A stretch of 64,000 nt of DNA from Brevibacillus laterosporus (lineage in GTDB: Bacteria; Bacillota; Bacilli; Brevibacillales; Brevibacillaceae), in contig CP033464.1 in NCBI GenBank assembly GCA_007833815.1, positions 5,067,501 through 5,131,500 of the forward strand. The letters are read 5' to 3'. Numbering within the stretch: position 1 is the stretch's first letter; every line of letters starts with the position of its first letter. The notes under the pieces are model-generated. The model had not been told where the DNA came from. It worked only from the letters and a program-made list of their open reading frames with translations, and made no database searches. Positions 1-64,000 of the stretch are shown here, piece after piece. The position numbers and the translations under genes were made by a program.

Positions 1-130
1 GGGCCATATGTACTGTGTTGTTCATGTATTTCTTGGGAACGAGACTTAGTCTATCACATACAATTTAGTATAGTCAATAGTTTTTTGAAATTATCTTTCT
101 AAGAAACTGCTGTAAATAATTCCGCTCTTC

Positions 131-157
131 TTGCAAAAACAACAAATTGCGTATAAT
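131..157 (+). promoter_or_regulatory. Sigma-A-type promoter of the purine permease
   Basis: A perfect TATAAT lies at 152-157 with a TTGCAA at 131-136 (15-base spacer, short but usable). It overlaps the upstream ATG at 147, so that ATG cannot be the translation start of a transcript made here. This supports the TTG start at 204. Confidence 0.55.
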
Positions 158-203
158 ATCTACTTTGTTCATATTAATATTCGGATTTGGGGGGTTGTTT
201 TAC

Positions 204-1505
204 TTGTTTCAACTAGATAAACATAGATCGACTGTCAAAAAAGAATTAACTGCAGGGTTTACTACCTTCTTTACAATGGCCTATATCATGGTCGTTAATC
301 CACTCATCTTATTAGATGCAGGGGTTCCTTTTCAACAAAGCTTCACGGCAACGGTAGTAGCCGCCATGATTGGAACACTTATCATGGGACTTTATGCAAA
401 CTATCCTATAGCTATTGCACCTGCTATGGGTTTAAATGCTTACTTTGCTTATTCAGTCGTAAAGGCGAATCAGGGGCTTGATTATCACATTGCTTTTTCA
501 GCTGTATTTGTGGCAGGGATACTATTTGTCCTACTCTCTCTAACACCCCTTCGCTCAAAAATAATTGAAGCCATTCCAAGTAATTTAAAGCATGCCATTA
601 CTGCTGGGATTGGGCTCTTTATTGCCTTCTTAGGATTACGTATGAGTGGATTGGTTACCGCTCACCCTAGCAATTTGGTTGCATTAGGCGATCTGCATTC
701 TCCACCTGTCGTACTAGCTTTAATTGGTCTTTTGATTACGCTTGTATTTTACTCCCTAAATGTAAACGGGGCTTTATTCTTCGGAATGATCCTTACTGGT
801 CTAATCGCCTTTTTTACAGGCCAGCTTCAATTTGCAAACGGGTTTGTCGCTATGCCGACGCTTCCTGAGGGAATTCTCATCTCTAATCCTGTAACAGCCT
901 TTAGTGATGTGTTTCATTATGGTTTGTATTCGGTGGTGTTCTCCTTCTTACTTGTTACATTATTTGATACTACCGGCACAGTCCTTGGAGTAGCTGAGCA
1001 AGCAGGACTAATGAAAGATAACAAACTGCCAAGAGCAGAGCGTGCCCTATTGTCGGATTCCCTCGCTACTTTATTCGGTTCCATGTTAGGAACGTCTCCT
1101 ACCTCTGCTTATGTAGAATCCGCTTCAGGTGTTGCTGCTGGTGGTCGTACCGGACTTACTGCTGTCTTCATTGCCGTGTTACTTGGGATTGGCGCTTTTT
1201 TTGGTCCATTAATTAGCTCTGTATCGGGATTGTCTGCGATTACTGCTCCTTCACTTATTATCGTTGGCTCATTAATGGTTGGAAGTGTACGTCATATTAA
1301 TTGGGAAGTACCGGATGAAGCCTTTCCTGCTTTCTTAGTTTTGTTAAGCATGCCGCTTACCTCCAGTATCGCTACTGGGATTTCACTAGGGTTTATTTCT
1401 TATCCACTGATGAAAATTCTACGTGGGAAATGGCGTGAAGTTCACCCTCTGGTCTATATATTTGGTGTTTTATTTGCTTTTCAAATAATCGCTGTACCTC
1501 ACTAA
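204..1505 (+). CDS. NCS2/AzgA-family purine permease (adenine/guanine/hypoxanthine type)
   Basis: Integral membrane nucleobase:cation symporter of the AzgA branch of NCS2 (like PbuG/PbuO), importing hypoxanthine, guanine or adenine for salvage. The frame can be opened at an ATG at 147, but that lies inside the promoter. A GGGGGG ribosome binding site at 189-194 fits a TTG at 204, giving 433 residues that begin MFQLDKH and match the usual family N-terminus. Visible landmarks are the early T-TFFTMAYIMVVNP segment, APAMGLNAYFAY, the DTTGTVLGVAEQAGL segment and GTSPTSAYVESASG, with about twelve hydrophobic segments. I see no purine riboswitch in the short leader. Substrate preference within the family cannot be read from the sequence. 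Confidence 0.9.
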   Translation: MFQLDKHRSTVKKELTAGFTTFFTMAYIMVVNPLILLDAGVPFQQSFTATVVAAMIGTLIMGLYANYPIAIAPAMGLNAYFAYSVVKANQGLDYHIAFSAVFVAGILFVLLSLTPLRSKIIEAIPSNLKHAITAGIGLFIAFLGLRMSGLVTAHPSNLVALGDLHSPPVVLALIGLLITLVFYSLNVNGALFFGMILTGLIAFFTGQLQFANGFVAMPTLPEGILISNPVTAFSDVFHYGLYSVVFSFLLVTLFDTTGTVLGVAEQAGLMKDNKLPRAERALLSDSLATLFGSMLGTSPTSAYVESASGVAAGGRTGLTAVFIAVLLGIGAFFGPLISSVSGLSAITAPSLIIVGSLMVGSVRHINWEVPDEAFPAFLVLLSMPLTSSIATGISLGFISYPLMKILRGKWREVHPLVYIFGVLFAFQIIAVPH

Positions 1506-1516
1506 TCAATGCAAAA

Positions 1517-1547
1517 AAGAAGCTAGGAATAATTCCTGGCTTCTTTT
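1517..1547 (+). terminator. Rho-independent terminator after the purine permease
   Basis: Inverted repeat AAGAAGCTAGGAA / TTCCTGGCTTCTT followed by TTTT, placed 12 bases after the permease stop codon. Confidence 0.75.
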
Positions 1548-1615
1548 CAATATAATCCCTCAATCATTAAAACGAAGGCCTAACATTACCCGAGGGCTTG
1601 ATCATCGCTACATTT

Positions 1616-2269
1616 TTATTTCTGTACTCCCCACCCATTTTTAAAAATTAATTCTTGCAAATTACGACGTTTCTCCCACTGAAGAATTTCCAACAATGGG
1701 CGATCTGGATACTCATTCGTATAACCTAGTGAGAGTAAGGCCACTGGTTCAATATGTGGTGGAATTCCTAAAATTTCGCGGACATCGGCTTTTTTATAAA
1801 AACTAACCCACCCAAGAGCAATTCCTTCTGCACAGCTAGCTAGCCACATATTTTGAATCGCGCATGCTACCGATAAGACATCAGTCTCAGGAATTGAATT
1901 GCGCCCAAGCACATGCGAGCCTCCCCGCGTTGGATCATTCGTAATACAGATCGTTAAGGGAGCTTCTTGTAGCCCTTGGACTTTAATTTTCATAAATCCT
2001 TCACTTCGATCTGTACCTTCATAATGAATAGCCAGTGCGCGACGCTCCTTGTCAGCAGCATAAGCTAGTTTGTCTTTTATTTCTTGATCCGTAACCATAA
2101 TAAAATTCCATGGTTGCATAAACCCAACAGAAGGAGCATGATGTCCCGCTTCTAAAATCCGTTGAATAGCATCTTCAGGTAACGGTGTATTCAAAAAACT
2201 ACGAATATCCCTTCTCCCTTCAATTGCTTTATACACGCCCTGTTTTTCTTGTTCAGTAAATTGAAGCAT
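1616..2269 (-). CDS. bluB: 5,6-dimethylbenzimidazole synthase (BluB, nitroreductase family)
   Basis: Flavin-dependent enzyme that breaks down FMNH2 with oxygen to make 5,6-dimethylbenzimidazole, the lower ligand of vitamin B12. It has the BluB signatures RRDIRSF, HHAPSVGFMQPWNFI and an ETDVLSVACAIQNMWLA segment, and the 217-residue length of BluB rather than of generic nitroreductases. The frame is open further upstream, but the ATG at 2269 has an AAGGGG site at a good distance. The extra upstream codons run through a terminator hairpin and into the preceding gene, so they are not used. It stands alone, with no cobalamin genes beside it and no cobalamin riboswitch in the 150 bases upstream. 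A general nitroreductase is the alternative, but the motif match makes that unlikely. Confidence 0.85.
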   Translation of the reverse strand: MLQFTEQEKQGVYKAIEGRRDIRSFLNTPLPEDAIQRILEAGHHAPSVGFMQPWNFIMVTDQEIKDKLAYAADKERRALAIHYEGTDRSEGFMKIKVQGLQEAPLTICITNDPTRGGSHVLGRNSIPETDVLSVACAIQNMWLASCAEGIALGWVSFYKKADVREILGIPPHIEPVALLSLGYTNEYPDRPLLEILQWEKRRNLQELIFKNGWGVQK

Positions 2270-2380
2270 TCTAGCTATCCCCTTAGACGTTTTTTTGTTC
2301 AAGTTACTCATTCCTAGAAAAAAGTAGGAAATCAAGCTCCACCAAGCGTTTTGAGTAGTTTTTATACTCTCTAATCGTAC

Positions 2381-2415
2381 AAAAATCTCCCACCAATAGG
2401 TAGGAGATTTTTTGT
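2381..2415 (-). terminator. Bidirectional terminator between bluB and the exported GATase-like gene
   Basis: On the minus strand, AAAATCTCCTACC and GGTGGGAGATTTTT form an almost perfect stem with a T-rich 3' side, just after the stop of the gene at 2424-3629. The A-rich arm also gives a T-run on the other strand. Confidence 0.75.
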
Positions 2416-2423
2416 GACAATTT

Positions 2424-3629
2424 TTATTTTCCGTAAGAACCGTTAGCAAAAGTACTAGGATCCCACCATTTATAACCGGCAGCAGGATCTGACCACGGTT
2501 CTTTTTGTGGTTCAATCGTTTGTGCAGGAATTTCATTTTCTGGACCAGTCGTAATTAATGGAGTAACTGTATCCAGCTTTAAGCCTTGTACTTGTTGAAG
2601 ATTTTCGTAATTCTCTTGTTTCGCTAACCAATTAATTATGTTAATAAGTAGCACAGCATCGTCTTGCTCTTTGAAACCATCATAGGTTTTCTTCTTTTGG
2701 CCATTTTCTTCACGTAGATACTTCGGTGTTACATCTTCAACCGGAGAGGAATCACCGATGAAGGCTGCTTTTCCTTTTCCAAGCTTAGCGATGGCTACAT
2801 ACGGCCCTTCATCCACTCCACCTCCTTTATAAACACCTTTATCAACTGAATTTGCCCATTTAGCAGTAGTTTTTGGCAAGTAAACGATTCCTTTTGCTTT
2901 TTTCGGTTCAACAATAGCAAGTGTGCTACCCGCGTGCATTGCCACGCTAGAAACGCCTTCCGTAATTCCCAGTGCCTGAGCAGGACTCACGATGTTGTTC
3001 GCATTTAAATCCCCGAGAGCATTGTAACGAAACCGAATACCGAAGTTATCAGCCAACCAATCTGAGCTAGCCACCCCTTGCATTGCCTCCGAATTACGCT
3101 CTGCGTCGCTCATTCCTTTAGCTGGGTCCGCCCATGCTCCACGACGATAGCCATTCATCACTTCTGAACCGTCCCAACGATTCTTGTTACGGTCCGCATT
3201 GTAGTGATCTCCGATAAAGAAAATGCTACCACCATTTTTTACAAATTCAATCATCGCTGCTTGTTCAGATACTTTATAAGGAATGTTGGCTTCACCAATG
3301 ACAAATACAGCATATTCTTTTAAATCGTCATATACAATCGGCTTTGATTTGCGCAATTCTTTCACATCATAACCTGCTTGAGCAATCGCATTAGCAAAGT
3401 CAGAGAAACCGCCATCAATAACCCAATCTGCCGCTCCTGCCGTTTGTCCATGCGTATTGTCAAATAACACCTTTTTACCAAGCGGAGTACCTTTAGCAGA
3501 GATGTACGGAGCTGGATCTTGAGGACCTTCAGCCCATACTGAGCTTGTGAACAAAGTAGAAGCTGCTAGTGTCAGAACCAATGCACCTTTCCAAACACGT
3601 TTAGCTAGAAAATAAGATGAACGAAACAT
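2424..3629 (-). CDS. Exported GATase-like (DUF4350/GIFT-type) protein
   Basis: A 401-residue exported protein. The start at 3629 has a strong GGAGG site 8 bases upstream; the longer open frame is not needed. The signal peptide is FLAKRVWKGALVLTLAASTLF ending around VWA-EG. The body resembles a class-I glutamine-amidotransferase-like fold: VLFDNTHGQTAG near the start, a YAVFVIGEAN strand, and a GGSIFFIGDHYNADRN segment with a WDGSEVMNGY stretch, then GKAAFIGDSSPVEDV. No amidotransferase Cys-His-Glu triad is evident, so it is more likely a binding or scaffolding version of the fold. It follows the large secreted nuclease gene by 19 bases and is surely co-transcribed with it, which suggests a shared role in handling extracellular nucleic acid or phosphate, but this is inference. 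Confidence 0.7.
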   Translation of the reverse strand: MFRSSYFLAKRVWKGALVLTLAASTLFTSSVWAEGPQDPAPYISAKGTPLGKKVLFDNTHGQTAGAADWVIDGGFSDFANAIAQAGYDVKELRKSKPIVYDDLKEYAVFVIGEANIPYKVSEQAAMIEFVKNGGSIFFIGDHYNADRNKNRWDGSEVMNGYRRGAWADPAKGMSDAERNSEAMQGVASSDWLADNFGIRFRYNALGDLNANNIVSPAQALGITEGVSSVAMHAGSTLAIVEPKKAKGIVYLPKTTAKWANSVDKGVYKGGGVDEGPYVAIAKLGKGKAAFIGDSSPVEDVTPKYLREENGQKKKTYDGFKEQDDAVLLINIINWLAKQENYENLQQVQGLKLDTVTPLITTGPENEIPAQTIEPQKEPWSDPAAGYKWWDPSTFANGSYGK

Positions 3630-3648
3630 GATAGAATCCTCCTTTTCC

Positions 3649-6600
3649 TTATGGCGCGAGTTGAATGAGTGTATAGGTGGCAATTCCTTTTTTGCTAAAA
3701 TACGCTTTATCGTGTAAAACCCCGGTGATTTTTATTCTTTTGCCCGCAGCATTCGCCACAGAAAAGGGGCCATTACGATCTTCATTGGCAAATTTCACAA
3801 TGAGCGCATTGGTAGTTTCGTCCCCAGGTTGGTCTGCAAGATAAACTCCATAGCCTGCAAATTGAGCATTTGGTTCAACCGTTTGCACGTACGCTTCGAG
3901 AGTAATTGTCGTACCTTGTGGCAGGGCCAAGGCTTGGGCCACTGTCAGTCCCGCTTCCTCTTCCGTCACCTGCAAGGTTAAACGCACTTTTTGCGCATAC
4001 CCTTCGATGGTTCCTTCAAAACTAAATGTACCTAAGCTACTTGTATCTGCTACATTTGGATTCCAGCTAACAGGCACTTGCTGTTTGCTGCCATTGCTCA
4101 TCGATGCCAATACGGTAGCAGGGAGTGTGTATTCCGCTCCTTTTCTCACGGAGGCAGTAACACCGTCAACCACAACAATGCTTGGTGCTCCTGTCGATTC
4201 GGTTACCAATACATAGACAGCTTCACTCTCATATTGCGTTGCTTGATTGCTAGCAATCATTTCGAGTACTGTTCCCACTGACTGAGCTGGGATTTTCACA
4301 CTGAAGACTCCTAACTGATCAACCGTACCGTTTCCTACCAATGTTGCTCCTGTACGTACCGTAACCTTTGAGCCTGGCTTGGCCGTACCGGTTACGAGCG
4401 TGTCTGCTGCTGTAATTGGATGAACAACTGGTACATCTCCTAAAGGAGTTACTGTAATAGAAAATGCTTTCTGTGATTGAGCAGCCCCTAACTTCATAGT
4501 AGCAATCAACACGACTTCTGTTGTCTTGGTAACAGCCGCTCGGTTCACATGACCGTTATCTACTTGCACAATGATTGAATGAGCTTGGTCCTGCAAATTC
4601 CATTCGATCGTGACATTGTTGGCACCCATCTTTGGTAGAGAAACGCTTGTAGCGGTACCATTATAGGTTACGTTCAAACTTGTTTTAACTGCTTCTATAG
4701 CTTCTTCATCAGTAATCGTTTGAGCAGGAACTGTCAGCGAGAACATTTTAGTATCACTGCTAGTCCCCTTTTGTAGGGTAGCTGTTAAGGTTACCTTTGT
4801 ATCTGGCGAACCTTTTGCTGGACGAACTACCTTACCTTGTTCAGAAATAACAGTTGGTTGATCGGATACCCACGTAATTGAAGATCCGTAAACACCGCTT
4901 GTAGGCAATACCACATCTGTACGGACAGTGCCACTGTCATCTCCTACGGACAGAGAGGCTTTATCTGCTGCTACTCGATCTGCGTCGGTAAGTCCACTGC
5001 GTAAAATAATAATATCTTGAGCAGAACGCGGGTATAACTGGGCGGAGCTTTTAAAGATAGAAGCAATTCCAGTTACATCAACCACGTCTTTTTCACGTAA
5101 CTCGGGTAGGGTGATCCCATACTTTCCTAAAAAAACTTCTAGTGAGCCTGTTGAAGTCGTCACCATAAGCTTACTAGGGGTGACCTGAGACACACTTGCT
5201 TCCGCCAGACGAATGAGCATTCCTTGCTTCTCTAATAACTGATTCGCTTCCACAGAAATCGCTCGAGGCTCAGTAGTGGTACCCGTAATAGAGAATTCGG
5301 CTTGCATAATTTCCACTTCGCTGTTGTACGTATCTTTCAACCCTTTTGAAATCGTTATGACATCTCCTGGTTTCACCGCTGTTTGCGTAACTGGTTGGAA
5401 TACCAGAATACCTGCTTTGTCATCTTGCATATAAAAACTGTTGCGACTGTCAGAAACCGTACTCACCACACCTGTAGCTGTCACGAGCGAGGTTTTGTCT
5501 GGTAATTGACGAATAGCTGCCAAGCTGCTCTTGTCATCGATAAGTGCCTTCGTATAACCAGCTTGTTCTGCTTCTTGCGTACTGTTAAAGAACAGACGAT
5601 TTTCTACACCGACCTTATTAAAATCCAGAGGCTCTACATATGTTTTGGTGCTAGCATCGCCAACAGGACGGCTCAGCGTCTTTTTCTGTTCACGTGCACG
5701 GAATTCAAACGGTAATTCAGTTAGTGGATCTTGCACATTCCAAATTCCAATGCCTGCTTGTTTCGCTTCCTTAATCGCTTTTGAGTACTGATTAAATGTC
5801 TCATCCTTCACTGGCCAGATGATATACATGCTGGCATGTCCTTCTCTCACCATTTCCAAATTGACATTACGTCCGTCTGAGAGAAATACTTCTGCTAATA
5901 GTCGACCGTATGCATCAATTGGGGTCGGGGCTGGTTTAATAGTGATAGAGTCTCCCGGAGCTAGTAATCCTTTTAAATGATGCTTAGCACGTTCCCCGTG
6001 AGCTTTTTGGTTATGATCTTTACTTGTATTGTCTGTACCGCTGTATACCTTGGTATAGTCAAAATTAGGATCTTTAATATGGTAGGTTTCCGCCGTGTCC
6101 ATATTTACAAATCGAACCGTATCTACTCCAAGAACAGGTTTAGATAAATGAATTGTGTCGCCATCCACTACATCCTTAACAACGGATTGATAAGCTCCTT
6201 CTGGCTGAGGTGTTCCTGGTTGGTCCTGTAATAGTTCTACATCTACTTGTTTACGTGGAAGCAATTGATACAGATCATTATATTGAGATAAAACACCCTC
6301 AACCTGATACCATTTACCGGCCATGAGCTGTGTCACATCAAAACTTTCTTTCATGACACGGACCGTAATTCCTTGGAAATGCTCGTCAATCATACGTAAG
6401 TTGTAGCCTCCACCAGATTCACTGCTTGGAACGGATAGTAAATATGCTTTGGAAGAGACCAACATCCCTTCGTATTCTTCCGCTAAAGCTGCTTCATTGA
6501 GTTCGGCTACTGTTAAGGACTTTGCTTTAGGTACATGATTCCCTGAGCTTACCACCACGATATCAGCGGCTGTTTCAGGTGTAATTTCTGTCAAATTTTT

Positions 6601-8205
6601 ATAAACAACAATTTTACCTGTTACTTGAACCAAATCTCCTTCTTTCAAATCTGGATAACTGGTCCATTTGCTTGCAAACAAATTAATGCCTGCTGTATCG
6701 TCCTGTATATACGTGGATAGCTTTCCACCACCAATAGATGCGTTATCTGCTGTTACAATACCCTGAAGAGTAACTACTTCATTTACCTTTTGTTTCAAAT
6801 CTGCAATCGAAGCAATACTTGCTACTAACGCTTCCGATACAATCTCCTCTGCTAAAAGGTTACCAGACATACCTTGAATCGTATTGGCTTTGAGACGCAG
6901 CTTATTATTGCGTCCTCGTAACCCCTGCTCCAATTCAACGATTAGCTTTTGTCCCTGAATGGCAACGCGATCTCCTTGTCCAAGAGAAGTGAAGGCGCTA
7001 CCATCTCTCGCTAGTTGAATGGCCTCACGCACCGCTTCTACGGGGACAGCGGCTGTAATTTCTTCATCAAAATGTAAGGTAATTCGTTTGTTATCACCGT
7101 CCAGCTTAGCATCCAAGTATGCAGGGGCTCTATTGTTTTTGTAATTTTTGAAATTTATGGAAAATTCTGGCGATATCAAATTGGAGAGGGCACCAAACAC
7201 CATGTCATGTTTGACAACCACTTGCACATGATCTACGCTGTCTTTCGCCTCATGTCTCACCGCTTTTCCAGAAAAGGTGATTCTGAGTCGATCGTCTCCT
7301 TCCAGCTTAGCTGTATAACCAAGTCCCTCTGGCAACCCTTTTACTTGCACGCTTGATTTAAAAAATAGAGGCAGGAACTTGGCATGGTGAAGCTTCACCA
7401 TAAGAGAATCGGAAACACTACCGTCGTTAGCATCTGATTCATCCAAGCTACTAGTAGATAACGTGATAGATGGACCAGGTTTCTTTACCACTACTGGGAA
7501 CAACCCAATTCGATGGTCCACTTCTGCTTGAATCAAAGCTAGTCCAACTGCTTTTGCTGTAACGACGCCTTCTTCATTCACTGTAGCAACTCGTTTGTCT
7601 GAAGAACTCCAATTTGCTACCCTTCCTTCAATCTCTCTTCCCCTACTATCGATTGCAATCGCTTTCAAAGTTAGACTTCCATCATCGGCAGAATCGATCT
7701 CTAAGACATTATCGTCTGCTAGGTTCTCTACCTTAACAGCAAACACTTTAGTCGGTTTAGACTGTACAAGAAACGGCTTTGATGTTTTTTGTGATTCGTA
7801 CGCCTCTACACGTACAGACACCAATTTATCCAGTTCTCCACCCTTTATAGGTTCAAAATGGGTACGTGCTGTTTTGCTTGCTTCATCCCAAGAAAAATCT
7901 GTTGTTTCTAGTGAAGACCATCCTTCAAATACATTCTCCTTGATAGAAATTTGAAAATCCTCAAGCTCAGGCGTGTCTTCAGGAATAGCAGATAACGTGA
8001 TTGTCATTTCTCCATTGTCTGCCGATACATCTTTTACCTTTACCTTCTTTTGTTTTACTTGTTTAACATTTTCCTGTGGTGCTGTCGCTTCTTGCAATTC
8101 CGTTGTGTCTGTCGCTTGCACAGCAACAGGCAGGCTGAATGAAAATACCATGCATAGAGCCATGAGAGCATTCATCCATTTAAGGTACCTCTTTCGTTGC
8201 GACAA
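3649..8205 (-). CDS. Secreted multidomain nuclease: Big/Ig domains, OB folds and a thermonuclease domain
   Basis: A 1518-residue exported protein. The TTG at 8205 is preferred to the GTG at 8214 because the AAGGAG site ends directly at the GTG but sits 8 bases before the TTG. After a signal peptide come a Big_2 domain (about 155-245), an SbsA-like Ig region, two YhcR-type OB folds (about 465-655), and a staphylococcal-nuclease-like domain (about 680-823). The nuclease residues are present: VRFVNMDTAET, GERAK and DAYGRLLAEV supply the Arg, Glu and Arg. Two more OB folds (about 900-1065), two atrophied Ig domains, a Big_6, a Big_4 and a last OB fold follow. B. subtilis YhcR has a related OB-plus-nuclease plan, but the 5'-nucleotidase half and an LPXTG anchor are missing here. 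It probably degrades extracellular DNA/RNA as a Ca2+-dependent enzyme at the cell surface. Confidence 0.85.
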   Translation of the reverse strand: MSQRKRYLKWMNALMALCMVFSFSLPVAVQATDTTELQEATAPQENVKQVKQKKVKVKDVSADNGEMTITLSAIPEDTPELEDFQISIKENVFEGWSSLETTDFSWDEASKTARTHFEPIKGGELDKLVSVRVEAYESQKTSKPFLVQSKPTKVFAVKVENLADDNVLEIDSADDGSLTLKAIAIDSRGREIEGRVANWSSSDKRVATVNEEGVVTAKAVGLALIQAEVDHRIGLFPVVVKKPGPSITLSTSSLDESDANDGSVSDSLMVKLHHAKFLPLFFKSSVQVKGLPEGLGYTAKLEGDDRLRITFSGKAVRHEAKDSVDHVQVVVKHDMVFGALSNLISPEFSINFKNYKNNRAPAYLDAKLDGDNKRITLHFDEEITAAVPVEAVREAIQLARDGSAFTSLGQGDRVAIQGQKLIVELEQGLRGRNNKLRLKANTIQGMSGNLLAEEIVSEALVASIASIADLKQKVNEVVTLQGIVTADNASIGGGKLSTYIQDDTAGINLFASKWTSYPDLKEGDLVQVTGKIVVYKNLTEITPETAADIVVVSSGNHVPKAKSLTVAELNEAALAEEYEGMLVSSKAYLLSVPSSESGGGYNLRMIDEHFQGITVRVMKESFDVTQLMAGKWYQVEGVLSQYNDLYQLLPRKQVDVELLQDQPGTPQPEGAYQSVVKDVVDGDTIHLSKPVLGVDTVRFVNMDTAETYHIKDPNFDYTKVYSGTDNTSKDHNQKAHGERAKHHLKGLLAPGDSITIKPAPTPIDAYGRLLAEVFLSDGRNVNLEMVREGHASMYIIWPVKDETFNQYSKAIKEAKQAGIGIWNVQDPLTELPFEFRAREQKKTLSRPVGDASTKTYVEPLDFNKVGVENRLFFNSTQEAEQAGYTKALIDDKSSLAAIRQLPDKTSLVTATGVVSTVSDSRNSFYMQDDKAGILVFQPVTQTAVKPGDVITISKGLKDTYNSEVEIMQAEFSITGTTTEPRAISVEANQLLEKQGMLIRLAEASVSQVTPSKLMVTTSTGSLEVFLGKYGITLPELREKDVVDVTGIASIFKSSAQLYPRSAQDIIILRSGLTDADRVAADKASLSVGDDSGTVRTDVVLPTSGVYGSSITWVSDQPTVISEQGKVVRPAKGSPDTKVTLTATLQKGTSSDTKMFSLTVPAQTITDEEAIEAVKTSLNVTYNGTATSVSLPKMGANNVTIEWNLQDQAHSIIVQVDNGHVNRAAVTKTTEVVLIATMKLGAAQSQKAFSITVTPLGDVPVVHPITAADTLVTGTAKPGSKVTVRTGATLVGNGTVDQLGVFSVKIPAQSVGTVLEMIASNQATQYESEAVYVLVTESTGAPSIVVVDGVTASVRKGAEYTLPATVLASMSNGSKQQVPVSWNPNVADTSSLGTFSFEGTIEGYAQKVRLTLQVTEEEAGLTVAQALALPQGTTITLEAYVQTVEPNAQFAGYGVYLADQPGDETTNALIVKFANEDRNGPFSVANAAGKRIKITGVLHDKAYFSKKGIATYTLIQLAP

Positions 8206-8214
8206 TTCATTCAC

Positions 8215-8472
8215 TCCTTTTTAGATAGATTTTTTGAAAAAATAACGATATGAGATCTGCCAGTATGTTCCCTATTTCAGAAAAATAAGAAAAAAGTATT
8301 CTGGCATTTTCACTATAGGGTAGACTTTCATTTTTTACATGATCTTTTAGTAGGATTTTTTAGAAAAGAGCAATTTATAAGATCATTCCCACTGTTAGTA
8401 TAAAACGGTTATATTAATTTTACACAAAGCCAGTATTAGAGATCTGTAAAAAATTTCTAAATAGAGCTTCAT
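8215..8472. other. AT-rich intergenic stretch upstream of the secreted nuclease
   Basis: About 260 bases with no credible gene in either direction. It must contain the promoter of the leftward nuclease operon, but I cannot point to a convincing -35/-10 pair. Several TTTTTT/AAAAAA tracts are present. Confidence 0.4.
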
Positions 8473-8970
8473 ATGTACGAACTTGCATCAGGAAAATCAG
8501 CTGTACCTACACTGTCTCTTCTTACAGAACAAGACAATAATTCTTTATACTGTTACAATTATTTGGTTAGCCGTTATTTATCTGCTCCTGGCATCCAAGC
8601 ATTAAAACCTTTTAGTAAAAATCCCGTGATTTATGCTTTGTTAGTAGGGCTATGCTTTCGTTCGTTTTCCATTGAGCTATCTTTTTTTATCTGATCTCTT
8701 CTAACAAGCTTATCCAGTGCCTTTCTTGCGATTGCACTCGTAACACTCGGCACTCAATGTGCTTATCTAAATCTTAGACATTTTAGCTTGCCGCTAGTGC
8801 TTAGCCTCGTCGGAAGATTAATTCTTTCACCTTGCCTTACACTACTAATCATCACTTTGATGGGACTAGAGGGAGTCACAGCCAAGTTCTCTTAATCGCT
8901 AGCTCCTATCCTAGCTACCGCCACAGTGCCCTGTTCGCTTTAGAGTATGGCAATGGCCAGAACAAATTCG
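8473..8970 (+). pseudogene. Remnant of an AEC-family (auxin efflux carrier-like) transporter
   Basis: The C-terminal third of an AEC permease can be read: NPVIYALLVGLCFRSF, then an in-frame TGA at 8692-8694, then LSSAFLAIALVTLGTQ, LPLVLSLVGRLILSP and MGLEGVTA in the same frame. After that a one-base shift near 8887 leads to LLIASSYPSYRHSALFALEYGNG. All these segments are typical of the last transmembrane helices of AEC transporters. The N-terminal two thirds are absent, there is one nonsense mutation and at least one frameshift, so the gene is dead. The flanking genes are unrelated, so the remnant gives no pathway clue. Confidence 0.75.
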
Positions 8971-9022
8971 TACGGAGAAGAAAACGCGGAACTTTTCCCG
9001 GGAAAGGATAGGTTTGAGACTT

Positions 9023-9397
9023 ATGAAAATCAGCGTGTACTACGACTACTGGGAAAATCGTTTAGCTCCTCTCTGGTATGTGATTACCTTTCGAGAATTA
9101 GAACTAGATTGGGACAAGGAGCGAGCGTATATACCAGTTACGGCCCCTTTTCAAAGAAAGGCTTCAGAAGATTTCGATCCAGACTTGCTAGGACTAACAG
9201 TGACATTAGGAGATTTAATTGTCCATTCTGAAAAACCAGGCAAGTTTGGGATTAACCTCAAGGCCTTGAAAGATCGTGCGAATATGTATGGAGTGGATTA
9301 TCAAGAGATTAGGCAGTTTGTGATTCAGGTTGGTGATTTGGAAGACGTGTTGCAAATGAGAATGATAAGTGATAAAAACAAAGGCGCCTCCCATTAA
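9023..9397 (+). CDS. Conserved-looking hypothetical protein, 124 aa
   Basis: I do not recognise this protein. It begins MKISVYYDYWENRLAPLWYVITF and is soluble, acidic and without a signal peptide. It contains a DPDLLGLTVTLGDLIVHSEKPGKFGINLKALKDRAN stretch read in two parts, which looks like a compact alpha/beta domain. The ATG at 9023 is 10 bases after a GGATAGG. A TTG at 9014 lies closer to AAAGGA and could add three residues. Its last codons overlap the convergent terminator of the next gene, which is common for real genes in tight genomes. Length and codon use look coding, but function is unknown. Confidence 0.55.
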   Translation: MKISVYYDYWENRLAPLWYVITFRELELDWDKERAYIPVTAPFQRKASEDFDPDLLGLTVTLGDLIVHSEKPGKFGINLKALKDRANMYGVDYQEIRQFVIQVGDLEDVLQMRMISDKNKGASH

Positions 9398-9408
9398 GAG
9401 AAGCGCCT
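9374..9408 (-). terminator. Terminator of the 290-aa exported protein gene
   Basis: Minus-strand stem AGGCGC(T)TCTC / GGGAGGCGCCT followed by TTGTTTTT. It overlaps the 3' end of the convergent gene at 9023-9397. Confidence 0.75.
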
Positions 9409-9418
9409 ATTATATGTC

Positions 9419-10291
9419 TTACTTATTTGTTTTACGAATCCATTCCAATACACTATCTCTCAAGTTGTTCTTATACTTTTTGCCTGGGTTTTTGGCATCA
9501 AACCCATTAATATATTTAATTGCTTCATCAATATATTTATTGGCATCCTTTTCATAGTCACGCATGTCTTCTAAATCATCCTCGCGCGAACTTTCCAGCC
9601 AATCCTCAAAAGTACGTAATGACTTTTGCTTTTTATTTACTGCATCTTCGAGAAGTTCAATGACGTCATCCATCCTACGTCTGTCACTTTTGCTTAATTT
9701 GTCTCCCATTTCATCAGACAATGCTTCCATCCGATCTCTCATAATTTCAATTGGTACCGTTGCATATGTGTAAGTCTGTTTTACCATTCCCACATTCGGG
9801 GTGACGTTTTGATTTAACTTGCTATAAATCGCTTTATTTAATGTATCCGTTGACTTTTTCATCTGAGACGCAAGCGAAGCGATATTCTGTAAATCTTGAA
9901 GCATCATTCCGGAATGATAATTTTTAGCTTCATAGGGAATGCTTTGCATCAAGGTATTTAACACATCTTTATTCCCCATTACACGTTGTGCTTCCTGAGT
10001 AAGAGTCGTGGACCCTCCTGATCCCCCAAAGAACAAATGTGTTACAAAAGAGGCATCGTCCTGAGAATATGCTAGTTTACGCTGGTTCTGTAATGGCTCC
10101 ACCGGAACATAGACCTTACCTTCTATTAAAATACCACGCTCGTTAATTGGTGAACGATCTACCGTTAAAGCTACTTTTTGATAAATGCCCTCTTGCCCAT
10201 ATGGACTCACTAATTGAGTAGCAGCAAATACGGTTGTGCCTCCTAACGCAACTAACGCGGTAGATAAGGCGATCAACTTCTTTCCTTTCAT
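9419..10291 (-). CDS. Exported protein with stalk-like N-terminus, 290 aa
   Basis: A clear signal peptide (KKLIALSTALVALGGTTVFA) is followed by a region resembling the copper-amine-oxidase-N or stalk domain often seen in Brevibacillus/Paenibacillus surface proteins (VDRSPINERGILIEGKVYVPVEPLQ). The rest is mostly charged helix: TEAQRVM, SLASQMKKSTDTLNKAIYSKL, and a long SDRRRMDDVIELLEDAVNKKQKS / RTFEDWLESSREDD section, likely coiled coil. GGAGG lies 8 bases before the ATG. It follows the SLH protein gene on the same strand but has its own terminator, with another between the two genes. It is probably an envelope-associated structural or assembly factor; no enzymatic motif is seen. Confidence 0.65.
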   Translation of the reverse strand: MKGKKLIALSTALVALGGTTVFAATQLVSPYGQEGIYQKVALTVDRSPINERGILIEGKVYVPVEPLQNQRKLAYSQDDASFVTHLFFGGSGGSTTLTQEAQRVMGNKDVLNTLMQSIPYEAKNYHSGMMLQDLQNIASLASQMKKSTDTLNKAIYSKLNQNVTPNVGMVKQTYTYATVPIEIMRDRMEALSDEMGDKLSKSDRRRMDDVIELLEDAVNKKQKSLRTFEDWLESSREDDLEDMRDYEKDANKYIDEAIKYINGFDAKNPGKKYKNNLRDSVLEWIRKTNK

Positions 10292-10316
10292 ACGATGTCC
10301 TCCCTATGATTAGCAG

Positions 10317-10354
10317 AAAACCTTCCTTGAAACCTAAAAGGTCAGGAAGGTTTT
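10317..10354 (-). terminator. Terminator of the giant SLH protein gene
   Basis: Arms AAAACCTTCCT and AGGAAGGTTTT with a loop containing a second inner repeat; the T-rich end is on the minus strand just downstream of the stop at 10375. Confidence 0.75.
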
Positions 10355-10374
10355 CGCTATGTTTCCTCTCGCTC

Positions 10375-13300
10375 CTACTTTACTTCCGTAACAGCTGGAA
10401 TCAATTTTTGCATCGCCATGACACGAGCCATCAGGATCGCTGCATCACCGCGTAGCATATTTGCTTTCGGCTCAAATACATAGCCTTTTTTCGGGTCGTT
10501 TGGATCTACTTGAGAACCAATAATCAGGTTTTTCTTAGCGATTTCCACTACAGAAGGAGCCGCATATGAATCGACCAATGGCGCATCCTTGAACAATTTC
10601 GTTAAGTTTGCTTTTGTTTTTGCTGCATTGGTTTCCGTTTTTAATTTCAACGCACGTGCTAAGATTACAGCAACCTCTTCGCGAGTAATCCTACCGTTTG
10701 GATCAAAAATCTTTGGTTCTTTACCGCGGACAATTCCCAAACGCGCAGCTGTTTCAATGTGACGGTAGTCGTACTTTTGAGTACCGTTGTAATCAAACGG
10801 TACATCCACAAACGACTGAGATGGCGGGTTTTCTACTAATGGAAGTTGCAAGGCACGCACGATCATCGCCGTAAATTCACCGCGTGTCGTATCTGTATCT
10901 GGCTTAAATTCCACTTCGTTATCCGCTTTAATAACTCCTTTAGCAAACATCGCTTCTACATGGTTGCGTGCATATTGATGAGTAGCAACATCAACAAAGG
11001 AATCGTTTAGTTTTGCTACTACATAATATCCAAACTTATCAAAAGGAACCGAGATGGTTTTCTTGCTCACATTCACCTTACCACCAAGATTTTCCCAGAA
11101 GAACTTGTTCGGGTCATATCTCATCACGGTTAGATGATTTGCTGCGTCCGAGACAACATTCGCATCGTATGCAAGTTCTAGCGTACCGCGTTTGTTTGGT
11201 ACAAGCACGCGATTCGTTGGAACGTCGTTAAAATTAAACAGTTTAAGACTGTCTGTTAAAGCACGTGGCATGATTGGCAACATACCGTATGCATATGGAT
11301 CGTAATCTTCCTTTGTACCTGGATCATCAGCTAAACCCGCATCCATCCAGAATACGTTAGATGCTTTCACAAAGTGTGTATCAAATGAATGTTCAAAATC
11401 GCGACCCAAGTCTTTAATCACATCATCAAAGTTTTTTGGTCTGTTTAGCAGGTAATCAAAACGGTCAACTACGCCATCCTCTTTGTTAGCAATTCCGTAT
11501 AGGATGTTATGACCCTTAAAAACTTGACCTCTCAGATTCTCTGGTACGTTGTAATCGTAACGGACCAAATACGTATCTTTCGGGAAAGTCAGGTTTAACT
11601 GTTTCTCGAAAATACTTGTTTTCGCAACCATTGGCGCCATATATTGCGAGCCTGGAATGGTGCTTAGTGCATAGAATACTTCAAACGAATCATTTACGAC
11701 ATCGCCACTAGCACTCTTCACAGTAAAGCTAATTTTATTAGCTTTGTTAGGCTTTAGATCGGTAATGATCGCTCTAAAGGCATTCGGGTAATCAATATCC
11801 CCGTCCAAATTGCTGTCATAGTCTACTTTTGTGGCAACATTATTTTTACCAAATGTAACACTATCCGCACCTGGTGCATCAATTACTACCTCAACAAAGT
11901 TTTGATTCAAGGTTGCTTGACGCGGCAGGATAGGGCGTATAATGTCATACATTACACCTGGTGCACTGACTTCCAAGCGAGATGTGGCTTTAGAATTGCC
12001 GTTTACGCCGTTATTGTAAACAGTAAAGGTATAAGCTAGTTTTGAACCGTCTTTAGGTAATTCAATATCTGATAGAATGAACGTAAAGTATTTTTTGTCA
12101 CTCAAATACTTAACTTCCAAATGATCCACTTCTACCTTTCCCCATGAATCCTTTCCATCAATTAATAATTTGTTTTTCCCTAAGACCCATTTTTTGTCGT
12201 ACTTATCATCGGAAGATTTGATTTCAAGTACATATTTTGGTTCCTCACCACTATCAATTGCCGCTTCCATGCTATCAAGTCTTTCTTCGATAGCATTCGT
12301 TTTATCTGGTAGATCGATAAAATCAAAGGTGCCAAAGACATTCATTTTCTTTTCTTTGGTTGTATATACCCCGTCTTTTCCAGTAAAGCGATTATCTTTA
12401 GAAGGTTTCTCCGTTGCATATGGATAAATACCTTCTGTGCCATTTTTTGGAATTTCAGGGTAATTGTTAGAGAGTAACGTAATTTTGTATGTTTTTTCGT
12501 AAAGGATATTGCCCTTTTTATACCTGAAAATCAAGGTGTTTTGACCCTCAATAAAACTAACCTTTGTACCAGATTTCATTTTAAATTTATAGTTGTCGCC
12601 ACTGATCGGTTCTAGAGGGATTTCGCTGTTATTCAAAGTCAACTTGATCGTTCCGTTTGTGTAACTAGCTGCATCAAGCTCGACATTACTAACCGTACCC
12701 TCAAAATTTTTCATGCTAGTTATCAGCTTTTCTTCGTAATCAGGCAGCGTCGGATCGTAATCAAAAACCTGCCCATCTTGGATCTTGGCAAAATCTTGAA
12801 CAGGTCCAGAAGCTGATGTAATTTTTACGGAATAGCTATCTGTACCATTCGAACCTTCAACCTCAATCTCTAGTGTTTGCGTTCCGTTAATTGGCAGTTC
12901 TCTAATAGTAAACCAGAGACGCTCACCGCGAATCGTTCCCGTTGTAGGAGTAATGCTGACAGGAACTTTACCACCGCCTTGTCCAATCGTATGAACGGTG
13001 ATTTTGCTTACAGTTGCTAGATTTTTGGTTAGTAGAGCAATAGAAAATGGCAATTTATTGATGGTTGTGTCCGCATCAAATTCTTTACCATTTTCATTGC
13101 CTGTCGGGATGGTTTCGGTTTGGATATACTCTGCACCTGTAATTTGGAACTTACTATCATCCTTGATGGTATATCCAAAATCTCTGTTTCTATCGTATGA
13201 GTCAGAATTTATTTTATTTGACTCCACTGGATTAAATCCATCCAACGCCACTGTGTAACGCTTGCCAATCTCAAATGGGAAGATTGTTGCTGGTGGTGTT

Positions 13301-14343
13301 GGATCATCAGATGGTTCTCCTGCATGTAGCTCATTACCTTTGAAACTAAAGCGATAATGATGATACTCAGCCCCATCCGGCATTTTGATTAAATCTGTAC
13401 TTTTGAACGTAATATTAGCCAATGCGTTGCTAGATAGGCCACCTTCCATGAAGCGAGCCTTCAAGATTTCTGCTGTACTCGTAGCTGGATTAAAGGTACT
13501 GTCCACAGGAATCATCAAATCTCCTGTAAAGGTAAAGTTAGCAGGCTGTGGTGTACCCTGAGACAAGATTATTGGAAAATCTTTCAATTCATATTCATTT
13601 GTTGTTGAATCAACGGATACCTTCACATCATAAAAAGTAGCCGATCCGTCAAAATAAATGACTTCACGCTTGGATTCAATAACCTGATCTTTATTGGTCA
13701 ATTTGAATGTAAGGACGTTCTTTCCCTTTTTCAATTTCAACTGACTGATAATAAAGTAGTTATCGTCTGATTCATTTACAAAGGCAGAACGTGAGTCTCC
13801 TTCGTCATTTTCCACGATTACCTTTGTAACGTTAGGAGCATTTCCCTCAATTGTAAAAATGCTATTACTAGTTGTAAAACCCTGTGTTACAACCGTTGCA
13901 CTTTGTTCATTCAAAGGTAGCTTTTGTGCACCTGACTTGAACTGCAGGTTATACAAAAGCGGCGTATCAATATAGGTCACTTTAATTGAAGAAGTTATCT
14001 CGGAAGAACCATTCTTCCCACGAAATGTAATTGTATTTTCACCCGGGAACAATTCAATGTTTGAAACACGAATCCGTCTACCGTCATCTGAAACGATAAC
14101 TCCCGTCGTCTTCTGTGGACCTTCTGTTCCGTTTTTCGGTGTTACCGTGTAACTAATGCCAATGGGAGAAACCTGATTTAATGTTCCCTCAAGAGATAGA
14201 TACTTATAATTAACTATCTCAGGAAGATTTTCAAATATGAAGTTATTCCCGTTATTAGCCGCACCTACGCCCATCGGATAAAACGGAATCACGGTCAGCA
14301 TCATGACAAACGCTAACAGTGCGTGCAATATCCTTCTGGTCAT
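10375..14343 (-). CDS. Giant cell-surface protein with C-terminal SLH domains
   Basis: A 1322-residue surface protein. The signal peptide is RRILHALLAFVMMLTVIPFYPMGVGA. A long series of beta-sandwich (Ig/filamin-like) repeats follows, with recurring patterns such as GTLNQVSP..ISYTVTPKNG, GTNTITFRGKNG-like ENTITF/QNTLIF turns and 'ANKISFTV'. The last 200 residues (about 1116-1318) are three S-layer homology domains, with FVDVATHQYARNHVEAMFAKGVIKA, RGEFTAMIVRAL, ITREEVAVILARAL and RGDAAILMARVMA. SLH domains bind pyruvylated secondary cell-wall polymer, so the protein is displayed on the surface. In the Brevibacillus S-layer proteins I know, SLH domains are N-terminal, so this is an accessory surface protein, not the main S-layer. 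The start has GGAGGGG in place. Partner or substrate unknown. Confidence 0.85.
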   Translation of the reverse strand: MTRRILHALLAFVMMLTVIPFYPMGVGAANNGNNFIFENLPEIVNYKYLSLEGTLNQVSPIGISYTVTPKNGTEGPQKTTGVIVSDDGRRIRVSNIELFPGENTITFRGKNGSSEITSSIKVTYIDTPLLYNLQFKSGAQKLPLNEQSATVVTQGFTTSNSIFTIEGNAPNVTKVIVENDEGDSRSAFVNESDDNYFIISQLKLKKGKNVLTFKLTNKDQVIESKREVIYFDGSATFYDVKVSVDSTTNEYELKDFPIILSQGTPQPANFTFTGDLMIPVDSTFNPATSTAEILKARFMEGGLSSNALANITFKSTDLIKMPDGAEYHHYRFSFKGNELHAGEPSDDPTPPATIFPFEIGKRYTVALDGFNPVESNKINSDSYDRNRDFGYTIKDDSKFQITGAEYIQTETIPTGNENGKEFDADTTINKLPFSIALLTKNLATVSKITVHTIGQGGGKVPVSITPTTGTIRGERLWFTIRELPINGTQTLEIEVEGSNGTDSYSVKITSASGPVQDFAKIQDGQVFDYDPTLPDYEEKLITSMKNFEGTVSNVELDAASYTNGTIKLTLNNSEIPLEPISGDNYKFKMKSGTKVSFIEGQNTLIFRYKKGNILYEKTYKITLLSNNYPEIPKNGTEGIYPYATEKPSKDNRFTGKDGVYTTKEKKMNVFGTFDFIDLPDKTNAIEERLDSMEAAIDSGEEPKYVLEIKSSDDKYDKKWVLGKNKLLIDGKDSWGKVEVDHLEVKYLSDKKYFTFILSDIELPKDGSKLAYTFTVYNNGVNGNSKATSRLEVSAPGVMYDIIRPILPRQATLNQNFVEVVIDAPGADSVTFGKNNVATKVDYDSNLDGDIDYPNAFRAIITDLKPNKANKISFTVKSASGDVVNDSFEVFYALSTIPGSQYMAPMVAKTSIFEKQLNLTFPKDTYLVRYDYNVPENLRGQVFKGHNILYGIANKEDGVVDRFDYLLNRPKNFDDVIKDLGRDFEHSFDTHFVKASNVFWMDAGLADDPGTKEDYDPYAYGMLPIMPRALTDSLKLFNFNDVPTNRVLVPNKRGTLELAYDANVVSDAANHLTVMRYDPNKFFWENLGGKVNVSKKTISVPFDKFGYYVVAKLNDSFVDVATHQYARNHVEAMFAKGVIKADNEVEFKPDTDTTRGEFTAMIVRALQLPLVENPPSQSFVDVPFDYNGTQKYDYRHIETAARLGIVRGKEPKIFDPNGRITREEVAVILARALKLKTETNAAKTKANLTKLFKDAPLVDSYAAPSVVEIAKKNLIIGSQVDPNDPKKGYVFEPKANMLRGDAAILMARVMAMQKLIPAVTEVK

Positions 14344-14411
14344 TCGCTCCCCTCCTCTTGTCTAGTTTTGCTGTGTGTTTCTCCTCAAAGAAAAAACATA
14401 CCCTTTTCTTT

Positions 14412-14439
14412 ATATCGGTAAGAACGTTGTAAATATTAA
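14412..14439 (-). promoter_or_regulatory. Possible SigD-like promoter of the SLH protein gene
   Basis: On the minus strand ACCGATAT is preceded by TTAA with a 16-base spacer. The SigD consensus is TAAA-N15-GCCGATAT, so this is a near match, about 70 bases before the start codon. No good sigma-A pair is visible in the 347-base gap. Confidence 0.3.
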
Positions 14440-14627
14440 GGTTTTTAGCTTTTTTTCGACAAAGAAAAATAATTTCTTTCAGATTTATTCCAATCATACA
14501 TACAGTAAATGTGTGGGAGCTTTCCTTTTGGAACCTATCAAGCCTCAAGCGATATTCACCCCACTTCCTTTCCATGTGAATATGTTGTTTTTCATGACAA
14601 GAAACCCTGGCAATGTGCAAATGATCA

Positions 14628-14656
14628 TTGACATAATGCAAAGGATTATTTACATT
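14628..14656 (+). promoter_or_regulatory. Sigma-A promoter of the small XRE regulator
   Basis: Perfect TTGACA at 14628-14633, 17-base spacer, then TACATT at 14651-14656. The coding start follows 34 bases later. Confidence 0.6.
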
Positions 14657-14690
14657 TAACGTAAGATTTCAAACAGAAAGGGTTTTCTGA

Positions 14691-14894
14691 ATGTTAGAAA
14701 ATAGAGTGAGAGAGCATCGGGCTCGCCTGAAATGGTCTCAGCAGGATTTAGCTACTGCCATAGGCGTGACACGTCAAACAATCGGTTTAATCGAAAAAGG
14801 TGACTACGCTCCGTCAATAGCGCTGGCTCTAAAAATGGCCCATGCATTCCACGTAGCAGTCGAAGATATATTTCAATTGACAGAGGAAGGATGA
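14691..14894 (+). CDS. Small XRE-family transcriptional regulator (67 aa)
   Basis: A stand-alone Cro/C1-type helix-turn-helix: RVREHRARLKWSQQDLATAIGVTRQTIGLIEKGDY, then PSIALALKMAHAFHVAVEDIFQL. This is the compact repressor family of about 65-70 residues that normally controls its own operon with a downstream membrane protein. Here the downstream frame encodes only a 39-residue peptide (14900-15019), so the partner may have been lost. An AGAAAGGG sequence lies 9 bases before the ATG. Confidence 0.85.
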   Translation: MLENRVREHRARLKWSQQDLATAIGVTRQTIGLIEKGDYAPSIALALKMAHAFHVAVEDIFQLTEEG

Positions 14895-14899
14895 CTATC

Positions 14900-15019
14900 A
14901 TGTTACCACGTTTAATGCGCTCTCCTGTGTTACCTATCTTGCCCCTTTATTATTTAGCAGGATTAGGCTTGGGTCAGTATGTGGTCTACTCGTCGACCTT
15001 GTACCGTTACTCACGTTAA
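14900..15019 (+). CDS. Short hydrophobic peptide (39 aa), perhaps remnant of a membrane partner gene
   Basis: The ATG lies 5 bases after the stop of the XRE gene, whose last codons supply GAGGAAGGA as a ribosome binding site. The peptide reads MLPRLMRSPVLPILPLYYLA and then GLGLGQYVVYSS before TAA. One hydrophobic stretch is present. It could be a genuine small membrane protein, but in this family of operons the regulator is usually followed by a multi-helix membrane protein, so a truncated remnant is equally possible. Confidence 0.35.
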   Translation: MLPRLMRSPVLPILPLYYLAGLGLGQYVVYSSTLYRYSR

Positions 15020-15093
15020 TTCGACTACCATTTAGTTTTACTTTCAACATTCAACTCAAAATGAAGAACTGAATTCAGGAGGAACTATCAACC

Positions 15094-15576
15094 ATGAATC
15101 TACTCTGGCCTTATTTCATTATTTTTCTATTTGCTGCTACTCCCATGTTTGAACTCATTGCCATGATTCCAATTGGAATTTTCGCTGGTTTGAATCCTAT
15201 TTTTGTTTCCTTAGTAGCGCTAGTGGGTAATGCGATTACCGTTTTTCTCCTTATCTTAATGATGGAAAAAGTACAAATTTGGCTACAAAAAAAGCGTGGC
15301 GACAAAGAACCAAGCAAGCGTCAGCAACGTGCTAAACAGCTTTTTAAGAAATATGGTTTACCTGGGCTGTGTATTTTAGGACCTGCTCTAGTGGGAAGTC
15401 ATCTCACTGCTATCATGGGAATGTCATTTGGGGCAACCAGACAACAAATGTTGCTGTGGATTGGTATTAGTTTAGTTGCATGGACGGGGCTAGCAATGAT
15501 CATTGGGTATTACGGGGCGGATGTTATGCAGATGGGTAACCAGAATGGATTTTTGATGCAGATGTTGCAAAAATAG
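15094..15576 (+). CDS. Small multidrug export protein family (COG2426) membrane protein
   Basis: A 160-residue protein with about four transmembrane segments: PYFIIFLFAATPMFELIAMIPIGIF, LVALVGNAITVFLLILMM, a cytoplasmic KKRGDKEPSKRQQRAKQLFKKYG loop, and ILGPALVGSHLTAIMGMSFG plus a final helix. The P-FE-AIPIG-G entry and the GP-L-G-H segment are typical of Pfam Sm_multidrug_ex. The family name is historical and transport has rarely been shown. An AGGAGG site is 11 bases before the ATG, and a terminator follows directly. Confidence 0.8.
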   Translation: MNLLWPYFIIFLFAATPMFELIAMIPIGIFAGLNPIFVSLVALVGNAITVFLLILMMEKVQIWLQKKRGDKEPSKRQQRAKQLFKKYGLPGLCILGPALVGSHLTAIMGMSFGATRQQMLLWIGISLVAWTGLAMIIGYYGADVMQMGNQNGFLMQMLQK

Positions 15577-15602
15577 TTCATGTAAACTGAATACTCTAAA
15601 TC

Positions 15603-15636
15603 AAAAGCCTGAGGGATCATGCTCCTCAGGCTTTTG
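15603..15636 (+). terminator. Terminator after the small export protein gene
   Basis: AAAAGCCTGAGG and CCTCAGGCTTTT form a perfect 12-base stem with a 9-base loop; it also works on the minus strand for the 55-aa gene. Confidence 0.85.
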
Positions 15637-15656
15637 ACTATATAATGATAACCACT

Positions 15657-15824
15657 CTACTCTGAGCGCTTGTTTACATGATGATTCATCTCTGCCAACT
15701 GTTTTTCCACTTGCTCAAGGCGCTGGACTAGCATTGCATCTTGCTTGTTTTTGTTCTTCATGAATTTTATCGCTGTCACGATAAGGTACACGATAAAAAC
15801 ATAGTACGCTATTGGATGAAACAA
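15657..15824 (-). CDS. Small membrane protein with coiled-coil tail (55 aa)
   Basis: A short gene in the 200 bases after the nucleotidyltransferase gene. It reads from a TTG at 15824: LFHPIAYYVFIVYLIVTAIKF (one transmembrane helix), then MKNKNKQDAMLVQRLEQVEKQLAEM, an amphipathic coiled-coil tail, ending HVNKRSE. A GGGAG lies 13 bases upstream. The membrane-helix-plus-heptad design and the fit between a stop codon and a terminator support a real gene. Function is unknown; small phage-shock or division-associated peptides look similar. Confidence 0.55.
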   Translation of the reverse strand: MFHPIAYYVFIVYLIVTAIKFMKNKNKQDAMLVQRLEQVEKQLAEMNHHVNKRSE

Positions 15825-15857
15825 CCCATCTGAAACACTCCCTACAAATGGGGGTCC

Positions 15858-16652
15858 TTACAAACCTAGCTCATTCCAAAGAAGCTCTTGCAATTGTGTG
15901 ACCTCCATCTGAGTGTCTGGGAGTCGCTCTATGCAGGCAAGAAAATAGGTTGGTTCTAGCGGAAGTAAGTCTTGCAAATAGGCTTGTATTTGACAGGGTC
16001 GGTCTGGACTATCTTCAGCTTTCCCCATACTGCTCTTCTCTGCCTCTTTTTCTGAAACCAATCCTTGGGCTACCATTTTCAATCGTTCTCCCTCAGGTAT
16101 CTGCTCCAATGTCTCCCACAACGAGATAAATGGTAGGGTAGCATGTAGTTCCATATAACGTAAGACAGCCAAACTACGTAGCAAATGCAAGGTTAGCTTT
16201 GCAGGAGCTTTCCCCCCACCATTCAACAAGCTTTTGTATTGCTTCTGTGCCATCTGCTGATAATGCATCATTAGCCGCTTTTGAGAATATTGCTTTGGAA
16301 CCCATTTTCGCAAGGTGTTTACAAATTGCTCCTGTTCACGATAAACAATGGGAGAGTAGAGCCATTCCCACAGACTTGGATTGGATCTTTGAAACAAGCT
16401 AAGAGCTTTTGTAATATCCCATCCTACGATATCCAGCTTTTCTTCCATTGGTTCTGTCCAAACATCTGGGGATGGGTGGAGCGAGATGTAGTGCCGCGGT
16501 GCCCGCTTGTAGATAAAACGAACATCATAATCACTATCTAAAGAAGCAAGACCCCATGCTCGACTTCCTGACTCGCAAGCAAATAAGATTTGCAAATCTC
16601 CTATTTGTTCAATGTTTTTCAGACGACCTTCAATCACGGATGTCATGTTCAT
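15858..16652 (-). CDS. Nucleotidyltransferase-domain protein (YcgL/RlaP-like)
   Basis: A 264-residue predicted nucleotidyltransferase of the YcgL/RlaP family. The DNA polymerase beta-like core is clear: FACESGSRAWGLASLDSDYDVRFIY contains the GSRAWG loop and the DSDYD metal-binding aspartates, and a helical domain follows. Family members are predicted to modify RNA or nucleotides, and none is well characterised. The ATG at 16652 is chosen because the frame further upstream overlaps the preceding DUF1904 gene, and because AAGGAGAG lies upstream. Overlap-free spacing of 22 bases suggests an operon with DUF1904. Confidence 0.75.
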   Translation of the reverse strand: MNMTSVIEGRLKNIEQIGDLQILFACESGSRAWGLASLDSDYDVRFIYKRAPRHYISLHPSPDVWTEPMEEKLDIVGWDITKALSLFQRSNPSLWEWLYSPIVYREQEQFVNTLRKWVPKQYSQKRLMMHYQQMAQKQYKSLLNGGGKAPAKLTLHLLRSLAVLRYMELHATLPFISLWETLEQIPEGERLKMVAQGLVSEKEAEKSSMGKAEDSPDRPCQIQAYLQDLLPLEPTYFLACIERLPDTQMEVTQLQELLWNELGL

Positions 16653-16674
16653 GTTACTCTCGCTCTCTCCTTGC

Positions 16675-17025
16675 TTATTCTTCTGTTGCCGCCTCATCAA
16701 AACAGCGTTTACCATTCACATAGTAGCTGTTGGTCTCAAAAATGCTAAACGCAATCTCCACTTCCGATATACCCTGCGACAGAACATGCTTAGACACACA
16801 TGTGGCAAAGCGATCTCTCACCTCTGTTCCACGCTCGAACCAATAGACATGGATAAAGGGATACGTTTGCACTTGCTTTCCTTCAAAGATGGAAATAGTC
16901 GGTATGCACTCCAGTATAAAATTATCTGTTCCACATTCACAAATTTCTGCCAACTCACTCAGTAAAGCCTCGCTCATGTTACATGCTTGTTCGGCAGTAA
17001 TCCCGCGTAGTAATAATTGAGGCAT
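16675..17025 (-). CDS. DUF1904 family protein (116 aa)
   Basis: Small cytosolic protein beginning MPQLLLRGITAEQ, with PFIHVYWFERGTEVRDRFATCV and VEIAFSIFETNSYYVNGKRC. This matches DUF1904, a family with a tautomerase/MIF-like beta-alpha-beta fold, and the Pro after the initiator Met is the position of the catalytic proline in true tautomerases. No activity is established. AAGGAG sits 7 bases before the ATG. It is followed on the same strand by the YcgL-like nucleotidyltransferase. Confidence 0.75.
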   Translation of the reverse strand: MPQLLLRGITAEQACNMSEALLSELAEICECGTDNFILECIPTISIFEGKQVQTYPFIHVYWFERGTEVRDRFATCVSKHVLSQGISEVEIAFSIFETNSYYVNGKRCFDEAATEE

Positions 17026-17159
17026 GTCATTTCTCCTTTTTCATTTTATTAAATACCTTTATAATAAAGGCGAGGAATACATGCAAATCGCACTCCCCGC
17101 TCAAGATTCCAAATGAATCAAAAGTAACTCGTAAAACTTCAAAACGACTTGGAAAAACC

Positions 17160-18134
17160 TTAAAGCTCCTCTACACGGAAGGTATGTGTAAAGACAAATC
17201 GTTCCGCTGGATCTAGACCACGAGCACCCGTCTGCTCTGCTGCTATCTCTAGGTTAAAAGCATCTGTGACAGCAGTGTATGGCTCAAGAGATACACTCGT
17301 ATTCCAGCTTGGCTGGAAGACTAACATAAATGGGAATTGATCGCCAAAATCATAAAGGATTTTATGATTAGCTTGTTGGTCAATCAGCTGGCAACTCGTT
17401 GTCCCAGCCTTTACTGTAACAAAAGCGTGATCTCGTCCTTTTGGCATATCTGGATAATGAAGTCCCTCAGTCAATTGCTGGCATAATCCAGTTGGGGTCG
17501 GTGCTCCATCTACGAACCCTTCTTCGTTTACTGGCCACTCTAGCTCAGAATCAACTTGCATCACCGTTTGCTGTTCATGACCTTGCTTAACGGTGAAATA
17601 CGGATGGAATCCTAGCATGAACGGTGCAGCTACATCGCTCTCGTTCTTTACTTCCCCTTCCAATCGCAGTACGCCGTCTTGTAGAACATAGGTAAAACGA
17701 AACACCAAGCGCGCTTGAAATGCTTCTAACAAATCAGGGTGATCAGCAAAATCAAATTCGGATACGACGAAAGCTCCTCGTTCAGCTTTTGCGCCGCGAG
17801 CTACAACCTTCCATTCACGCACGCGTAATTCACCGTGAGAATGATGCTCCCCTTTGTTTAATCCTAGTTGATATTGTTTTCCGTTAAAGGAAAAGCTCCC
17901 TTGTCTGATTTTATTTGGAGGAAACAAAATCGGATTCCCAAAACGGGCAGAGGCATCTTTGATCATGGATACCTTTTCAGGAGATACAAACACTTCTTTG
18001 TCGTTCACCGAAAAACGAAATAAATTATTTCCAAGCCCCGGCACCAGATGAGCTTCCGCTGGGTATTCTGCATCTGTCAGGACATACGTTATGTAATCAT
18101 CTACTTTGCGTTCTGCCAATTGATATCTTGTCAT
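17160..18134 (-). CDS. Aldose 1-epimerase family protein (galactose mutarotase-like)
   Basis: A 324-residue cytosolic sugar mutarotase-fold protein that would interconvert alpha and beta anomers of aldoses. Key segments: FGNPILFPPNKIRQGSFSF, NKGEHHSHGELR (first catalytic His region), MLGFHPYFTV (second His), and SLEPYTAVTDAFN (glutamate base with the conserved EP). AAGGAG precedes the ATG by 7 bases. It stands alone, with no sugar operon next to it, so the substrate is open. YeaD-type hexose-6-phosphate epimerases are an alternative. Confidence 0.8.
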   Translation of the reverse strand: MTRYQLAERKVDDYITYVLTDAEYPAEAHLVPGLGNNLFRFSVNDKEVFVSPEKVSMIKDASARFGNPILFPPNKIRQGSFSFNGKQYQLGLNKGEHHSHGELRVREWKVVARGAKAERGAFVVSEFDFADHPDLLEAFQARLVFRFTYVLQDGVLRLEGEVKNESDVAAPFMLGFHPYFTVKQGHEQQTVMQVDSELEWPVNEEGFVDGAPTPTGLCQQLTEGLHYPDMPKGRDHAFVTVKAGTTSCQLIDQQANHKILYDFGDQFPFMLVFQPSWNTSVSLEPYTAVTDAFNLEIAAEQTGARGLDPAERFVFTHTFRVEEL

Positions 18135-18322
18135 GACAATCTCCTTTCTAGTCTCTTTATACGTTCATTTTTTAGTGTAACGCAATTGGAAATTGAAACA
18201 CAAGTAGTGCCATAATAGAGCGAATTGACTGAAAGGAAGTTCTTGCTGGCAACCACATGAATTCATATGGTAGGATTTCTGATAAAGAGAACTAGTGTAA
18301 AAAAGACAGGAGGAATGACGGC

Positions 18323-19576
18323 ATGGGTTGTACTACTTATGCCACATTGCTTTATCAGATAGATAAAGATCATGTGCAAGCAATTCTCAAGCGAAATAAT
18401 ACCACATCCTACCTTTATTCAATAAACGAAAACTGGACAGCGATCATGTTATCTGATGAGGAAGAAGGAAGCGATGAGTTCGCTGCCTACATCTCAGAGG
18501 CTACTGGACAGCTTTGCATGTATATAGTTTGTCTGCCCGATCAAGCTTGGGGATTTTCCTGCTATTTGAATGGAGAAGCTCTTGTTTCTTGGTACATCCA
18601 GTATGATGATGTTACCCCTGAAAGCCAAGTGGAGGGCGAGCTATCCACCTTGTCGGAGTGGGTGACAGTCCCGTCAAGCTATGAGAGGTTTCTTAGCTAC
18701 GCGTTACTGAATGGATCAGATCAAAAAGCACACGCAGGAGCCAGGGAGGTATTTCTCCAAGCCTTTGATATAACATGTATCGAAGGTTGTTCCTACGCAT
18801 CTCTGTCCAGACAAACAGCAGAATTTTTGCAACAGCGAAACATTCTTTTTACTAAGAGTCGACGCTCACCTGTTCGAGTAAAAAAACTGATCAACACTTG
18901 TTTGCAAGAACAAATGCTTCAAGCAGGATTTGTTCTGTCTGAATCGCTATCTATCACAAACCAAGTGGATAAAGAGAAAAGGAGTAATGCAGTTGAGCAA
19001 TTTGCTTTTAATCGTGCCACTCCCTATGTAAATAACACTGGCTTGCTCTTAACGTTTCACAAGCGTCAGCGAAAGTTTACTGCTCTTTTACAACACGCAA
19101 GCTATGGTAGCGTTGATCTTTGGATCTGGGTTGAAGGAAAATGGGGTCGTACACACGGAGTAGCTCAGTGGATTAGCTATAAGGATGAACAAGAATTGAG
19201 AGAGCGATTAGATGAGGTAGCCTATTTGTTTTTGCAATATGGCCCTACTTTCTTACAGCAAATAGATACTAACCTGGAATTATTTTCCCCTCGTGATCTC
19301 TTAACTGATATAGCAGATTTGTCATTAGTCTCTCGTGGATTCTCTTCTGAATCAGCAGATGAACAAACCATCTATGTAAACAATCAATATGAAGTATTAT
19401 TCACTCATACATCTTACCCACGTCAGCTGTTTGGGCGTTTTCGTCATATATCTGAACCAACAATCTGGCATAATCTTCACCCCTTTTGGCTCGATCAATG
19501 CTATTATTGTAAAAAAACAGAATTTATTCACCTCCTGGAACAAATGCTTCGGACCTTTGAACGGCAAACAACGTAA
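18323..19576 (+). CDS. Hypothetical protein, 417 aa
   Basis: I do not recognise this protein. It starts MGCTTYATLLYQIDKDHV after a perfect AGGAGG-type site. The first 110 residues resemble a small alpha/beta module (YLYSINENWTAIMLSDEEEG; MYIVCLPDQAWGFSCYLNGEAL), then a helical middle, then a second half (LLLTFHKRQRKFTALLQHASYGSVDLWIWVEGKWGRTHG) that reads like a DUF4304-type fold with conserved Trp and Gly. No signal peptide, membrane segment or catalytic motif. It is followed closely by the EamA gene. A good coding region without assignable function. Confidence 0.6.
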   Translation: MGCTTYATLLYQIDKDHVQAILKRNNTTSYLYSINENWTAIMLSDEEEGSDEFAAYISEATGQLCMYIVCLPDQAWGFSCYLNGEALVSWYIQYDDVTPESQVEGELSTLSEWVTVPSSYERFLSYALLNGSDQKAHAGAREVFLQAFDITCIEGCSYASLSRQTAEFLQQRNILFTKSRRSPVRVKKLINTCLQEQMLQAGFVLSESLSITNQVDKEKRSNAVEQFAFNRATPYVNNTGLLLTFHKRQRKFTALLQHASYGSVDLWIWVEGKWGRTHGVAQWISYKDEQELRERLDEVAYLFLQYGPTFLQQIDTNLELFSPRDLLTDIADLSLVSRGFSSESADEQTIYVNNQYEVLFTHTSYPRQLFGRFRHISEPTIWHNLHPFWLDQCYYCKKTEFIHLLEQMLRTFERQTT

Positions 19577-19664
19577 GTGCTTTTAAGGTCTGTAGGGATA
19601 CTAGGAAGTGCTTCTCTCCCGGTAATTCTAACATTTATACATACATGCAGAGGTGGTTCTTTCT

Positions 19665-20096
19665 ATGCAAGCTTGGTTAATTTTTGCATTACTATCTGCC
19701 TTGATGGCGGCTTTAGTATCCATTTTTGGAAAAATTGGTTTAAGCGAGGTGGATGCAAATACGGCAACCGCTGTTCGCGCTGTCATTATGGCCTTATTTC
19801 TTATTGGTGTAGTTCTTTTTGAAGGAAAATGGAATGCCGTTGGCGAAGTTATTGCCAACAAAAAAGCTCTTTCCTTTATCGTGCTAAGCGGTGTGGCTGG
19901 AGCCTTATCGTGGTTGTTTTACTTTGTTGCCTTAAAGTACGGGAAGGTTGCCCAAGTCGGTCCCATTGATAAATTAAGCGTCGTTTTGGCTGTTGGCTTA
20001 GCTTTTGTTTTCCTCGGCGAACGAGTTAGCTTACTTGGTGGTATCGGTATTGGACTAATTGCCGTTGGGACTTTATTAGTAGCATTTGGTTCTTAG
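19665..20096 (+). CDS. Half-size EamA-family transporter (143 aa)
   Basis: A single EamA/DMT domain with about five hydrophobic helices: QAWLIFALLSALMAALVSIFGKIGL, ATAVRAVIMALFLIGVVLF, LSFIVLSGVAGALSWLFYFVALKYGKVAQVGPIDKLSVVLAVGLAFVFLGE (read in parts), ending in a final helix. Full-length DMT transporters have two such domains, so this half-size protein would dimerise like EmrE. The start ATG at 19665 follows GAGGTGG; three upstream codons are not needed. Substrate unknown. Confidence 0.8.
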   Translation: MQAWLIFALLSALMAALVSIFGKIGLSEVDANTATAVRAVIMALFLIGVVLFEGKWNAVGEVIANKKALSFIVLSGVAGALSWLFYFVALKYGKVAQVGPIDKLSVVLAVGLAFVFLGERVSLLGGIGIGLIAVGTLLVAFGS

Positions 20097-20111
20097 TCAT
20101 ACCTTGTTTTT

Positions 20112-20139
20112 GCCTGATGCTTGTCAGGCCTTTCTTTTA
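20112..20139 (+). terminator. Terminator after the EamA gene
   Basis: GCCTGA / TCAGGC stem, short loop, then CTTTCTTTT. Confidence 0.65.
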
Positions 20140-20183
20140 TCACCAAACAGAACATATATTCTTGTATTCTCTTATTCACCATC

Positions 20184-20219
20184 AAAAAGCGATCTTGTAC
20201 ATATTCCACAAGATCGCTA
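20184..20219 (-). terminator. Terminator of the DUF2512 gene
   Basis: On the minus strand AGCGATCTTGT / ACAAGATCGCT is a perfect 11-base stem followed by TTTTT. Confidence 0.85.
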
Positions 20220-20245
20220 CAGGGTGATAAACTCCAGTTGATGGC

Positions 20246-20596
20246 CTACACTTTCTCCACGCGGCCACTGCGAATAAGCCAAAGATGAAGAAAATACTCG
20301 GATAATCCGAAAAAAACGGCGATGAAAAAAACACCGTCCATACCCATTTTTGTTCCAACAAAGATAAATTTAGAAAAAAAGACAACAACCAGGCACATGA
20401 TCATATCAAGCAAAGTCGTAAACCACAAGGTACCCGGCTGCAAAAACATTAGCTCCATTAATTGACCAAAAAGTGCTACCACCACACCTGTTACTACAGG
20501 TTCCCACCAAGAAGGATAATAAATGCCAGCATACACATTATCTAGTACCAGAAACAAAAAGGGAGTAACCACAAGCTTTATCCAGAATCCATTCAA
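20246..20596 (-). CDS. DUF2512 family membrane protein (YndM-like)
   Basis: A 116-residue protein with four predicted membrane helices and the DUF2512 plan: NGFWIKLVVTPFLFLVLDNVY, WWEPVVTGVVVALFGQLMEL, WFTTLLDMIMCLVVVFF and a last helix. The frame opens at a GTG at 20605, but that GTG overlaps the GGAGG site; the TTG at 20596 lies 10 bases after it and gives the normal family N-terminus MNGFWIK. Function of the family is unknown; B. subtilis YndM is a member. Confidence 0.8.
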   Translation of the reverse strand: MNGFWIKLVVTPFLFLVLDNVYAGIYYPSWWEPVVTGVVVALFGQLMELMFLQPGTLWFTTLLDMIMCLVVVFFSKFIFVGTKMGMDGVFFIAVFFGLSEYFLHLWLIRSGRVEKV

Positions 20597-20713
20597 CGTT
20601 CCCACACCTCCTTTATATACTCTCTTAGCCTTGTTATAAACAAATTTAAAAATTGTATACCTTGTTGGAGCTGCTTTTTCGCAAAAATCTGTGAGAAAAG
20701 AAGGTGTTGACTC

Positions 20714-21928
20714 ATGAGCGCTTCATTTCAAGATAGTATGTATTACGTAACTATCGGCGAAATTATTCGCAACTATCGGCAACAAGCCAACCTCTCCATC
20801 ACACAGCTTGCCCACATGACTAGAATCAGTAAGGGCGTCATCTCTAAAATTGAAAATGCCGATACCAGGCGTCCAGAGCTGAAAACGTTAAAACCTATTG
20901 TCGAGCAACTACACATTCCCTATACAGAGATTATTGAGGCTTATTTATTGGTGGAACCACGCCTAGAAATTTTGGAGGAATTGTTGGAAGATGCGCTCCG
21001 ATTGGGTAATCTGCAGCTAGTGCGTAAAATTGCACTCAGTTATCTAAAGTCACCTCAGGAAGAGACTGATAGCCTGCTTAGAAAGCTTTACGAACAAACT
21101 CAGCAAGTAAAAGACAATGTGTTAAAACAAGCTTTATACGACCTTATGGCTCAATACGCACGAGACCACGGCTTGCTTCAGCATTTGGCTCAACTTTTTC
21201 TACAGCTATATTTGATGGCGCAGCAAAAAGAAGCGGACTTTGAATCCGCCTATTACCTAGGAAAAAATGTTTTATTCTACGCATCTCTCCTGCCTGCTGA
21301 GCAACAAATCCAGTTATATCAAAATATGAGCATGCATGCCTATCTCTTATGTCGGTATGACGAATCCATCGTGTATAGCCAGCAATTATTGCAAATGACC
21401 CAACGTAAACATGCTCACACGCTATATGCTTATAGCACTTTGTTTTACTCATCGTATGCATTGGAGGATTTCCAAAGGGCAAAAGAAGCCTTTATTTGCT
21501 ACAGCCAAATCTCCCGCACCTCCTCGTCTGAGCAATTCAGACTAATGAGGGCGTTACTAGAGTATCGAGTAGGCAACAAGGCCACCGCTATTCGGCAGTT
21601 AAAAAAATGTCTGACACTTGCTAGTCGTAAAACCATTCAGTTGGTAGTCAATCAACTCATTGAAATATACTTAGACTACGATCATGTATTAAATATTGCC
21701 TCTTTGCTTGAGGATCAGTCTTTTTGGAGCATTCAACCTGAAACCTATCTCGAGAAAAGAAGCTGCGGTCATTTTTATCGTTTACTAGGTCAATATTATC
21801 AGCGTTTAGGTGAGTACAAACAGGCGGAGCAAAGCTATTTACATAGTCTCATTTGTTATGGAGATTACCATCCACAAGGCAAACAAGAGTGCCTTAATCG
21901 CCTGTTTTATCTATATCAACACCGTTAA
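20714..21928 (+). CDS. XRE-family regulator with C-terminal TPR-like helical repeats (RRNPP-like)
   Basis: A 404-residue protein. The N-terminal helix-turn-helix (residues about 13-70, IGEIIRNYRQQANLSITQLAHMTRISKGVISKIENAD) is followed by about 330 residues of helical pairs: LRLGNLQLVRKIALSYL, SAYYLGKNVLFYASLLPAEQQIQLY, DFQRAKEAFICYSQI and QRLGEYKQAEQSYLHSLICYG. The last one is a clear TPR. This HTH-plus-TPR plan is that of peptide-sensing regulators (PlcR, NprR, Rap-related). No export-signal peptide gene of the Phr type follows it: the next gene is convergent and overlaps by 35 bases. Its ligand and targets are unknown. Confidence 0.75.
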   Translation: MSASFQDSMYYVTIGEIIRNYRQQANLSITQLAHMTRISKGVISKIENADTRRPELKTLKPIVEQLHIPYTEIIEAYLLVEPRLEILEELLEDALRLGNLQLVRKIALSYLKSPQEETDSLLRKLYEQTQQVKDNVLKQALYDLMAQYARDHGLLQHLAQLFLQLYLMAQQKEADFESAYYLGKNVLFYASLLPAEQQIQLYQNMSMHAYLLCRYDESIVYSQQLLQMTQRKHAHTLYAYSTLFYSSYALEDFQRAKEAFICYSQISRTSSSEQFRLMRALLEYRVGNKATAIRQLKKCLTLASRKTIQLVVNQLIEIYLDYDHVLNIASLLEDQSFWSIQPETYLEKRSCGHFYRLLGQYYQRLGEYKQAEQSYLHSLICYGDYHPQGKQECLNRLFYLYQHR

Positions 21929-22703
21929 GCGTAAGAACGCGAAACCCATAATCAGTCTGCTGACTCCCCGTTTCTTGTAAAATCAGTTCTCCTGCACGTC
22001 TGATACGTTCCTGACCGAGCTCACAAATGGTTCGGTAGCCGTGTTGATAGGCTATGGAGGTAGTCGGTAGTGCTTCTGGCAGTTGAATCATGATAAAAGT
22101 ACGTTTTCCACCATCTTCTGCATTTAATTGCATAACAGCATGGGCCGTAGTGGATGAACCTGCAAAAAAATCCAATACAATCGATTCTTTATGCGTTACG
22201 ATCTCCACAATCTTTTTAAGTAATCGTTCATCTTTAGGAAAGGGGAAGAGTTGACCACCCATTAGCTTTCGCAAGCGTTTCATCGCACGTCTACCATCAT
22301 GATAAAAAACGCTATACGGCACTTGATACTCCGTGTCATGCAGATAACGCTTTATACAGGGAATAGTTGTTTCATCTATACCAAAGTGAATTAAGTCTGC
22401 CTTAATGAATTCGTGCATGCGTTTTTCGGTATAAGCCCAGCCTCTCGATGGAACCTTAACCGTTTTTTTGGTGATAGGATGCAATACATCATAGACAGGA
22501 CCACCTCCACCTGGCCAAGAGATATCACCTGGAAAGTAAACTCCCTTAGCGTCAATTGCGGCATAATGGCTGTGTTGCTTGGAGGGATGATCATCTGGTA
22601 ACGTCCGATACCATTTTTTTAATTCCTGACTCGCCTCACGAGACCGTTCTCCATACTTTTTTCTAAGCTGCTTACCCTGCTTATATATTTCAGCTAAGCC
22701 CAC
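21894..22703 (-). pseudogene. 3' half of a frameshifted Mod-type DNA methyltransferase
   Basis: Continuation of the methyltransferase whose 5' half lies at 22694-23461. It contains the MKRLRKLMGGQLFPFPKDERL stretch and VLDFFAGSSTTAHAVMQLN, which is the FxGxG-type AdoMet-binding motif placed after the catalytic DPPY motif, as in beta-class (type III Mod) enzymes. The real join is in the T5/A5 tract at 22750-22754: one more A would restore KNSSYLQQHRKVWREKKVGLAEIYKQ. The last residues (RVLTLNGVDIDKTGD) are antisense to the end of the regulator at 20714-21928, so the original C-terminus has been cut off as well. No restriction (Res) subunit gene is nearby. Confidence 0.7.
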
Positions 22704-23461
22704 TTTTTTCTCGCGCCAGACCTTTCGATGTTGTTGAAGATAGCTACTATTTTTCCATATGCCAACATAAATTCATGCGACATGGAAATAAACTTGGAGT
22801 CATTTTTTCTCCCTCCGCTCCAAACAAATTCACCTAGATAATTTTGTTCACCGTAAAGTTCGTCACATATATGGCGCAGATTTGCAAATTCTTTAGAATC
22901 AATGCTAATGAGAATGACTCCATCTTCTGTCAATAGCTGACGCGCTATTGACAGACGCGGATACATCATGGTGAGCCAATCGTTATGCATGCTTTCTCGC
23001 CATTCTTGATCAAACAAGGACGAGTTTTTATGAGCCAAGAGTTTGCCCTTCGTTTTACTGTGGTAGTTATCTTTGTAAATGAAGTTTTTACCAGTATTAT
23101 AAGGGGGGTCTATGTAGATACATTGGATTTTACCTGTATGTGTGTCACAGAGAAGTCGCAATCCGTCTAGATTATCGCCTTCTATATACAGATTTTCTGT
23201 TTCGCTAGCATTTTGGGAACGCTGTACATTAATCTTGGGTGTGGGCGAAAAAGCTGGTCTCTGTGATGACTCCTGTAATGCGGCTTTCTTGTTTGGCCAG
23301 GTTAACCCGTATCCATCCTCGACTATGGCATCCTCTCCAAACAGCTTTTTCCATTCATTCTTTACCAGAACGCCTTGATGAATCAAGGCAGGGAAATGTT
23401 CTACCAACTTTTTCAGATTCTCCCGTTGCCACTCAAGCAAGTCTCGTTTCCTGTCCTCCAA
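22694..23461 (-). pseudogene. 5' half of a frameshifted Mod-type DNA methyltransferase
   Basis: Begins at a TTG (23461) 10 bases after GGAGG and reads LLEWQRENLKKLVEHFPALIHQG, then NLYIEGDNLDGLRLLCDTHTGKI and IYIDPPYNTGKNFIYKDN, which is the catalytic DPPY motif of beta-class N6-adenine/N4-cytosine methyltransferases of the type III Mod family. EDGVILISIDSKEFANLRHICDELYG follows. The frame runs off at 22694 after the A5 tract at 22750-22754. Together the two halves cover about 520 codons, somewhat short for Mod. It is probably an inactive remnant of a restriction-modification system, unless the tract slips. Confidence 0.75.
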
Positions 23462-23670
23462 TTAGCTGGCACCTCCACTGTAACTATTGAAATGTCTCAT
23501 AACATTCTTTCGATTACTATTCGTCATTTTGAAATTTTTTCCTTTTTATTAATGGTGCCTAAAAGAGAAGAATCGACTATAAGCTTTATCGTGGCTTGCA
23601 TGGGAGGAGTTAGCTCTTTTTGGTTCCATTTCGATTTACTCTGAGGTTTTACACTGTACGTGGGCCTTCA
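23462..23670. other. Intergenic gap with no gene seen
   Basis: About 210 AT-rich bases between the methylase and the metallophosphatase terminator. No conserved reading frame or structured RNA stands out. Confidence 0.4.
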
Positions 23671-23714
23671 GAAGAAAAAGAAAGGGCTCCATTCCTTTTT
23701 GGAATACAGCCCCT
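23671..23714 (-). terminator. Terminator of the metallophosphatase gene
   Basis: Minus-strand stem AGGGGCTGTATTCC / GGAATGGAGCCCTT with an AAAAA loop, followed by TCTTTTTCTTC. Confidence 0.75.
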
Positions 23715-23730
23715 TCATTTATAGACATCA

Positions 23731-24492
23731 TTATTCTATTGTATATACCTGACGGCTCGGCAATTCCAGGCAGTGCAATTTACCTCCATAAACACATCCT
23801 CCGTCAATACCAATAATCTTATTTTTCCCAAAATAAACATCCGTGCTACCATCTTCATGCAAATAGTTCGTCGATGTGTGACCAAAAACAACAATCTTTT
23901 CTCCCGCATAACCATGATGGAATTCTTCGCGTATCCAGATCATTTCTTGCTCGTCCATTTCAACCAGCGATTTTGTTGGACTCACTCCTGCATGGATAAA
24001 GATGTACTCCTCTGTCTCATAATAGAGTGGCAATTGTTCCAAGAAACGAATATCCTCCACCAATTGATCAGGTAATTCCAGTTTAATCCCTGGGGCCTCT
24101 TTATTTGGTATGATTCTAGGTGGCTCATTTGATCCTGATACTGGTCTGATCACCTGTTGTAAGGCTTCTTCTTCTGTTAATGGTAACTCAAATCCGTAGG
24201 GTCGTAATGTTGTAGGCGCATGATTACGCATCCATCTGCCCATCCAAAACTCATTGGCAATGGTTAACGCTTTAATCATCATGTCTTCATGATTTCCTCG
24301 TAGCGCAATGGCTCCTTCTTTAGTCAGTTCCTTTACTTTGGCAATGACTCCCTTAGCATTTGGTCCACGGTCTACATAGTCACCTAACAGGATGAGTTGA
24401 TCTCTATCTGCACGGTAATTGGCTTTCGTTAATAATTGCTCCATTTTATCCAATTCTCCATGAATATCGCTCATTACCATAGTACGTTTCAT
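23731..24492 (-). CDS. Metallophosphoesterase (PrpE/serine-threonine phosphatase-like)
   Basis: A 253-residue calcineurin-type phosphoesterase. The metal-binding blocks are intact: MSDIHGELDKM, LLGDYVDRGPN, ALRGNHEDMM, IFIHAGVSP and VFGHTSTN. This spacing is that of ApaH/PrpA/PrpE and PP2A-like bacterial phosphatases, so it would hydrolyse phosphoprotein or dinucleoside polyphosphate; the sequence cannot decide which. An AAGGGAG site sits 10 bases before the ATG. Monocistronic, with its own terminator. Confidence 0.8.
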   Translation of the reverse strand: MKRTMVMSDIHGELDKMEQLLTKANYRADRDQLILLGDYVDRGPNAKGVIAKVKELTKEGAIALRGNHEDMMIKALTIANEFWMGRWMRNHAPTTLRPYGFELPLTEEEALQQVIRPVSGSNEPPRIIPNKEAPGIKLELPDQLVEDIRFLEQLPLYYETEEYIFIHAGVSPTKSLVEMDEQEMIWIREEFHHGYAGEKIVVFGHTSTNYLHEDGSTDVYFGKNKIIGIDGGCVYGGKLHCLELPSRQVYTIE

Positions 24493-24614
24493 GCTGTCTC
24501 ACTCCCTTTATCTATCTACAGTATGGGTATGGTGTGTTTCCTCTGTTTTACCTTACATGAGCAAGAAGAGGGTGGCAAGATTTATTCAGAAAAAAGGTAA
24601 CTTTCAAAACATCA

Positions 24615-24651
24615 ATATAAAAAGAGAAACACACGAATATATTCCGTGTGT
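24615..24651 (-). terminator. Terminator of the ABC/PIG-L/ArgH operon
   Basis: Minus-strand ACACACG / CGTGTGT hairpin followed by TTCTCTTTTTA, 11 bases past the last gene of the operon. Confidence 0.65.
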
Positions 24652-24662
24652 CATCTGTTGGA

Positions 24663-25466
24663 TTAATCTGCTCGGTTCTTAAAAAAACAAAAAGTCGGAA
24701 CGCTCGTCAGCTTTGTGTTGCTATCGTGCTCCTCTGTGCAGATAGACTCATCTTTTCCTTTTGAACGGATAAGTGTGTAATATTCGTAGGGACTTATTAC
24801 AGAAAAATCACCCTGTAGCACTCCGGGGAATGCTTTATTGACCGAGTATTCCTGACTCTTGTATTCCTGCAACGCCTTGCCTTTTCGGTTTCGATAATTT
24901 GAAATATCCACTTTACCTGTAATAGGGAAGGCCGCTTGTGGCGCAGATTCCGTACAATGATCATAATAATGCGGAATGGAGACATAATACAAATCGGCAT
25001 ATTCTTGTTCAGTTAATTGTGCTTCTGAACGCTTTACCGCTATCTCCACTACCCTAGATAACGCAATATGATCAGGATGCCCCGTTACTCCGTCTGGTGG
25101 AAAGGTGATGACGACCTCTGGTTTTATAGATAGTAATGTCTGAAGTACTCGTTCTGTTAAAGTATTTTCGTCCATCTGCGTAAGTCCACCATCTGAATAG
25201 CGATATAACAGCAAATGGGATACACCCAAACAGCGGAGGGCACAGCTTAACTCTTGTTCACGCCAGACAGCTAGTTCCTCTTGACAAGTGATTGAATATG
25301 GGCCGCACTTACCCTTATTTCCTGATGTAGCCGTCACCAAATAAATATGATGACCTAACTCGCTGTATTTTGCGATGGTTCCAGCGCAGGCAAACGATTC
25401 ATCATCGGGGTGTGGAAAAAGAAACAGTAGGCGTCTTTCTTTAGAATTTCCGATAAAATTTCCCAT
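24663..25466 (-). CDS. Cytosolic PIG-L (LmbE-like) deacetylase
   Basis: A 267-residue deacetylase of the PIG-L family, zinc-dependent enzymes that remove the acetyl group from N-acetylglucosamine conjugates (BshB, MshB, Dac). Motifs: LFPHPDDESFACAG (PHPDDE metal site) at about residue 17, and GVTGHPDHIALS with the second metal His at about 128. No signal peptide, in contrast to the large PIG-L protein two genes upstream in the same operon. GAAGGGA is 9 bases before the ATG. Last gene of the seven-gene operon, 23 bases after the kinase gene. A bacillithiol-type deacetylase role is possible by family, but the context suggests breakdown of an imported amino-sugar conjugate. Confidence 0.8.
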   Translation of the reverse strand: MGNFIGNSKERRLLFLFPHPDDESFACAGTIAKYSELGHHIYLVTATSGNKGKCGPYSITCQEELAVWREQELSCALRCLGVSHLLLYRYSDGGLTQMDENTLTERVLQTLLSIKPEVVITFPPDGVTGHPDHIALSRVVEIAVKRSEAQLTEQEYADLYYVSIPHYYDHCTESAPQAAFPITGKVDISNYRNRKGKALQEYKSQEYSVNKAFPGVLQGDFSVISPYEYYTLIRSKGKDESICTEEHDSNTKLTSVPTFCFFKNRAD

Positions 25467-25489
25467 GTAGCTTCATCCCTTCGCTCCCC

Positions 25490-26503
25490 TTAGTCCTTTG
25501 GATTGGTATCAGGATATTGGCGGTTATTCATTGCTCGGAATCCCATGGCAATTACGCCTTTAATCGGATCCTGCTCGCTATCATCCACCATCGCTTTTGG
25601 TGCATATTGACTGATAAGCTGAATGAGCCTTTGTCTCACGAATGGTTCATGCTTCAAGACGCCCCCTTGTAAAATAACGGGACAAGCTTGATCATGCAGG
25701 TTAAGTTGACCCATGATCATTTTTATACCCTCAAACAGTTCATCTGCGGCTTTTTCCAAAATCGAGTGTGCCGTTTGATCTCCTTTTTGTGCTGCGCTAC
25801 TTACTAGGCGTGATAATTCTCCTACTTTGTCAACCGAATACGTTTTCTCGTTATAGACCCAGTGAAAAAGCTGCTCCACATCATCCATTTGTAAATAAGC
25901 AAGCACTTCATCTGTTAGCAAGGTGGAATTCGCTCGACCATCTGATGATCTAAATATAGCGGTTAGCGCTTGATTGCCGATCCAATAACCACTGCCTTCA
26001 TCACCTACTCGATGTCCCCATCCTCCTGCTCTGCTACTCTTTCCGTTCGTGCCTACACCGCAAACAATGGAACCTGTGCCAGCAATGGCCAAAATTCCGG
26101 GCCTACCGTTCGTAGCACCCATAAGGGCAGCAACGCAATCATTTTCAACTACTATCTGGTTTATTTGAATGTTCAGATCAAAAAGTACTTGGTTAACTAG
26201 CTTCAATATGATAGCTCGATCGTATGAAGTATCAAGACCTGCTATGCCAAAAACGGCACAGTCTACTTGTAGAGGAGATTGTGTATCAAAGGGGTTTTGT
26301 GATTGGGAAGTCAAGGCTTCAGTCATGGCTCCATTAATCGCCTTTTTTAACTCATGTGTGGCTGCCTCCACGCCGTTTCCATGATAGTTGCATGATCCTG
26401 CCCTCCCAGTTCCAAGTACATGTTGGTTCTGATCGAGTATCATCGCCAAGCTTTTGGTACCTCCTCCATCTACAGCAAGAAGAGGGATATGCCTTTTATT
26501 CAT
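25490..26503 (-). CDS. BadF/BcrA-type N-acetylglucosamine kinase-like protein
   Basis: A 337-residue ASKHA-fold ATPase of the BadF/BadG/BcrA/BcrD family, which in this size class contains N-acetylglucosamine and MurNAc/GlcN kinases. Phosphate 1: LLAVDGGGTKSLAMILD; connect and phosphate 2 regions: AIAGTGSIVCGVG and GGWGHRVGDEGSGYWIG; adenosine motif: VILQGGVLKHEPF. Its ATG overlaps the stop of the upstream lyase gene (ATGA), and GGAGTGAG serves as binding site, so the two are translationally coupled. In this operon it would phosphorylate the amino sugar released by the deacetylase or the lyase. Confidence 0.8.
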   Translation of the reverse strand: MNKRHIPLLAVDGGGTKSLAMILDQNQHVLGTGRAGSCNYHGNGVEAATHELKKAINGAMTEALTSQSQNPFDTQSPLQVDCAVFGIAGLDTSYDRAIILKLVNQVLFDLNIQINQIVVENDCVAALMGATNGRPGILAIAGTGSIVCGVGTNGKSSRAGGWGHRVGDEGSGYWIGNQALTAIFRSSDGRANSTLLTDEVLAYLQMDDVEQLFHWVYNEKTYSVDKVGELSRLVSSAAQKGDQTAHSILEKAADELFEGIKMIMGQLNLHDQACPVILQGGVLKHEPFVRQRLIQLISQYAPKAMVDDSEQDPIKGVIAMGFRAMNNRQYPDTNPKD

Positions 26504-28020
26504 GTGTTCTCACTCCATGTCGACAGGGTATGATCCAGTTGCGACAAGGCTCTTTGGCAACGCAATGTTGCTGATTGCCACCAGTCCTGCACCAGCTCCT
26601 GTCTTGTTTTTCGAGATTGAATCATGCGCATCATTTCTGTTGGGCTAGGGCCACCTGGCAACGTACGAATTTTCACAAAATGCACAGGATCAAGCGCTTC
26701 AGCAAGCTCTGCCTCAGTCAGTAGCACATCTCTTTTTATCACTTGTTGGGCTGCTTCATTTACCATGCAAAGACTTACTTGATCAGCCGTCAATCCTTGT
26801 TTGAGCGCCTGTTGTACCACGTGACTGACGAGATGATGCGACGTCCTAAAAGACAACTTATCCGTACGCACCAATGTATCCGCAAGTTCTGTTACCGTGG
26901 CAAAGCTTCCCTTGATTCGTGCCAATAGAACTTCTTTATTCACCTGCATGGTCGTCATGACTGCTGCAAGCAAACGATACATGTTATCCAAAATGGCCAG
27001 GCTCTTCCACACATACGGCTGCATGTCATCTTCTGTATCCACAATATCACCAAACGGGGTGTTATGCATCATCGAAAGCACTGTGTTAGTCGTACCTACG
27101 CAACTGGATAATAAGGCCCGCATATGCTCCAACGAGACTGGATTACGCTTTTGGGGCATGATGGAGCTGATCTGAACATACGGATCTGCCACCCTCACAG
27201 CACCAAATTCTTGCGTGCACCACAGTAGGAGATCCTGTACCGATCGCCCAAGATTAATTGCTGCCAACTGAACTGCCACCATCGCCTCGCCAAGATAATC
27301 GGCACCACTAATTGCATCGTAGGAATTTTCTACCATTTCATCAAAACCTAATAATTCTTGCATTTGAACTCGACTGATCGCAAAACCAGAAGTGGTCAGC
27401 GCAGCCGCCCCCATTGGACTACGGTTACAATTTTCATAGGCAGATCGTAATCGACGTAGGTCGCGTTCCAAGGAATCTGCCATCGCCATTACATAGTGAG
27501 CCAAGGTAGTTGGTTGTGCCTGTTGGGTATGAGTGTAGCCAACCATTACTGTATCTATATGCTCTTGTGCCACCTGTAACAAATATTCATGTAAAAGCAT
27601 TCCTGATGCAAATGTTGCAAGTAACTCCTCTCTTAGTACCATCCGATAAATGCAAATCCCCATGTCATTACGGCTACGTGCAATATGTAAATTGCCGGCA
27701 AGGTCACCTGCCAACTCTAGCAACTGGCTTTCCACCTGGAAAAATAGATCCTCATATTTACCCGTGTATGTAGATTGACGCAATGCTTCCAAATCAAGCT
27801 TCTGTAACGCGTTCGCGATTTGTCTCGCCTCATCTACAGAGAGTAGTCCCTGTTCTTTCAACATGACTAAGTGAGCTTTATTGATGGCCATCATTGGTGC
27901 TAACAGGTGTGTTTTTGCTTCTTCAAAAGCAGGTTCTAGAACTACTTTTGCATAGGTTTTCCCAGGGAAGGATGTTCCTTCTTGTTTGTACATTTTCGCT
28001 TGTTGTGCTTGATAAGTCAT
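26500..28020 (-). CDS. ArgH-superfamily lyase (argininosuccinate lyase-like)
   Basis: A 506-residue member of the fumarase/aspartase superfamily, closest to argininosuccinate lyases. Present: HIARSRNDMG, the THTQQAQPTTLAHY region with the catalytic histidine, and the signature SSIMPQKRNPVSLEH containing the catalytic serine loop. Such enzymes release fumarate by beta-elimination from N-succinyl substrates. There are no other arginine genes here. It sits inside a transport-deacetylase-kinase operon and shares an ATGA overlap with the kinase, so it is more likely a catabolic paralogue that splits a fumarate-yielding bond in an imported compound. Start: AGGAGG 9 bases before ATG. Confidence 0.8.
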   Translation of the reverse strand: MTYQAQQAKMYKQEGTSFPGKTYAKVVLEPAFEEAKTHLLAPMMAINKAHLVMLKEQGLLSVDEARQIANALQKLDLEALRQSTYTGKYEDLFFQVESQLLELAGDLAGNLHIARSRNDMGICIYRMVLREELLATFASGMLLHEYLLQVAQEHIDTVMVGYTHTQQAQPTTLAHYVMAMADSLERDLRRLRSAYENCNRSPMGAAALTTSGFAISRVQMQELLGFDEMVENSYDAISGADYLGEAMVAVQLAAINLGRSVQDLLLWCTQEFGAVRVADPYVQISSIMPQKRNPVSLEHMRALLSSCVGTTNTVLSMMHNTPFGDIVDTEDDMQPYVWKSLAILDNMYRLLAAVMTTMQVNKEVLLARIKGSFATVTELADTLVRTDKLSFRTSHHLVSHVVQQALKQGLTADQVSLCMVNEAAQQVIKRDVLLTEAELAEALDPVHFVKIRTLPGGPSPTEMMRMIQSRKTRQELVQDWWQSATLRCQRALSQLDHTLSTWSENT

Positions 28021-28071
28021 GTACTATGCCTCCTCATCTATTTTAGTGGATCAATTTACATCTAAACATCC

Positions 28072-28100
28072 GAGGGCTCCCTATTACGCTGGGAACCCTC
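28072..28100 (-). other. Hairpin between the secreted deacetylase and the lyase genes
   Basis: GAGGGCTCCC and GGGAACCCTC form a stem with a 9-base loop inside the 146-base gap. No T-run follows, so it is probably an mRNA-processing or stability element that sets different levels of upstream and downstream gene products, not a full terminator. Confidence 0.45.
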
Positions 28101-28166
28101 ATGGGTGAAAGGTAAACAGTTTGCTCTACAAATTGACTCGTTGGCTACCTTATTAGCTTCATTGCT

Positions 28167-30713
28167 TCATTGCTTCAAACTGATCATATTAACAAACATC
28201 CGGATCGCACCCGGCACTAAACTTGGAATTTCTCGATACCAGACCAAGGAACTGTACGTATAGGTTCCTTTGCCATATTTGGCAGTAAGGTAAGTACCTG
28301 TGAACTCCTGCTCACCTGTATCACCATTTCTAATTAGCTCGGTATACTCTTTGCTCCAAGCAGATGGGTTATAGGCAGAGCGATCCTGAATCCAACTACT
28401 CCAATCCTGCTCGGTGATTTTGTTTGGCTTTGTAAATAATGGATGTGTTGGTTGTAGTATTGTCACCTTGGAATTTTCATCTGTAACACGCCACTTAATA
28501 AGTGGTTGCCCGATCGTAATCGGATAAGGAGCTAGATCAGGCGTCCATTTATCCTCTGGCTTATGGTACTGTACGACCAGATTACCACCATTCTCTACAT
28601 ATTGAAGTAGACGCTTATTACTTGAAATCAGTTCCGGACGAAAACCATATGCCCGTATGCCAAGCACAATTGTGTCATATTGCTGTAAATCGCCTGATTC
28701 TACCGTTTTTGCATCCAAATTGACCACATTGATGCCTAATTGGCGCAAATATTGGTCGATTTGATCAAAACCACTGGCAATATAGCCAACCTTTATATTT
28801 TTCTTCAGTTGCAGATCAAACGCTTGAATAGCAAGTACAGCGGGTTGGATGTAATAGGTGGTGCCAATGTGTGGATACTTGATGACTTGCACATTTTCTT
28901 GACTCTGTAATCCTGTCAAGCTCGCTTTTGCCGAAATCTCATACGTACCACTCTTTACTTGTTTGGATGGGGTTATCTGGAATGAGATGCTTTTGGTTTC
29001 CCCTTTACTAGCAAAGGAGAGTTTACTCGACGCTGGTTTCGCACTCCAGCCGACAGGCAACGTAAGTGAAATGGTTGGTTCGCTAGCACCCGGTGTATCG
29101 TTTTTCACTGTTACTTTGACTGGAATTGATTGATTTTGCTGTAACGTATTTAACACAGTGGCATTCGGGTCGAGTGATAAGGAGAATGGCGGTAAAATGC
29201 CGATCGCGTCTTGTGGTATAACAAGCAAGGTCGCGTTCCCTCCAAAAACCCTGTAGGTGATATCACCAGAAACCACTGGTAAGCGATACGGATGAAATTT
29301 GGCAGCATCTTTTGGAATGCTTACGTCATAGGTGGCTGATATAGTTTGGTTGTAACTGACTTTGCCAAAGGTCGTAGAACCAGTCGCCTTCACCTTCCAT
29401 CCATCTGGTGTGTTCAGTGATAACGTTACGTTTTCGATTGCTACCTGACCGCCATTGTATACTGTTACCGTCACTTTAGTCGTTTGCCCAGGGATTAGCT
29501 CACTACTGGCTGACTTTACTTTACCTACGAGTGACAATGCTTCTGCACTCGCTTTATTTAGTTGACGTTCCTTTACCTTCAAACGGTGTAGCACATCCAC
29601 TTGGCTTCCTGCATCTAGCTCAGGTGACTTGGCTTCCTTGATCGCTTCTGTTACATCCTTTTTCATTTGATGAACTTCCTTAGCCACTTTCAAAAAGTCT
29701 GGATAAGCGCTGACAATACGTTCTGCATCGCTTTGTAGCTGCTGGATTTTTTGGGATAGACGACTTCCTTGCTTCTGTTGGGCAATCTCTTTGGACCAGT
29801 CCTCAAAGGTACAGGGGATGCCCTCAAACATGCCCGTTTCCTTCTGTTTCATGGGCCCAACTGCTTTTGCCAGTTTATAATAGGCAAAGTCAGGTCCCTC
29901 GTCGTAGTGGCGCCCCATTCCTTGGCTTTTGTGCATAAACCGAGATTCTTCCCCCAGCTGCTTGTAGGAAGCTCCATATATTTGATCGTAATCACCTATA
30001 GGAACCCGAACTGTATAATCCTTGTCACTTGCTGGTAGATATAACTTTTTAACCTGCCAGGGAGATAATCCTGCTTTGATTTGTTCAGGAAATACATTAG
30101 GATTGGCGGCATCTTCAAAAGCTCGCACCGTAATCACATTAATCGCCCGGTGATGACCGTGAGTAGATTCTTCATTTAGAAAAGCAGGGATCACCACATC
30201 GGGACGCATTTGACGGATATGACGAATTAAGCGTTCATAGGTCTTCTGTTCGCCCCATTTTTCTAATGTTTCATCTGGACTTTTGGAAAAGCCAAAATCA
30301 TAAATGGGATCATTAATTTGTTCACTAAGATTGATGAGGTTCACGTTGGTAATTTTGGATGCTTCTTGTAGTTCCCGCGTACGGATAATGCCTAGCGAAT
30401 TGCCCAGCTCACCGCCGATCTCATTTTGGCCACCTTCTCCACGAGTAGCAATCAGACTGGTTGTCTCTATCCCTTTGCCCAGACTAAGATACGCAAGCGT
30501 AGCACTATGCTCGTCATCGGGATGTGCCCCGGTATTCATCGCACTTGCCACCGTAGTCAGCGGCAGAATCGATTTCCATAAATCAACGACTCCCCGATCG
30601 GCATGGGCGGTCTGTGGAGTAGGCAGGATTACCAACGTAGTAATAAGAGCTGTGCTGGTGACAGCTGCAAACCATTTGGAAAACAGGCGGAAACACAAAT
30701 TTCCTTTTCTCAA
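28167..30713 (-). CDS. Secreted PIG-L deacetylase with NEW3-like domains and C-terminal GATase-like domain
   Basis: An 848-residue exported protein. The TTG at 30713 has GGGAGG 6 bases upstream and gives a normal signal peptide (FSKWFAAVTSTALITTLVILP...AHA). A GTG 66 bases further out has a weaker site and would add a long positively charged tail. The PIG-L deacetylase domain comes first: MNTGAHPDDEHSATLAYL and STHGHHRAINVITVRA supply the zinc ligands. A helical linker (about 310-390) leads to two NEW3/Ig-like domains (about 390-600), and a last domain (about 640-740, KVGYIASGFDQIDQYLRQLG, DTIVLGIRAYG) resembling ThuA/GATase1-type sensors. It would deacetylate an N-acetylated sugar conjugate outside the membrane before import by the neighbouring ABC transporter. 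Confidence 0.8.
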   Translation of the reverse strand: MRKGNLCFRLFSKWFAAVTSTALITTLVILPTPQTAHADRGVVDLWKSILPLTTVASAMNTGAHPDDEHSATLAYLSLGKGIETTSLIATRGEGGQNEIGGELGNSLGIIRTRELQEASKITNVNLINLSEQINDPIYDFGFSKSPDETLEKWGEQKTYERLIRHIRQMRPDVVIPAFLNEESTHGHHRAINVITVRAFEDAANPNVFPEQIKAGLSPWQVKKLYLPASDKDYTVRVPIGDYDQIYGASYKQLGEESRFMHKSQGMGRHYDEGPDFAYYKLAKAVGPMKQKETGMFEGIPCTFEDWSKEIAQQKQGSRLSQKIQQLQSDAERIVSAYPDFLKVAKEVHQMKKDVTEAIKEAKSPELDAGSQVDVLHRLKVKERQLNKASAEALSLVGKVKSASSELIPGQTTKVTVTVYNGGQVAIENVTLSLNTPDGWKVKATGSTTFGKVSYNQTISATYDVSIPKDAAKFHPYRLPVVSGDITYRVFGGNATLLVIPQDAIGILPPFSLSLDPNATVLNTLQQNQSIPVKVTVKNDTPGASEPTISLTLPVGWSAKPASSKLSFASKGETKSISFQITPSKQVKSGTYEISAKASLTGLQSQENVQVIKYPHIGTTYYIQPAVLAIQAFDLQLKKNIKVGYIASGFDQIDQYLRQLGINVVNLDAKTVESGDLQQYDTIVLGIRAYGFRPELISSNKRLLQYVENGGNLVVQYHKPEDKWTPDLAPYPITIGQPLIKWRVTDENSKVTILQPTHPLFTKPNKITEQDWSSWIQDRSAYNPSAWSKEYTELIRNGDTGEQEFTGTYLTAKYGKGTYTYSSLVWYREIPSLVPGAIRMFVNMISLKQ

Positions 30714-30844
30714 GGGGTTCCTCCCTTTTTGAGGTCGTACTTTTGGAAAACAACGGTAATGAAGCTTGCTGTTGTTCACTTATACTCCCGTGTGGGTGCA
30801 ACATTTAGTCTGGCTACTATTGATTCGTTTCAGACCTCATAGCC

Positions 30845-32572
30845 CTAAACCGCTGAGCCAGCTTGATCTCCCGTCCATTTTTTAGAAAGGAACAGAACAA
30901 TGATAATCAACACAATCTGCAAGACACCATATGCACAGGCTGTGCCGAATTCAAAGGAATACATTCGCTGGAATATCTCTACAGAAATGGGTGTGGTGCT
31001 CGTCGTAAACAATAGGATAGAAGCTACAAACTCCCCAATTCCCTGTACGAATGCCAATAATGTTCCTGCCAAAATTCCACTTAACGCCATGGGAAATACG
31101 ACACGTCGGAAGCTGTACCACCAAGAAGCTCCCAGATTACGGGCCGCTTCCTCCACGGAATGATCGGTCTGCATCAACGTAGCTGACGTGGAACGAAAGA
31201 CCAATGGCAGATGACGAACAAAATAAGCCAGAGGTAAAATCCAGATTGTTCCTACCAAAGCTTGATTAAAGCCAAATAGATGTGGCTCGCTGAAGGCAGC
31301 AAGTAAATTAATCCCGACAACTGTGCCAGGCAATGCCCACGGAAGCATGATCAGGATATCCAGCAAGGTTTTTCCTCTAAATTTCAATCGAATCATCGCA
31401 TAAGCCGCCGCTACCCCAAAGATGACATTCCCAATGGTTGCAATCAGGCTCAGTTCAAAGCTGTTGGCGATGGGTCTCCATGTTTTACTGTCCGTAAATA
31501 GATCCAGATAATGAGAAAAGGTGTAGGATGGCGGTAAAATCTGTACCGTCCAAGTAGCGTCTTCTGAGAAAGACAGGAGCACTAGCACAAGGATCGGCAA
31601 CATGAGGATAACAATACCAATTGTGGAGAGGACCATTGCTGTATATCGACCTACCTTACTTTTTACCTCCGTGCGATGTACGCTTACCCCTTTGCTTTGA
31701 TTCTGATAATTGCGTACCCCTTGATACCAGCGCATCACTAACAAAAACACGATTGAAACGACAGATAGGATAGTAGATTGTGTCGCCGCCATATCAAGAT
31801 TGCCGTTGGTGCGGGAAAGATAGATTTGCATGGTCATCGTGCGGTCAATTCCAAAGATAAGCGGAGCAGTATAGGAAGCCATTGCAATCATAAAGACCAG
31901 CAAAGAGGATGCCACAATAGCTGGCGTAAGCATAGGCAAAATGACACGATGCCAGACTATAAATCGGTTAGCACCAAGACTAGCTGCCGCCTCTTCAAGC
32001 GAAGGATCTAACCCTTTAATAGCGGCTGAGGCCGTCATATAAAAATAGGTATACATGGTAAAAGTATGGACAATCAGTACGCCCCAAATGCCTTTCAAAG
32101 AAAAAGGGACCTGCTGGAGCTGAAATAATTCCTTTAATGCCCGTGGAATAATGCCGCTCTCTCCATATAAAAATGTAAATGAAAGCACACCAATCAGAGG
32201 GGGCAATGCCATCGGAACCATGGCTAGTACAGACAAAATTTTGCGTCCGGGAAAATCATAGCGTTCCAATAGAAACGCCATACTTATTCCCACGATGCCA
32301 CACGTGATCACACTTAGCACTGAGATGTACAAACTGGTCCAAAGTGCTTCCAGATTGGCCGTATGCTCCAAACTAAAAAAACGAGCGTAATTTGCAAACG
32401 AAAACTGTCTGTCTATGCTCATGCTTTGAAAAAATGTCTGCCATAACGGATAAACGACATAAGCGAGCAAGATGAGAAATAAAGGGGCAACTAGCACATA
32501 GACAAAAGAGTTAGAGGAAAAAATCGTGAGGTGTAGAAATTTATTTCGCAGTAATTTCGGTTGTGTATTCAT
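30845..32572 (-). CDS. ABC importer permease, two fused permease domains (Fe3+/AEP type)
   Basis: A 575-residue permease of the iron/2-aminoethylphosphonate/putative thiamine type with two complete permease halves. Each half carries its EAA loop: EEAAASLGANRFIVWHRVILP and EEAARNLGASWWYSFRRVVFP. About twelve helices in total. The ATG at 32572 follows GGGGAGG by 6 bases, so the nine upstream codons are not used. Fused permeases are usual in this subfamily (AfuB, FbpB). Works with the ATPase at 32649-33788 and the lipoprotein at 33856-34968. Confidence 0.85.
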   Translation of the reverse strand: MNTQPKLLRNKFLHLTIFSSNSFVYVLVAPLFLILLAYVVYPLWQTFFQSMSIDRQFSFANYARFFSLEHTANLEALWTSLYISVLSVITCGIVGISMAFLLERYDFPGRKILSVLAMVPMALPPLIGVLSFTFLYGESGIIPRALKELFQLQQVPFSLKGIWGVLIVHTFTMYTYFYMTASAAIKGLDPSLEEAAASLGANRFIVWHRVILPMLTPAIVASSLLVFMIAMASYTAPLIFGIDRTMTMQIYLSRTNGNLDMAATQSTILSVVSIVFLLVMRWYQGVRNYQNQSKGVSVHRTEVKSKVGRYTAMVLSTIGIVILMLPILVLVLLSFSEDATWTVQILPPSYTFSHYLDLFTDSKTWRPIANSFELSLIATIGNVIFGVAAAYAMIRLKFRGKTLLDILIMLPWALPGTVVGINLLAAFSEPHLFGFNQALVGTIWILPLAYFVRHLPLVFRSTSATLMQTDHSVEEAARNLGASWWYSFRRVVFPMALSGILAGTLLAFVQGIGEFVASILLFTTSTTPISVEIFQRMYSFEFGTACAYGVLQIVLIIIVLFLSKKWTGDQAGSAV

Positions 32573-32648
32573 TTGGTACCTCCCCGATCCGTTAAACAAA
32601 CTAGGTGATTACCAAACCGCTTACTCTGGGTTCCTTCGTTGCACTAAA

Positions 32649-33788
32649 TCACTTACACATAGGGTTCTCCGTAAGAATAAAATAGACACTTGCTTTAGGA
32701 ATGTGCAAGGTGATCGTCTCCCCACGCTGTTTTACTTGACTGCCCGCATGAATAAACATCGCTCTCAGGTGTTGTTTGTCGCCTACTTTACAGACATAGG
32801 TAATGCTGGCACCTGTGAATTCGGAGATGATAATTTGTCCCTTCATTTGATTGATTTCTCGGACAAGTGGCTGGTCGATTACGTCAGCTTGAGTGTTTAC
32901 CTTCTCGTTTTTAATCTGTATAGCCTCAGGGCGAACGGAGATGGATACTTTGGCTCCCTTTTTCATACTCTCGCTAGTTGACACATGATGACGATACCCT
33001 ATCACAAGCAAATCAGGTTCGATTTGCACACTAACTTCTTCTCCGTCTATCTGCACAACCTCGCCTTCCCACAAATTGGTTTCTCCAATAAAAGAAGCGA
33101 CAAAACGATTAGACGGACGGTTATAAATGTCGTCTGGTGTACCAATCTGTTGCACTTCACCACTCTGCATCACCATGATGCGATCCGACATCGCCATGGC
33201 TTCTGCTTGATCATGCGTCACATAGATCGTGGTGATACCGAGCTCCACTTGCAAACGTTTAATTTCTAAGCGTGTCTCTTCTCGTAGTTTGGCATCCAGA
33301 TTGGACAATGGTTCATCTAATAATAAAATGGACGGCTCAATGACTAACGCTCTTGCTAGGGCCACACGCTGTTGTTGTCCCCCAGATAATTGATCAATCC
33401 GTCTGTTTCCATACCCGTCTAAATGCACCAATCTCTGTGCTCGCTCTACCTTCTCTTTGATTTCTGTTTTGTTACGCTTGCGGACTTGTAGACCAAAGGC
33501 TATATTTTCAAACACCGTCATATGTGGAAAAAGAGCATAATTTTGAAACACCATACCTGTACTTCGCTTATGTGGTGAAACATATGTCATATCAGCATTA
33601 GCAAATAGAATGCGACCTGAGGTAGGATAGTAAAAACCGGCAATCATACGTAGCGTGGTTGTTTTTCCGCATCCACTTGGTCCAAGGAACGTAAAAAACT
33701 CTCCTTGTTTAATCTCAATGTGGACGTTTTCCACTCCTTTTGCTTTGCCAAATGCCTTTGTTACGTGCTCTAACGTGACTCCACTCAA
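32649..33788 (-). CDS. ABC importer ATPase (PotA/FbpC type) with TOBE domain
   Basis: A 379-residue ATPase: Walker A GPSGCGKTTT, Q-loop MVFQNYALFPHM, signature LSGGQQQRVALARAL, Walker B ILLLDEPLSNLD and switch THDQAEAMAMSD. A C-terminal TOBE-type beta domain follows (residues about 240-375). Read from a TTG at 33788 with GGAGG 7 bases upstream. It energises import through the fused permease next in the operon. Confidence 0.9.
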   Translation of the reverse strand: MSGVTLEHVTKAFGKAKGVENVHIEIKQGEFFTFLGPSGCGKTTTLRMIAGFYYPTSGRILFANADMTYVSPHKRSTGMVFQNYALFPHMTVFENIAFGLQVRKRNKTEIKEKVERAQRLVHLDGYGNRRIDQLSGGQQQRVALARALVIEPSILLLDEPLSNLDAKLREETRLEIKRLQVELGITTIYVTHDQAEAMAMSDRIMVMQSGEVQQIGTPDDIYNRPSNRFVASFIGETNLWEGEVVQIDGEEVSVQIEPDLLVIGYRHHVSTSESMKKGAKVSISVRPEAIQIKNEKVNTQADVIDQPLVREINQMKGQIIISEFTGASITYVCKVGDKQHLRAMFIHAGSQVKQRGETITLHIPKASVYFILTENPMCK

Positions 33789-33855
33789 CTATATTCCTCC
33801 TCTCCTGTCATACGAAACCAAAGGATGCCCCCTTCTCTGTATTGCCACCTATCAG

Positions 33856-34968
33856 TTATTTCTTGCCTTTTCCTTTAATATTCTCATCCCAATATTGCAT
33901 CCACTCTTTTTCTTTCTCGGCCATGACCTTCCAATCAATCTCCAATGGTTTTAGCTCCACATCTTTTAACCAAGCAGGCAGATTTTCTTTATTGATATTT
34001 GATAGTGTGGGAATTTGGTAGTACTTCTCTGCCATTTCAATTCGTATTTTTTCATCAAATAAGAAGTCATAAAATTCCTTAGCGGCATCCAGGTTTTTAG
34101 CGCCCTTTACAATCGCTACTCCATCTACTAGGATTGGCGCACCGCTTGCTGGATAAATGTAATCAAATGGTTGCTTCTTTGTTTCCTTTTGGATCATGAC
34201 ATCTTGCAAATTCCACAGAGATATTGCACCCTCTTGACGTGCTAGCTTCAAATACAGGTTGGTAGGATCCTGAGCGTATTCCTTCGTGTTCGCGTCCAAT
34301 TTTTTCAGCCATTCATAGCCCTTGTCTGGAGTTGTTAGACCTTGACGATACATCATCGCCGAATAGATCGTGCGCATCGTACCTGATTTCAAAACACCAC
34401 GGATAATAATGTTATCCTTGTATTTTGGGTCTAGTAAATCATCCCAATCTTTGGGCGCTTCTGCTTTTGGTAGCATATCGGGATTGTACATGATGACTTC
34501 TGGCAGTAGCATTTCCCCATACCAACGATCTTGTGAGTCTTTATACAAGGTCGGAATATGATTGCTGAATGGCGGTTTGTAGCTTTCTAGCAAACCTTCA
34601 TCTGCGGCAGTCATTAATCCCGATTGTGTACCTCCCCACCAAAAATCCGCTTGTGGATTCGCTTTTTCCCCACGTATCCGCTCCAAAATTTCTTGTGCTC
34701 CAATCGTTAATACATCCACCTTTATATCGGGATGAGCTACTTCAAATTTAGGAATAAAATCTTCTACTACGCTTTTGTCACGCCCTGTGTAAATGACCAG
34801 CTTCTGCTGTTGTACACTCGCTTTACTTGATAGCTCGCTTGTCTTGGACGTTTCACCTGTACCTGCTTGTGAAGAACAGGCCGCGAGCGAGATTGCTACT
34901 GATCCAGTTAGAAGTGATTTCACCCATTTTTTTCCTACACACCCTACCATTTTCCCTATTTTCCTCAT
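33856..34968 (-). CDS. ABC importer substrate-binding lipoprotein (Fe3+/AEP/polyamine-type fold)
   Basis: A 370-residue lipoprotein: VKSLLTGSVAISLAACSS gives a lipobox with the acylated Cys. The binding domain reads LVIYTGRDKSVVEDFIPKFEVAHPDIKVDVLTIG and QADFWWGGTQSGLMTAADEGLLESY, with a GAPILVDGVAIVKGAKNLDAAKEFYDFL segment typical of the AfuA/FutA/phosphonate group. The tyrosines of iron binders are not obvious, so an organic ligand is more likely. First gene of the operon, GGGGGAG 6 bases before the ATG, and a palindrome at 35045-35059 lies upstream. Confidence 0.85.
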   Translation of the reverse strand: MRKIGKMVGCVGKKWVKSLLTGSVAISLAACSSQAGTGETSKTSELSSKASVQQQKLVIYTGRDKSVVEDFIPKFEVAHPDIKVDVLTIGAQEILERIRGEKANPQADFWWGGTQSGLMTAADEGLLESYKPPFSNHIPTLYKDSQDRWYGEMLLPEVIMYNPDMLPKAEAPKDWDDLLDPKYKDNIIIRGVLKSGTMRTIYSAMMYRQGLTTPDKGYEWLKKLDANTKEYAQDPTNLYLKLARQEGAISLWNLQDVMIQKETKKQPFDYIYPASGAPILVDGVAIVKGAKNLDAAKEFYDFLFDEKIRIEMAEKYYQIPTLSNINKENLPAWLKDVELKPLEIDWKVMAEKEKEWMQYWDENIKGKGKK

Positions 34969-35044
34969 TTCATCTCCCCCTTTAATTCCCTACTCTGTCT
35001 TTCTCCCAATCAATCCCGCCTGAGAATCTGCTTATGCTGACGGC

Positions 35045-35059
35045 TAGTAATGATTACTA
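35045..35059 (-). promoter_or_regulatory. Candidate operator upstream of the ABC/PIG-L/ArgH operon
   Basis: TAGTAATGATTACTA is a 15-base palindrome with a single central base, 77 bases before the start of the first gene. A TTACAC about 17 bases upstream (minus strand) could be a -35 element, which would place the palindrome over the -10 region. No regulator gene is adjacent. Confidence 0.45.
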
Positions 35060-35184
35060 ACAAAGTATGGATGGTGTGTGTAATTTATGCTTGTTTTTTT
35101 ACTGAAACGAAGTGTTTTTATTTTCTGTAAAACTAGTAGAATCAAGGGTAATTCTATCAGCTCAACCATGTATACTTTCCCAGC

Positions 35185-35221
35185 GCACAAAAAAATCGCA
35201 AGCAACTAGACTTGCGATTTT
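35185..35221 (-). terminator. Terminator behind the jet operon and GyrI-like fragment
   Basis: AAAATCGCAAG / CTTGCGATTTT, perfect 11-base stem with an 8-base loop, followed on the minus strand by TTTTTTTGTG. Confidence 0.85.
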
Positions 35222-35224
35222 ACA

Positions 35225-35417
35225 TCATTTTTTTCTAACAGGAATATATAACAAAATGATAGCATTTTCGTCTACTATTTTTGAAAATTCCGGTCCATAC
35301 ACCTCAAAATTATCCCGTACATCCAGCTCATATTCCACACTAGGAAACCATGTACTCCAAATATAGTCGTAGGTGCTTCTAAGTTCACTACCTCTTCCTT
35401 GATGGCGAAATAGGTTT
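35225..35417 (-). pseudogene. C-terminal fragment of a GyrI-like effector-binding protein
   Basis: A 60-codon open stretch encodes LFRHQGRGSELRSTYDYIW, STWFPSVEYELDV, NFEVYGPEFSK and ENAIILLYIPVRKK before a TGA. This is the end of a GyrI/AraC-effector-binding domain (the WFP..YELD and IYIPVK signatures are typical). Nothing upstream in frame encodes the first half: a stop precedes it and the jetC 3' end follows. It is therefore a truncated remnant, cut at or near the edge of the jet operon. Confidence 0.65.
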
Positions 35418-35431
35418 TATAGCTTAATAGG

Positions 35432-36670
35432 CTACACTTGTTTCACCTTCACTATCCAACTCTTTAGCTTGCTCGGATCATGGCAGACCACATACGCTTT
35501 TGAAAACCGATACAAATAGTTCTCTTCATGAGATTTAGGAGAGAGCACGATTAGCTTTCGTTTTAATTCTTTCTCATACAGATTGAATATCTTCTCCTTT
35601 CTCCCCTCATCCAGCGCACTATCAAATTCATCAAGGACAATATATCCGGGGCTAGCCTGAATGGTTTGTAGGAGAGCTAGCGCAAATAAGAGTGAACTTA
35701 ACGATTCTTCGCCTCCCGAAACACCTTTACCCACTTTCCCGCCTCGAGCTTTGGTGCTGACATCTTCCATTTTGCCTCGATGCCCTTCTTTTCTTGCTCT
35801 CAGGTACAGGTAATAATGGACTTGGTTACGTCGATCTGGCTTCATTTCCCAATCAATTTTCCCACCGAAACCGAATTCGCCCATATAATTGACAAAACGT
35901 TGATTCACTTCCAAAACCCGCATATTAATTGTAGTTTCCATATCGTCTTTCAAGCGCTCCATCCGTTCCGTATATTCTTCTAGTAAACGCTTGGCTTCCT
36001 GTAGCTCCTCATTGGAACGTTCATATTCTTGTTTCATGATTTCATAATTTTCTGGTGCTGCCTCATCAATATCAGTTTCTTTTGCAGCCTGATCAAACGT
36101 TATTTTACCAGTCTCTCTCTGTTGATGTGCCTGAGCCTTAGTCCAATTTGGTAGTTCTGTTAGAGAATTTTTGGTATCTGAAAACCTATACGGAGTAACG
36201 TCTTTCAGATAAGTTAACTCACGGGAGGTGGCTACATATCCCTCTTCATTCGTGTTATATTCATCACTTTTCCGTTTAATTAGTCGTTCTGTCTCTTTAC
36301 TATTTCGTTCCTTATCGTCTATAGATTGCTCGATCCGCTTCTGTCTTCTTTTTTGATCTGACTGCTCTTTTTCCTGTGTTTCATATTGCGTTTCTAATTT
36401 TTCTAGTAGCGCCATTTCTTCCTGTAACTTTACAACCAATGATTCTAGTTCCAAAGTTAGTCGTTGAATTTCCTCCATTTTCTGTTTTTCCTTAGCGAAT
36501 TCCTGATAGACCGCTTCATATTTTTCCAGTTGTGAGATACTTACCCTGTAAACAGCAATCTGCTCTTGAAGAATATGTAAGCGTTCAAGGAATTTTTGTT
36601 CCTGTAAAAGTAATTCCTGATCCAGTTGTTCCAGCTTGTCATGCTTTTTTTTCGTTCCATTCTCTCTCAT
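35432..36670 (-). CDS. jetC: JetC, C-terminal part (Wadjet SMC ATPase), out of frame with the N-terminal part
   Basis: The second half of the SMC-type ATPase. It begins in the ascending coiled-coil arm (412 residues, mostly Gln/Glu/Lys heptads) and ends in the C-terminal ATPase lobe: signature KGVSGGEESLSSLLFALALLQ, Walker B GYIVLDEFDSALDEG, and a final LIVLSPKSHEE switch region. It lacks its own ribosome binding site: the ATG at 36670 is preceded by CAGTCACGA. The frame joins the N-terminal part inside an A8 run (36643-36650) with one base too many for continuous reading. If slippage does not occur, the ATPase would lack its signature and Walker B lobe and the Wadjet system would be dead. 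Confidence 0.75.
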   Translation of the reverse strand: MRENGTKKKHDKLEQLDQELLLQEQKFLERLHILQEQIAVYRVSISQLEKYEAVYQEFAKEKQKMEEIQRLTLELESLVVKLQEEMALLEKLETQYETQEKEQSDQKRRQKRIEQSIDDKERNSKETERLIKRKSDEYNTNEEGYVATSRELTYLKDVTPYRFSDTKNSLTELPNWTKAQAHQQRETGKITFDQAAKETDIDEAAPENYEIMKQEYERSNEELQEAKRLLEEYTERMERLKDDMETTINMRVLEVNQRFVNYMGEFGFGGKIDWEMKPDRRNQVHYYLYLRARKEGHRGKMEDVSTKARGGKVGKGVSGGEESLSSLLFALALLQTIQASPGYIVLDEFDSALDEGRKEKIFNLYEKELKRKLIVLSPKSHEENYLYRFSKAYVVCHDPSKLKSWIVKVKQV

Positions 36671-38633
36671 TCGTGACTGAGAAAAAGGCTTCTGCCTTTT
36701 TCACCTTATCCAATGCTGAATGCAGAGAAGTGTTCTCAGTTCGTAATCGTTCCATTTCTTTCGTAACCAATAGAATCTGCTGTGTTCTTTCCACGATAAC
36801 TAGCTCGATTTCCTGTTTACGCTTTTGAATAGCCATTTCACTTAAAATAAATTCTTTTTCTTCTTGTGCCCCTCGTTTCCCCTTCGTGTCTACCAAAATG
36901 CCATTTTCATTCGTTGGCATTTGTTCAGTCTGGAACGATTTCACCCACCAAAGTGCTTTTACAGCAAAGGGAATCAATTCTTCCTGTAGTGCTTGCTTGA
37001 TTTGAGCATGCAAGTCAGGTAGGCTGGTCAAATAATATTCGGGAACAATGTCTGATAGAGAGACATGATACAAGTCATTTGGTGGCACAAACACTTTTCC
37101 ATCTACAAAAATCGTATATTTGATTGGATCAAACCATTGTTCATCGGCTGGTCGAGATTTGTCATCTAATTCGATCAGCTCTTGTAATGGATAAGCCTTT
37201 ATTCCTTTACTTGCAAAATAGACGAGTGACTTTTGCTGACGCTGGCTCACATAGCGATTATTTTTCACATCCTCATGTTCACTCTCTAGTTTTTTCCTCT
37301 CCTCCGACCACATTCTATGGTTATCTTTGTTATGTTCCAAAGAGCGTTCATTCTCAGCAATTCTATCTGTAACAAGATGACTACTCTTGTATTCTTCTAA
37401 TACTTCTCTATTCTTGATTTCGTCTACCTTATCTTGTTGAATTTGAAATTCAAGAAGCTTCATCTCACCTTGATTTTCCCTTAATTGACTTCTGATGGTT
37501 TGAAACTGTTCGTCTAAGCTATTCTTTTCTTTCTGATCGCTATCCAGAGCAGAGCGAAACTGGTTTAATTCGTTTTTTACTTTCTCTTCTGTCTTTGGTA
37601 TATTTTGAACTTGCCGTGTTACATGTTCTATCTGTTTTTCCAAATCCTGTTTCTTTTTCTGACAAGCTTTCTGTTTTGCTTGCAAATTATCTTTTCTAGA
37701 CTGGACTTCCTCTAAAGACTGATTCGTTGTTTCTAATTCTATTGTGACTGCTTCTACATTTTGCTTTACCGTTTGCAACTGCTCACGAAGTCCAAATAAA
37801 GCCTTTTCATCTTCGGCCTGCTCCGTTTGATATTGTTCGATTTGTTCCTTTAAATCAGATATCTCCTGAGAGTAATATTTCTGTAAAACAAGCAAAGCAG
37901 AAACATATTCGGTTAACCCTGCCTCTAGTCGTCTGTTACGATCATGAAACCGATCCAATTCTCTTTGCTTTTGGGTAAGTCCCCACTTTTTATTTTGAAG
38001 CGTTTGTTCTGCTGCTTGCATAGAAGTAGCAGCTTCATTCACCAATTCCTTGCTCTCTTCCCAGTTCTTCTGAATCGTATCAATGCCATACATCTCACTA
38101 AAAATTCGAAAGCGTTCCTCTGGATGCATAACCGCAAATTGATTAACCTCTTTCTGATACCAAATTAGATAAAATTCATCAGGATCGACCGCATACTTTT
38201 GTGAAATCTGTTTTTTGTATCCTGAGAAATTATAATTTTGATCCCCTGACGAATACTTTCTAGTATATTCCCATTGATCAATGTTTTCGCCTTCTTGAAT
38301 GTAAAAATCTTTTTTAACAGTTTCACCCGGTTTCTGCTCGATGTGTAACGAAAACTGGACGAATGCGGGCGCATCTACTTTGACATGTCCTGCATTTTTA
38401 AATAACAAATCAATACTAGCCCTCCATGTCTCATCGGGGGATAAATTTTGTGAACGTAGGCCTTCCAAGTCTACTTTGCTAGAATAAAGGACCGCTCCCA
38501 AACAAAATGTAATGGTAGATTTACCCGAACCGTTTGGACCAGAAATAAAAATATGATCCTGCTCCTCAGATAGATCCATTATAGTCTGCCCATAATCACG
38601 GATGCCGTTAAACCGTAATCGCCACGGTATCAT
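36639..38633 (-). CDS. jetC: JetC, N-terminal part (Wadjet SMC ATPase)
   Basis: MukB/SMC-like subunit of a Wadjet complex, which extrudes and cleaves small circular plasmids. N-terminal ATPase lobe: IFISGPNGSGKSTITFCLGAVLYSS (Walker A) and DPDEFYLIWYQKEVNQF. Then a coiled-coil arm (about 190-465), a hinge-like globular section (about 471-560, VYFASKGIKAYP, KYTIFVDGKVFVP, VSLSDIVPEYYLTSLP), and the start of the return coil. It ends at NEREWNEKKA-stop. The complete protein would be about 1070 residues. Starts with AAGGAGG and an ATGA overlap with jetB. The break comes 32 bases before the end, at an A8 run. Confidence 0.85.
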   Translation of the reverse strand: MIPWRLRFNGIRDYGQTIMDLSEEQDHIFISGPNGSGKSTITFCLGAVLYSSKVDLEGLRSQNLSPDETWRASIDLLFKNAGHVKVDAPAFVQFSLHIEQKPGETVKKDFYIQEGENIDQWEYTRKYSSGDQNYNFSGYKKQISQKYAVDPDEFYLIWYQKEVNQFAVMHPEERFRIFSEMYGIDTIQKNWEESKELVNEAATSMQAAEQTLQNKKWGLTQKQRELDRFHDRNRRLEAGLTEYVSALLVLQKYYSQEISDLKEQIEQYQTEQAEDEKALFGLREQLQTVKQNVEAVTIELETTNQSLEEVQSRKDNLQAKQKACQKKKQDLEKQIEHVTRQVQNIPKTEEKVKNELNQFRSALDSDQKEKNSLDEQFQTIRSQLRENQGEMKLLEFQIQQDKVDEIKNREVLEEYKSSHLVTDRIAENERSLEHNKDNHRMWSEERKKLESEHEDVKNNRYVSQRQQKSLVYFASKGIKAYPLQELIELDDKSRPADEQWFDPIKYTIFVDGKVFVPPNDLYHVSLSDIVPEYYLTSLPDLHAQIKQALQEELIPFAVKALWWVKSFQTEQMPTNENGILVDTKGKRGAQEEKEFILSEMAIQKRKQEIELVIVERTQQILLVTKEMERLRTENTSLHSALDKVKKAEAFFSVTNEREWNEKKA

Positions 38634-39325
38634 GGAGTTTGTCCTCCTTCTAAGTTGTACCTTTTGAAGAAACGTAGCACATCTTCCATATGAAGTTGAT
38701 TAGATTGGCTAAATTCCGCATATCTTCGTAAAAAGGAGTTTGAAAAAAGATGGCTACCGATCGCTGTCAATTGATATGCCTCTTCATCTGAATTCCCTAT
38801 GTATGGTTCGATAGCTCCAATTTTTCGTAACGAATCTAGATTAATCTTTATACGCTGGTTCGCCTTTAACGACTCATGCCCAAAGCTATCAACCAATTGA
38901 TTGAAAAGCGTATACTCATTTTGTAAAACTTCCTGATGATAAAAAATAAACATTAGAATTGCCAAGCTCTCCTTGGAAAGCACCGTCTTAGCCTGTTTAG
39001 CAGGTACTCTCATCATCACCACAACCTGATTACGACGCTCATCATAGATCACTTTAAAATATCGACTAATCGCTTGATTGACTCGTTGCAAAAAAGAGAA
39101 GAATGCTTGCTCATCATTAGCGATTCCGATAATTTTCTCCACTTCTTTTCGTGATAGCCCAAAATTTGCATTCCGAATCGTAGCAGAGGATGAAAATAGA
39201 ATCTGTATAAAAGCAGACTCTTCTTCTTTTGTTAGTACTCCTTGAAGAGACATCATCGCAGATAGAGGGTTAAGATTTACTTCCTCGTTGATTTCTTCGT
39301 ACAATGCCCTGTCCTTGCTCATCAT
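38630..39325 (-). CDS. jetB: JetB, MukE-like Wadjet subunit (DUF4194 type)
   Basis: A 231-residue winged-helix protein that would link the kleisin JetA to the SMC JetC in a Wadjet complex. Sequence: TKEEESAFIQILFSSSATIRNAN, RYFKVIYDERRNQVVVMMRVP, LSKESLAILMFIFYHQEVL, a LRKIGAIEPY and EAYQLTAIGSHLF section, typical of DUF4194 tandem winged helices. It overlaps jetA by 56 bases and jetC by 4, so all are translated together. The start is ATG-ATG; the ribosome binding site (GGATGTGGA) is weak, consistent with coupling. Confidence 0.8.
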   Translation of the reverse strand: MMSKDRALYEEINEEVNLNPLSAMMSLQGVLTKEEESAFIQILFSSSATIRNANFGLSRKEVEKIIGIANDEQAFFSFLQRVNQAISRYFKVIYDERRNQVVVMMRVPAKQAKTVLSKESLAILMFIFYHQEVLQNEYTLFNQLVDSFGHESLKANQRIKINLDSLRKIGAIEPYIGNSDEEAYQLTAIGSHLFSNSFLRRYAEFSQSNQLHMEDVLRFFKRYNLEGGQTP

Positions 39326-40712
39326 CGATCCACATCCAATCCTTGTCTGAGTATGATTTTGCTGCTGATTTATTATTCATAATTTCTTTATTCGTCGGTT
39401 CATCTACACTAGCTCGTTGATTGCTAACTAAAGCAGATACGCCAATTAAAGCATTTAGCACATCGCTCCATTTAGCAGAACCACCTGCTTCTATTACTAG
39501 CTCTTCCATTCCAGCCTCGTTTACTTGTTCCAAATAGGCTTCAATCTGTTCCGTTTGAATAAATTGTTTGGTCAACTGCCAGCGTGAGTCGCCCATCAAC
39601 TCATCAATGGCACCCATATCTAACTCTTCCATCTCTTCATACTCAACATCAAGTACTTCTTCCATCTCTTCTGTATACGGTTCATAGTTTTCGATATACT
39701 CGACAGCTTCATTTATACCTTGAGCAGGAATTGGTGAAGGGAATTTTACTGGAACCCACACTCCATCTAATTCCTCTTCATCATAGTTTCCCTGTTCCAT
39801 AAAGCTTAGGATTTGATGCGTATCGGGAATATCTGATTCTATTGGACTATCAAATGATTTCATAATAAACTGACGGAAGGTTTCTGGCTGGATTGCTTGG
39901 ATCATATGGGATTGTTGCAGCATTGAGAACGTCAGAATTTTATTAATCGTTCCAATGCTTATCTTGGTCCCTTCCGCCATTGTAGCCGTCCCTCTTTGCA
40001 TAAAAGGAGCCAATGTTAATCCCTCTTCAAAGGTTTGAAACTTTTCAATTCGTTCCGCTAATTTATTTTCCAACTCTTGCATTAATTGATTAATAATCTG
40101 CACCTGCGGCAAAGCATTCCGGTCAGCAAGATACTCTAGCTGCCTTTCCTTCAACAATTCAATGGCATCCTCTACATTTTTAATCATACTTACCAGTTTA
40201 TTTCCGCCCGATATGCCTTTATCATCATACGCTTCACTTAACTCGGCATCTCGTTTTGCTTGGAATAAAGATTTAGCCACATCATCATTCAAATAGTAGG
40301 CCAGTGAATCGTTGGCTAGTCGAATTAATGTGTCCATCATGCGCTTGCCTACATCACGCATTCTAATTCGCTTTGTTGTTTTTGTAATCCAGTTATACTT
40401 TCCTAGAATAAAAATTAATTGATTAATATGCGTCAGTGTAATTTCACTGTCATGTTCATAGTTGTTTCGGTAGCGGTAATACAAGGCATGTTCATTTTCA
40501 AGTTGTTCTGTCAGTCCCAATGCCTCTTCATTAATCAGATTTAAAATTCGCAGAAAACGAAGCGTATACAAAGGGGAATTAAAATATTTCTCAGAACTAA
40601 GATCTTGAATGACACCTGACAACGTCGATAAATCACGCATCACTTGCATTAATTCTGGTTGCCTTTCATCTGCTTTAAAAACGGAGATTAATGATTTATC
40701 CAGGTTAACCAC
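39270..40712 (-). CDS. jetA: JetA, kleisin (MukF-like) Wadjet subunit
   Basis: A 480-residue kleisin-type subunit of Wadjet. N-terminal helical winged-helix section (SVFKADERQPELMQVMRDLSTLSGVIQDLS, YNWITKTTKRIRMRDVGKRMMDTLIR), helical middle, an acidic linker (VEYIENYEPYTEEMEEVLDVEYEEMEELDMG), and a C-terminal winged helix that contacts the ATPase (EAGGSAKWSDVLNALIGVSALVSN). Family match is to the JetA group of Wadjet types II/III. Starts at a GTG with GGGAGG 9 bases upstream, overlapping jetD by 25 bases. Confidence 0.8.
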   Translation of the reverse strand: MVNLDKSLISVFKADERQPELMQVMRDLSTLSGVIQDLSSEKYFNSPLYTLRFLRILNLINEEALGLTEQLENEHALYYRYRNNYEHDSEITLTHINQLIFILGKYNWITKTTKRIRMRDVGKRMMDTLIRLANDSLAYYLNDDVAKSLFQAKRDAELSEAYDDKGISGGNKLVSMIKNVEDAIELLKERQLEYLADRNALPQVQIINQLMQELENKLAERIEKFQTFEEGLTLAPFMQRGTATMAEGTKISIGTINKILTFSMLQQSHMIQAIQPETFRQFIMKSFDSPIESDIPDTHQILSFMEQGNYDEEELDGVWVPVKFPSPIPAQGINEAVEYIENYEPYTEEMEEVLDVEYEEMEELDMGAIDELMGDSRWQLTKQFIQTEQIEAYLEQVNEAGMEELVIEAGGSAKWSDVLNALIGVSALVSNQRASVDEPTNKEIMNNKSAAKSYSDKDWMWIDDEQGQGIVRRNQRGSKS

Positions 40713-42097
40713 TGTTCAGGTCCTCCCATGTGCTCTTCTTGTTCACGTTTTGACGTTTGTATCATGTCGGAGAAGATTTGTTCATAATCCCCCCACTTAT
40801 TTACTGTTTGGAAAGTAGGCAAAATCAATGTAATTGGCTTACTATTCGTCAATCTATATAGTTCTTTGGCAATCGTATATCCCGATTCATCACAATCGGT
40901 CCATATCATTACATGATTTAGATTAGGTGAGTTTTGGACAAGTTGAGTAATCAGCTCTCGATGTCCATTTCTAACTTGACCATCTACACATAAGACAAAG
41001 CTACTCGTCTGCTGTAAAAATTCCGTTTCGTACGCCATGCGGGTCAACACACCCCTGTTCTCAACCAACCAGATATTCTGCGCAGTTGTTTGAAAAGACA
41101 TATCATATACAGCAATGTCCGTTGAGGCATGAACCGTTCCGTGGGAGTAGTGGATGCTCTTCCCTTCAAGCTCTCCACTAAAAAAGATAGGCGTAATTGT
41201 ACCCAGGCTAATTAAACCAACTACTTGTAAAGGCGTTTGCAATATGTATTCCAATAATTCCAAGAAGTCTTTTTTATATGGATCAAACTGTTTTGATCCC
41301 CCGATCGTCTGATAATAGCTAGCCCCTATCTCTTTCCAATCAAAATGGTCGACTGATAACGCTTTTTGGTAGACAGCCAGCATAAAATGTAAAAACGTAA
41401 GCTGTTTAGAAAATTTCCAGGTAGAATAGGCAACATTCACAGAACTAGTGTTAGCAGAATTCTTAGCACGTAGCTTGGGTGGTAGCGACTCGTTAGTCTG
41501 ATTAAGTGCTTGCAGACACTCATTTTTTAGTGTTTGCATAGTCGATTCCATAGTAACAAGTACTTTTTTCCGAGCAGGAGAGAGATCATATAGAGTTGAT
41601 TTATTACTAGATTTCTCGCATAGCCGTATCCATTCGTTTAAGCTGTATTGTTCTCTCTTCTCTTTCTCCTCTTTTTCCCCAATTACATACTGATATAACA
41701 CTGGCCCCATACGAAAATATTCAGATAGGACCGTTTTCTCATCTTTTTGAAAACGTACTTCTTGGAGAATCCAACCATTTTGAATCCATGCAAAAAGCTC
41801 CTCTGTTTCTGAAAGCTTCTTTTTGTTTTTAGGACTGGTAAATTGTTTTACGAGGATTGAGGGAATCTCTATTTTCTTAGCTACCGTTGTAATTACAGGC
41901 TGTTCTACTTGTATATTTTTTTGCCTATCTAGTATTCCACAAGTTAATAGAGCAACTTTTCTTCGGATTCGAGCCGTCCTTTTCATAACCGGGATTTCAT
42001 ACTTCCCCGCTAAACTAACGATGCCTAATTCGTCAATCTCTTCATCTGCCAACAAGATGAATTGCTCAATAAATTCACGCCATAAAACTGGTATCAT
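40688..42097 (-). CDS. jetD: JetD, Wadjet TOPRIM nuclease subunit
   Basis: A 469-residue protein with a C-terminal TOPRIM-type domain: NIWLVENRGVLTRMA (conserved glutamate), FVLCVDGQVRNGHRELI and MIWTDCDESGYTIAKELY (DxD metal site). JetD cleaves plasmid DNA once the SMC motor has stalled on a small circle. The N-terminal half is helical with many basic residues, likely DNA-binding. First gene of the operon, with GGAG 8 bases before the ATG. Order D-A-B-C is unlike the classical type I A-B-C-D order. An alternative is an unrelated TOPRIM nuclease, but the context is decisive. Confidence 0.8.
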   Translation of the reverse strand: MIPVLWREFIEQFILLADEEIDELGIVSLAGKYEIPVMKRTARIRRKVALLTCGILDRQKNIQVEQPVITTVAKKIEIPSILVKQFTSPKNKKKLSETEELFAWIQNGWILQEVRFQKDEKTVLSEYFRMGPVLYQYVIGEKEEKEKREQYSLNEWIRLCEKSSNKSTLYDLSPARKKVLVTMESTMQTLKNECLQALNQTNESLPPKLRAKNSANTSSVNVAYSTWKFSKQLTFLHFMLAVYQKALSVDHFDWKEIGASYYQTIGGSKQFDPYKKDFLELLEYILQTPLQVVGLISLGTITPIFFSGELEGKSIHYSHGTVHASTDIAVYDMSFQTTAQNIWLVENRGVLTRMAYETEFLQQTSSFVLCVDGQVRNGHRELITQLVQNSPNLNHVMIWTDCDESGYTIAKELYRLTNSKPITLILPTFQTVNKWGDYEQIFSDMIQTSKREQEEHMGGPEQWLTWINH

Positions 42098-42255
42098 TCT
42101 TTTACTCCTGTCAACGTTTCTTTGTTTCTATTGTAACATGCGTACAACAGGGTATTATTTGTAAGATATTGAATTTACATGTAAAAATAAGATCAAACAC
42201 ACATAAAGAAAGGACACAGATAATAAAACATCCATGCCCCCAAGCAAGTTTCGGT
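42098..42255. other. Region upstream of the jet operon, with a perfect 12-base palindrome
   Basis: TTTACATGTAAA at 42174-42185 is a perfect palindrome about 80 bases upstream of jetD. A TACAAT -10-like hexamer (minus strand) lies about 40 bases before jetD. The palindrome could be an operator for the jet promoter. Confidence 0.4.
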
Positions 42256-42690
42256 TTACATCAAACTCATAATTACATTCCGCTCCCGAAACCCAAGCTT
42301 TTCATATAAATGTTTCGCATGATTAGCTACATAAACATTTAGCCTAATTTCAGGATATCCCTGTTCCTTTAGCCTCTGAATGGCGGCTTCCATCAGCGGC
42401 TTAGCATACCCCCTCCCACGGGACTCAGGCATTACATATAGCTCAAAAATATAGCCGATCTCTATGTCGGTAAACTGCTCGATGGTACTACCAGCTAACA
42501 CCCAACCCACAATTTGCTCGTTCTGCTTACCTACTAGATACCAAGCCCCTTTCTCTAGCAGTTTATTGATTGGCTCCTGTATTCTTTCTAGATTCACATC
42601 AATGTGGCCCAAAGTGCCTTCCTGTAAAGCCTGCGGTGTCTTTTCAAATAAAAACTCCATGTCCTTTGCTGTTGGTTTTCTGATTTCCAT
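42256..42690 (-). CDS. GNAT family N-acetyltransferase
   Basis: A 144-residue GCN5-related acetyltransferase. The acetyl-CoA-binding block is ELYVMPESRGRGYAKPLMEAAIQRLKEQG, followed by IRLNVYVANHAKHLYEKLGFRE, the usual C-terminal motif. The ATG at 42690 follows AAGGAG by 9 bases; the eight codons upstream are not needed. Substrate unknown. No terminator is obvious. Confidence 0.8.
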   Translation of the reverse strand: MEIRKPTAKDMEFLFEKTPQALQEGTLGHIDVNLERIQEPINKLLEKGAWYLVGKQNEQIVGWVLAGSTIEQFTDIEIGYIFELYVMPESRGRGYAKPLMEAAIQRLKEQGYPEIRLNVYVANHAKHLYEKLGFRERNVIMSLM

Positions 42691-42729
42691 GTTGGTAGTC
42701 TCCTTTGTTTTCACATCGTTATGTAAACC

Positions 42730-42885
42730 TTACTCCTTAGGTAAAACAACCAGAACAAACGTAACAATAGGACCTCCGAATAAGGACAAGAGAAACCATA
42801 CAAGCCCCGATCGATTTTTCCCTTGTGCAAGCCCCGCGTTAATAAGAGCAAGAGTTCCCCAGCCCAATACATACTCGTTATTCAT
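42730..42885 (-). CDS. Small membrane protein (51 aa)
   Basis: Reads MNNEYVLGWGTLALINAGLA, then QGKNRSGLVWFLLSLFGGP and a hydrophobic IVTFVLVVLPKE end. AAAGGAGC lies 10 bases before the ATG. The INAGLAQGKNRSGL-WF motif is a conserved small-membrane-protein family, often mislabelled as NusB antitermination protein. Function unknown. It lies just upstream of the GNAT gene on the same strand and is likely co-transcribed. Confidence 0.65.
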   Translation of the reverse strand: MNNEYVLGWGTLALINAGLAQGKNRSGLVWFLLSLFGGPIVTFVLVVLPKE

Positions 42886-43104
42886 GTTGTTTATGCTCCT
42901 TTTCACAGTTTAAAATCTTGCTTCAATACTACCCCGAACTTTCAAACATTTATATTGTAACAAATTTTATGGAAAGATTAAAAAAACTTTGTTGCTTGAA
43001 AAATAACTTCACCATTTTCTAAAATACTGACCACTGAGTGCGTTTTTTTCGTATATTTGGTAAGCGGCTCTCCCCTGCTATCTTCTAGAATTTTTCGAAA
43101 AATG

Positions 43105-43147
43105 TGTGATCTGAATCACATCGTTGGATCGTTTGTTTCGTTAGATT
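43105..43147 (+). promoter_or_regulatory. Fnr/Crp-type box and -10 element of the hemerythrin gene
   Basis: TGTGATCTGAATCACA (43105-43120) is a perfect TGTGA-N6-TCACA palindrome, the Bacillus Fnr consensus. A TAGATT at 43142-43147 fits a -10 hexamer and puts the box centre at about -41.5, the class II activator position. The promoter has no good -35. Anaerobic or nitrosative activation is predicted. Confidence 0.75.
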
Positions 43148-43189
43148 TACTAATGACAGTAAAATGAACGGAGATGAGTTGATACGCTT

Positions 43190-43738
43190 ATGAATACTCC
43201 TTTATACAAACCACAGTTGGACATGACGGATTGGAGTGAAGCCAATCAGGAAAAGTACAACAAACTGATCACTATCATTGACCCACACCTACACTCATTT
43301 GTCGCTGAACATGCAACGTTGGAAAACTTGATGGATAAGGTGCGAGAAGGTTACGATCTAGAAGTGTATCGTCTCGCTTTACAAGAGATTAAAATTGAAA
43401 TGGAGCACCATTTTTTGTACGAAGAAATGTTTATTTTAGGTAAATTGGAGAATCATATTGTTGAAAAGGAAGTAGGTCCAATTGCAAAATTAGTACAGGA
43501 TCATGTGATAATCCGTAAGCATTTTAACGATGCGAAAGAGTTGTTTGATCAAGAGCAAACAAAGAAATGTAGCGAACCGTTGATGCAGAAGATGAACCTA
43601 TTAGCTTACCTATTGAAAAAACATATTGAAAAAGAAGATCACTACATTTTCCCATTGGTAAGCCTTGTACTAACAGAAGAAGAAAAGATAGCAATAGCCG
43701 AAGAAGTACGTATGGCTGATTTACAAAGACAAGCCTAG
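43190..43738 (+). CDS. Hemerythrin-domain protein
   Basis: A 182-residue hemerythrin-like protein with a di-iron four-helix bundle. Ligand histidines and acids are in DPHLHSFVAEHATLENLM, IEMEHHFLYEEMFIL, VQDHVIIRKHFND and LLKKHIEKEDHYIFPLV. Related proteins sense or scavenge NO, O2 or peroxide, or repair iron centres. The perfect Fnr-type box upstream supports a role under low oxygen. It stands in its own unit with a hairpin terminator 55 bases downstream. Confidence 0.85.
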   Translation: MNTPLYKPQLDMTDWSEANQEKYNKLITIIDPHLHSFVAEHATLENLMDKVREGYDLEVYRLALQEIKIEMEHHFLYEEMFILGKLENHIVEKEVGPIAKLVQDHVIIRKHFNDAKELFDQEQTKKCSEPLMQKMNLLAYLLKKHIEKEDHYIFPLVSLVLTEEEKIAIAEEVRMADLQRQA

Positions 43739-43792
43739 TTCGTCATTTCTTTTGCTAAGAAAGATAGGATTGCATGACATGCTATAAGGTAT

Positions 43793-43843
43793 GGAAAAGC
43801 ACGTTTCTCCCCTCTATCTAGTAAGGGATGAGCGTGCTTTTCC
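43793..43843 (+). terminator. Hairpin terminator after the hemerythrin gene
   Basis: GGAAAAGCACG / CGTGCTTTTCC with a long internal loop; the T-run is part of the stem, so efficiency is uncertain. Confidence 0.6.
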
Positions 43844-44003
43844 TCATTTCCATTCAAGAAAAGACAAGAGGAAAGGTACTCTTTAATAACGAATTCTACA
43901 AAGGAACGACTGACTAACATAAACCTAAACGTACTAAAAGACATATGTATGCCATATTTTCCATACTTAACTAATTTTTGCAGAATGGGGCAGTTTCGTC
44001 CAA

Positions 44004-44939
44004 ATGAAAATAGACCGCTTACTTTCTATCATTATTATCTTGCTAAACCGTAATCTCGTACAAGCAAAGGATTTGGCCGAGCAATTTGAGGTGTCTATAC
44101 GAACCATTTATCGCGATATTGAAACCATTAATCAAGCTGGTATTCCCATCGTTACCTATCAGGGAGCAAATGGAGGTATCAGTCTAGCCCAAGGATATCG
44201 ACTAGATCGTCAATTGCTCAATAATAATGAGCTTGCAACGATAGTCACCTCTTTACAGAGCATCTCGACCATGGACAAAAGTGAGAGTCATCAGTTTTTA
44301 GTAGAAAAAATTACTAGCATTATCCCTCACTCTCAAAAAGAACAATTTCAATGGAAAACACAACAGTTTCTCGTTGATCTCTCTCCTTGGGGGCAAAATG
44401 AACGGCTGGAGGAAACCATTCTGATCATCAAACAGGCTATCGAGGATAGTAAAGTGATGAGTTTCACGTATTCAAATGCACATGGGGAGCAGACTAACCG
44501 GAATGTCGAGCCTCATATTCTTCTAGTAAAAGGACGTTCCTGGTACCTGTACGGTTTTTGCAAAGGCAAAAACGATTTTCGCCTGTTTAAGCTGTATCGC
44601 ATGAAAAATCTAACGGTACTTGATACAACGTTTACACGACAAAACATTCATTCAGATGAGCTTCCATGGGTACAAAATTGGAATGATCCTGCCAAGATGG
44701 TTCAACTTGTCTTACGATTTTCCCCTGAGGCTCGTCATTTGGCTGAAGAGTGGTTTGGAGTGGAAGAGTTGCGTGAATACGGGGAAGGATATGTAACAGT
44801 AGCCGCCTCTTTCCCAGAGGATAATTGGCTCTATGGATTTATTCTCAGTTTTGGACCCTCCGTTGAAGTATTAGAGCCTGAATCAATTCAATTAAAAATA
44901 AAAGAATTAGCAACAGCTATCGTTAAGAAATATGTATGA
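44004..44939 (+). CDS. HTH-WYL transcriptional regulator (YafY/DeoR-like)
   Basis: A 311-residue regulator. HTH_11 at the N-terminus (ILLNRNLVQAKDLAEQFEVSIRTIYRDIETINQAGIPI), WYL domain in the middle (FTYSNAHGEQTNRNVEPHILLVKGRSWYLYGFC) and a WCX-type C-terminal domain (LVLRFSPEARHLAEEWFG, FILSFGPSVEVLEPE). The adjacent downstream gene is a zinc-ribbon GyrI-like protein, the usual kind of neighbour. WYL regulators respond to nucleic-acid or small-molecule ligands. The ribosome binding site is weak (GGGG at 17 bases). Confidence 0.85.
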   Translation: MKIDRLLSIIIILLNRNLVQAKDLAEQFEVSIRTIYRDIETINQAGIPIVTYQGANGGISLAQGYRLDRQLLNNNELATIVTSLQSISTMDKSESHQFLVEKITSIIPHSQKEQFQWKTQQFLVDLSPWGQNERLEETILIIKQAIEDSKVMSFTYSNAHGEQTNRNVEPHILLVKGRSWYLYGFCKGKNDFRLFKLYRMKNLTVLDTTFTRQNIHSDELPWVQNWNDPAKMVQLVLRFSPEARHLAEEWFGVEELREYGEGYVTVAASFPEDNWLYGFILSFGPSVEVLEPESIQLKIKELATAIVKKYV

Positions 44940-44954
44940 TAACTATTGTTTGTA

Positions 44955-44978
44955 AACCTGACAGAGAGTTGTCAGGTT
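44955..44978 (+). terminator. Hairpin between the WYL regulator and the zinc-ribbon gene
   Basis: AACCTGACA / TGTCAGGTT, perfect 9-base stem, 6-base loop. No T-run follows (TCCACC), so attenuation or an operator is as likely as termination. Confidence 0.5.
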
Positions 44979-45020
44979 CCACCTTCTATACTGTTAGTAA
45001 ACCAATAAGGAGTGATTGAG

Positions 45021-45803
45021 ATGACAACTACCTTTTGCCAAAGTTGTAGCATGCCGCTTCATGAAGAAGTGTTAGGTACAGAGCAAGACAACAGCAAATC
45101 ACAGGAATATTGCACATACTGCTATGATAAGGGCGCGTTTACTGCACCAGACTGCACGATGGAACAAATGATAGAAATATGTATTCCGCACATGGTTGGG
45201 GATGGAATGAGTGAACAACAGGCTCGCACGATGTTAACAGGTCTATTCCCTCAGTTGAAACGTTGGGCACATGAAAATAGTACTGCAAACTCTCATCCAT
45301 CACTTGAAGAACCTCGCCTCGTTCATTTAGAAGAACTAACGATTTCCGGAATTTCTGCACGCACAACCAATGCTCGGGAGCTTTCTGGAGCTGGTGTGAT
45401 CAGTGATTTGTGGGATCAATATTTTTCTGAAAACATAGGAGAGAAGTTGTCCTCGAACCGTCTATCCCCAGATATATACGGTGTATATGCAGACTATGAG
45501 AATGGAGTAGCTGGGGAGTACACGATTTTACTTGGCAACAGAATGGCAGCAAAATCAGCGGTTGATACTGAAAACACAACCACACTCACGTTACCTGCCG
45601 CTCAGTATGCTGTCTTTACTTCCAGATGCGGACCCTTGTCCGAAGTCGTAATAGAAGCTTGGCAATTCATTTGGGCGTGGTCCATGAATAGTGGGATGCG
45701 TCGCACATTTACAGGTGACTTTGAACGCTATGATGAGCGAGCTAGCAATCCTAATGAAGCCATTGTAGAAATATATATAGCAGTTGAGGCTCCGGTACAA
45801 TAA
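45021..45803 (+). CDS. Zinc-ribbon plus GyrI-like effector-binding protein
   Basis: A 260-residue two-domain protein. The start ATG at 45021 follows AAGGAG by 8 bases; the upstream GTG overlaps the binding site. N-terminal zinc ribbon: TTFCQSCSMPLHE and EYCTYCYDKGAF give two Cys-x2-Cys pairs. C-terminal GyrI/effector-binding domain: EEPRLVHLEELTISGISARTTNARELSG, LPAAQYAVFTSRCGPLSEVVIEAWQFIWAWSMNSG (read in parts) and AIVEIYIAVEAP. Such domains bind drugs or other small molecules. Follows the WYL regulator gene. A homologous fragment lies at 35225-35417. Confidence 0.8.
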   Translation: MTTTFCQSCSMPLHEEVLGTEQDNSKSQEYCTYCYDKGAFTAPDCTMEQMIEICIPHMVGDGMSEQQARTMLTGLFPQLKRWAHENSTANSHPSLEEPRLVHLEELTISGISARTTNARELSGAGVISDLWDQYFSENIGEKLSSNRLSPDIYGVYADYENGVAGEYTILLGNRMAAKSAVDTENTTTLTLPAAQYAVFTSRCGPLSEVVIEAWQFIWAWSMNSGMRRTFTGDFERYDERASNPNEAIVEIYIAVEAPVQ

Positions 45804-45810
45804 GACATCA

Positions 45811-45858
45811 AGCAGACACGTGAGTATTTTTCTCCTCATTCGTGCCTGCTCTTTTTTT
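45811..45858 (+). terminator. Terminator after the zinc-ribbon gene
   Basis: AGCAGACACG / CGTGCCTGCT with a 20-base loop, followed by CTTTTTTT. Confidence 0.8.
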
Positions 45859-45870
45859 ATTTCGTTCTCA

Positions 45871-46248
45871 TTAGGAATCCTTCCGAATAATACCTCGACT
45901 GGTTCCTACTATTACTTCTTTTCCTACCTGATTGTAATACACAAACGATAGCGTTATTTTATCAAAACCATCCATAGGCGTAATTTCATTGATTGTTACC
46001 TCACAAGTAATCGTGTCCCCCGTAAACACAGGACGAAGAAATTCATTGTTAAACTCCCTTGCAATGTAATGGAGGTCACCACCGATTTTTGTTCCGATAC
46101 TTGCTGTTAATAAACCGTGTACCATAAGTCTGCCTTGTTCGTCGCGTTCCATATGATGTCTACCCTTGTCTCCGGTAAACTCTGCAAAGTGGAGCGTTTC
46201 TTCTTCTGTAAAGGTTCTTGTCCATGTTAATGTATCTCCTAGTTTCAT
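45871..46248 (-). CDS. MaoC-like hot-dog-fold dehydratase
   Basis: A 125-residue single hot-dog protein: GDTLTWTRTFTEEETLHFAEFTGDKGRHHM, HGLLTASIGTKIGGDLHYIAREFNNEFLRPVFTGDTITCEV (read in parts). The hydratase-2 motif is only partly kept (GDKGRHH in place of GDxNPxH), so it may be a 3-hydroxyacyl dehydratase or a non-catalytic relative. Its ATG overlaps the stop of the TrmB-like regulator gene, so it is probably its operon partner. Confidence 0.7.
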   Translation of the reverse strand: MKLGDTLTWTRTFTEEETLHFAEFTGDKGRHHMERDEQGRLMVHGLLTASIGTKIGGDLHYIAREFNNEFLRPVFTGDTITCEVTINEITPMDGFDKITLSFVYYNQVGKEVIVGTSRGIIRKDS

Positions 46249-47060
46249 AGTGCCCCTCCTTTGTATCCTGTCACCACATGGGATAGATCAGGTCGGTTTC
46301 GCCATAGCCGTTCTACTTTATCGGCCCCGTACTCTCTCGTGACTTCTTCAATCATGATGTCATGTCTTACATATTCGGTAGCTACCATTACAAGCGCTGG
46401 GTTTCTTGTCTTAATTGCCCATGGAATGCCACGTTCATTAAAGTTGGCAATAATAACTTCTTCCCCATCTCTCGCTGCTATGGTTAAATGTCCTCCCATC
46501 CGCTCTTGCACAACTTCTGGTGACATATAGTTATGTGGAAAGGTGTAGCCAAGATTTATCCCCTCTGCACCAAACACAATCGAGAATACCGAAACATCAC
46601 GACTGACTACCTGTTGCACTTGTTCATATATGTGGCTTACTTGTGGCTCCCAAATGGATAGCCACAGCTCACTCTTCGTCTGGTTAATTGTATCTGACAA
46701 CTCCTGTATGACGTGATCATATCCCCTCAGATGCACAATAACATCAATAGCTGGGTCTTTTTCTAATGTTTCTAACGAATGTTCCAAATAGTTCATGGTT
46801 TCTTCCATGCTATTCCGCAAGCGCTCCAGTAGCTGCTTGGCAGGTACGGGAGCATATTTAACTGGATCGGTCGGTACCAGGTAAGCGGCCCCTCTGTCAA
46901 TCAATTTCCCTAACACCTCGTAAATCATGGAACGCGGAACACCTGAACGTTTGCTCACTTCGTATCCCGTAGCCGGTGCTTGTTTAATCAAACTAACGTA
47001 GGCCTTGCTCTCATACTGGGAAAATCCCAGCTTGTGTAGTTGGCTATAGATCGTCTCCAC
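46245..47060 (-). CDS. TrmB-family transcriptional regulator
   Basis: A 271-residue protein: HTH IYSQLHKLGFSQYESKAYVSLIKQAPATGYEVSKRSGVPRSMIYEVLGKL (two segments), then a PLD-like sensor domain with ELWLSIWEPQVSHIYEQV and DVSVFSIVFGAEG. TrmB regulators bind sugars or other ligands and repress transport or metabolic genes. The open frame extends far upstream but passes through the next gene's terminator; the GTG at 47060 has AAAGGGAG 7 bases before it. It forms a two-gene unit with the MaoC-like gene (ATGA overlap). Confidence 0.8.
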   Translation of the reverse strand: METIYSQLHKLGFSQYESKAYVSLIKQAPATGYEVSKRSGVPRSMIYEVLGKLIDRGAAYLVPTDPVKYAPVPAKQLLERLRNSMEETMNYLEHSLETLEKDPAIDVIVHLRGYDHVIQELSDTINQTKSELWLSIWEPQVSHIYEQVQQVVSRDVSVFSIVFGAEGINLGYTFPHNYMSPEVVQERMGGHLTIAARDGEEVIIANFNERGIPWAIKTRNPALVMVATEYVRHDIMIEEVTREYGADKVERLWRNRPDLSHVVTGYKGGAL

Positions 47061-47260
47061 TGCTTCGCTCCCTTTCCGAAAAAGATAAAAGTGGTGGTCA
47101 CAATACTTATTAGTAATAATACCTTTTTTCCTTTTGAAAGTATTTAAAAATGAGCATCTAAACCACATATTATATATTTCTAACTGAATCCTTAATTGAA
47201 AATGACTATTTAGTTCTGCATATAAGCTGATTATTCCAATAGAATTTTTCCTTCTCATAC

Positions 47261-47323
47261 AAAAAAGCCTCTTTTCATGTCCCGACACCATCAGTTGGAG
47301 TCGAGTTCATAAAAAGAGGTTTT
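47261..47323 (-). terminator. Terminator of the OatA-like gene
   Basis: Long imperfect hairpin: AAAACCTCTTTT and AAAAGAGGCTTTT with an inner GACTCC/GGTGTC part, T-run at the minus-strand 3' end. It overlaps the false 5' extension of the TrmB frame. Confidence 0.65.
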
Positions 47324-47337
47324 ATGCGTTCTATGAT

Positions 47338-49491
47338 TTACTTGAGTACATCAGATAATATGGCAGCAAATGCCTTCGCTCCCTCTGGCTCCAAATGAAC
47401 ACCATCTGGAGAGAAGTACGAATCTTTACCTGCACTAGCTGTATACCAATCTACTAGAAGCGTATTTGGATAGCTCTTGGCTACCTCGGCTAGCGTAGCG
47501 TTTACTACGCTCTCCCAAGGACGTGGAACACGGGTGTTAATTAGTATAATTTGCTTCGCATCTCCAAGAGATTTCAGTAAGCTTTCCAGTTGTTTTTTTG
47601 TAAATGCTCCGTTTGTACCAAGCTCAAGAACAACTCGACTTCCAAGCTTACCTTTCTTTTTATATTGGGCAACTAGCTCGGGAGTCTGTGACAATTGTCT
47701 ACCAATTTTGGCATCGACAGTGATCCCTGGCATCAGCTTTTCCAAGTGAGGAGAAACATCAAGCATAATCGAATCTCCAATCACGGTAATCCCTTTTCCC
47801 ACTTTAGAAGAAGAGGTTTTCGTCTCTTCAGCATCTTCTTCAGACGTTTTTTGTGCTTTTGTATTGCTTTCTCCCGTTTGGTGAGGGTCGGTATTATCTT
47901 TGTCTGCCTCTGAAGCTGACGAGTCGCTTTCCTTCTCTTCCGATCCTGTTGCTTGTTCAGTTACATCGCTATTTGTTGTAGTACCTGGCGTTTTTTTATC
48001 TGCCTGTTTTGGCTGTTGTTCGCTATCAACAGTAGCTTGTGTAGAGCTATTTTTTTCGCTTGTTTCTCCTTTTGATTGCTGTGCATCATTTTTTATTGTT
48101 GATGTAGCTTTTGTTTTCTCTTCAGTCTTTTTATCGATCATACCAGAGGTTTCTAATTGAGCTGTTCCTTCTTTCGCTGGTAAAGAAATATTCGGTTCCT
48201 CAACGTTTGGCTTTTCCGTTTGAGGCTTAGTATCAGTGCTTACCGCAGTAGTTGTTGGAATGGAACTTGCTGTCACATCTTCCCCCCAACCTGCTATCGC
48301 AATGCAGGTGGAGCTAAAAGCCATGATTGCAATCATCGAAACAACCCCGCGCCCAAACAAAACAAACCTCCAGCGCCCATCCTGCATTCTTCGGTATTTC
48401 GCAGGCTTAACAAATGAACCACGGCGAATCGGTTCCTCAACTAAGCGCAATGATAAAGCGGCAAGTGCAATGGTTGCTCCTACCTGAAATAGGGCTTTAG
48501 GAATGTCAATATTAGTATGTATGGCGGGTGTGCTCAGGACAATAATCGGGTAGTGCCATAAATACATTCCGTACGAACGAACGCCGATCCAACGCAGTGG
48601 TTTTGCCCCCATCAGTTTGCCCAAACTACTTGCCGGATGGGCAATTACTGCAACTACAACAGCCGTAGCAATCGACAACAACACGAGACCACCTTGATAC
48701 AAAAAGTCCTCATATTGATTGGTATACCAAATCATCCAGAGTATTGTTGCCAATCCTGCTATCCCTGACACTTCAAGGGTAATGCGTGCAGGAAGCGAGA
48801 CTTTATGAGAAAGTTTGGCACTTGGCCAGATCATTGCAAGTGCTGCGCCAATCAATAACCCAAATGCTCTTGTATCTGTCCCATAATAAATCCGGCTTGG
48901 ATCAACGCCTGGTTCATATAAAAGGGCCATAACTAAGGCAGATAAAGCCACTCCAGCTAACGTAAAACCTAACAATTTACCTCGACGCGGTATATAACGT
49001 AGCCCCAAGAGTAACAACAAGGGCCAAATGAGATAGAATTGCTCCTCAACTGCCAAGGACCAGAAATGGCCAAATGGCGAGGCTGGGCCAAAGCTTTCAA
49101 AGTAAGATACCTCGTGAAAAACTAACCACCAGTTGCTCACATAAAGAAGCGCCGCTACAATTTCACCTCGTAGTGACAGTAACTGGGATCGATCAAATAA
49201 AGCTAGCCAAACAACTACCGCTATCAACATGACTAACATAGCTGGCAACAATCGCTTCGCCCGACGAATCCAGAAGTCCTTTAGATCAATTTTTCCGTTT
49301 TGTTTCCACTGTGATATCAATATATCCGTAATCAGGTATCCAGATAGTACGAAAAAAACTCCAACACCCAACAAACCACCAGGTGCCCAATTCACATTAA
49401 GATGATAAATAATAACAGCGAATACGGCAAGCGCACGTAATCCATCCAATCCGGGCATATATCTACCATGTCCCTGAAGCGGTTTAGGCAT
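47338..49491 (-). CDS. OatA-like peptidoglycan/cell-wall O-acetyltransferase (acyltransferase plus SGNH domains)
   Basis: A 717-residue membrane protein. N-terminal acyltransferase-3 domain with about eleven helices: YMPGLDGLRALAVFAVIIYHLNVNWAPGGLLG, FFVLSGYLITDILIS, the RRAKRLLPAMLVML loop, GHFWSLAVEEQFYLIWPLLLLLG. A Ser/Thr/Glu/Lys-rich linker of about 150 residues (about 420-570) leads to an extracellular SGNH esterase-like domain: GDSIMLDVSP (Ser block), LGTNGAF (Asn block), SPDGVHLEPEG (Asp-His). This is the OatA plan: acetyl groups cross the membrane and are put on MurNAc, giving lysozyme resistance. The ATG at 49491 has GGGGGTGG 5 bases upstream. Confidence 0.85.
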   Translation of the reverse strand: MPKPLQGHGRYMPGLDGLRALAVFAVIIYHLNVNWAPGGLLGVGVFFVLSGYLITDILISQWKQNGKIDLKDFWIRRAKRLLPAMLVMLIAVVVWLALFDRSQLLSLRGEIVAALLYVSNWWLVFHEVSYFESFGPASPFGHFWSLAVEEQFYLIWPLLLLLGLRYIPRRGKLLGFTLAGVALSALVMALLYEPGVDPSRIYYGTDTRAFGLLIGAALAMIWPSAKLSHKVSLPARITLEVSGIAGLATILWMIWYTNQYEDFLYQGGLVLLSIATAVVVAVIAHPASSLGKLMGAKPLRWIGVRSYGMYLWHYPIIVLSTPAIHTNIDIPKALFQVGATIALAALSLRLVEEPIRRGSFVKPAKYRRMQDGRWRFVLFGRGVVSMIAIMAFSSTCIAIAGWGEDVTASSIPTTTAVSTDTKPQTEKPNVEEPNISLPAKEGTAQLETSGMIDKKTEEKTKATSTIKNDAQQSKGETSEKNSSTQATVDSEQQPKQADKKTPGTTTNSDVTEQATGSEEKESDSSASEADKDNTDPHQTGESNTKAQKTSEEDAEETKTSSSKVGKGITVIGDSIMLDVSPHLEKLMPGITVDAKIGRQLSQTPELVAQYKKKGKLGSRVVLELGTNGAFTKKQLESLLKSLGDAKQIILINTRVPRPWESVVNATLAEVAKSYPNTLLVDWYTASAGKDSYFSPDGVHLEPEGAKAFAAILSDVLK

Positions 49492-49627
49492 TACGTCCAC
49501 CCCCATTGCCATTCTTGCTTTTCTCTGTTGTAGAAGCTTTGTGTTGTTTTGTTTTTGGCGTCATGTCGTTCGATTTTTTAATCCATCCTCTAATTCTGTC
49601 TGCATTCTTACCTGTCCCGATACCCAT
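49484..49627 (-). CDS. Possible basic leader peptide overlapping the OatA-like gene (47 aa)
   Basis: A short frame: MGIGTGKNADRIRGWIKKSN, then DMTPKTKQHKASTTEKSKNG ending GGGRNA-stop. AAAGGG is 11 bases upstream of its ATG. Its stop overlaps the OatA-like start codon (AATGCCTAA), a common sign of translational coupling. It is hydrophilic and low-complexity, so it could also be chance. Confidence 0.3.
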   Translation of the reverse strand: MGIGTGKNADRIRGWIKKSNDMTPKTKQHKASTTEKSKNGNGGGRNA

Positions 49628-49827
49628 GATGCACACTACCCTTTCACTATCCAAATCATACTGGTTTCTCTTCTCTTTTTCATTTGTTCGTTGCATTCGG
49701 CGTCTTCATTCGCCATATATAGACAAAAACAGTATTCATATGCAGACAAACAAACACCAAAAATCAACAAAATCTGCAACAAATGTAGCTCTCTATATTA
49801 TAGGCTTTTTGCTCTACTGATGCCCCA

Positions 49828-50328
49828 TTCCCTCCTGATCAAAACTCAATAACTACCATGATTATAAGACGCCGTTCTCAGTAAATCGTTACAAAATATT
49901 TACGATTTTACAGTTTTACAAATGAGGTTTTTGTCCCTTATACAAACAAGGTACAAAAATTTCCAGCCAAGCATTCGACAAGTGACACTAGACCTTAAGA
50001 TTTGATTATGTCGATTTTTTCTTTAGTTGTAAATAGATGTTTTTTGGTGATTTTTTTGTTTAATAAATCATTTTTATCCTTTTGTGGAATTTTTGTGCTT
50101 ATATGTATCATTCAACGTGCTTCACCTTTCAGATGGTGCAAAAAAAAACCGCCTATCAAGGCCATCTTTCGTAGGTTTGTAATAAAAATCATCAAGTACT
50201 TTCGCAAATGATTTGTTACTATTAAGAAAACCCGAAGTTTTCCACCTCTTGCGCAACAAAAAACTAGTTATACTACTAGTAAAGAGAAAAGACTATTAAT
50301 TACATTCATTCATAAAGGACGGTTTCTT
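49828..50328. other. Noncoding region between the OatA-like gene and the DNA glycosylase
   Basis: About 500 AT-rich bases. An inverted repeat, GTAAATCGT / ACGATTTTAC, lies at 49881-49911 and could be an operator of the OatA-like gene. The stretch 49995-50210 has T-rich sequence and no convincing gene. Short open frames are low-complexity and do not resemble any family. Confidence 0.5.
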
Positions 50329-50844
50329 ATGTTACATTCATTTTCTCCTGTCATCTCCAATTCAAGCACACTCTTAATTCTTGGCAGTATGCCTGGTGCC
50401 ATCTCATTGAGCAAACATGAATATTACGGAAATCCACGTAACCACTTTTGGCCCATTATGTATGAGTTATTTAATGAACCTATGGCGGATTCATACGAAC
50501 AGCGTCTCTTGTTTCTTTTAGATAAAAAAATAGCTCTATGGGATGTTATACAAAACTGCGAGCGTGACGGCAGTCTCGACTCGGCAATAAAACAAGAAGA
50601 AATTAATAATTTTGACAGATTATATGAACAATATCCAGCTATCAAAACAGTTTTGTTTAATGGAACAAAAGCATATCAAAGCTACAAAAAATGTCGTGGC
50701 TTTTCAGATGATCGTCTCTATCTGACACTACCTTCAACAAGTCCTACACCGAGTCGTTACATAAAAACCATGGATGATAAGCTAGTAAAGTGGCAAATTG
50801 TGTTACAGCTCTTGGAGGGAAACAAGGACGAGGGGAAAGAATAA
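50329..50844 (+). CDS. DNA-deoxyinosine glycosylase (uracil-DNA glycosylase superfamily)
   Basis: A 171-residue base-excision-repair enzyme. LILGSMPGAISLSKHEYYGNPRNHFWPIMYELF carries motif A (GSMPG) and the YGNPRN/HFW block of the hypoxanthine/uracil-DNA glycosylase (HDG) subfamily; LPSTSPTPS is motif B. It removes hypoxanthine (and probably uracil) from DNA. AAAGGACGG is 6 bases before the ATG. Confidence 0.8.
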   Translation: MLHSFSPVISNSSTLLILGSMPGAISLSKHEYYGNPRNHFWPIMYELFNEPMADSYEQRLLFLLDKKIALWDVIQNCERDGSLDSAIKQEEINNFDRLYEQYPAIKTVLFNGTKAYQSYKKCRGFSDDRLYLTLPSTSPTPSRYIKTMDDKLVKWQIVLQLLEGNKDEGKE

Positions 50845-50990
50845 ATTTTCATTTGGGCATTTTGTTGTTTTGAGCAAGCTGTTATTCATGAGTTTTGCTA
50901 GTAAGGTAGTGAGGGTGATTTTTCTATGCTAGCGCATGGAAGAATAAATGGGTAGCGGATAACGACAGATTGATTTTGGAGGCACGATAC

Positions 50991-51731
50991 ATGTTTACAG
51001 CGGAACAAATTGCTTCTTTTACTCATATCGAATTTCTTTTATACGACTACATTCTTAAGCATACAGAGAAGGTTATCTATATGAGGGTCAGAGATGTAGC
51101 AATAGAAAATCATGTTTCCACTAGTACGGTACTTCGCTTTTGCCGAAAGGTAGGTTGCGAGGGTTTTCTGGAGTTCAAAGTAAAGTTAAAGATGTTTTTA
51201 CAGGAAAAAAGTCAGCGCCTTTTGAGCAATCCACAAGATAGTTTGCAAGAATTTATGGAACGAACCCAAAAGCAAGATTATGATGAAAAAATCAATCAGA
51301 TTGCTTCGGTGATTGCACAAGCAAAAAATGTCGTTTTCCTTGGTGTAGGTAACTCTGGTGTTTTAGCCGAATATGGCTCAAGGTATTTCTCTAGCCTAAA
51401 AAAATTTGCTTTGTATATAAATGACCCCTTCTTTCCGATTTATAGCCATTATTTTGACGATAGCGTTACTATAGCTCTATCTGTATCTGGTGATACACAT
51501 TTTACGCTTTCACAAATCACCCGTTTTAAAGAGGAAGGTAGCGTTATTGTCAGCATTACCAATCAAGCTCACTGCACACTAGCTAACATATCAGACTATC
51601 ATCTACCTTACTATGTAACACCAGAATACATGGGAGAAGCCAATATTACTACACAAATACCGGTTATCTATTTGTTGGAAAGGCTCGCTAAAGCCACTTA
51701 CAACATTATGCAAAAGGAAGAAAAGGTGTAG
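50991..51731 (+). CDS. MurR/RpiR family transcriptional regulator
   Basis: A 246-residue regulator. HTH domain (FTHIEFLLYDYILKHTEKVIYMRVRDVAIENHVSTSTVLRFCRKVG in parts) and a SIS sugar-phosphate-binding domain: NVVFLGVGNSGVLAEYGSRYFSSLKK, VTIALSVSGDTHFTLSQITRF. The ATG at 50991 follows GGAGG by 8 bases, so seven upstream codons are not used. It converges with the 6-phospho-beta-glucosidase gene, a plausible target with a sugar phosphate as ligand. Confidence 0.85.
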   Translation: MFTAEQIASFTHIEFLLYDYILKHTEKVIYMRVRDVAIENHVSTSTVLRFCRKVGCEGFLEFKVKLKMFLQEKSQRLLSNPQDSLQEFMERTQKQDYDEKINQIASVIAQAKNVVFLGVGNSGVLAEYGSRYFSSLKKFALYINDPFFPIYSHYFDDSVTIALSVSGDTHFTLSQITRFKEEGSVIVSITNQAHCTLANISDYHLPYYVTPEYMGEANITTQIPVIYLLERLAKATYNIMQKEEKV

Positions 51732-51760
51732 CAGAGCTGTCTTCTGTCACACAGCTCTGC
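51731..51760. terminator. Shared hairpin between the RpiR regulator and the glucosidase gene
   Basis: GCAGAGCTGT / ACAGCTCTGC, perfect 10-base stem. Not T-rich on either side, but placed between two convergent stop codons. Confidence 0.55.
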
Positions 51761-51786
51761 ATATTGTTAAAAGCTCATCTTTTATT

Positions 51787-53262
<1,476 letters not shown>

Positions 53263-53327
53263 TTACTGTATTAATATGCTTTATTATTACTCATTCGAGG
53301 TTATTTCACTCGATTTATCACATCTTC

Positions 53328-53341
53328 AGTAAACGCTTCCA
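53328..53341 (-). promoter_or_regulatory. cre site (CcpA binding) upstream of the 6-phospho-beta-glucosidase gene
   Basis: On the minus strand TGGAAGCGTTTACT matches 13 of 14 positions of the cre consensus TGNAANCGNWNNCA. Position, 105 bases before the start codon, suits carbon catabolite repression of a beta-glucoside gene. Confidence 0.65.
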
Positions 53342-53398
53342 CTAAATAAAAGTAAAGGGATTAGACTGGTTTCGTTCTTTATTTCATTAGATAGGTAT

Positions 53399-53439
53399 AA
53401 GTTACACAAAAGAAACACAGTGTTACTTCTGTGTAACTT
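53399..53439. repeat. Inverted repeat downstream of the GNAT gene
   Basis: AAGTTACACA and TGTGTAACTT, perfect 10-base arms with a 21-base loop that contains another partial repeat (CACAGTG). No T-run on either strand, so function is unclear. Confidence 0.55.
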
Positions 53440-53467
53440 AATAAAAAAATAGAATGCCACGTTACCG

Positions 53468-53896
53468 TTACATACATGAAAACTCCGTGTTCCACTCCCA
53501 AAGGTTACAATCTTTACTCTGACTTTTACAATTCCAGCCGTTTATGGAATAGTAGCTATTAAAGCTAGATTCAATTGGACAAAGTACCTCAATCGGATAA
53601 TCACCCAAGCTTTGTAACATGGTATACAACAATCTATTTCCTCGATAGTTCTTAGCAACAGCAAATTGATAAAGTGATATGGTTTGTGTAGATTTTTTTG
53701 GATAAAATCGAAAGGCGGCGGCAATCACATCTTCATCCAGAGCCACGATCACTTGGTTTCTGCGGACAGCTGCTCTGGCACCATCTGGACATAGATACTC
53801 ACGAGTAGCAATTGAATCTGAATTTTCAGTGATATGTTCATAAAAGAATTGTGCGATTTCTTGAGCCATAAGCGGGTGCGCTTGTTTTATTTGCAT
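53468..53896 (-). CDS. GNAT-like N-acetyltransferase (142 aa)
   Basis: Short acetyltransferase: IAQFFYEHITENSDSIATREYLC, VIAAAFRFYPKKSTQTISLYQFAVAKNYRGNRLLYTMLQ and PIEVLCPIESSFNSYYSINGW. The NYRGNRL segment resembles the R/Q-x-x-G-x-G/A acetyl-CoA loop. AAAGAGG is 5 bases before the ATG. It is the last gene before the phage-tail region. Substrate unknown. Confidence 0.65.
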   Translation of the reverse strand: MQIKQAHPLMAQEIAQFFYEHITENSDSIATREYLCPDGARAAVRRNQVIVALDEDVIAAAFRFYPKKSTQTISLYQFAVAKNYRGNRLLYTMLQSLGDYPIEVLCPIESSFNSYYSINGWNCKSQSKDCNLWEWNTEFSCM

Positions 53897-54053
53897 AAGT
53901 ACCTCTTTATGTATGGTTTTGACACAAAATTCGAATGTATGTTCTTATTTTCATTTTACAAAAGATAGGATATGGATGCAAGTTTTTCATTGGAGACTGG
54001 CTTACGATTCAAAGAAAACATGAATACATCTATTAACAATAGGAGAAGGACAA

Positions 54054-54096
54054 AACAAAAAAAGCCTCCCAGCTAAAAAATACTGCTGAAAGGCTT
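54054..54096 (-). terminator. Terminator at the end of the phage lysis/tail operon
   Basis: Minus-strand AAGCCTTTCAGC / GCTGGGAGGCTT with a T-rich loop, followed by TTTTTTTG. Confidence 0.7.
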
Positions 54097-54154
54097 GTAC
54101 TAGGTTACCTCAATTCATGATGATTACCAGAAGAAAATGATAGAGTTCGTTATT

Positions 54155-54340
54155 CTATTGTTGTTTTTCTTGTCTATTATTTAGAAACACAGCAATAATA
54201 GCCACCACGGCAGAAACACCGTTAGCAATGGCATTAACCTGTTCATCTGTAATAATTTGGTAGCCGAATGTATCAGCTAATAGCTTTATTGAACCGACTA
54301 TACCTGCAACCAGCATCGGTATATTTCCTTGTTTCTCCAC
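54155..54340 (-). CDS. Small phage holin-like protein (61 aa)
   Basis: One to two hydrophobic helices: IPMLVAGIVGSIKLLADTFGY and VNAIANGVSAVVAIIAVFL, with a charged NNRQEKQQ tail. The size, the position directly after the amidase gene and the ITDEQVNAI..V motif resemble phiLC3-type holins. It starts at a GTG that abuts the amidase stop (TGAGTG), so it is translationally coupled. Together with the BhlA-like gene, two holin candidates flank the amidase. Confidence 0.6.
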   Translation of the reverse strand: MEKQGNIPMLVAGIVGSIKLLADTFGYQIITDEQVNAIANGVSAVVAIIAVFLNNRQEKQQ

Positions 54341-55066
54341 TCAGGCACCAGCTTTCAGGTGATTTGCCATGTTTTTAATGAGCTGGGCAGCGTAATCACC
54401 AAGCACAGTTCCATTAGGGCCAGCATTTTGTTTCCAATAGTCGGGAGAAGTTATGATTTTTGCCTGCACAAGAGCATCCACAGCCATTTGAAAATCGTCA
54501 ATAGGCTCTTCTAAAGCAGGAGAATACGGATGACCGATATGACTGGAAAAGGCCTTGAGCACTGCTTCTGCATATCGTTTCCAATTGTTTGTTAGTTTTT
54601 GTGCATCCCCCACATGGTCAATAAACCCATATTCCATAATAATCGTTTCTACTGCACCTGTTTCGCGATGCATGAAATAATAATCCCGACCATCTGAACC
54701 TACTCGTGTATATACTCTACGGAATCTTTGCCCCTCGGCAGCTACTGCTTGAGCTAAGGCGTTTGCTAGTTTGTTGGAAGTAAAGATAGAGTGAATGGCT
54801 TCTACACCTTCCCCACCGCCTGCATTGATGTGGTTGGAAATACAGTATGTGGCTCCGCTTTGTTTGACGAGGGTAGTACGCTGTGACGGGGTGAGTGTGG
54901 TATCTGTAGTGCGGGTGATAGCAACAGGAAGATTTAATTCCCTACATCTTTGCAACTGGTACAAACCAATTTGCAACGTCAAATCCTTTTCCTGCATATG
55001 ATTTCCACTTGCTCCAGGATCAGCTCCTCCGTGTCCTGCATCAATGATTAAAATCGGTTTTTCCAT
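54341..55066 (-). CDS. N-acetylmuramoyl-L-alanine amidase (Amidase_3) endolysin
   Basis: A 241-residue endolysin. Zinc site and catalytic motifs: LIIDAGHGGADPGASGNHMQEKDLT (first His and Glu), SNHINAGGGEGVEAI (second His), and ETIIMEYGFIDHVGDAQKL (catalytic Glu). A C-terminal section (EEPIDDFQMAVDALVQAKI to NMANHLKAG) is a likely cell-wall-binding domain. The ATG at 55066 has AAGGAGG 8 bases upstream; the ATG at 55072 is too close. Between the BhlA-like gene and the small holin in the lysis cassette. Confidence 0.85.
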   Translation of the reverse strand: MEKPILIIDAGHGGADPGASGNHMQEKDLTLQIGLYQLQRCRELNLPVAITRTTDTTLTPSQRTTLVKQSGATYCISNHINAGGGEGVEAIHSIFTSNKLANALAQAVAAEGQRFRRVYTRVGSDGRDYYFMHRETGAVETIIMEYGFIDHVGDAQKLTNNWKRYAEAVLKAFSSHIGHPYSPALEEPIDDFQMAVDALVQAKIITSPDYWKQNAGPNGTVLGDYAAQLIKNMANHLKAGA

Positions 55067-55081
55067 ACGCATATCCTCCTT

Positions 55082-55348
55082 TTATTCTACCTTTTCTTTT
55101 AATTCTTGCAGTTCCATTTCCAAACCAGATAGGCTTCGTTCAATCTGCTGAAGGGTTGAAGTATTTCGCTCCAGTTGAATGACCATGCGTTCGTTATGTT
55201 CCATGAGTTTGGCTTCGCGTGTCTGTGCTTGTTTGACCAACCTCGTCTCGCGGTCTCTCCCCTCTTTTTTGGTAGAGAATAACAGCCAGACAAACAGAGC
55301 AGCAAACGGACCTTGTTGGAGCAATGAGTTCATTACGCTCTCTTCCAT
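55082..55348 (-). CDS. BhlA/UviB-type holin-like protein
   Basis: An 88-residue protein: MNSLLQQGPFAALFVWLLFSTKKEG is the membrane helix, then a long charged coiled coil (RETRLVKQAQTREAKLMEH, RSLSGLEMELQELKEKVE). It matches BhlA/UviB family holin-like peptides found before phage or bacteriocin lysis amidases. GGAGGG is 8 bases before the ATG. First gene of the lysis cassette, after two terminators. Confidence 0.8.
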   Translation of the reverse strand: MEESVMNSLLQQGPFAALFVWLLFSTKKEGRDRETRLVKQAQTREAKLMEHNERMVIQLERNTSTLQQIERSLSGLEMELQELKEKVE

Positions 55349-55375
55349 GCCATTTTCCCTCCTCGTCGGATATTG

Positions 55376-55409
55376 CGTAAAAGAAAGAGCACCTTTTTTT
55401 ACGAAGGTG
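55376..55409 (-). terminator. Terminator upstream of the lysis cassette
   Basis: GCACCTT / AAGGTGC hairpin on the minus strand followed by TCTTTCTTTT. It lies 30-60 bases upstream of the BhlA-like gene, so lysis genes may need read-through or their own promoter. Confidence 0.6.
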
Positions 55410-55441
55410 CCCTGACTGGGTGAGGCTTGCGGATTTGAGGA

Positions 55442-55472
55442 AATAAAAACGCCTTACTCGAAATGAGCAGGC
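55442..55472 (-). terminator. Terminator of the second tail-tip module
   Basis: Minus-strand GCCTGCTC / GAGTAAGGC hairpin followed by GTTTTTATTT. It resembles the terminator at 59272-59304 that ends the first module, so both copies kept their terminator. Confidence 0.6.
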
Positions 55473-55478
55473 ATCCCA

Positions 55479-55607
55479 TTATTCCTCGTTTTGTTTTGAT
55501 AGATACTCAGCTACGGGAATTTGATAATCTTGGGGGAGAGAATCAATAGTACGTCGTCCTGCTTTGACAAGCAATCCATAAACAGGGATCATGTATTCTT
55601 TTACCAT
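55479..55607 (-). CDS. CD1375-like small phage protein, second copy (42 aa)
   Basis: Reads MVKEYMIPVYGLLVKAGRRT, then IDSLPQDYQIPVAEYLSKQNEE. Homologous to the 50-aa protein at 59309-59461 (MVKPYMIPVYAYLVKSGEWA). GGAGGTGAAC is the binding site, and its ATG overlaps the stop of the coiled-coil gene (TAATG). Family found at the end of tail operons in Firmicute phages. Function unknown. Confidence 0.65.
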   Translation of the reverse strand: MVKEYMIPVYGLLVKAGRRTIDSLPQDYQIPVAEYLSKQNEE

Positions 55608-55771
55608 TATTGTTCACCTCCTTTTAATTCTTCGAGAGCTTGCTGAAGAGCTGTCATTTTTTCATAAAGCTGTGCAATGGCTTCATAGGCTACCACCAGC
55701 TCTGGAGACATCTCCTTTTGTTCACGATCAGCTTGGATTTGAGATAATGCTTTGGGCTTTGTGAGAATCAA
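55607..55771 (-). CDS. Small coiled-coil phage protein, second copy (54 aa)
   Basis: TTG start at 55771, with GGAGG 9 bases upstream inside the end of the fibre gene. Reads MILTKPKALSQIQADREQKE, then MSPELVVAYEAIAQLYEKMT and ALQQALEELKGGEQ: amphipathic helix. It occupies the same place as the 74-aa protein at 59455-59679 in the first module. Likely a tail-fibre-associated helper or small structural protein. Confidence 0.6.
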   Translation of the reverse strand: MILTKPKALSQIQADREQKEMSPELVVAYEAIAQLYEKMTALQQALEELKGGEQ

Positions 55772-57195
55772 TCGAATGCACCTCCGAATCCACGTACAAT
55801 AACAGGCTCTGTTGCGGTTCCTTTCGTGAAAGAAAAACGTAAGCTAACGCCCCATTTCTCCGCTGTTTTTTCCTTATTGGTGAATATAAAGCCTCGGTTG
55901 AACTTGACGAAATTCGTTGCGTCCTCCCACGTTGGTAACTCATCGAAAGCGTTATTTGAGACTTCAACCTTGTAATCAGCTCCTGATGGAACGGTTGCAT
56001 CGATGGTTACCAAAATACGTTTAGCAGCAATGTCTGTTGAGAATGGTTTTTTCAAATGAAACGCTAGTCGCTCTGCCGTTCTCTGAAAAGTGAATGTTCT
56101 GGTAGAGGTCATGCCTTTGCTGTCAGTTGCTTCTATAGTGATAATGTGACTGTCGTTTAAGGAGAGACTTAGCCATGTGTCTTGTGGGATGGTCACGGTA
56201 TTTTCCTTGCTGTCAGTCCCAGCGAATGTGCGAATAACATTGCCGTTGATTTTCTCCGTGATGGTAAACGCGTCACCCTCTGGCTCTGTGACTGTGTAGT
56301 TCTTGGAAGGGATAGCACTTAATACGCCGAGGTCTTCATTTTGTCCGCTGATAACGGGTGGTCTGTTGTGGACGACTCGGAATTTACGTGTGACCTCTGC
56401 TGATTTACCGCCTTGGTCGTCTTCTGTCCAAATGGTAAGAGTATGGTCGGTGTTTTCGGTTAGGTCAGAACCTGTGATATCGGTTGTGTCGTCATAGAGA
56501 CGCTTGGAACGAAACGTCAACGTTTTGGCAAAAGAAATAGGCGTGCTACCGTTGGATACTCCGGATTGCAACGCCCTTGTGGTGCCGTTGTTGATGCGGT
56601 ATTTTATTGTGACTACGTTGTCTTTGTCGGTGTCGGAGGCGGTGCCCTCAATCGCCATGCTATTTCCATCAGCCAATACGAGATTGTCGGAAGGCTTTTT
56701 GATGTTTATCGTAGGTAGTGAGTTAACCAGGTAATCAACTGTAGCTGTATACGCATAGAAGTAGTCGTACGTCCTAGTATCAACTGCTGGTTTTGTTACT
56801 GTTCCTGAGTAGTTCTGTGTAAAGTGCCAAGCACCCGGCAAAGGTTCAATTGTGACAACACCGCCTGATTTATAAAGAGTTCCACTGTATCCACCTTGAC
56901 TATAAGGAATACTTGATGGAAATGAAGGGGGTGTTGAGCTTGTATTTGATATTCCATATCTTGCATCGGTTTCTGTTTTTGATTGAGAAGGTGTATAACT
57001 CCCCCCAGTTTGCACTACCCTGTCATAAGGTCTGCCACTTAGATTGAATGTGATTTCGTCGCCGTTGACTGAAAAAGACACGTTCCCTTTATCTACCGTT
57101 ACACCTCTCACCTGTACAAGTTTAGGAATCGTAAGTCTATGTGTTTGCGATGAATGATTTCTAACCTCGGGAAATGCATGTGTTAATTGAGCCAC
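55768..57195 (-). CDS. Ig-like tail fibre protein, second copy (475 aa)
   Basis: Tail-tip or fibre protein. Residues about 150-370 are Ig/cadherin-like repeats (INIKKPSDNLVLADGNSMAIEGTASDTDKDNVVTIKYRINNGTTRALQSG read in parts; HTLTIWTEDDQGGKSAEVTRKFRVVHNRPPVISG), and the C-terminus has KVEVSNNAFDELPTWEDATNF. The N-terminal 150 residues differ from those of the first-copy fibre. DNA identity to the first copy is locally high (56540-56569 against 60469-60498, 29 of 30 bases). The AGGAGG start is clear. Last large gene of the second module. Confidence 0.75.
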   Translation of the reverse strand: MAQLTHAFPEVRNHSSQTHRLTIPKLVQVRGVTVDKGNVSFSVNGDEITFNLSGRPYDRVVQTGGSYTPSQSKTETDARYGISNTSSTPPSFPSSIPYSQGGYSGTLYKSGGVVTIEPLPGAWHFTQNYSGTVTKPAVDTRTYDYFYAYTATVDYLVNSLPTINIKKPSDNLVLADGNSMAIEGTASDTDKDNVVTIKYRINNGTTRALQSGVSNGSTPISFAKTLTFRSKRLYDDTTDITGSDLTENTDHTLTIWTEDDQGGKSAEVTRKFRVVHNRPPVISGQNEDLGVLSAIPSKNYTVTEPEGDAFTITEKINGNVIRTFAGTDSKENTVTIPQDTWLSLSLNDSHIITIEATDSKGMTSTRTFTFQRTAERLAFHLKKPFSTDIAAKRILVTIDATVPSGADYKVEVSNNAFDELPTWEDATNFVKFNRGFIFTNKEKTAEKWGVSLRFSFTKGTATEPVIVRGFGGAFD

Positions 57196-57255
57196 AAAAC
57201 ATCCTCCTTTCTAATATTGCCGTTATCCGAAGTCATCATAGATTTCCAAACAACA

Positions 57256-57528
57256 CTACACCACCAACCTTTTATTGGCCCCGTCATACCAGCCTTCTGT
57301 TAATGTGATGTCATTAAGCGTTGCAAAATTCTCGAAAAACACGTTGTCCGTGAAGTTGTTAAACACCGCATCTTTTATCGTCTTCACGTCAATCTGCAAG
57401 GCCGAAATAGCCACGGTGTGCTGTTCCAGTAGCTTGTGTGCATCGTCTATTCCCTTTTCCCATCGGTTGATATCCGTCTCCATGACGGGATCATCATACT
57501 GCCAATCTAATTTAGGATTGTACGGCAT
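57256..57528 (-). CDS. Small phage tail-tip protein (90 aa)
   Basis: Reads MPYNPKLDWQYDDPVMETDI, NRWEKGIDDAHKLLEQHTVA and ISALQIDVKTIKDAVFNNFTDNVFFENF in parts. The NPKLDW..DPVMETDINRWEKGI pattern is like N-termini of short tail fibre or collar proteins in Firmicute phages. It lies between the DUF2313-like region and the fibre gene, and shares a base with the preceding gene's stop, so it is coupled. First-module counterpart is not obvious. Confidence 0.6.
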   Translation of the reverse strand: MPYNPKLDWQYDDPVMETDINRWEKGIDDAHKLLEQHTVAISALQIDVKTIKDAVFNNFTDNVFFENFATLNDITLTEGWYDGANKRLVV

Positions 57529-57812
57529 CAGGCTTTCGCTCCTCTCACTTCAAATTCGAATCGGAATTCCAACGATTGATCGCTTAATACATCCACATTA
57601 GCCGTTCTTTCGGTTATGAGATTGCCTGCTTCATCCAGCAGTTTTAAAGTGGACACCTTCGTTATCCCGCTCACTGGCTCTGTTATTACCACAACCTTAT
57701 TTCCATCCTGCTTGGTAGATCTCAATTGGACTGTTTGGTTGTTTAATATGAGGCTAGAAGTACGTTTACTTAAATCTTGTGCCGCCCGTTCCAAATAGGC
57801 TTTATCCATCAA
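57528..57812 (-). CDS. Phage tail-module protein (94 aa), second copy
   Basis: Reads MMDKAYLERAAQDLSKRTSS, then LILNNQTVQLRSTKQDGNKV, a beta-rich domain ending EFRFEFEVRGAKA. No family recognised. Same position as the 99-aa protein at 62032-62331 but little direct similarity. Its ATG overlaps the DUF2313 stop region. Confidence 0.5.
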   Translation of the reverse strand: MMDKAYLERAAQDLSKRTSSLILNNQTVQLRSTKQDGNKVVVITEPVSGITKVSTLKLLDEAGNLITERTANVDVLSDQSLEFRFEFEVRGAKA

Positions 57813-58396
57813 ATAATCACCTCATCCTGATATTTAATAGGAGTCATGCCGACTCGAAATTCGCTAACCTTGTGATAACGTCTCCGATTGATTTTGATAA
57901 TTTCAGTAATCGCAATCTCATTTGACACTGCCAACTGCGGCATGAACACATGCGGAACCCGCTTTCGCTTATGAATATCATGCACCCAAGAGGCTACGTC
58001 ATAAATCGACCACAGAGGAACCGAGATATAGAAATAGCCTGTATCTGGGTTTTCCTCTATGAGAACTTGGTCCGCTGCCTGTTCTTTGATAAAAAGTCTG
58101 GTAATACTACCTGCCAGCGCTGGTGTAAAGGGTAACCGCTCCCGATACTTCGCCATCACACGTGCGCGTCGCGTCTCATAGGAATCACCTTGCTTGGGAA
58201 TAACTTGGAACATATACTCCCAATATGGTAGTCCCCATGTAACTGTTGTGATCATCGTTTGCCGTTCCACATCTAGCTTGCGGGTTTGTTGATAATCCCT
58301 CTCAGCTTCTCCTGCTTCAAAATGATGCACCGCTACCTGATTCTCATACCAATAGGGCGGCAACACAGCTCGATATTTCTCTGGAATCATAGTCAT
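57809..58396 (-). CDS. DUF2313/YmfQ-like tail protein, second copy (195 aa)
   Basis: Reads MIPEKYRAVLPPYWYENQVA, then VHHFEAGEAERDYQQTRKLD. The LPPYWYEN-VA-HF motif is shared with the first copy at 62325-62876. Such proteins sit next to baseplate J in PBSX and Mu-like tails and form part of the baseplate wedge. Rest: DSYETRRARVMAKYRERLPFTPALAGSITRLF. Overlaps the baseplate J stop by four bases, so the module is one translated cluster. Confidence 0.75.
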   Translation of the reverse strand: MTMIPEKYRAVLPPYWYENQVAVHHFEAGEAERDYQQTRKLDVERQTMITTVTWGLPYWEYMFQVIPKQGDSYETRRARVMAKYRERLPFTPALAGSITRLFIKEQAADQVLIEENPDTGYFYISVPLWSIYDVASWVHDIHKRKRVPHVFMPQLAVSNEIAITEIIKINRRRYHKVSEFRVGMTPIKYQDEVII

Positions 58397-59220
58397 GGCG
58401 TATTCACCGTCACGTTTTTCATAATTGGTATGGTTGAAAAAGTGAAATCGATATTATCCTGAGTACCATTTAGCAAAACATTACGATAATCAATAACACC
58501 ATCTACTTTGAACAAGCGATATACCTCTGAATAAAGTATCTTCTTGCTCTGTTTGTTGACATATGCCACAATGCCAGCTTGTATCTTCTCTTTTATTTCT
58601 TCTATAGATACAGTAGATTCCCACTCCAGCAAGTCTCCACTTACCGTTACTTCCAATGCTTTCGCTGCTTGCACCATTACTTTGTCGTTGAGGCTATGCT
58701 TATCTGGCAATGCCAGATGCTCCGTTACTTCCTTGACCAATTCTTCACTGGCAGGTTGCCCATCTTGGTCGGTTAACGCAATGTGCACCGTATTTGGCGC
58801 CTCACCCCAGATAAACACCTCTCCTACATTAGGTACTTCTTTCACCCAACGTTTGTAATCATACTCAGCTCCTGTTCCTTCCTCTTCCCCAGCCTTAGCT
58901 ATTAAACGCTGGCGATATAATTCGTCTGGCTCGTTTGCTTTTCTCTTCACCCCTAAAAACACACCCCAGGCATCCAAGAATTCCCCATCTGCCCAAGGCA
59001 AATACCATTGTAGAAAACGATATTCATCTAATTGTTGCTGCTCGGAGATTTCCATAGCGAGTGGGTAGTGAAAATCATAAAAAATCTCGCCTTCTTCTGG
59101 GGAAGGTGGAGTCTCACCACGGGCTGTAGCAAGTTCACTTGCGCGATTATACATCCGTTGGTAAATTTCTTCCGCTGTCTCGCGCAGCAGCGGCATGTCT
59201 GGTTTTTTTACCTCTGCCAT
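58393..59220 (-). CDS. Baseplate J-like protein (XkdT type), second copy
   Basis: A 275-residue baseplate wedge protein. Key segments: MPLLRETAEEIYQRMYNRASELATARGETPPSPEEGEIFYDFHYPL (in parts) and MEISEQQQLDEYRFLQWYLPWADGEFLDAWG, typical of baseplate J (gp47-like). It shares EEGEIFYDF-YPLA-EISEQQQL with the first copy at 62873-63688. The leader AAGGTGGTGATAGATAT is also a fossil of the xkdS 3' end (see findings). Start ATG at 59220. Confidence 0.85.
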   Translation of the reverse strand: MAEVKKPDMPLLRETAEEIYQRMYNRASELATARGETPPSPEEGEIFYDFHYPLAMEISEQQQLDEYRFLQWYLPWADGEFLDAWGVFLGVKRKANEPDELYRQRLIAKAGEEEGTGAEYDYKRWVKEVPNVGEVFIWGEAPNTVHIALTDQDGQPASEELVKEVTEHLALPDKHSLNDKVMVQAAKALEVTVSGDLLEWESTVSIEEIKEKIQAGIVAYVNKQSKKILYSEVYRLFKVDGVIDYRNVLLNGTQDNIDFTFSTIPIMKNVTVNTP

Positions 59221-59244
59221 ATATCTATCACCACCTTATCAATT

Positions 59245-59268
59245 GGAGAGCCGTATAAACGGCTCTCC
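59245..59268 (-). other. Perfect hairpin in front of the second baseplate J gene
   Basis: GGAGAGCCGT / ACGGCTCTCC, 10-base stem with a 4-base loop, between the first module's terminator and the leader of the second baseplate J gene. It could be a regulatory hairpin or part of the duplication joint. Confidence 0.6.
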
Positions 59269-59271
59269 CAT

Positions 59272-59304
59272 CAAAAAACGCCTACTCATTACACATGAGA
59301 GGCG
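59272..59304 (-). terminator. Terminator of the first tail-tip module
   Basis: Minus-strand CGCCTCTCAT / ATGAGTAGGCG hairpin followed by TTTTTT. It separates the two modules, so the second module needs read-through or a promoter not identified. Confidence 0.7.
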
Positions 59305-59308
59305 CCTC

Positions 59309-59461
59309 CTACTTCTTATTAACTTGATCTGCTAAGAATTCTGCCACTGGCAGCCTGTATGCTTCGGGTAGAATTTTTTGTGCGTTTTTCACCGGTTCTA
59401 TTGCCCATTCGCCTGACTTTACTAGGTATGCATAGACAGGGATCATGTATGGTTTTACCAT
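59309..59461 (-). CDS. CD1375-like small phage protein, first copy (50 aa)
   Basis: Reads MVKPYMIPVYAYLVKSGEWA, IEPVKNAQKILPEAYRLPVA and EFLADQVNKK. It is the homologue of the 42-aa protein at 55479-55607. The ATG lies inside the stop overlap of the coiled-coil gene (AATGGTAA). Ends just before the module terminator. Confidence 0.65.
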   Translation of the reverse strand: MVKPYMIPVYAYLVKSGEWAIEPVKNAQKILPEAYRLPVAEFLADQVNKK

Positions 59462-59679
59462 TGTTTCTCACCTGCTTTCATTGATTTCACTTCATCTTCC
59501 AAAGCTAAAATTCGATCATTTAGCTGTTTTATTGTCTCTTGTGACGATACGTTCTGCTTATCCAACTGTACAATTGCCTCCAAAGTAGATATCAATTCCT
59601 CAGGTAAATCAAGTTGATGCCCTGGTGTTTCTACCACATTACCAAATGTTCCGTCTGGATTTCTCTTTATATATTCCAC
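59455..59679 (-). CDS. Small coiled-coil phage protein, first copy (74 aa)
   Basis: Reads MEYIKRNPDGTFGNVVETPG, then HQLDLPEELISTLEAIVQLD and a coiled coil (KQLNDRILALEDEVKSMKAGEKQW). The NPDGTFG start is like phage tail assembly helper proteins (XkdW-like). One base overlaps the fibre stop. Counterpart of 55607-55771. Confidence 0.65.
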   Translation of the reverse strand: MEYIKRNPDGTFGNVVETPGHQLDLPEELISTLEAIVQLDKQNVSSQETIKQLNDRILALEDEVKSMKAGEKQW

Positions 59680-61361
59680 TATCTAATCACCCCCACTAGC
59701 ATGACGGCTGATTCATTTGTACTTGTATTGGTCCTGCTCAATGTCAGCTTGAACATAACATCTGATTTTGCTGTAGCTACAGTGCTAATCAACTCATCCT
59801 CTGAAATCAAAGTAGTAAGATCGACACTTTCCTTGGTCATGGCTGTATATTGCTCTCGCAGTCCCTTATCTACAAAAGATGCCTCAGCATCAACAACTAG
59901 ATTGCCTTTTTCTCTCTTTAGCCAAGCAAGTATTTCTTTGGCTGATCCTTTTGGTGCTAGGATTTTATAACGAGCAACAGATTTTTTCATAGGTGTTTCT
60001 GTTACGGCGTTGGTTACATTGAAGGTCTTAACTGTCGATAACCCAAACTGGTCTGTAGATGTTATCGTCACGGTGTTAGCTCCAGCTTTAAGATCACTCA
60101 CTTTAAACGAATACGACCAATTACCACTTGCAACACCGCTGAGCACCGTTTGTTCCGTACCGCTGTTGAGCTTCCCTTTTACTGTGAGGGTATTCCCGTC
60201 TGGATCGGATGAAGTACCTGAGAGAGTAATAGAATCCGGTGGAATCAGACCAGATTGCACAGCAGGGAACGTGCCAACAGTAATAATAGGAGCCTTATTG
60301 TGCTTAACGGTAAAAGTACGGGTGACGACATCAGATTTACCACCTTGGTCATCCTCAGCCCATATGGATACCGTGTGATTGGTTCCTTCTCCTAGTAACC
60401 CTGATACATCAATGGAGCCGTCATACAGTCTACCACCTCGGTAGGTTAGTCCCTTGGAAAAAGAAAGAGGCGTGCTACCGTTTGATACTCCGGATTGCGC
60501 CGCCCTTGCCGTTCCCGTATTGATTTGGTATTTGACCGTGACGACATTACCATTGTCACGGTCAAACATAGTTCCTTCCAGTCGTAGTATTTTATCTTCT
60601 ATTAATACTTGATTATCAAGAGGAGAGATTACTGAAATAGCCGGAGGTTCGTTCAAAAATTCAAGAACGGGACGCCATCCAATATGTTTATATGTTTTCA
60701 ATCCAAATGGAGAAGCAAAACCATTCGCAGCTGTTCCTACAGAGTAACTCCCACCCCGTGCAGAATAGGATTTAGTTCCTTCACTAACGAGTTCTTGACA
60801 CCAAGATACCATAGAATACCAATTCCAAGTTTTATTATGCTCACTCTGCACATTCTCAACAGTACCTTGGCTTGGATTATTAATATCATAATTACTTGGT
60901 TTTGGCAGTCCAACGATCCCACTTTCGTTTATTACAATACGATCCCACTCGTTTGAAGGCATCCCCCCAAAAGGGCTATTGCTAATTGAGCCACGCCCCC
61001 TTATACCTCCGCTTAAAATTCTACATTTATATTTTTCTCCATCTATTGTTACTATTTTTCCTTTAACCAAGCCAAGATCATCTAAGGTTCTCCATGATAT
61101 ATTAGCGATTAGAACCCTGTCACATATAAAAAGTATCTTTCCATTATCATTCACCTTGTGCCATTTGACACGTTTTGAAGAAGATGTTGAAGTATTATTG
61201 AAATTAATTGTGTAACCATCTCGGTAATCTGGTATATTTCCACCATAAAAAGCTCCAGGCGGGATAACATCCGATGGATAGGGTCTTGTAGGAATATCAA
61301 TTTCTGTTCCGTTAAAAGATAGAGTACCTAACTCAACTAAGCCTAGGTAAATCACTGCCAT
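59679..61361 (-). CDS. Tail fibre with C-type-lectin-like domain and Ig-like repeats, first copy (560 aa)
   Basis: Receptor-binding candidate. N-terminal beta part, then a section that resembles the C-type lectin/FGE fold: PFGGMPSNEWDRIVINESGI, WNWYSMVSWCQELVSEGTKSYSARGGSYSVGT and HIGWRPVLEFLNEPP. The RGGSY...GWRPVLE pair is a familiar C-terminal signature of that fold. Ig-like repeats follow (about 240-430): GTMFDRDNGNVVTVKYQINTG, HTVSIWAEDDQGGKSDVVTRTFTVKHN, SGTSSDPDGNTLTVKGKLNSG. C-terminal domain KILAPKGSAKEILAWLKREKGN. The repeats are shared with the second-copy fibre; the lectin-like section is not. Confidence 0.75.
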   Translation of the reverse strand: MAVIYLGLVELGTLSFNGTEIDIPTRPYPSDVIPPGAFYGGNIPDYRDGYTINFNNTSTSSSKRVKWHKVNDNGKILFICDRVLIANISWRTLDDLGLVKGKIVTIDGEKYKCRILSGGIRGRGSISNSPFGGMPSNEWDRIVINESGIVGLPKPSNYDINNPSQGTVENVQSEHNKTWNWYSMVSWCQELVSEGTKSYSARGGSYSVGTAANGFASPFGLKTYKHIGWRPVLEFLNEPPAISVISPLDNQVLIEDKILRLEGTMFDRDNGNVVTVKYQINTGTARAAQSGVSNGSTPLSFSKGLTYRGGRLYDGSIDVSGLLGEGTNHTVSIWAEDDQGGKSDVVTRTFTVKHNKAPIITVGTFPAVQSGLIPPDSITLSGTSSDPDGNTLTVKGKLNSGTEQTVLSGVASGNWSYSFKVSDLKAGANTVTITSTDQFGLSTVKTFNVTNAVTETPMKKSVARYKILAPKGSAKEILAWLKREKGNLVVDAEASFVDKGLREQYTAMTKESVDLTTLISEDELISTVATAKSDVMFKLTLSRTNTSTNESAVMLVGVIR

Positions 61362-61418
61362 TTTGCATTCATCCCCCTTAGAGTGTTATTCGAGGCTAAT
61401 CTTGTAATTCATTCCCAT

Positions 61419-62039
61419 TTATCCCAACGAAATCGTAATCGTGTGTGTATTCCAACCACCGATTTTCATTTTCTGCACAGTTGTATCACGATTCACCGTT
61501 GATCGTGCGATCATGGCTCCTTTTTTGTAGCTGTTGATCAGCTTAGAAAGGGTTATCTTCCCTGATCCAATGGCTGTGATAGTCTGATTTTCAAAAGCTG
61601 TATCGTCACAGATCGTAACTTCTTGTCCAACTGTGAAGCCTGTTGTGGAAGCAACAGAAATAGCCACAGCAGAAGCACTAGAGGATAGAGCTACTGTGGC
61701 ATAGGTTTTTGTCTCATCCAATTGTAAAACAGGGTCTATCTGCCCGTCGTAAGTGTCTGCAAATCTCGCCTGTGCTCCGGATACTCCTCGACTATCAATG
61801 TCTAAATGTGCTTCAATACGGGAAATACGGCGACTCGCTTTTTCAATCAAAAAGTGAGCACGATAAATCCCATCTTCCATGTAATTCAATCGAATTTCAT
61901 CTACAGGCGTACCTGCAATCTGTTCCCACGCAGGGATAATGGAAACTGTACCGTCTTCATTTTGATGAAAGTTGTATGTGTTGGGGCGATTAACAAGACG
62001 GTTGATGTGGAGCTGTTTTTCATACGCCAAATTATTCAC
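61419..62039 (-). CDS. Phage tail-module protein (206 aa), first copy
   Basis: Begins MNNLAYEKQLHINRLVNRPN with a GTG at 62039 in the end of the previous gene. Helical N-terminal third (IIPAWEQIAGTPVDEIRLNYMEDG), then a beta section (ATVALSSSASAVAISVASTTGFTVGQEVTI, IGSGKITLSKLI). Resembles carbohydrate-binding or fibre-attachment proteins of phages, but not a family I can name. It occupies the place of the 90-aa protein in the second module but is unrelated. Confidence 0.55.
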   Translation of the reverse strand: MNNLAYEKQLHINRLVNRPNTYNFHQNEDGTVSIIPAWEQIAGTPVDEIRLNYMEDGIYRAHFLIEKASRRISRIEAHLDIDSRGVSGAQARFADTYDGQIDPVLQLDETKTYATVALSSSASAVAISVASTTGFTVGQEVTICDDTAFENQTITAIGSGKITLSKLINSYKKGAMIARSTVNRDTTVQKMKIGGWNTHTITISLG

Positions 62040-62331
62040 CTGCCTTCCATTGTAGTTCGATTGGTATGCTAAGAGTTATTTCACGGTTAGGTTTCTCCAT
62101 TTGCAAGCAATCTTCCCAAACTACCTGTCCGTTGACATCTTTTACAATACATTTCGTTACTATTCCTGTCATGGAGGCTGAGAGACGGATCAAAAAAGTA
62201 ACTTTATCAACACTTTGTCGTATTTTCAATAAACTAACAGGAACGATTTTATCATCCAGTTCTACCTCTGCCGAATAAAAAGCAGATTCCAAGGCATTTG
62301 CCTGTCCCTCTAATAGATGGTCAGTTAGCAT
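62032..62331 (-). CDS. Phage tail-module protein (99 aa), first copy
   Basis: Reads MLTDHLLEGQANALESAFYS, AEVELDDKIVPVSLLKIRQS and a beta-rich end. No family recognised. It lies between the DUF2313-like gene (7-base overlap) and the 206-aa gene, the place held by the 94-aa protein in the second module. Confidence 0.5.
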   Translation of the reverse strand: MLTDHLLEGQANALESAFYSAEVELDDKIVPVSLLKIRQSVDKVTFLIRLSASMTGIVTKCIVKDVNGQVVWEDCLQMEKPNREITLSIPIELQWKAGE

Positions 62332-62876
62332 AAATCATTCTCTCCTCCGCTAAAAAAAGCACCACAATCCCTTTTTTGTGTTTCATAAAACTTTGTCAGA
62401 CCTGATGTAAAGGTAATCCCTCCATGACTACTTGCAATGATTTTCTCTTTCAGAACATGAACAGGTCGTATTTTTTCAAAATCAACTGCTAGCTGCATCA
62501 GATTTATTGATCGATAACCTGAGAACTCAAATATGATTTCCTTATTAGTGAAATCCTCTGTAACTTTCTTTAGATCTCCTGCCATTCTGCCTAATACATA
62601 TAATGTATCTAATGTAAAATTGGCTTTTGCTATATTCTTTTTACGTATCGCTTCTCGTCTTTCTTCTACTGTACCGTTTCGTTTGTCCCGAAAATATATC
62701 CAATCCCATATATCTAATCCAAAGATGGCATAGGGCAAAAGGTACTGATTTCCTAATTCTTCTATTTTATTTTTTTGAAACAAAATCTCTTCTCCTGTTG
62801 ACACAAAATGGAGCCCTGCTACTTCGTTTTCATACCAATATGGCGGCAATTGCTGGCGATATCGAAAAGGAATCAT
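62325..62876 (-). CDS. DUF2313/YmfQ-like tail protein, first copy (183 aa)
   Basis: Reads MIPFRYRQQLPPYWYENEVA, then GLHFVSTGEEILFQKNKIEE. The LPPYWYEN-VA motif is common with the second copy. Middle: WIYFRDKRNGTVEERREAIRKKN. Four-base overlap with baseplate J stop. Baseplate-wedge-associated. Confidence 0.75.
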   Translation of the reverse strand: MIPFRYRQQLPPYWYENEVAGLHFVSTGEEILFQKNKIEELGNQYLLPYAIFGLDIWDWIYFRDKRNGTVEERREAIRKKNIAKANFTLDTLYVLGRMAGDLKKVTEDFTNKEIIFEFSGYRSINLMQLAVDFEKIRPVHVLKEKIIASSHGGITFTSGLTKFYETQKRDCGAFFSGGENDLC

Positions 62877-63688
62877 AGCTCAACCACCAAATTAACACGC
62901 GGAACAGCCTTTATTGGTTTACTAAGATTTTCTGTTCCGTCATTTAAAGTATAGTTTGTATAATCCTTTACACCATCAACCCAAAATAGTGCACCTAATA
63001 AATGATACACAATGCTAGTACTCCCTTTTATATATTCTTGAATTCGATTTGTAATAAGTGAAGTTATCTCCGATCTCTTCGATACATCATCTAATTGAAG
63101 CTTTACCCTCACATTAAGGTTGAAAATTTCAGCAGGAAAACATTTCAAATCATGACCTGCAATACGTTTTGGCTCCAGTTGATTCTGTAAGAGAGAAGCA
63201 AATTCTAATGTAACAGGCTGACCCTTCAAATCAGTCAGATATAAATCAATCGATACATCGTGACGTTCGTGTTCAATAGCAACTGCGCCACCAACTCCCT
63301 CCATTTCTAAGGCCCATCTGATATAGTCCTCTGCGCGTCCATTTCCCTCCTCTGTTCTCTTTTTATGGAGAATGCGTTGTCGATAGACTTCCGTTTCCTC
63401 TCCCTCTTTGCGATCTACTCCTTCTGCATATCCATGAGCATCCAGAAACTCACCGTCACTCCAAACGACAAACGCCTGTAGGAGACTATATTGGGATAAT
63501 TGTTGCTGCTCCGATATTTCTTTTGCTAACGGGTACCAAAAATCGTAAAAAATCTCCCCTTCTTCTGCAGTAGGAGGAGATTGTCCGTTTTCTTTTGCAT
63601 ATGCAATAGCACGATTGGCTATACGCTGATAAATATGGTCTGGACTTTCTTGAAGAATCGGCATTTGTGGTTTCTCTATCGTTTCCAA
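62873..63688 (-). CDS. Baseplate J-like protein (XkdT type), first copy
   Basis: A 271-residue baseplate J protein: MPILQESPDHIYQRIANRAI, TAEEGEIFYDFWYPLAKEISEQQQLSQYSLLQAFVVWSDGEFLDAHG (in parts). Homologous to the second copy. It starts at a TTG (63688) that overlaps the end of the XkdS-like gene (GATATTTGGAAACGATAG), with the AAGGTGGTG leader in the upstream coding region. Confidence 0.85.
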   Translation of the reverse strand: METIEKPQMPILQESPDHIYQRIANRAIAYAKENGQSPPTAEEGEIFYDFWYPLAKEISEQQQLSQYSLLQAFVVWSDGEFLDAHGYAEGVDRKEGEETEVYRQRILHKKRTEEGNGRAEDYIRWALEMEGVGGAVAIEHERHDVSIDLYLTDLKGQPVTLEFASLLQNQLEPKRIAGHDLKCFPAEIFNLNVRVKLQLDDVSKRSEITSLITNRIQEYIKGSTSIVYHLLGALFWVDGVKDYTNYTLNDGTENLSKPIKAVPRVNLVVEL

Positions 63689-64000
63689 ATATCTATCACC
63701 ACCTTAGTATTTCCGCGTGTCCCTTCAATTTCTAGCCTTAGGGCAATCCGATTGTCTGTATACCTACTATCGGTGACCTCTGCGCGTTCAATCTCTGAAT
63801 GAGCTTCCAACGCATCCTCCACATCGCGTTTGATTAAAGTCAAGGGCACATGCTTTGGCAGTTTTCCAATATGCTCAAAAAAGTCTACCCCCATTCGATC
63901 GCTGTAAATAGCATATTGGAAGCGCTTGGTATGCAGGATTTTTTTCGCAATCTCTTCCAAATACTCAGCATAATTGCTGGTCTTTACATGTCTACCATCT
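63676..64000 (-). CDS. DUF2634/XkdS-like tail protein, 5' end outside the window
   Basis: The frame is open to the edge of the window, so the gene is partial and begins beyond 64000. Readable: DGRHVKTSNYAEYLEEIAKK, ILHTKRFQYAIYSDRMGVDFFEHIG, LIKRDVEDALEAHSEIER and the end TKVVIDIWKR. The KTxR-xYAIYS...G--F segment is the DUF2634/XkdS pattern, a baseplate protein preceding baseplate J in PBSX-type tails. Confidence 0.75.
   Translation of the reverse strand, partial: DGRHVKTSNYAEYLEEIAKKILHTKRFQYAIYSDRMGVDFFEHIGKLPKHVPLTLIKRDVEDALEAHSEIERAEVTDSRYTDNRIALRLEIEGTRGNTKVVIDIWKR

Follow-up and report, generated by a model that had tools for sequence, protein, structure and literature searches.

Two putative outer-baseplate and fibre sets behind one contractile shaft in a tailocin-like cluster of Brevibacillus laterosporus

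The window is a 64,000-nucleotide stretch of Brevibacillus laterosporus DNA (contig CP033464.1, positions 5,067,501 to 5,131,500), and positions below are counted from its first letter. At this locus one sheath, one tube, one TMP and single P, Q, R and S genes precede two sets of genes, each in the order T-U-a-b-F-cc-X (Table 1). Here ‘module 1’ refers to the front set, next to xkdS, and ‘module 2’ to the set downstream of it. Both are present where a preliminary description of this DNA had placed two gene sets.

Table 1 Features of the two sets and their surroundings
Feature	Position	Strand	Basis or remark
xkdS-like sheath initiator, common to both sets	63676..64000, continuing to 64104 beyond the window	-	Pfam Sheath_initiator 1.8e-15
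Left copy of 18-bp direct repeat TAAGGTGGTGATAGATAT, within xkdS 3′ end	63689..63706	-	
Front cassette (module 1, type A), 4,468-bp insert including right repeat copy	59221..63688	-	empty site in L157
T1: XkdT / Baseplate_J, Tri2-type triplex protein, 271 aa	62873..63688	-	
U1: XkdU / Gp48-like, Tri1-type triplex protein, 183 aa	62325..62876	-	synteny and weak matches
a1: small protein, 99 aa	62032..62331	-	relatives in G027, G009, G030, G012
b1: fibre-adjacent protein, 206 aa	61419..62039	-	phrog_17334, phrog_2012
F1: fibre, variable N-terminal part, constant Ig/C-terminal part, 560 aa	59679..61361	-	
cc1: small protein, coiled-coil-like	59455..59679	-	by eye
X1: XkdX-like, 50 aa	59309..59461	-	phrog_1382, 3.5e-4; name XkdX from synteny
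Terminator-like hairpin between the sets	59273..59308	-	by eye
Second hairpin, GGGAGAGCCG/CGGCTCTCC	59245..59269	-	by eye
Right copy of 18-bp repeat, xkdS 3′-end remnant now just before T2	59221..59238	-	
T2: XkdT of native set, 275 aa	58393..59220	-	
U2: XkdU of native set, 195 aa	57809..58396	-	Pfam Gp48 5e-15; diffocin TRI-1 4.8e-5
a2: small protein, 94 aa	57528..57812	-	phrog_6293, 5e-16
b2: fibre-adjacent protein, 90 aa	57256..57528	-	phrog_17196, 15651, 26419
F2: fibre, 475 aa	55768..57195	-	phrog_36643, 10993
cc2: small protein, coiled-coil-like	55607..55771	-	by eye
X2: XkdX-like, 42 aa	55479..55607	-	phrog_1382, 1e-9
Terminator-like hairpin after module 2	55445..55476	-	by eye
Lysis genes: BhlA-type holin, amidase, second holin	54155..55348	-	

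Contractile sheath, tube and XkdN-type chaperone genes were found in order. The sheath matches phrog_279 tail sheath (1.6e-64) and Phage_sheath_1 (2.4e-11), the chaperone is XkdN-like (8e-14), and the tube matches DUF2001 at just 4e-4, under the family's cut-off. PBSX of Bacillus subtilis has the gene order xkdK-M-N-O-P-Q-R-S-T-U-fibre-X, holin, amidase, which is also that of the laterosporus cluster. To our knowledge, PBSX carries one baseplate/fibre set only. PBSX has a capsid protein, XkdG (PMC9406221), whereas head genes were not recognised here: capsid, portal and terminase families of Pfam and PHROG were found in none of the scanned products between 54155 and 72547, a scan in which a 23-aa piece represented s1 and which did not cover s2 and rep. 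No PHROG matched J_71221, o70965 or R, and ‘xtmB’, annotated nearby (PMC9406221), was not reproduced by our scans. The U and fibre proteins match PHROGs labelled virion structural or Hoc-like.

By its gene content, the cluster is tailocin-like rather than a phage, a contractile tailocin of the PBSX kind in which no head genes were recognised; of the initial ‘phage tail or tailocin’, only the latter part stands. The locus is that of the 1821L phage tail-like bacteriocin, as the published xkdK (5,137,125-5,138,462 of NZ_CP033464.1) is the sheath gene of this cluster (Babar et al. 2022, PMC9406221). From 1821L, a lysate was purified, polysheath-like structures were observed and inducible particles killing related bacteria were reported (PMC9406221).

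The two sets were compared by pairwise BLASTP inside small local sets. T1 and T2 are 42% identical over 268 aa (E 4e-58), with 58% at residues 1-95 and 32% past that. U1 and U2 are 34% identical over 89 aa (2e-13), with 33% in the N-terminal part and 17% in the remainder. The fibres reach 38% over 271 aa (2e-44), and X1 and X2 are 50% identical (6e-12 to 8e-12). The homology of matching genes first presumed is borne out by these pairs. The cc pair gave E 0.002-0.003 and the b pair 0.001-0.003 over 45 aa, and a1 and a2 gave no match in these sets. All four shared motifs named earlier (EISEQQQL, LPPYWYEN, SGVSNGSTP, MVK-YMIPVY) were found, SGVSNGSTP being in the Ig-like block of the fibres.

Identity between F1 and F2 is 62-65% at F1 281-360, 45% at 241-280 and 10-30% elsewhere; in each fibre the N-terminal part is divergent, the C-terminal part constant. 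Their similarity was rejected as proof of duplication, as it is concentrated in an Ig block shared with other fibres. Different receptors for F1 and F2 are plausible, because their N-terminal parts do not resemble each other and, in some related species, each is different.

T1 and T2 both match Pfam Baseplate_J (1.6e-17 and 3e-22). A T profile matches diffocin TRI-2 CD1371 (8v3w) at 1e-18 and R2-pyocin PA0618 weakly (0.004), and U2 matches diffocin TRI-1 CD1372 (4.8e-5), making XkdT Tri2/BppJ-like and XkdU Tri1/Gp48-like, as in a triplex wedge. The U1 assignment rests on PHROG, weak matches to Pfam Mu Gp48 (E 0.017, under the family cut-off) and synteny, the PDB search having covered the T profile and U2. 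Because XkdT matches Tri2 and XkdU2 matches Tri1, the probable product of each set is an outer baseplate ring with its fibre.

The diffocin of Clostridioides difficile is likewise a Gram-positive contractile bacteriocin with a triplex, a sheath initiator and a TRI-1-linked fibre; its wedge consists of two TRI-2 and one TRI-1, the sheath initiator binds the wedge core, and the fibre is joined to the TRI-1 C-terminus (PMC10996793). By homology, each laterosporus cassette would supply two copies of XkdT and one of XkdU per wedge, with the fibre on the end of XkdU. A single triplex set and fibre are described for diffocin in the available text (PMC10996793), against two sets here. In addition, the laterosporus XkdT is about 75 aa shorter than diffocin's, and the hub gene encodes 315 aa, against 581 with a hydrolase in diffocin.

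Module 1 sits between XkdS and XkdT2 as an insert of 4,468 bp, with an exact 18-bp repeat on both sides. In L157, whose backbone is 98.1% identical, the site is empty with a single repeat copy, against two in the filled allele of the window; the right copy has diverged in the remaining filled loci. In XkdT trees, T1 and T2 fall into separate clades (support 100/100), T1 nesting among other Brevibacillaceae and prophage-like XkdT. The copies are thus not mutual closest relatives, as tandem duplication would make them, and XkdT of other genomes comes nearer to T1 (51-58%) than T2 does (42%).

Because the clades are separate and the site is empty in L157, module 1 is an insert, not an in-place duplicate, and the ‘tandem, diverged duplication’ first proposed does not survive. 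Duplication in place followed by divergence would fit the like gene order of the sets and the 18-bp repeat, but we consider it very unlikely in view of the trees, the T1 identities and four loci (G003, G001, L157 and L158) that hold the T2 type alone. A second set from a neighbouring prophage with its own tail genes, the case set against the shared tail machine in the preliminary description, is hardly credible. No sequence point favours it, no second sheath, tube, tape measure or hub lies between 54155 and 73682, and the ends of the insert coincide exactly with the xkdS/T2 junction. In G239 a pair of complete tail clusters does stand in tandem, with two sheaths and with two Baseplate_J genes separated by about 11 kb, which is not the arrangement at the laterosporus locus. 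On the alleles and trees, the front set is a ready-made cassette inserted at the xkdS/xkdT junction, and module 2 is the native set.

As for sources, descent from a known isolated phage was rejected: the DNA of neither module matched anything in the phage collection, and XkdT2 retrieved nothing there but distant XkdT, in 13 records and with identities of 32% at most. T1 had six remote matches among plasmids, and a genome-contig scan gave one close contig (apparently that of G005) and one remote match. Prophage-like elements share parts of the front cassette. The argument that lower synonymous divergence proves module 1 to be a recent arrival was borne out only in part. A 99-aa ORF in G010 and L145 with 30% similarity to T2 was not counted as XkdT, nor were a relic in G002 and an N-truncated T2-type gene in G035 counted as tandem sets.

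The front cassette is dispensable, since 3 of 10 distinct laterosporus-type loci lack it. In all seven distinct filled loci of this type, XkdT and XkdU of both sets are open, while X was not recognised in either set of L100, cc1 was not recognised in L098 and L099, and b1 and X1 were not found in G005, where set 1 is broken by the contig end. Near-identical backbones hold different cassettes or none in the slot. In prophage-like L153 and L118 the two types are alternatives on a 94.6% identical backbone, and in genomes elsewhere T1-type XkdT stands beside U and fibres of various types.

In both sets, purifying selection acts on XkdT and XkdU. The dN/dS values are 0.06-0.13 for T1, 0.07-0.11 for T2, 0.21-0.25 for U1 and 0.07-0.17 for U2, next to 0.05-0.08 for the sheath, 0.07-0.13 for Q and 0.08-0.18 for S. 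U1 and the fibres (F1 0.21-0.45, F2 0.10-0.38) are under looser constraint than the sheath. Between the window and G004, a1 and a2 gave 0.84 and 0.58, both with near-zero synonymous change behind them. With T and U of both sets open and selected, a single sheath, tube, hub and sheath initiator upstream of both, and no head-gene family among the scanned products, the earlier idea of two baseplate/fibre sets on one tail machine holds up.

Between the sets lie the terminator-like hairpin, the additional hairpin and the remnant of the xkdS 3′ end. Similar terminators had been said to close both modules. By eye, the two sets do end in hairpins that resemble each other and run into Ts, the hand-cut strings, T run included, folding at -20.6 and -13.9 kcal/mol, and a similar hairpin pair follows X in G027 and G009a. 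However, an automatic scan listed neither set-end hairpin, and its count over the region (10, against 7.0 ± 2.3 in shuffles) was unremarkable. Given the hairpin between the sets and no sigma-70-like site in the 88-nt spacer, module 2 could be poorly expressed.

The front cassette could have taken over, leaving the native one as a little-used leftover (or the reverse) in a transient tandem state. The hairpin separating the sets, a slot that is polymorphic among near-identical backbones, empty sites included, and 18-bp repeats that would permit precise loss agree with such a replacement. Yet we regard it as unlikely: the native T and U have no stops, their dN/dS is low also between two filled loci, the window and G004 (T2 0.088, U2 0.065), and a near-perfect ribosome-binding site, AAGGAGGTGA, lies upstream of T2 in G005. 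Moreover, in G188 and G102, of another bacterial family, decay struck the redundant R copy and spared S, T and U.

We favour, as the probable explanation, one shaft with two outer-baseplate cassettes that are both used, which would be why both are kept. The front cassette would have entered at the xkdS/xkdT junction ahead of the native one. Sheath, tube, tape measure, hub, spike and sheath initiator would be common to both; therefore one strain would make tips of two specificities, joint expression and assembly being inferred. The front set would probably be made in excess, because the terminator-like hairpin lies ahead of the native set. Each particle would most likely have one ring kind, because neighbouring wedges join via the C-terminus of XkdT, the part in which T1 and T2 are least alike. 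Weighing against this explanation are the dispensable front cassette, the small genes not recognised in some loci, the looser constraint on U1 and the fibres, and the poor expression that module 2 could have.

Alternatively, the cassettes could co-assemble into mixed wedges or rings on single, bispecific particles. The better conserved N-terminal part of XkdT (58%), expected to face the sheath initiator, and the varied partners of T1-type XkdT elsewhere, which suggest flexible pairing, would allow this. It is nevertheless doubtful, as the C-terminal part, which makes the wedge-wedge contacts per the diffocin structure (PMC10996793), is just 32% identical, and the types are alternatives in L153 and L118.

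Stacking has occurred separately in the other family, where front and back S, T and U of G188 and G102 are under purifying selection (0.04-0.28) and the extra R (spike) gene is a fossil. With its spare spike gene decayed but its spare genes for sheath initiator and wedge kept, this family hints at the parts that have to be transferred together. A Gp48 search covered 299 genomes, a sample of a larger group, with matches in 81 and the match list complete. Apart from genes that are broken into two pieces in G000 and G005, it gave one same-strand pair less than 6 kb apart, in one contig (G188); the search undercounts, because it misses U proteins as divergent as U1 of the window. Speculatively, stacked outer-baseplate cassettes could be a recurrent route to multi-specific domesticated tails, taken separately in two families: a polymorphic front slot would take triplex-plus-fibre cassettes from resident phages, the old tip would be kept behind a terminator, and some particles would have both wedge kinds on one ring.

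Pseudomonas tailocin clusters also hold several specificities, thought to widen target range, but there by extra fibres or by two R-tailocins, each having its own sheath, tube, baseplate and tape measure (PMC10598620, PMC7815802), whereas in laterosporus the outer baseplate is doubled behind one shaft. Carotovoricin of Pectobacterium likewise exchanges its specificity locus by recombination between species, its fibre loci being replaced or inverted (PMC13195805), while in laterosporus the added cassette brings wedge proteins of its own and stands ahead of the old one. A 4,458-bp insertion relative to strain 1951 is already published, the region being called a putative phage; two baseplate/fibre sets are not described in the available text of that paper, which has no occurrence of ‘baseplate’ (PMC9406221), and the second-baseplate reading was not found in the cited literature.

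In the accessible parts of the cited papers, tailocin specificity changes as fibre genes are exchanged, inverted or added; here a whole outer baseplate ring with its fibre would be added. One shaft is followed by two sets, near-identical backbones carry the filled or the empty allele, and particles of the strain have already been purified. Therefore, two baseplates on one shaft, the mixing of rings and the gain of targets without loss of old ones are all testable.

The window begins at position 5,067,501 of contig C4 in a 5.76-Mb genome (G000). With neighbouring sequence included, the sheath gene of its tail cluster has the very coordinates published for xkdK of Brevibacillus laterosporus 1821L (Babar et al., PMC9406221), so the locus is that of an already purified bacteriocin. 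As the preliminary description had claimed, two baseplate and fibre sets are present, both mapped after a single XkdS, the sheath initiator (PF10934, 1.8e-15). Each set comprises XkdT (T), XkdU (U, Gp48-like), small proteins a and b, a fibre (F), a coiled-coil-like protein (cc) and an XkdX-like protein (X). No capsid, portal or terminase family was found among the cluster products scanned (all but s2 and rep).

Features of the tail cluster and of related regions (window numbering unless a locus is named; positions above 64000 are from neighbouring sequence beyond the window)
Feature	Position	Remarks
Repressor-like gene	73272	opposite strand to cluster, beside regulator
Upstream part (-)		sigma-70 region-4 regulator, two unknown genes, sheath, tube, XkdN, tape measure, XkdP, XkdQ, XkdR, XkdS
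Sheath gene	69625-70962	chromosome 5,137,125-5,138,462
Part after XkdS (-)		set 1 (T1 U1 a1 b1 F1 cc1 X1), set 2 (T2 U2 a2 b2 F2 cc2 X2), holin, amidase, holin
Fibres	59679-61361; 55768-57195; L118:11329-14022	C-terminal parts constant, N-terminal parts mosaic and variable; glycine-rich and Ig-like pieces
C2 tail region	L068 (G000:C2:12000-31999), 6432-8977	contractile
G035 T2-type module	G035:C1 about 3,871,000-3,877,000 (L075/L092)	N-truncated XkdT, holin-like genes, no sheath
G002 relic tailocin	L027:6086-8471	open T1-type XkdT amid xkdU, xkdS, xkdQ and sheath fragments
L166, prophage-like	L166:8336-9671	XkdQ, XkdS and T2-type XkdT only as pieces, beside open U2-type and fibre genes
Split Gp48 match	G000:C4:3029560-3030099	in second PBSX-like tail region of same chromosome
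G239 tail clusters	G239:C1:2505000-2528500 (L090+L091)	two complete contractile clusters in tandem

A profile of four XkdT sequences matches TRI-2 of diffocin (8v3w) at 1e-18 and PA0618 of R2 pyocin weakly (0.004), and XkdU2, taken without U1, matches TRI-1 of diffocin at 4.8e-5. In diffocin, a wedge consists of two TRI-2 and one TRI-1, the wedge core is bound by the sheath initiator, TRI-2 C-termini connect adjacent wedges, and the TRI-1 C-terminus carries the fibre link (PMC10996793). By homology, each of the two sets is predicted to encode an outer baseplate and fibre.

Locus L157 matches the window at 98.1% identity over xkdP-xkdS but lacks set 1, its xkdS joining T2 directly via a single copy of TAAGGTGGTGATAGATAT. 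In the window, this sequence stands on either side of the insert, the copies being 4,468 bp apart, and by eye the right copy is the end of the old xkdS frame (DKVVIDIWQR vs NTKVVIDIWKR). The right-repeat stretch is altered in other filled loci, reading AAGGTGGTGATAGAGATG in G004 and AAGGAGGTGACAGAGATG, a near-perfect ribosome-binding site, in G005. Among 65 IMG/VR loci found by the XkdT profile, 5 have two sets, and in 60, some of which are on short contigs, a single set is visible.

The two modules had been taken for a tandem, diverged duplication. That part of the earlier interpretation falls, because T1 and T2 sit in clades separated at 100/100 support in trees of 36 and then 59 XkdT proteins, which all but excludes duplication in place. 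The T1 type is the commoner form within the family, and the T2 type is present in the laterosporus group, G001, G035 (truncated gene) and prophage-like contigs L153-L156. XkdT-like matches occur in 33 of the 40 family genomes, remote only in 4; of the other 29, which were mapped, 3 (G000, G004 and G005) have the tandem double set, and further second sets were possibly missed where contigs stop inside a set. In G005, the sets lie on two separate contigs, both ending within set 1. A front-type set, with relatives of a1, b1, F1, cc1 and X1, is the sole set at the mapped loci of G027, G009a and G030, and a similar hairpin pair is seen by eye 3′ of it in the first two.

Prophage-like contigs L153 and L118 are 94.6% identical over xkdP-xkdS, L153 carrying a T2-type set and L118 a T1-type one. 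Judged from these sequences, the two types are alternatives there, swapped as whole sets at the xkdS/xkdT junction. A terminase search of 12 records gave matches in two, the records of L118 and L156, each match being interrupted by stop codons, so intact phages are not demonstrated. Set 1 DNA resembles L118 in two stretches, with 88.2% identity over 1,436 bp (a1 end via b1 into F1) and 87.0% over 921 bp (F1-cc1). Its 3′ part, which runs from the C-terminal part of F1 as far as the hairpins, matches contig C2 of the window's own strain at 85.7% identity over 1,377 bp. This 60.5-kb contig has another tail region, with XkdT and XkdU unlike those of module 1 but with similar b (92%), F C-terminal part (84%) and cc (81%). 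DNA of neither set had a match in the ‘phages’ collection. Pieces of such sets also occur in G002, in L166 and in G035, where a module 17 kb from the main tailocin reads as an orphan or relic cassette.

The slot between xkdS and T2 varies among 11 laterosporus-type backbones, 10 of them distinct (G004 and L095 are the same over xkdP-xkdS), and is filled in 7 of the 10. In the first backbone group, the window has a type A cassette and L157 is empty; in the second, G004 and L096 have type A. The third, with mutual identity of 95.8-99.1%, includes type A (G005), type B (L098, L099), type C (L100) and empty slots (G003, L158). Types B and C have T and U in common (97.9% DNA identity over 2,467 bp) but differ in the fibre part; the type B X protein shares 94% of its residues with the window's X1, and no recognisable X was found in L100. 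Thus, alleles with and without a cassette occur side by side on backbones of 98-99% identity, presumably within one species, and repeated loss, repeated gain or exchange may each have produced the polymorphism. Between G004 and G005, synonymous divergence is 0.20 for T1 and 0.19 for U1 versus 0.34-0.55 for sheath, tube, N, P, Q, R and S; between the window's genome and G005, it is 0.44 and 0.28 versus 0.52-0.84. These low values hint that the cassette spread or was exchanged later, only a hint because T1 between the window's genome and G004 (0.36) is barely under tube, P and S (0.38-0.39).

Both sets are retained. XkdT and XkdU are open in both sets in all 7 distinct filled loci. The smaller genes, as far as they can be recognised, are there too, except that L100 has no X in either set, L098 and L099 have no cc1, and some were not found near contig ends of G005, L095, L098 and L099. 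Nei-Gojobori dN/dS is 0.06-0.13 for T1, 0.21-0.25 for U1, 0.07-0.11 for T2 and 0.07-0.17 for U2; tail genes shared by both sets give 0.05-0.08 (sheath), 0.07-0.13 (Q), 0.08-0.18 (S) and 0.14-0.27 (tape measure), and fibres 0.21-0.45 (F1) and 0.10-0.38 (F2). Values for a1 (0.84) and a2 (0.58) between the window's genome and G004 rest on hardly any synonymous change. In both fibres the C-terminal part is constant, and in some species the N-terminal part has been replaced or has diverged, that of F1 in G004 and that of F2 in G003 and, at 45-55%, in G004; both G005 fibres are close to those of the window.

A class-wide Gp48 search of 299 genomes gave matches in 81 and, single genes split in two excepted, one same-strand pair less than 6 kb apart, in G188, which belongs to a different family. 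The gene order there is R, S, T, U, a, b, F, then by eye a cc-like frame, some hairpins and what is left of a broken R, followed by S′, T′, U′ and a′, a long fibre and holin-like and amidase-like genes. Just three genes are mapped between its repressor-like gene and sheath, which on this gene map appears to leave no space for a head module. In G102, a genome from the same genus, these pieces recur on two contigs, R remnant included, but no such hairpins were seen. The front XkdT proteins of both form their own clade (100/100; deeper placement unsure, 85/18), and the back ones cluster with single-set loci (100/100). The new set again seems to lie in front of the old one. Between these genomes, dN/dS is 0.13, 0.08 and 0.04 for front S, T and U, 0.09, 0.08 and 0.28 for the back ones, and 0.03 for Q. 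The spare spike gene has decayed whereas the spare S, T and U have not; this contrast serves as a control within the cluster and speaks against neutral persistence. Separately, the G239 clusters include two sheaths and are spaced by about 11 kb; in its genus, seven genomes have two Gp48 matches 10-13 kb apart, G239 alone being mapped. The split Gp48 match of the second PBSX-like region is in two pieces in G005:C26 too.

A 4,458-bp insertion in 1821L relative to strain 1951 is reported, with two glycine-rich genes mentioned at it (PMC9406221); from its size and place, we infer that it is set 1. The 1821L lysate is described as broadly active, inhibiting 5 of 14 lawns, one of them Carnobacterium (PMC9406221, Table 2), and the 1951 lysate as acting solely on B. 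laterosporus strains, 1951 itself not among them, with receptor-binding differences suggested (PMC11245835). The bearing of this contrast on set 1 is only suggestive, because the lysates contain other particles, two glycine-rich genes lie at the insertion, and the identity with set 1 is our own assignment. Clusters with several fibre genes or with two complete R-tailocins, and the exchange of fibre loci, are already known (PMC10598620, PMC7815802, PMC13195805); among titles and abstract openings, mostly outside the subscription literature, no case of doubled baseplates or stacked sets was found.

The anatomy and history of the double set are firm, and both sets may assemble on a shared shaft. 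A common shaft, hub, spike and sheath initiator could be capped by a ring of either set. Identity between T1 and T2 is 58% in residues 1-95, expected to lie towards the sheath initiator, and drops to 32% in the remainder, where wedges would join; U1 and U2 give 33% and 17% for the two parts compared. By homology, this pattern, with the lower identity where wedges would join, favours rings of one kind. A terminator-like hairpin precedes set 2 (-20.6 kcal/mol in the window, -19.5 in G004 and -11.8 in G005, for hand-cut strings with the T run; not listed by an automatic terminator scan), and no sigma-70-like site was found in the 88-nt spacer before set 2. From these two features, set 1 product would exceed set 2 product unless read-through at the hairpin is efficient. 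With rings of one kind, the locus would yield two particle populations.
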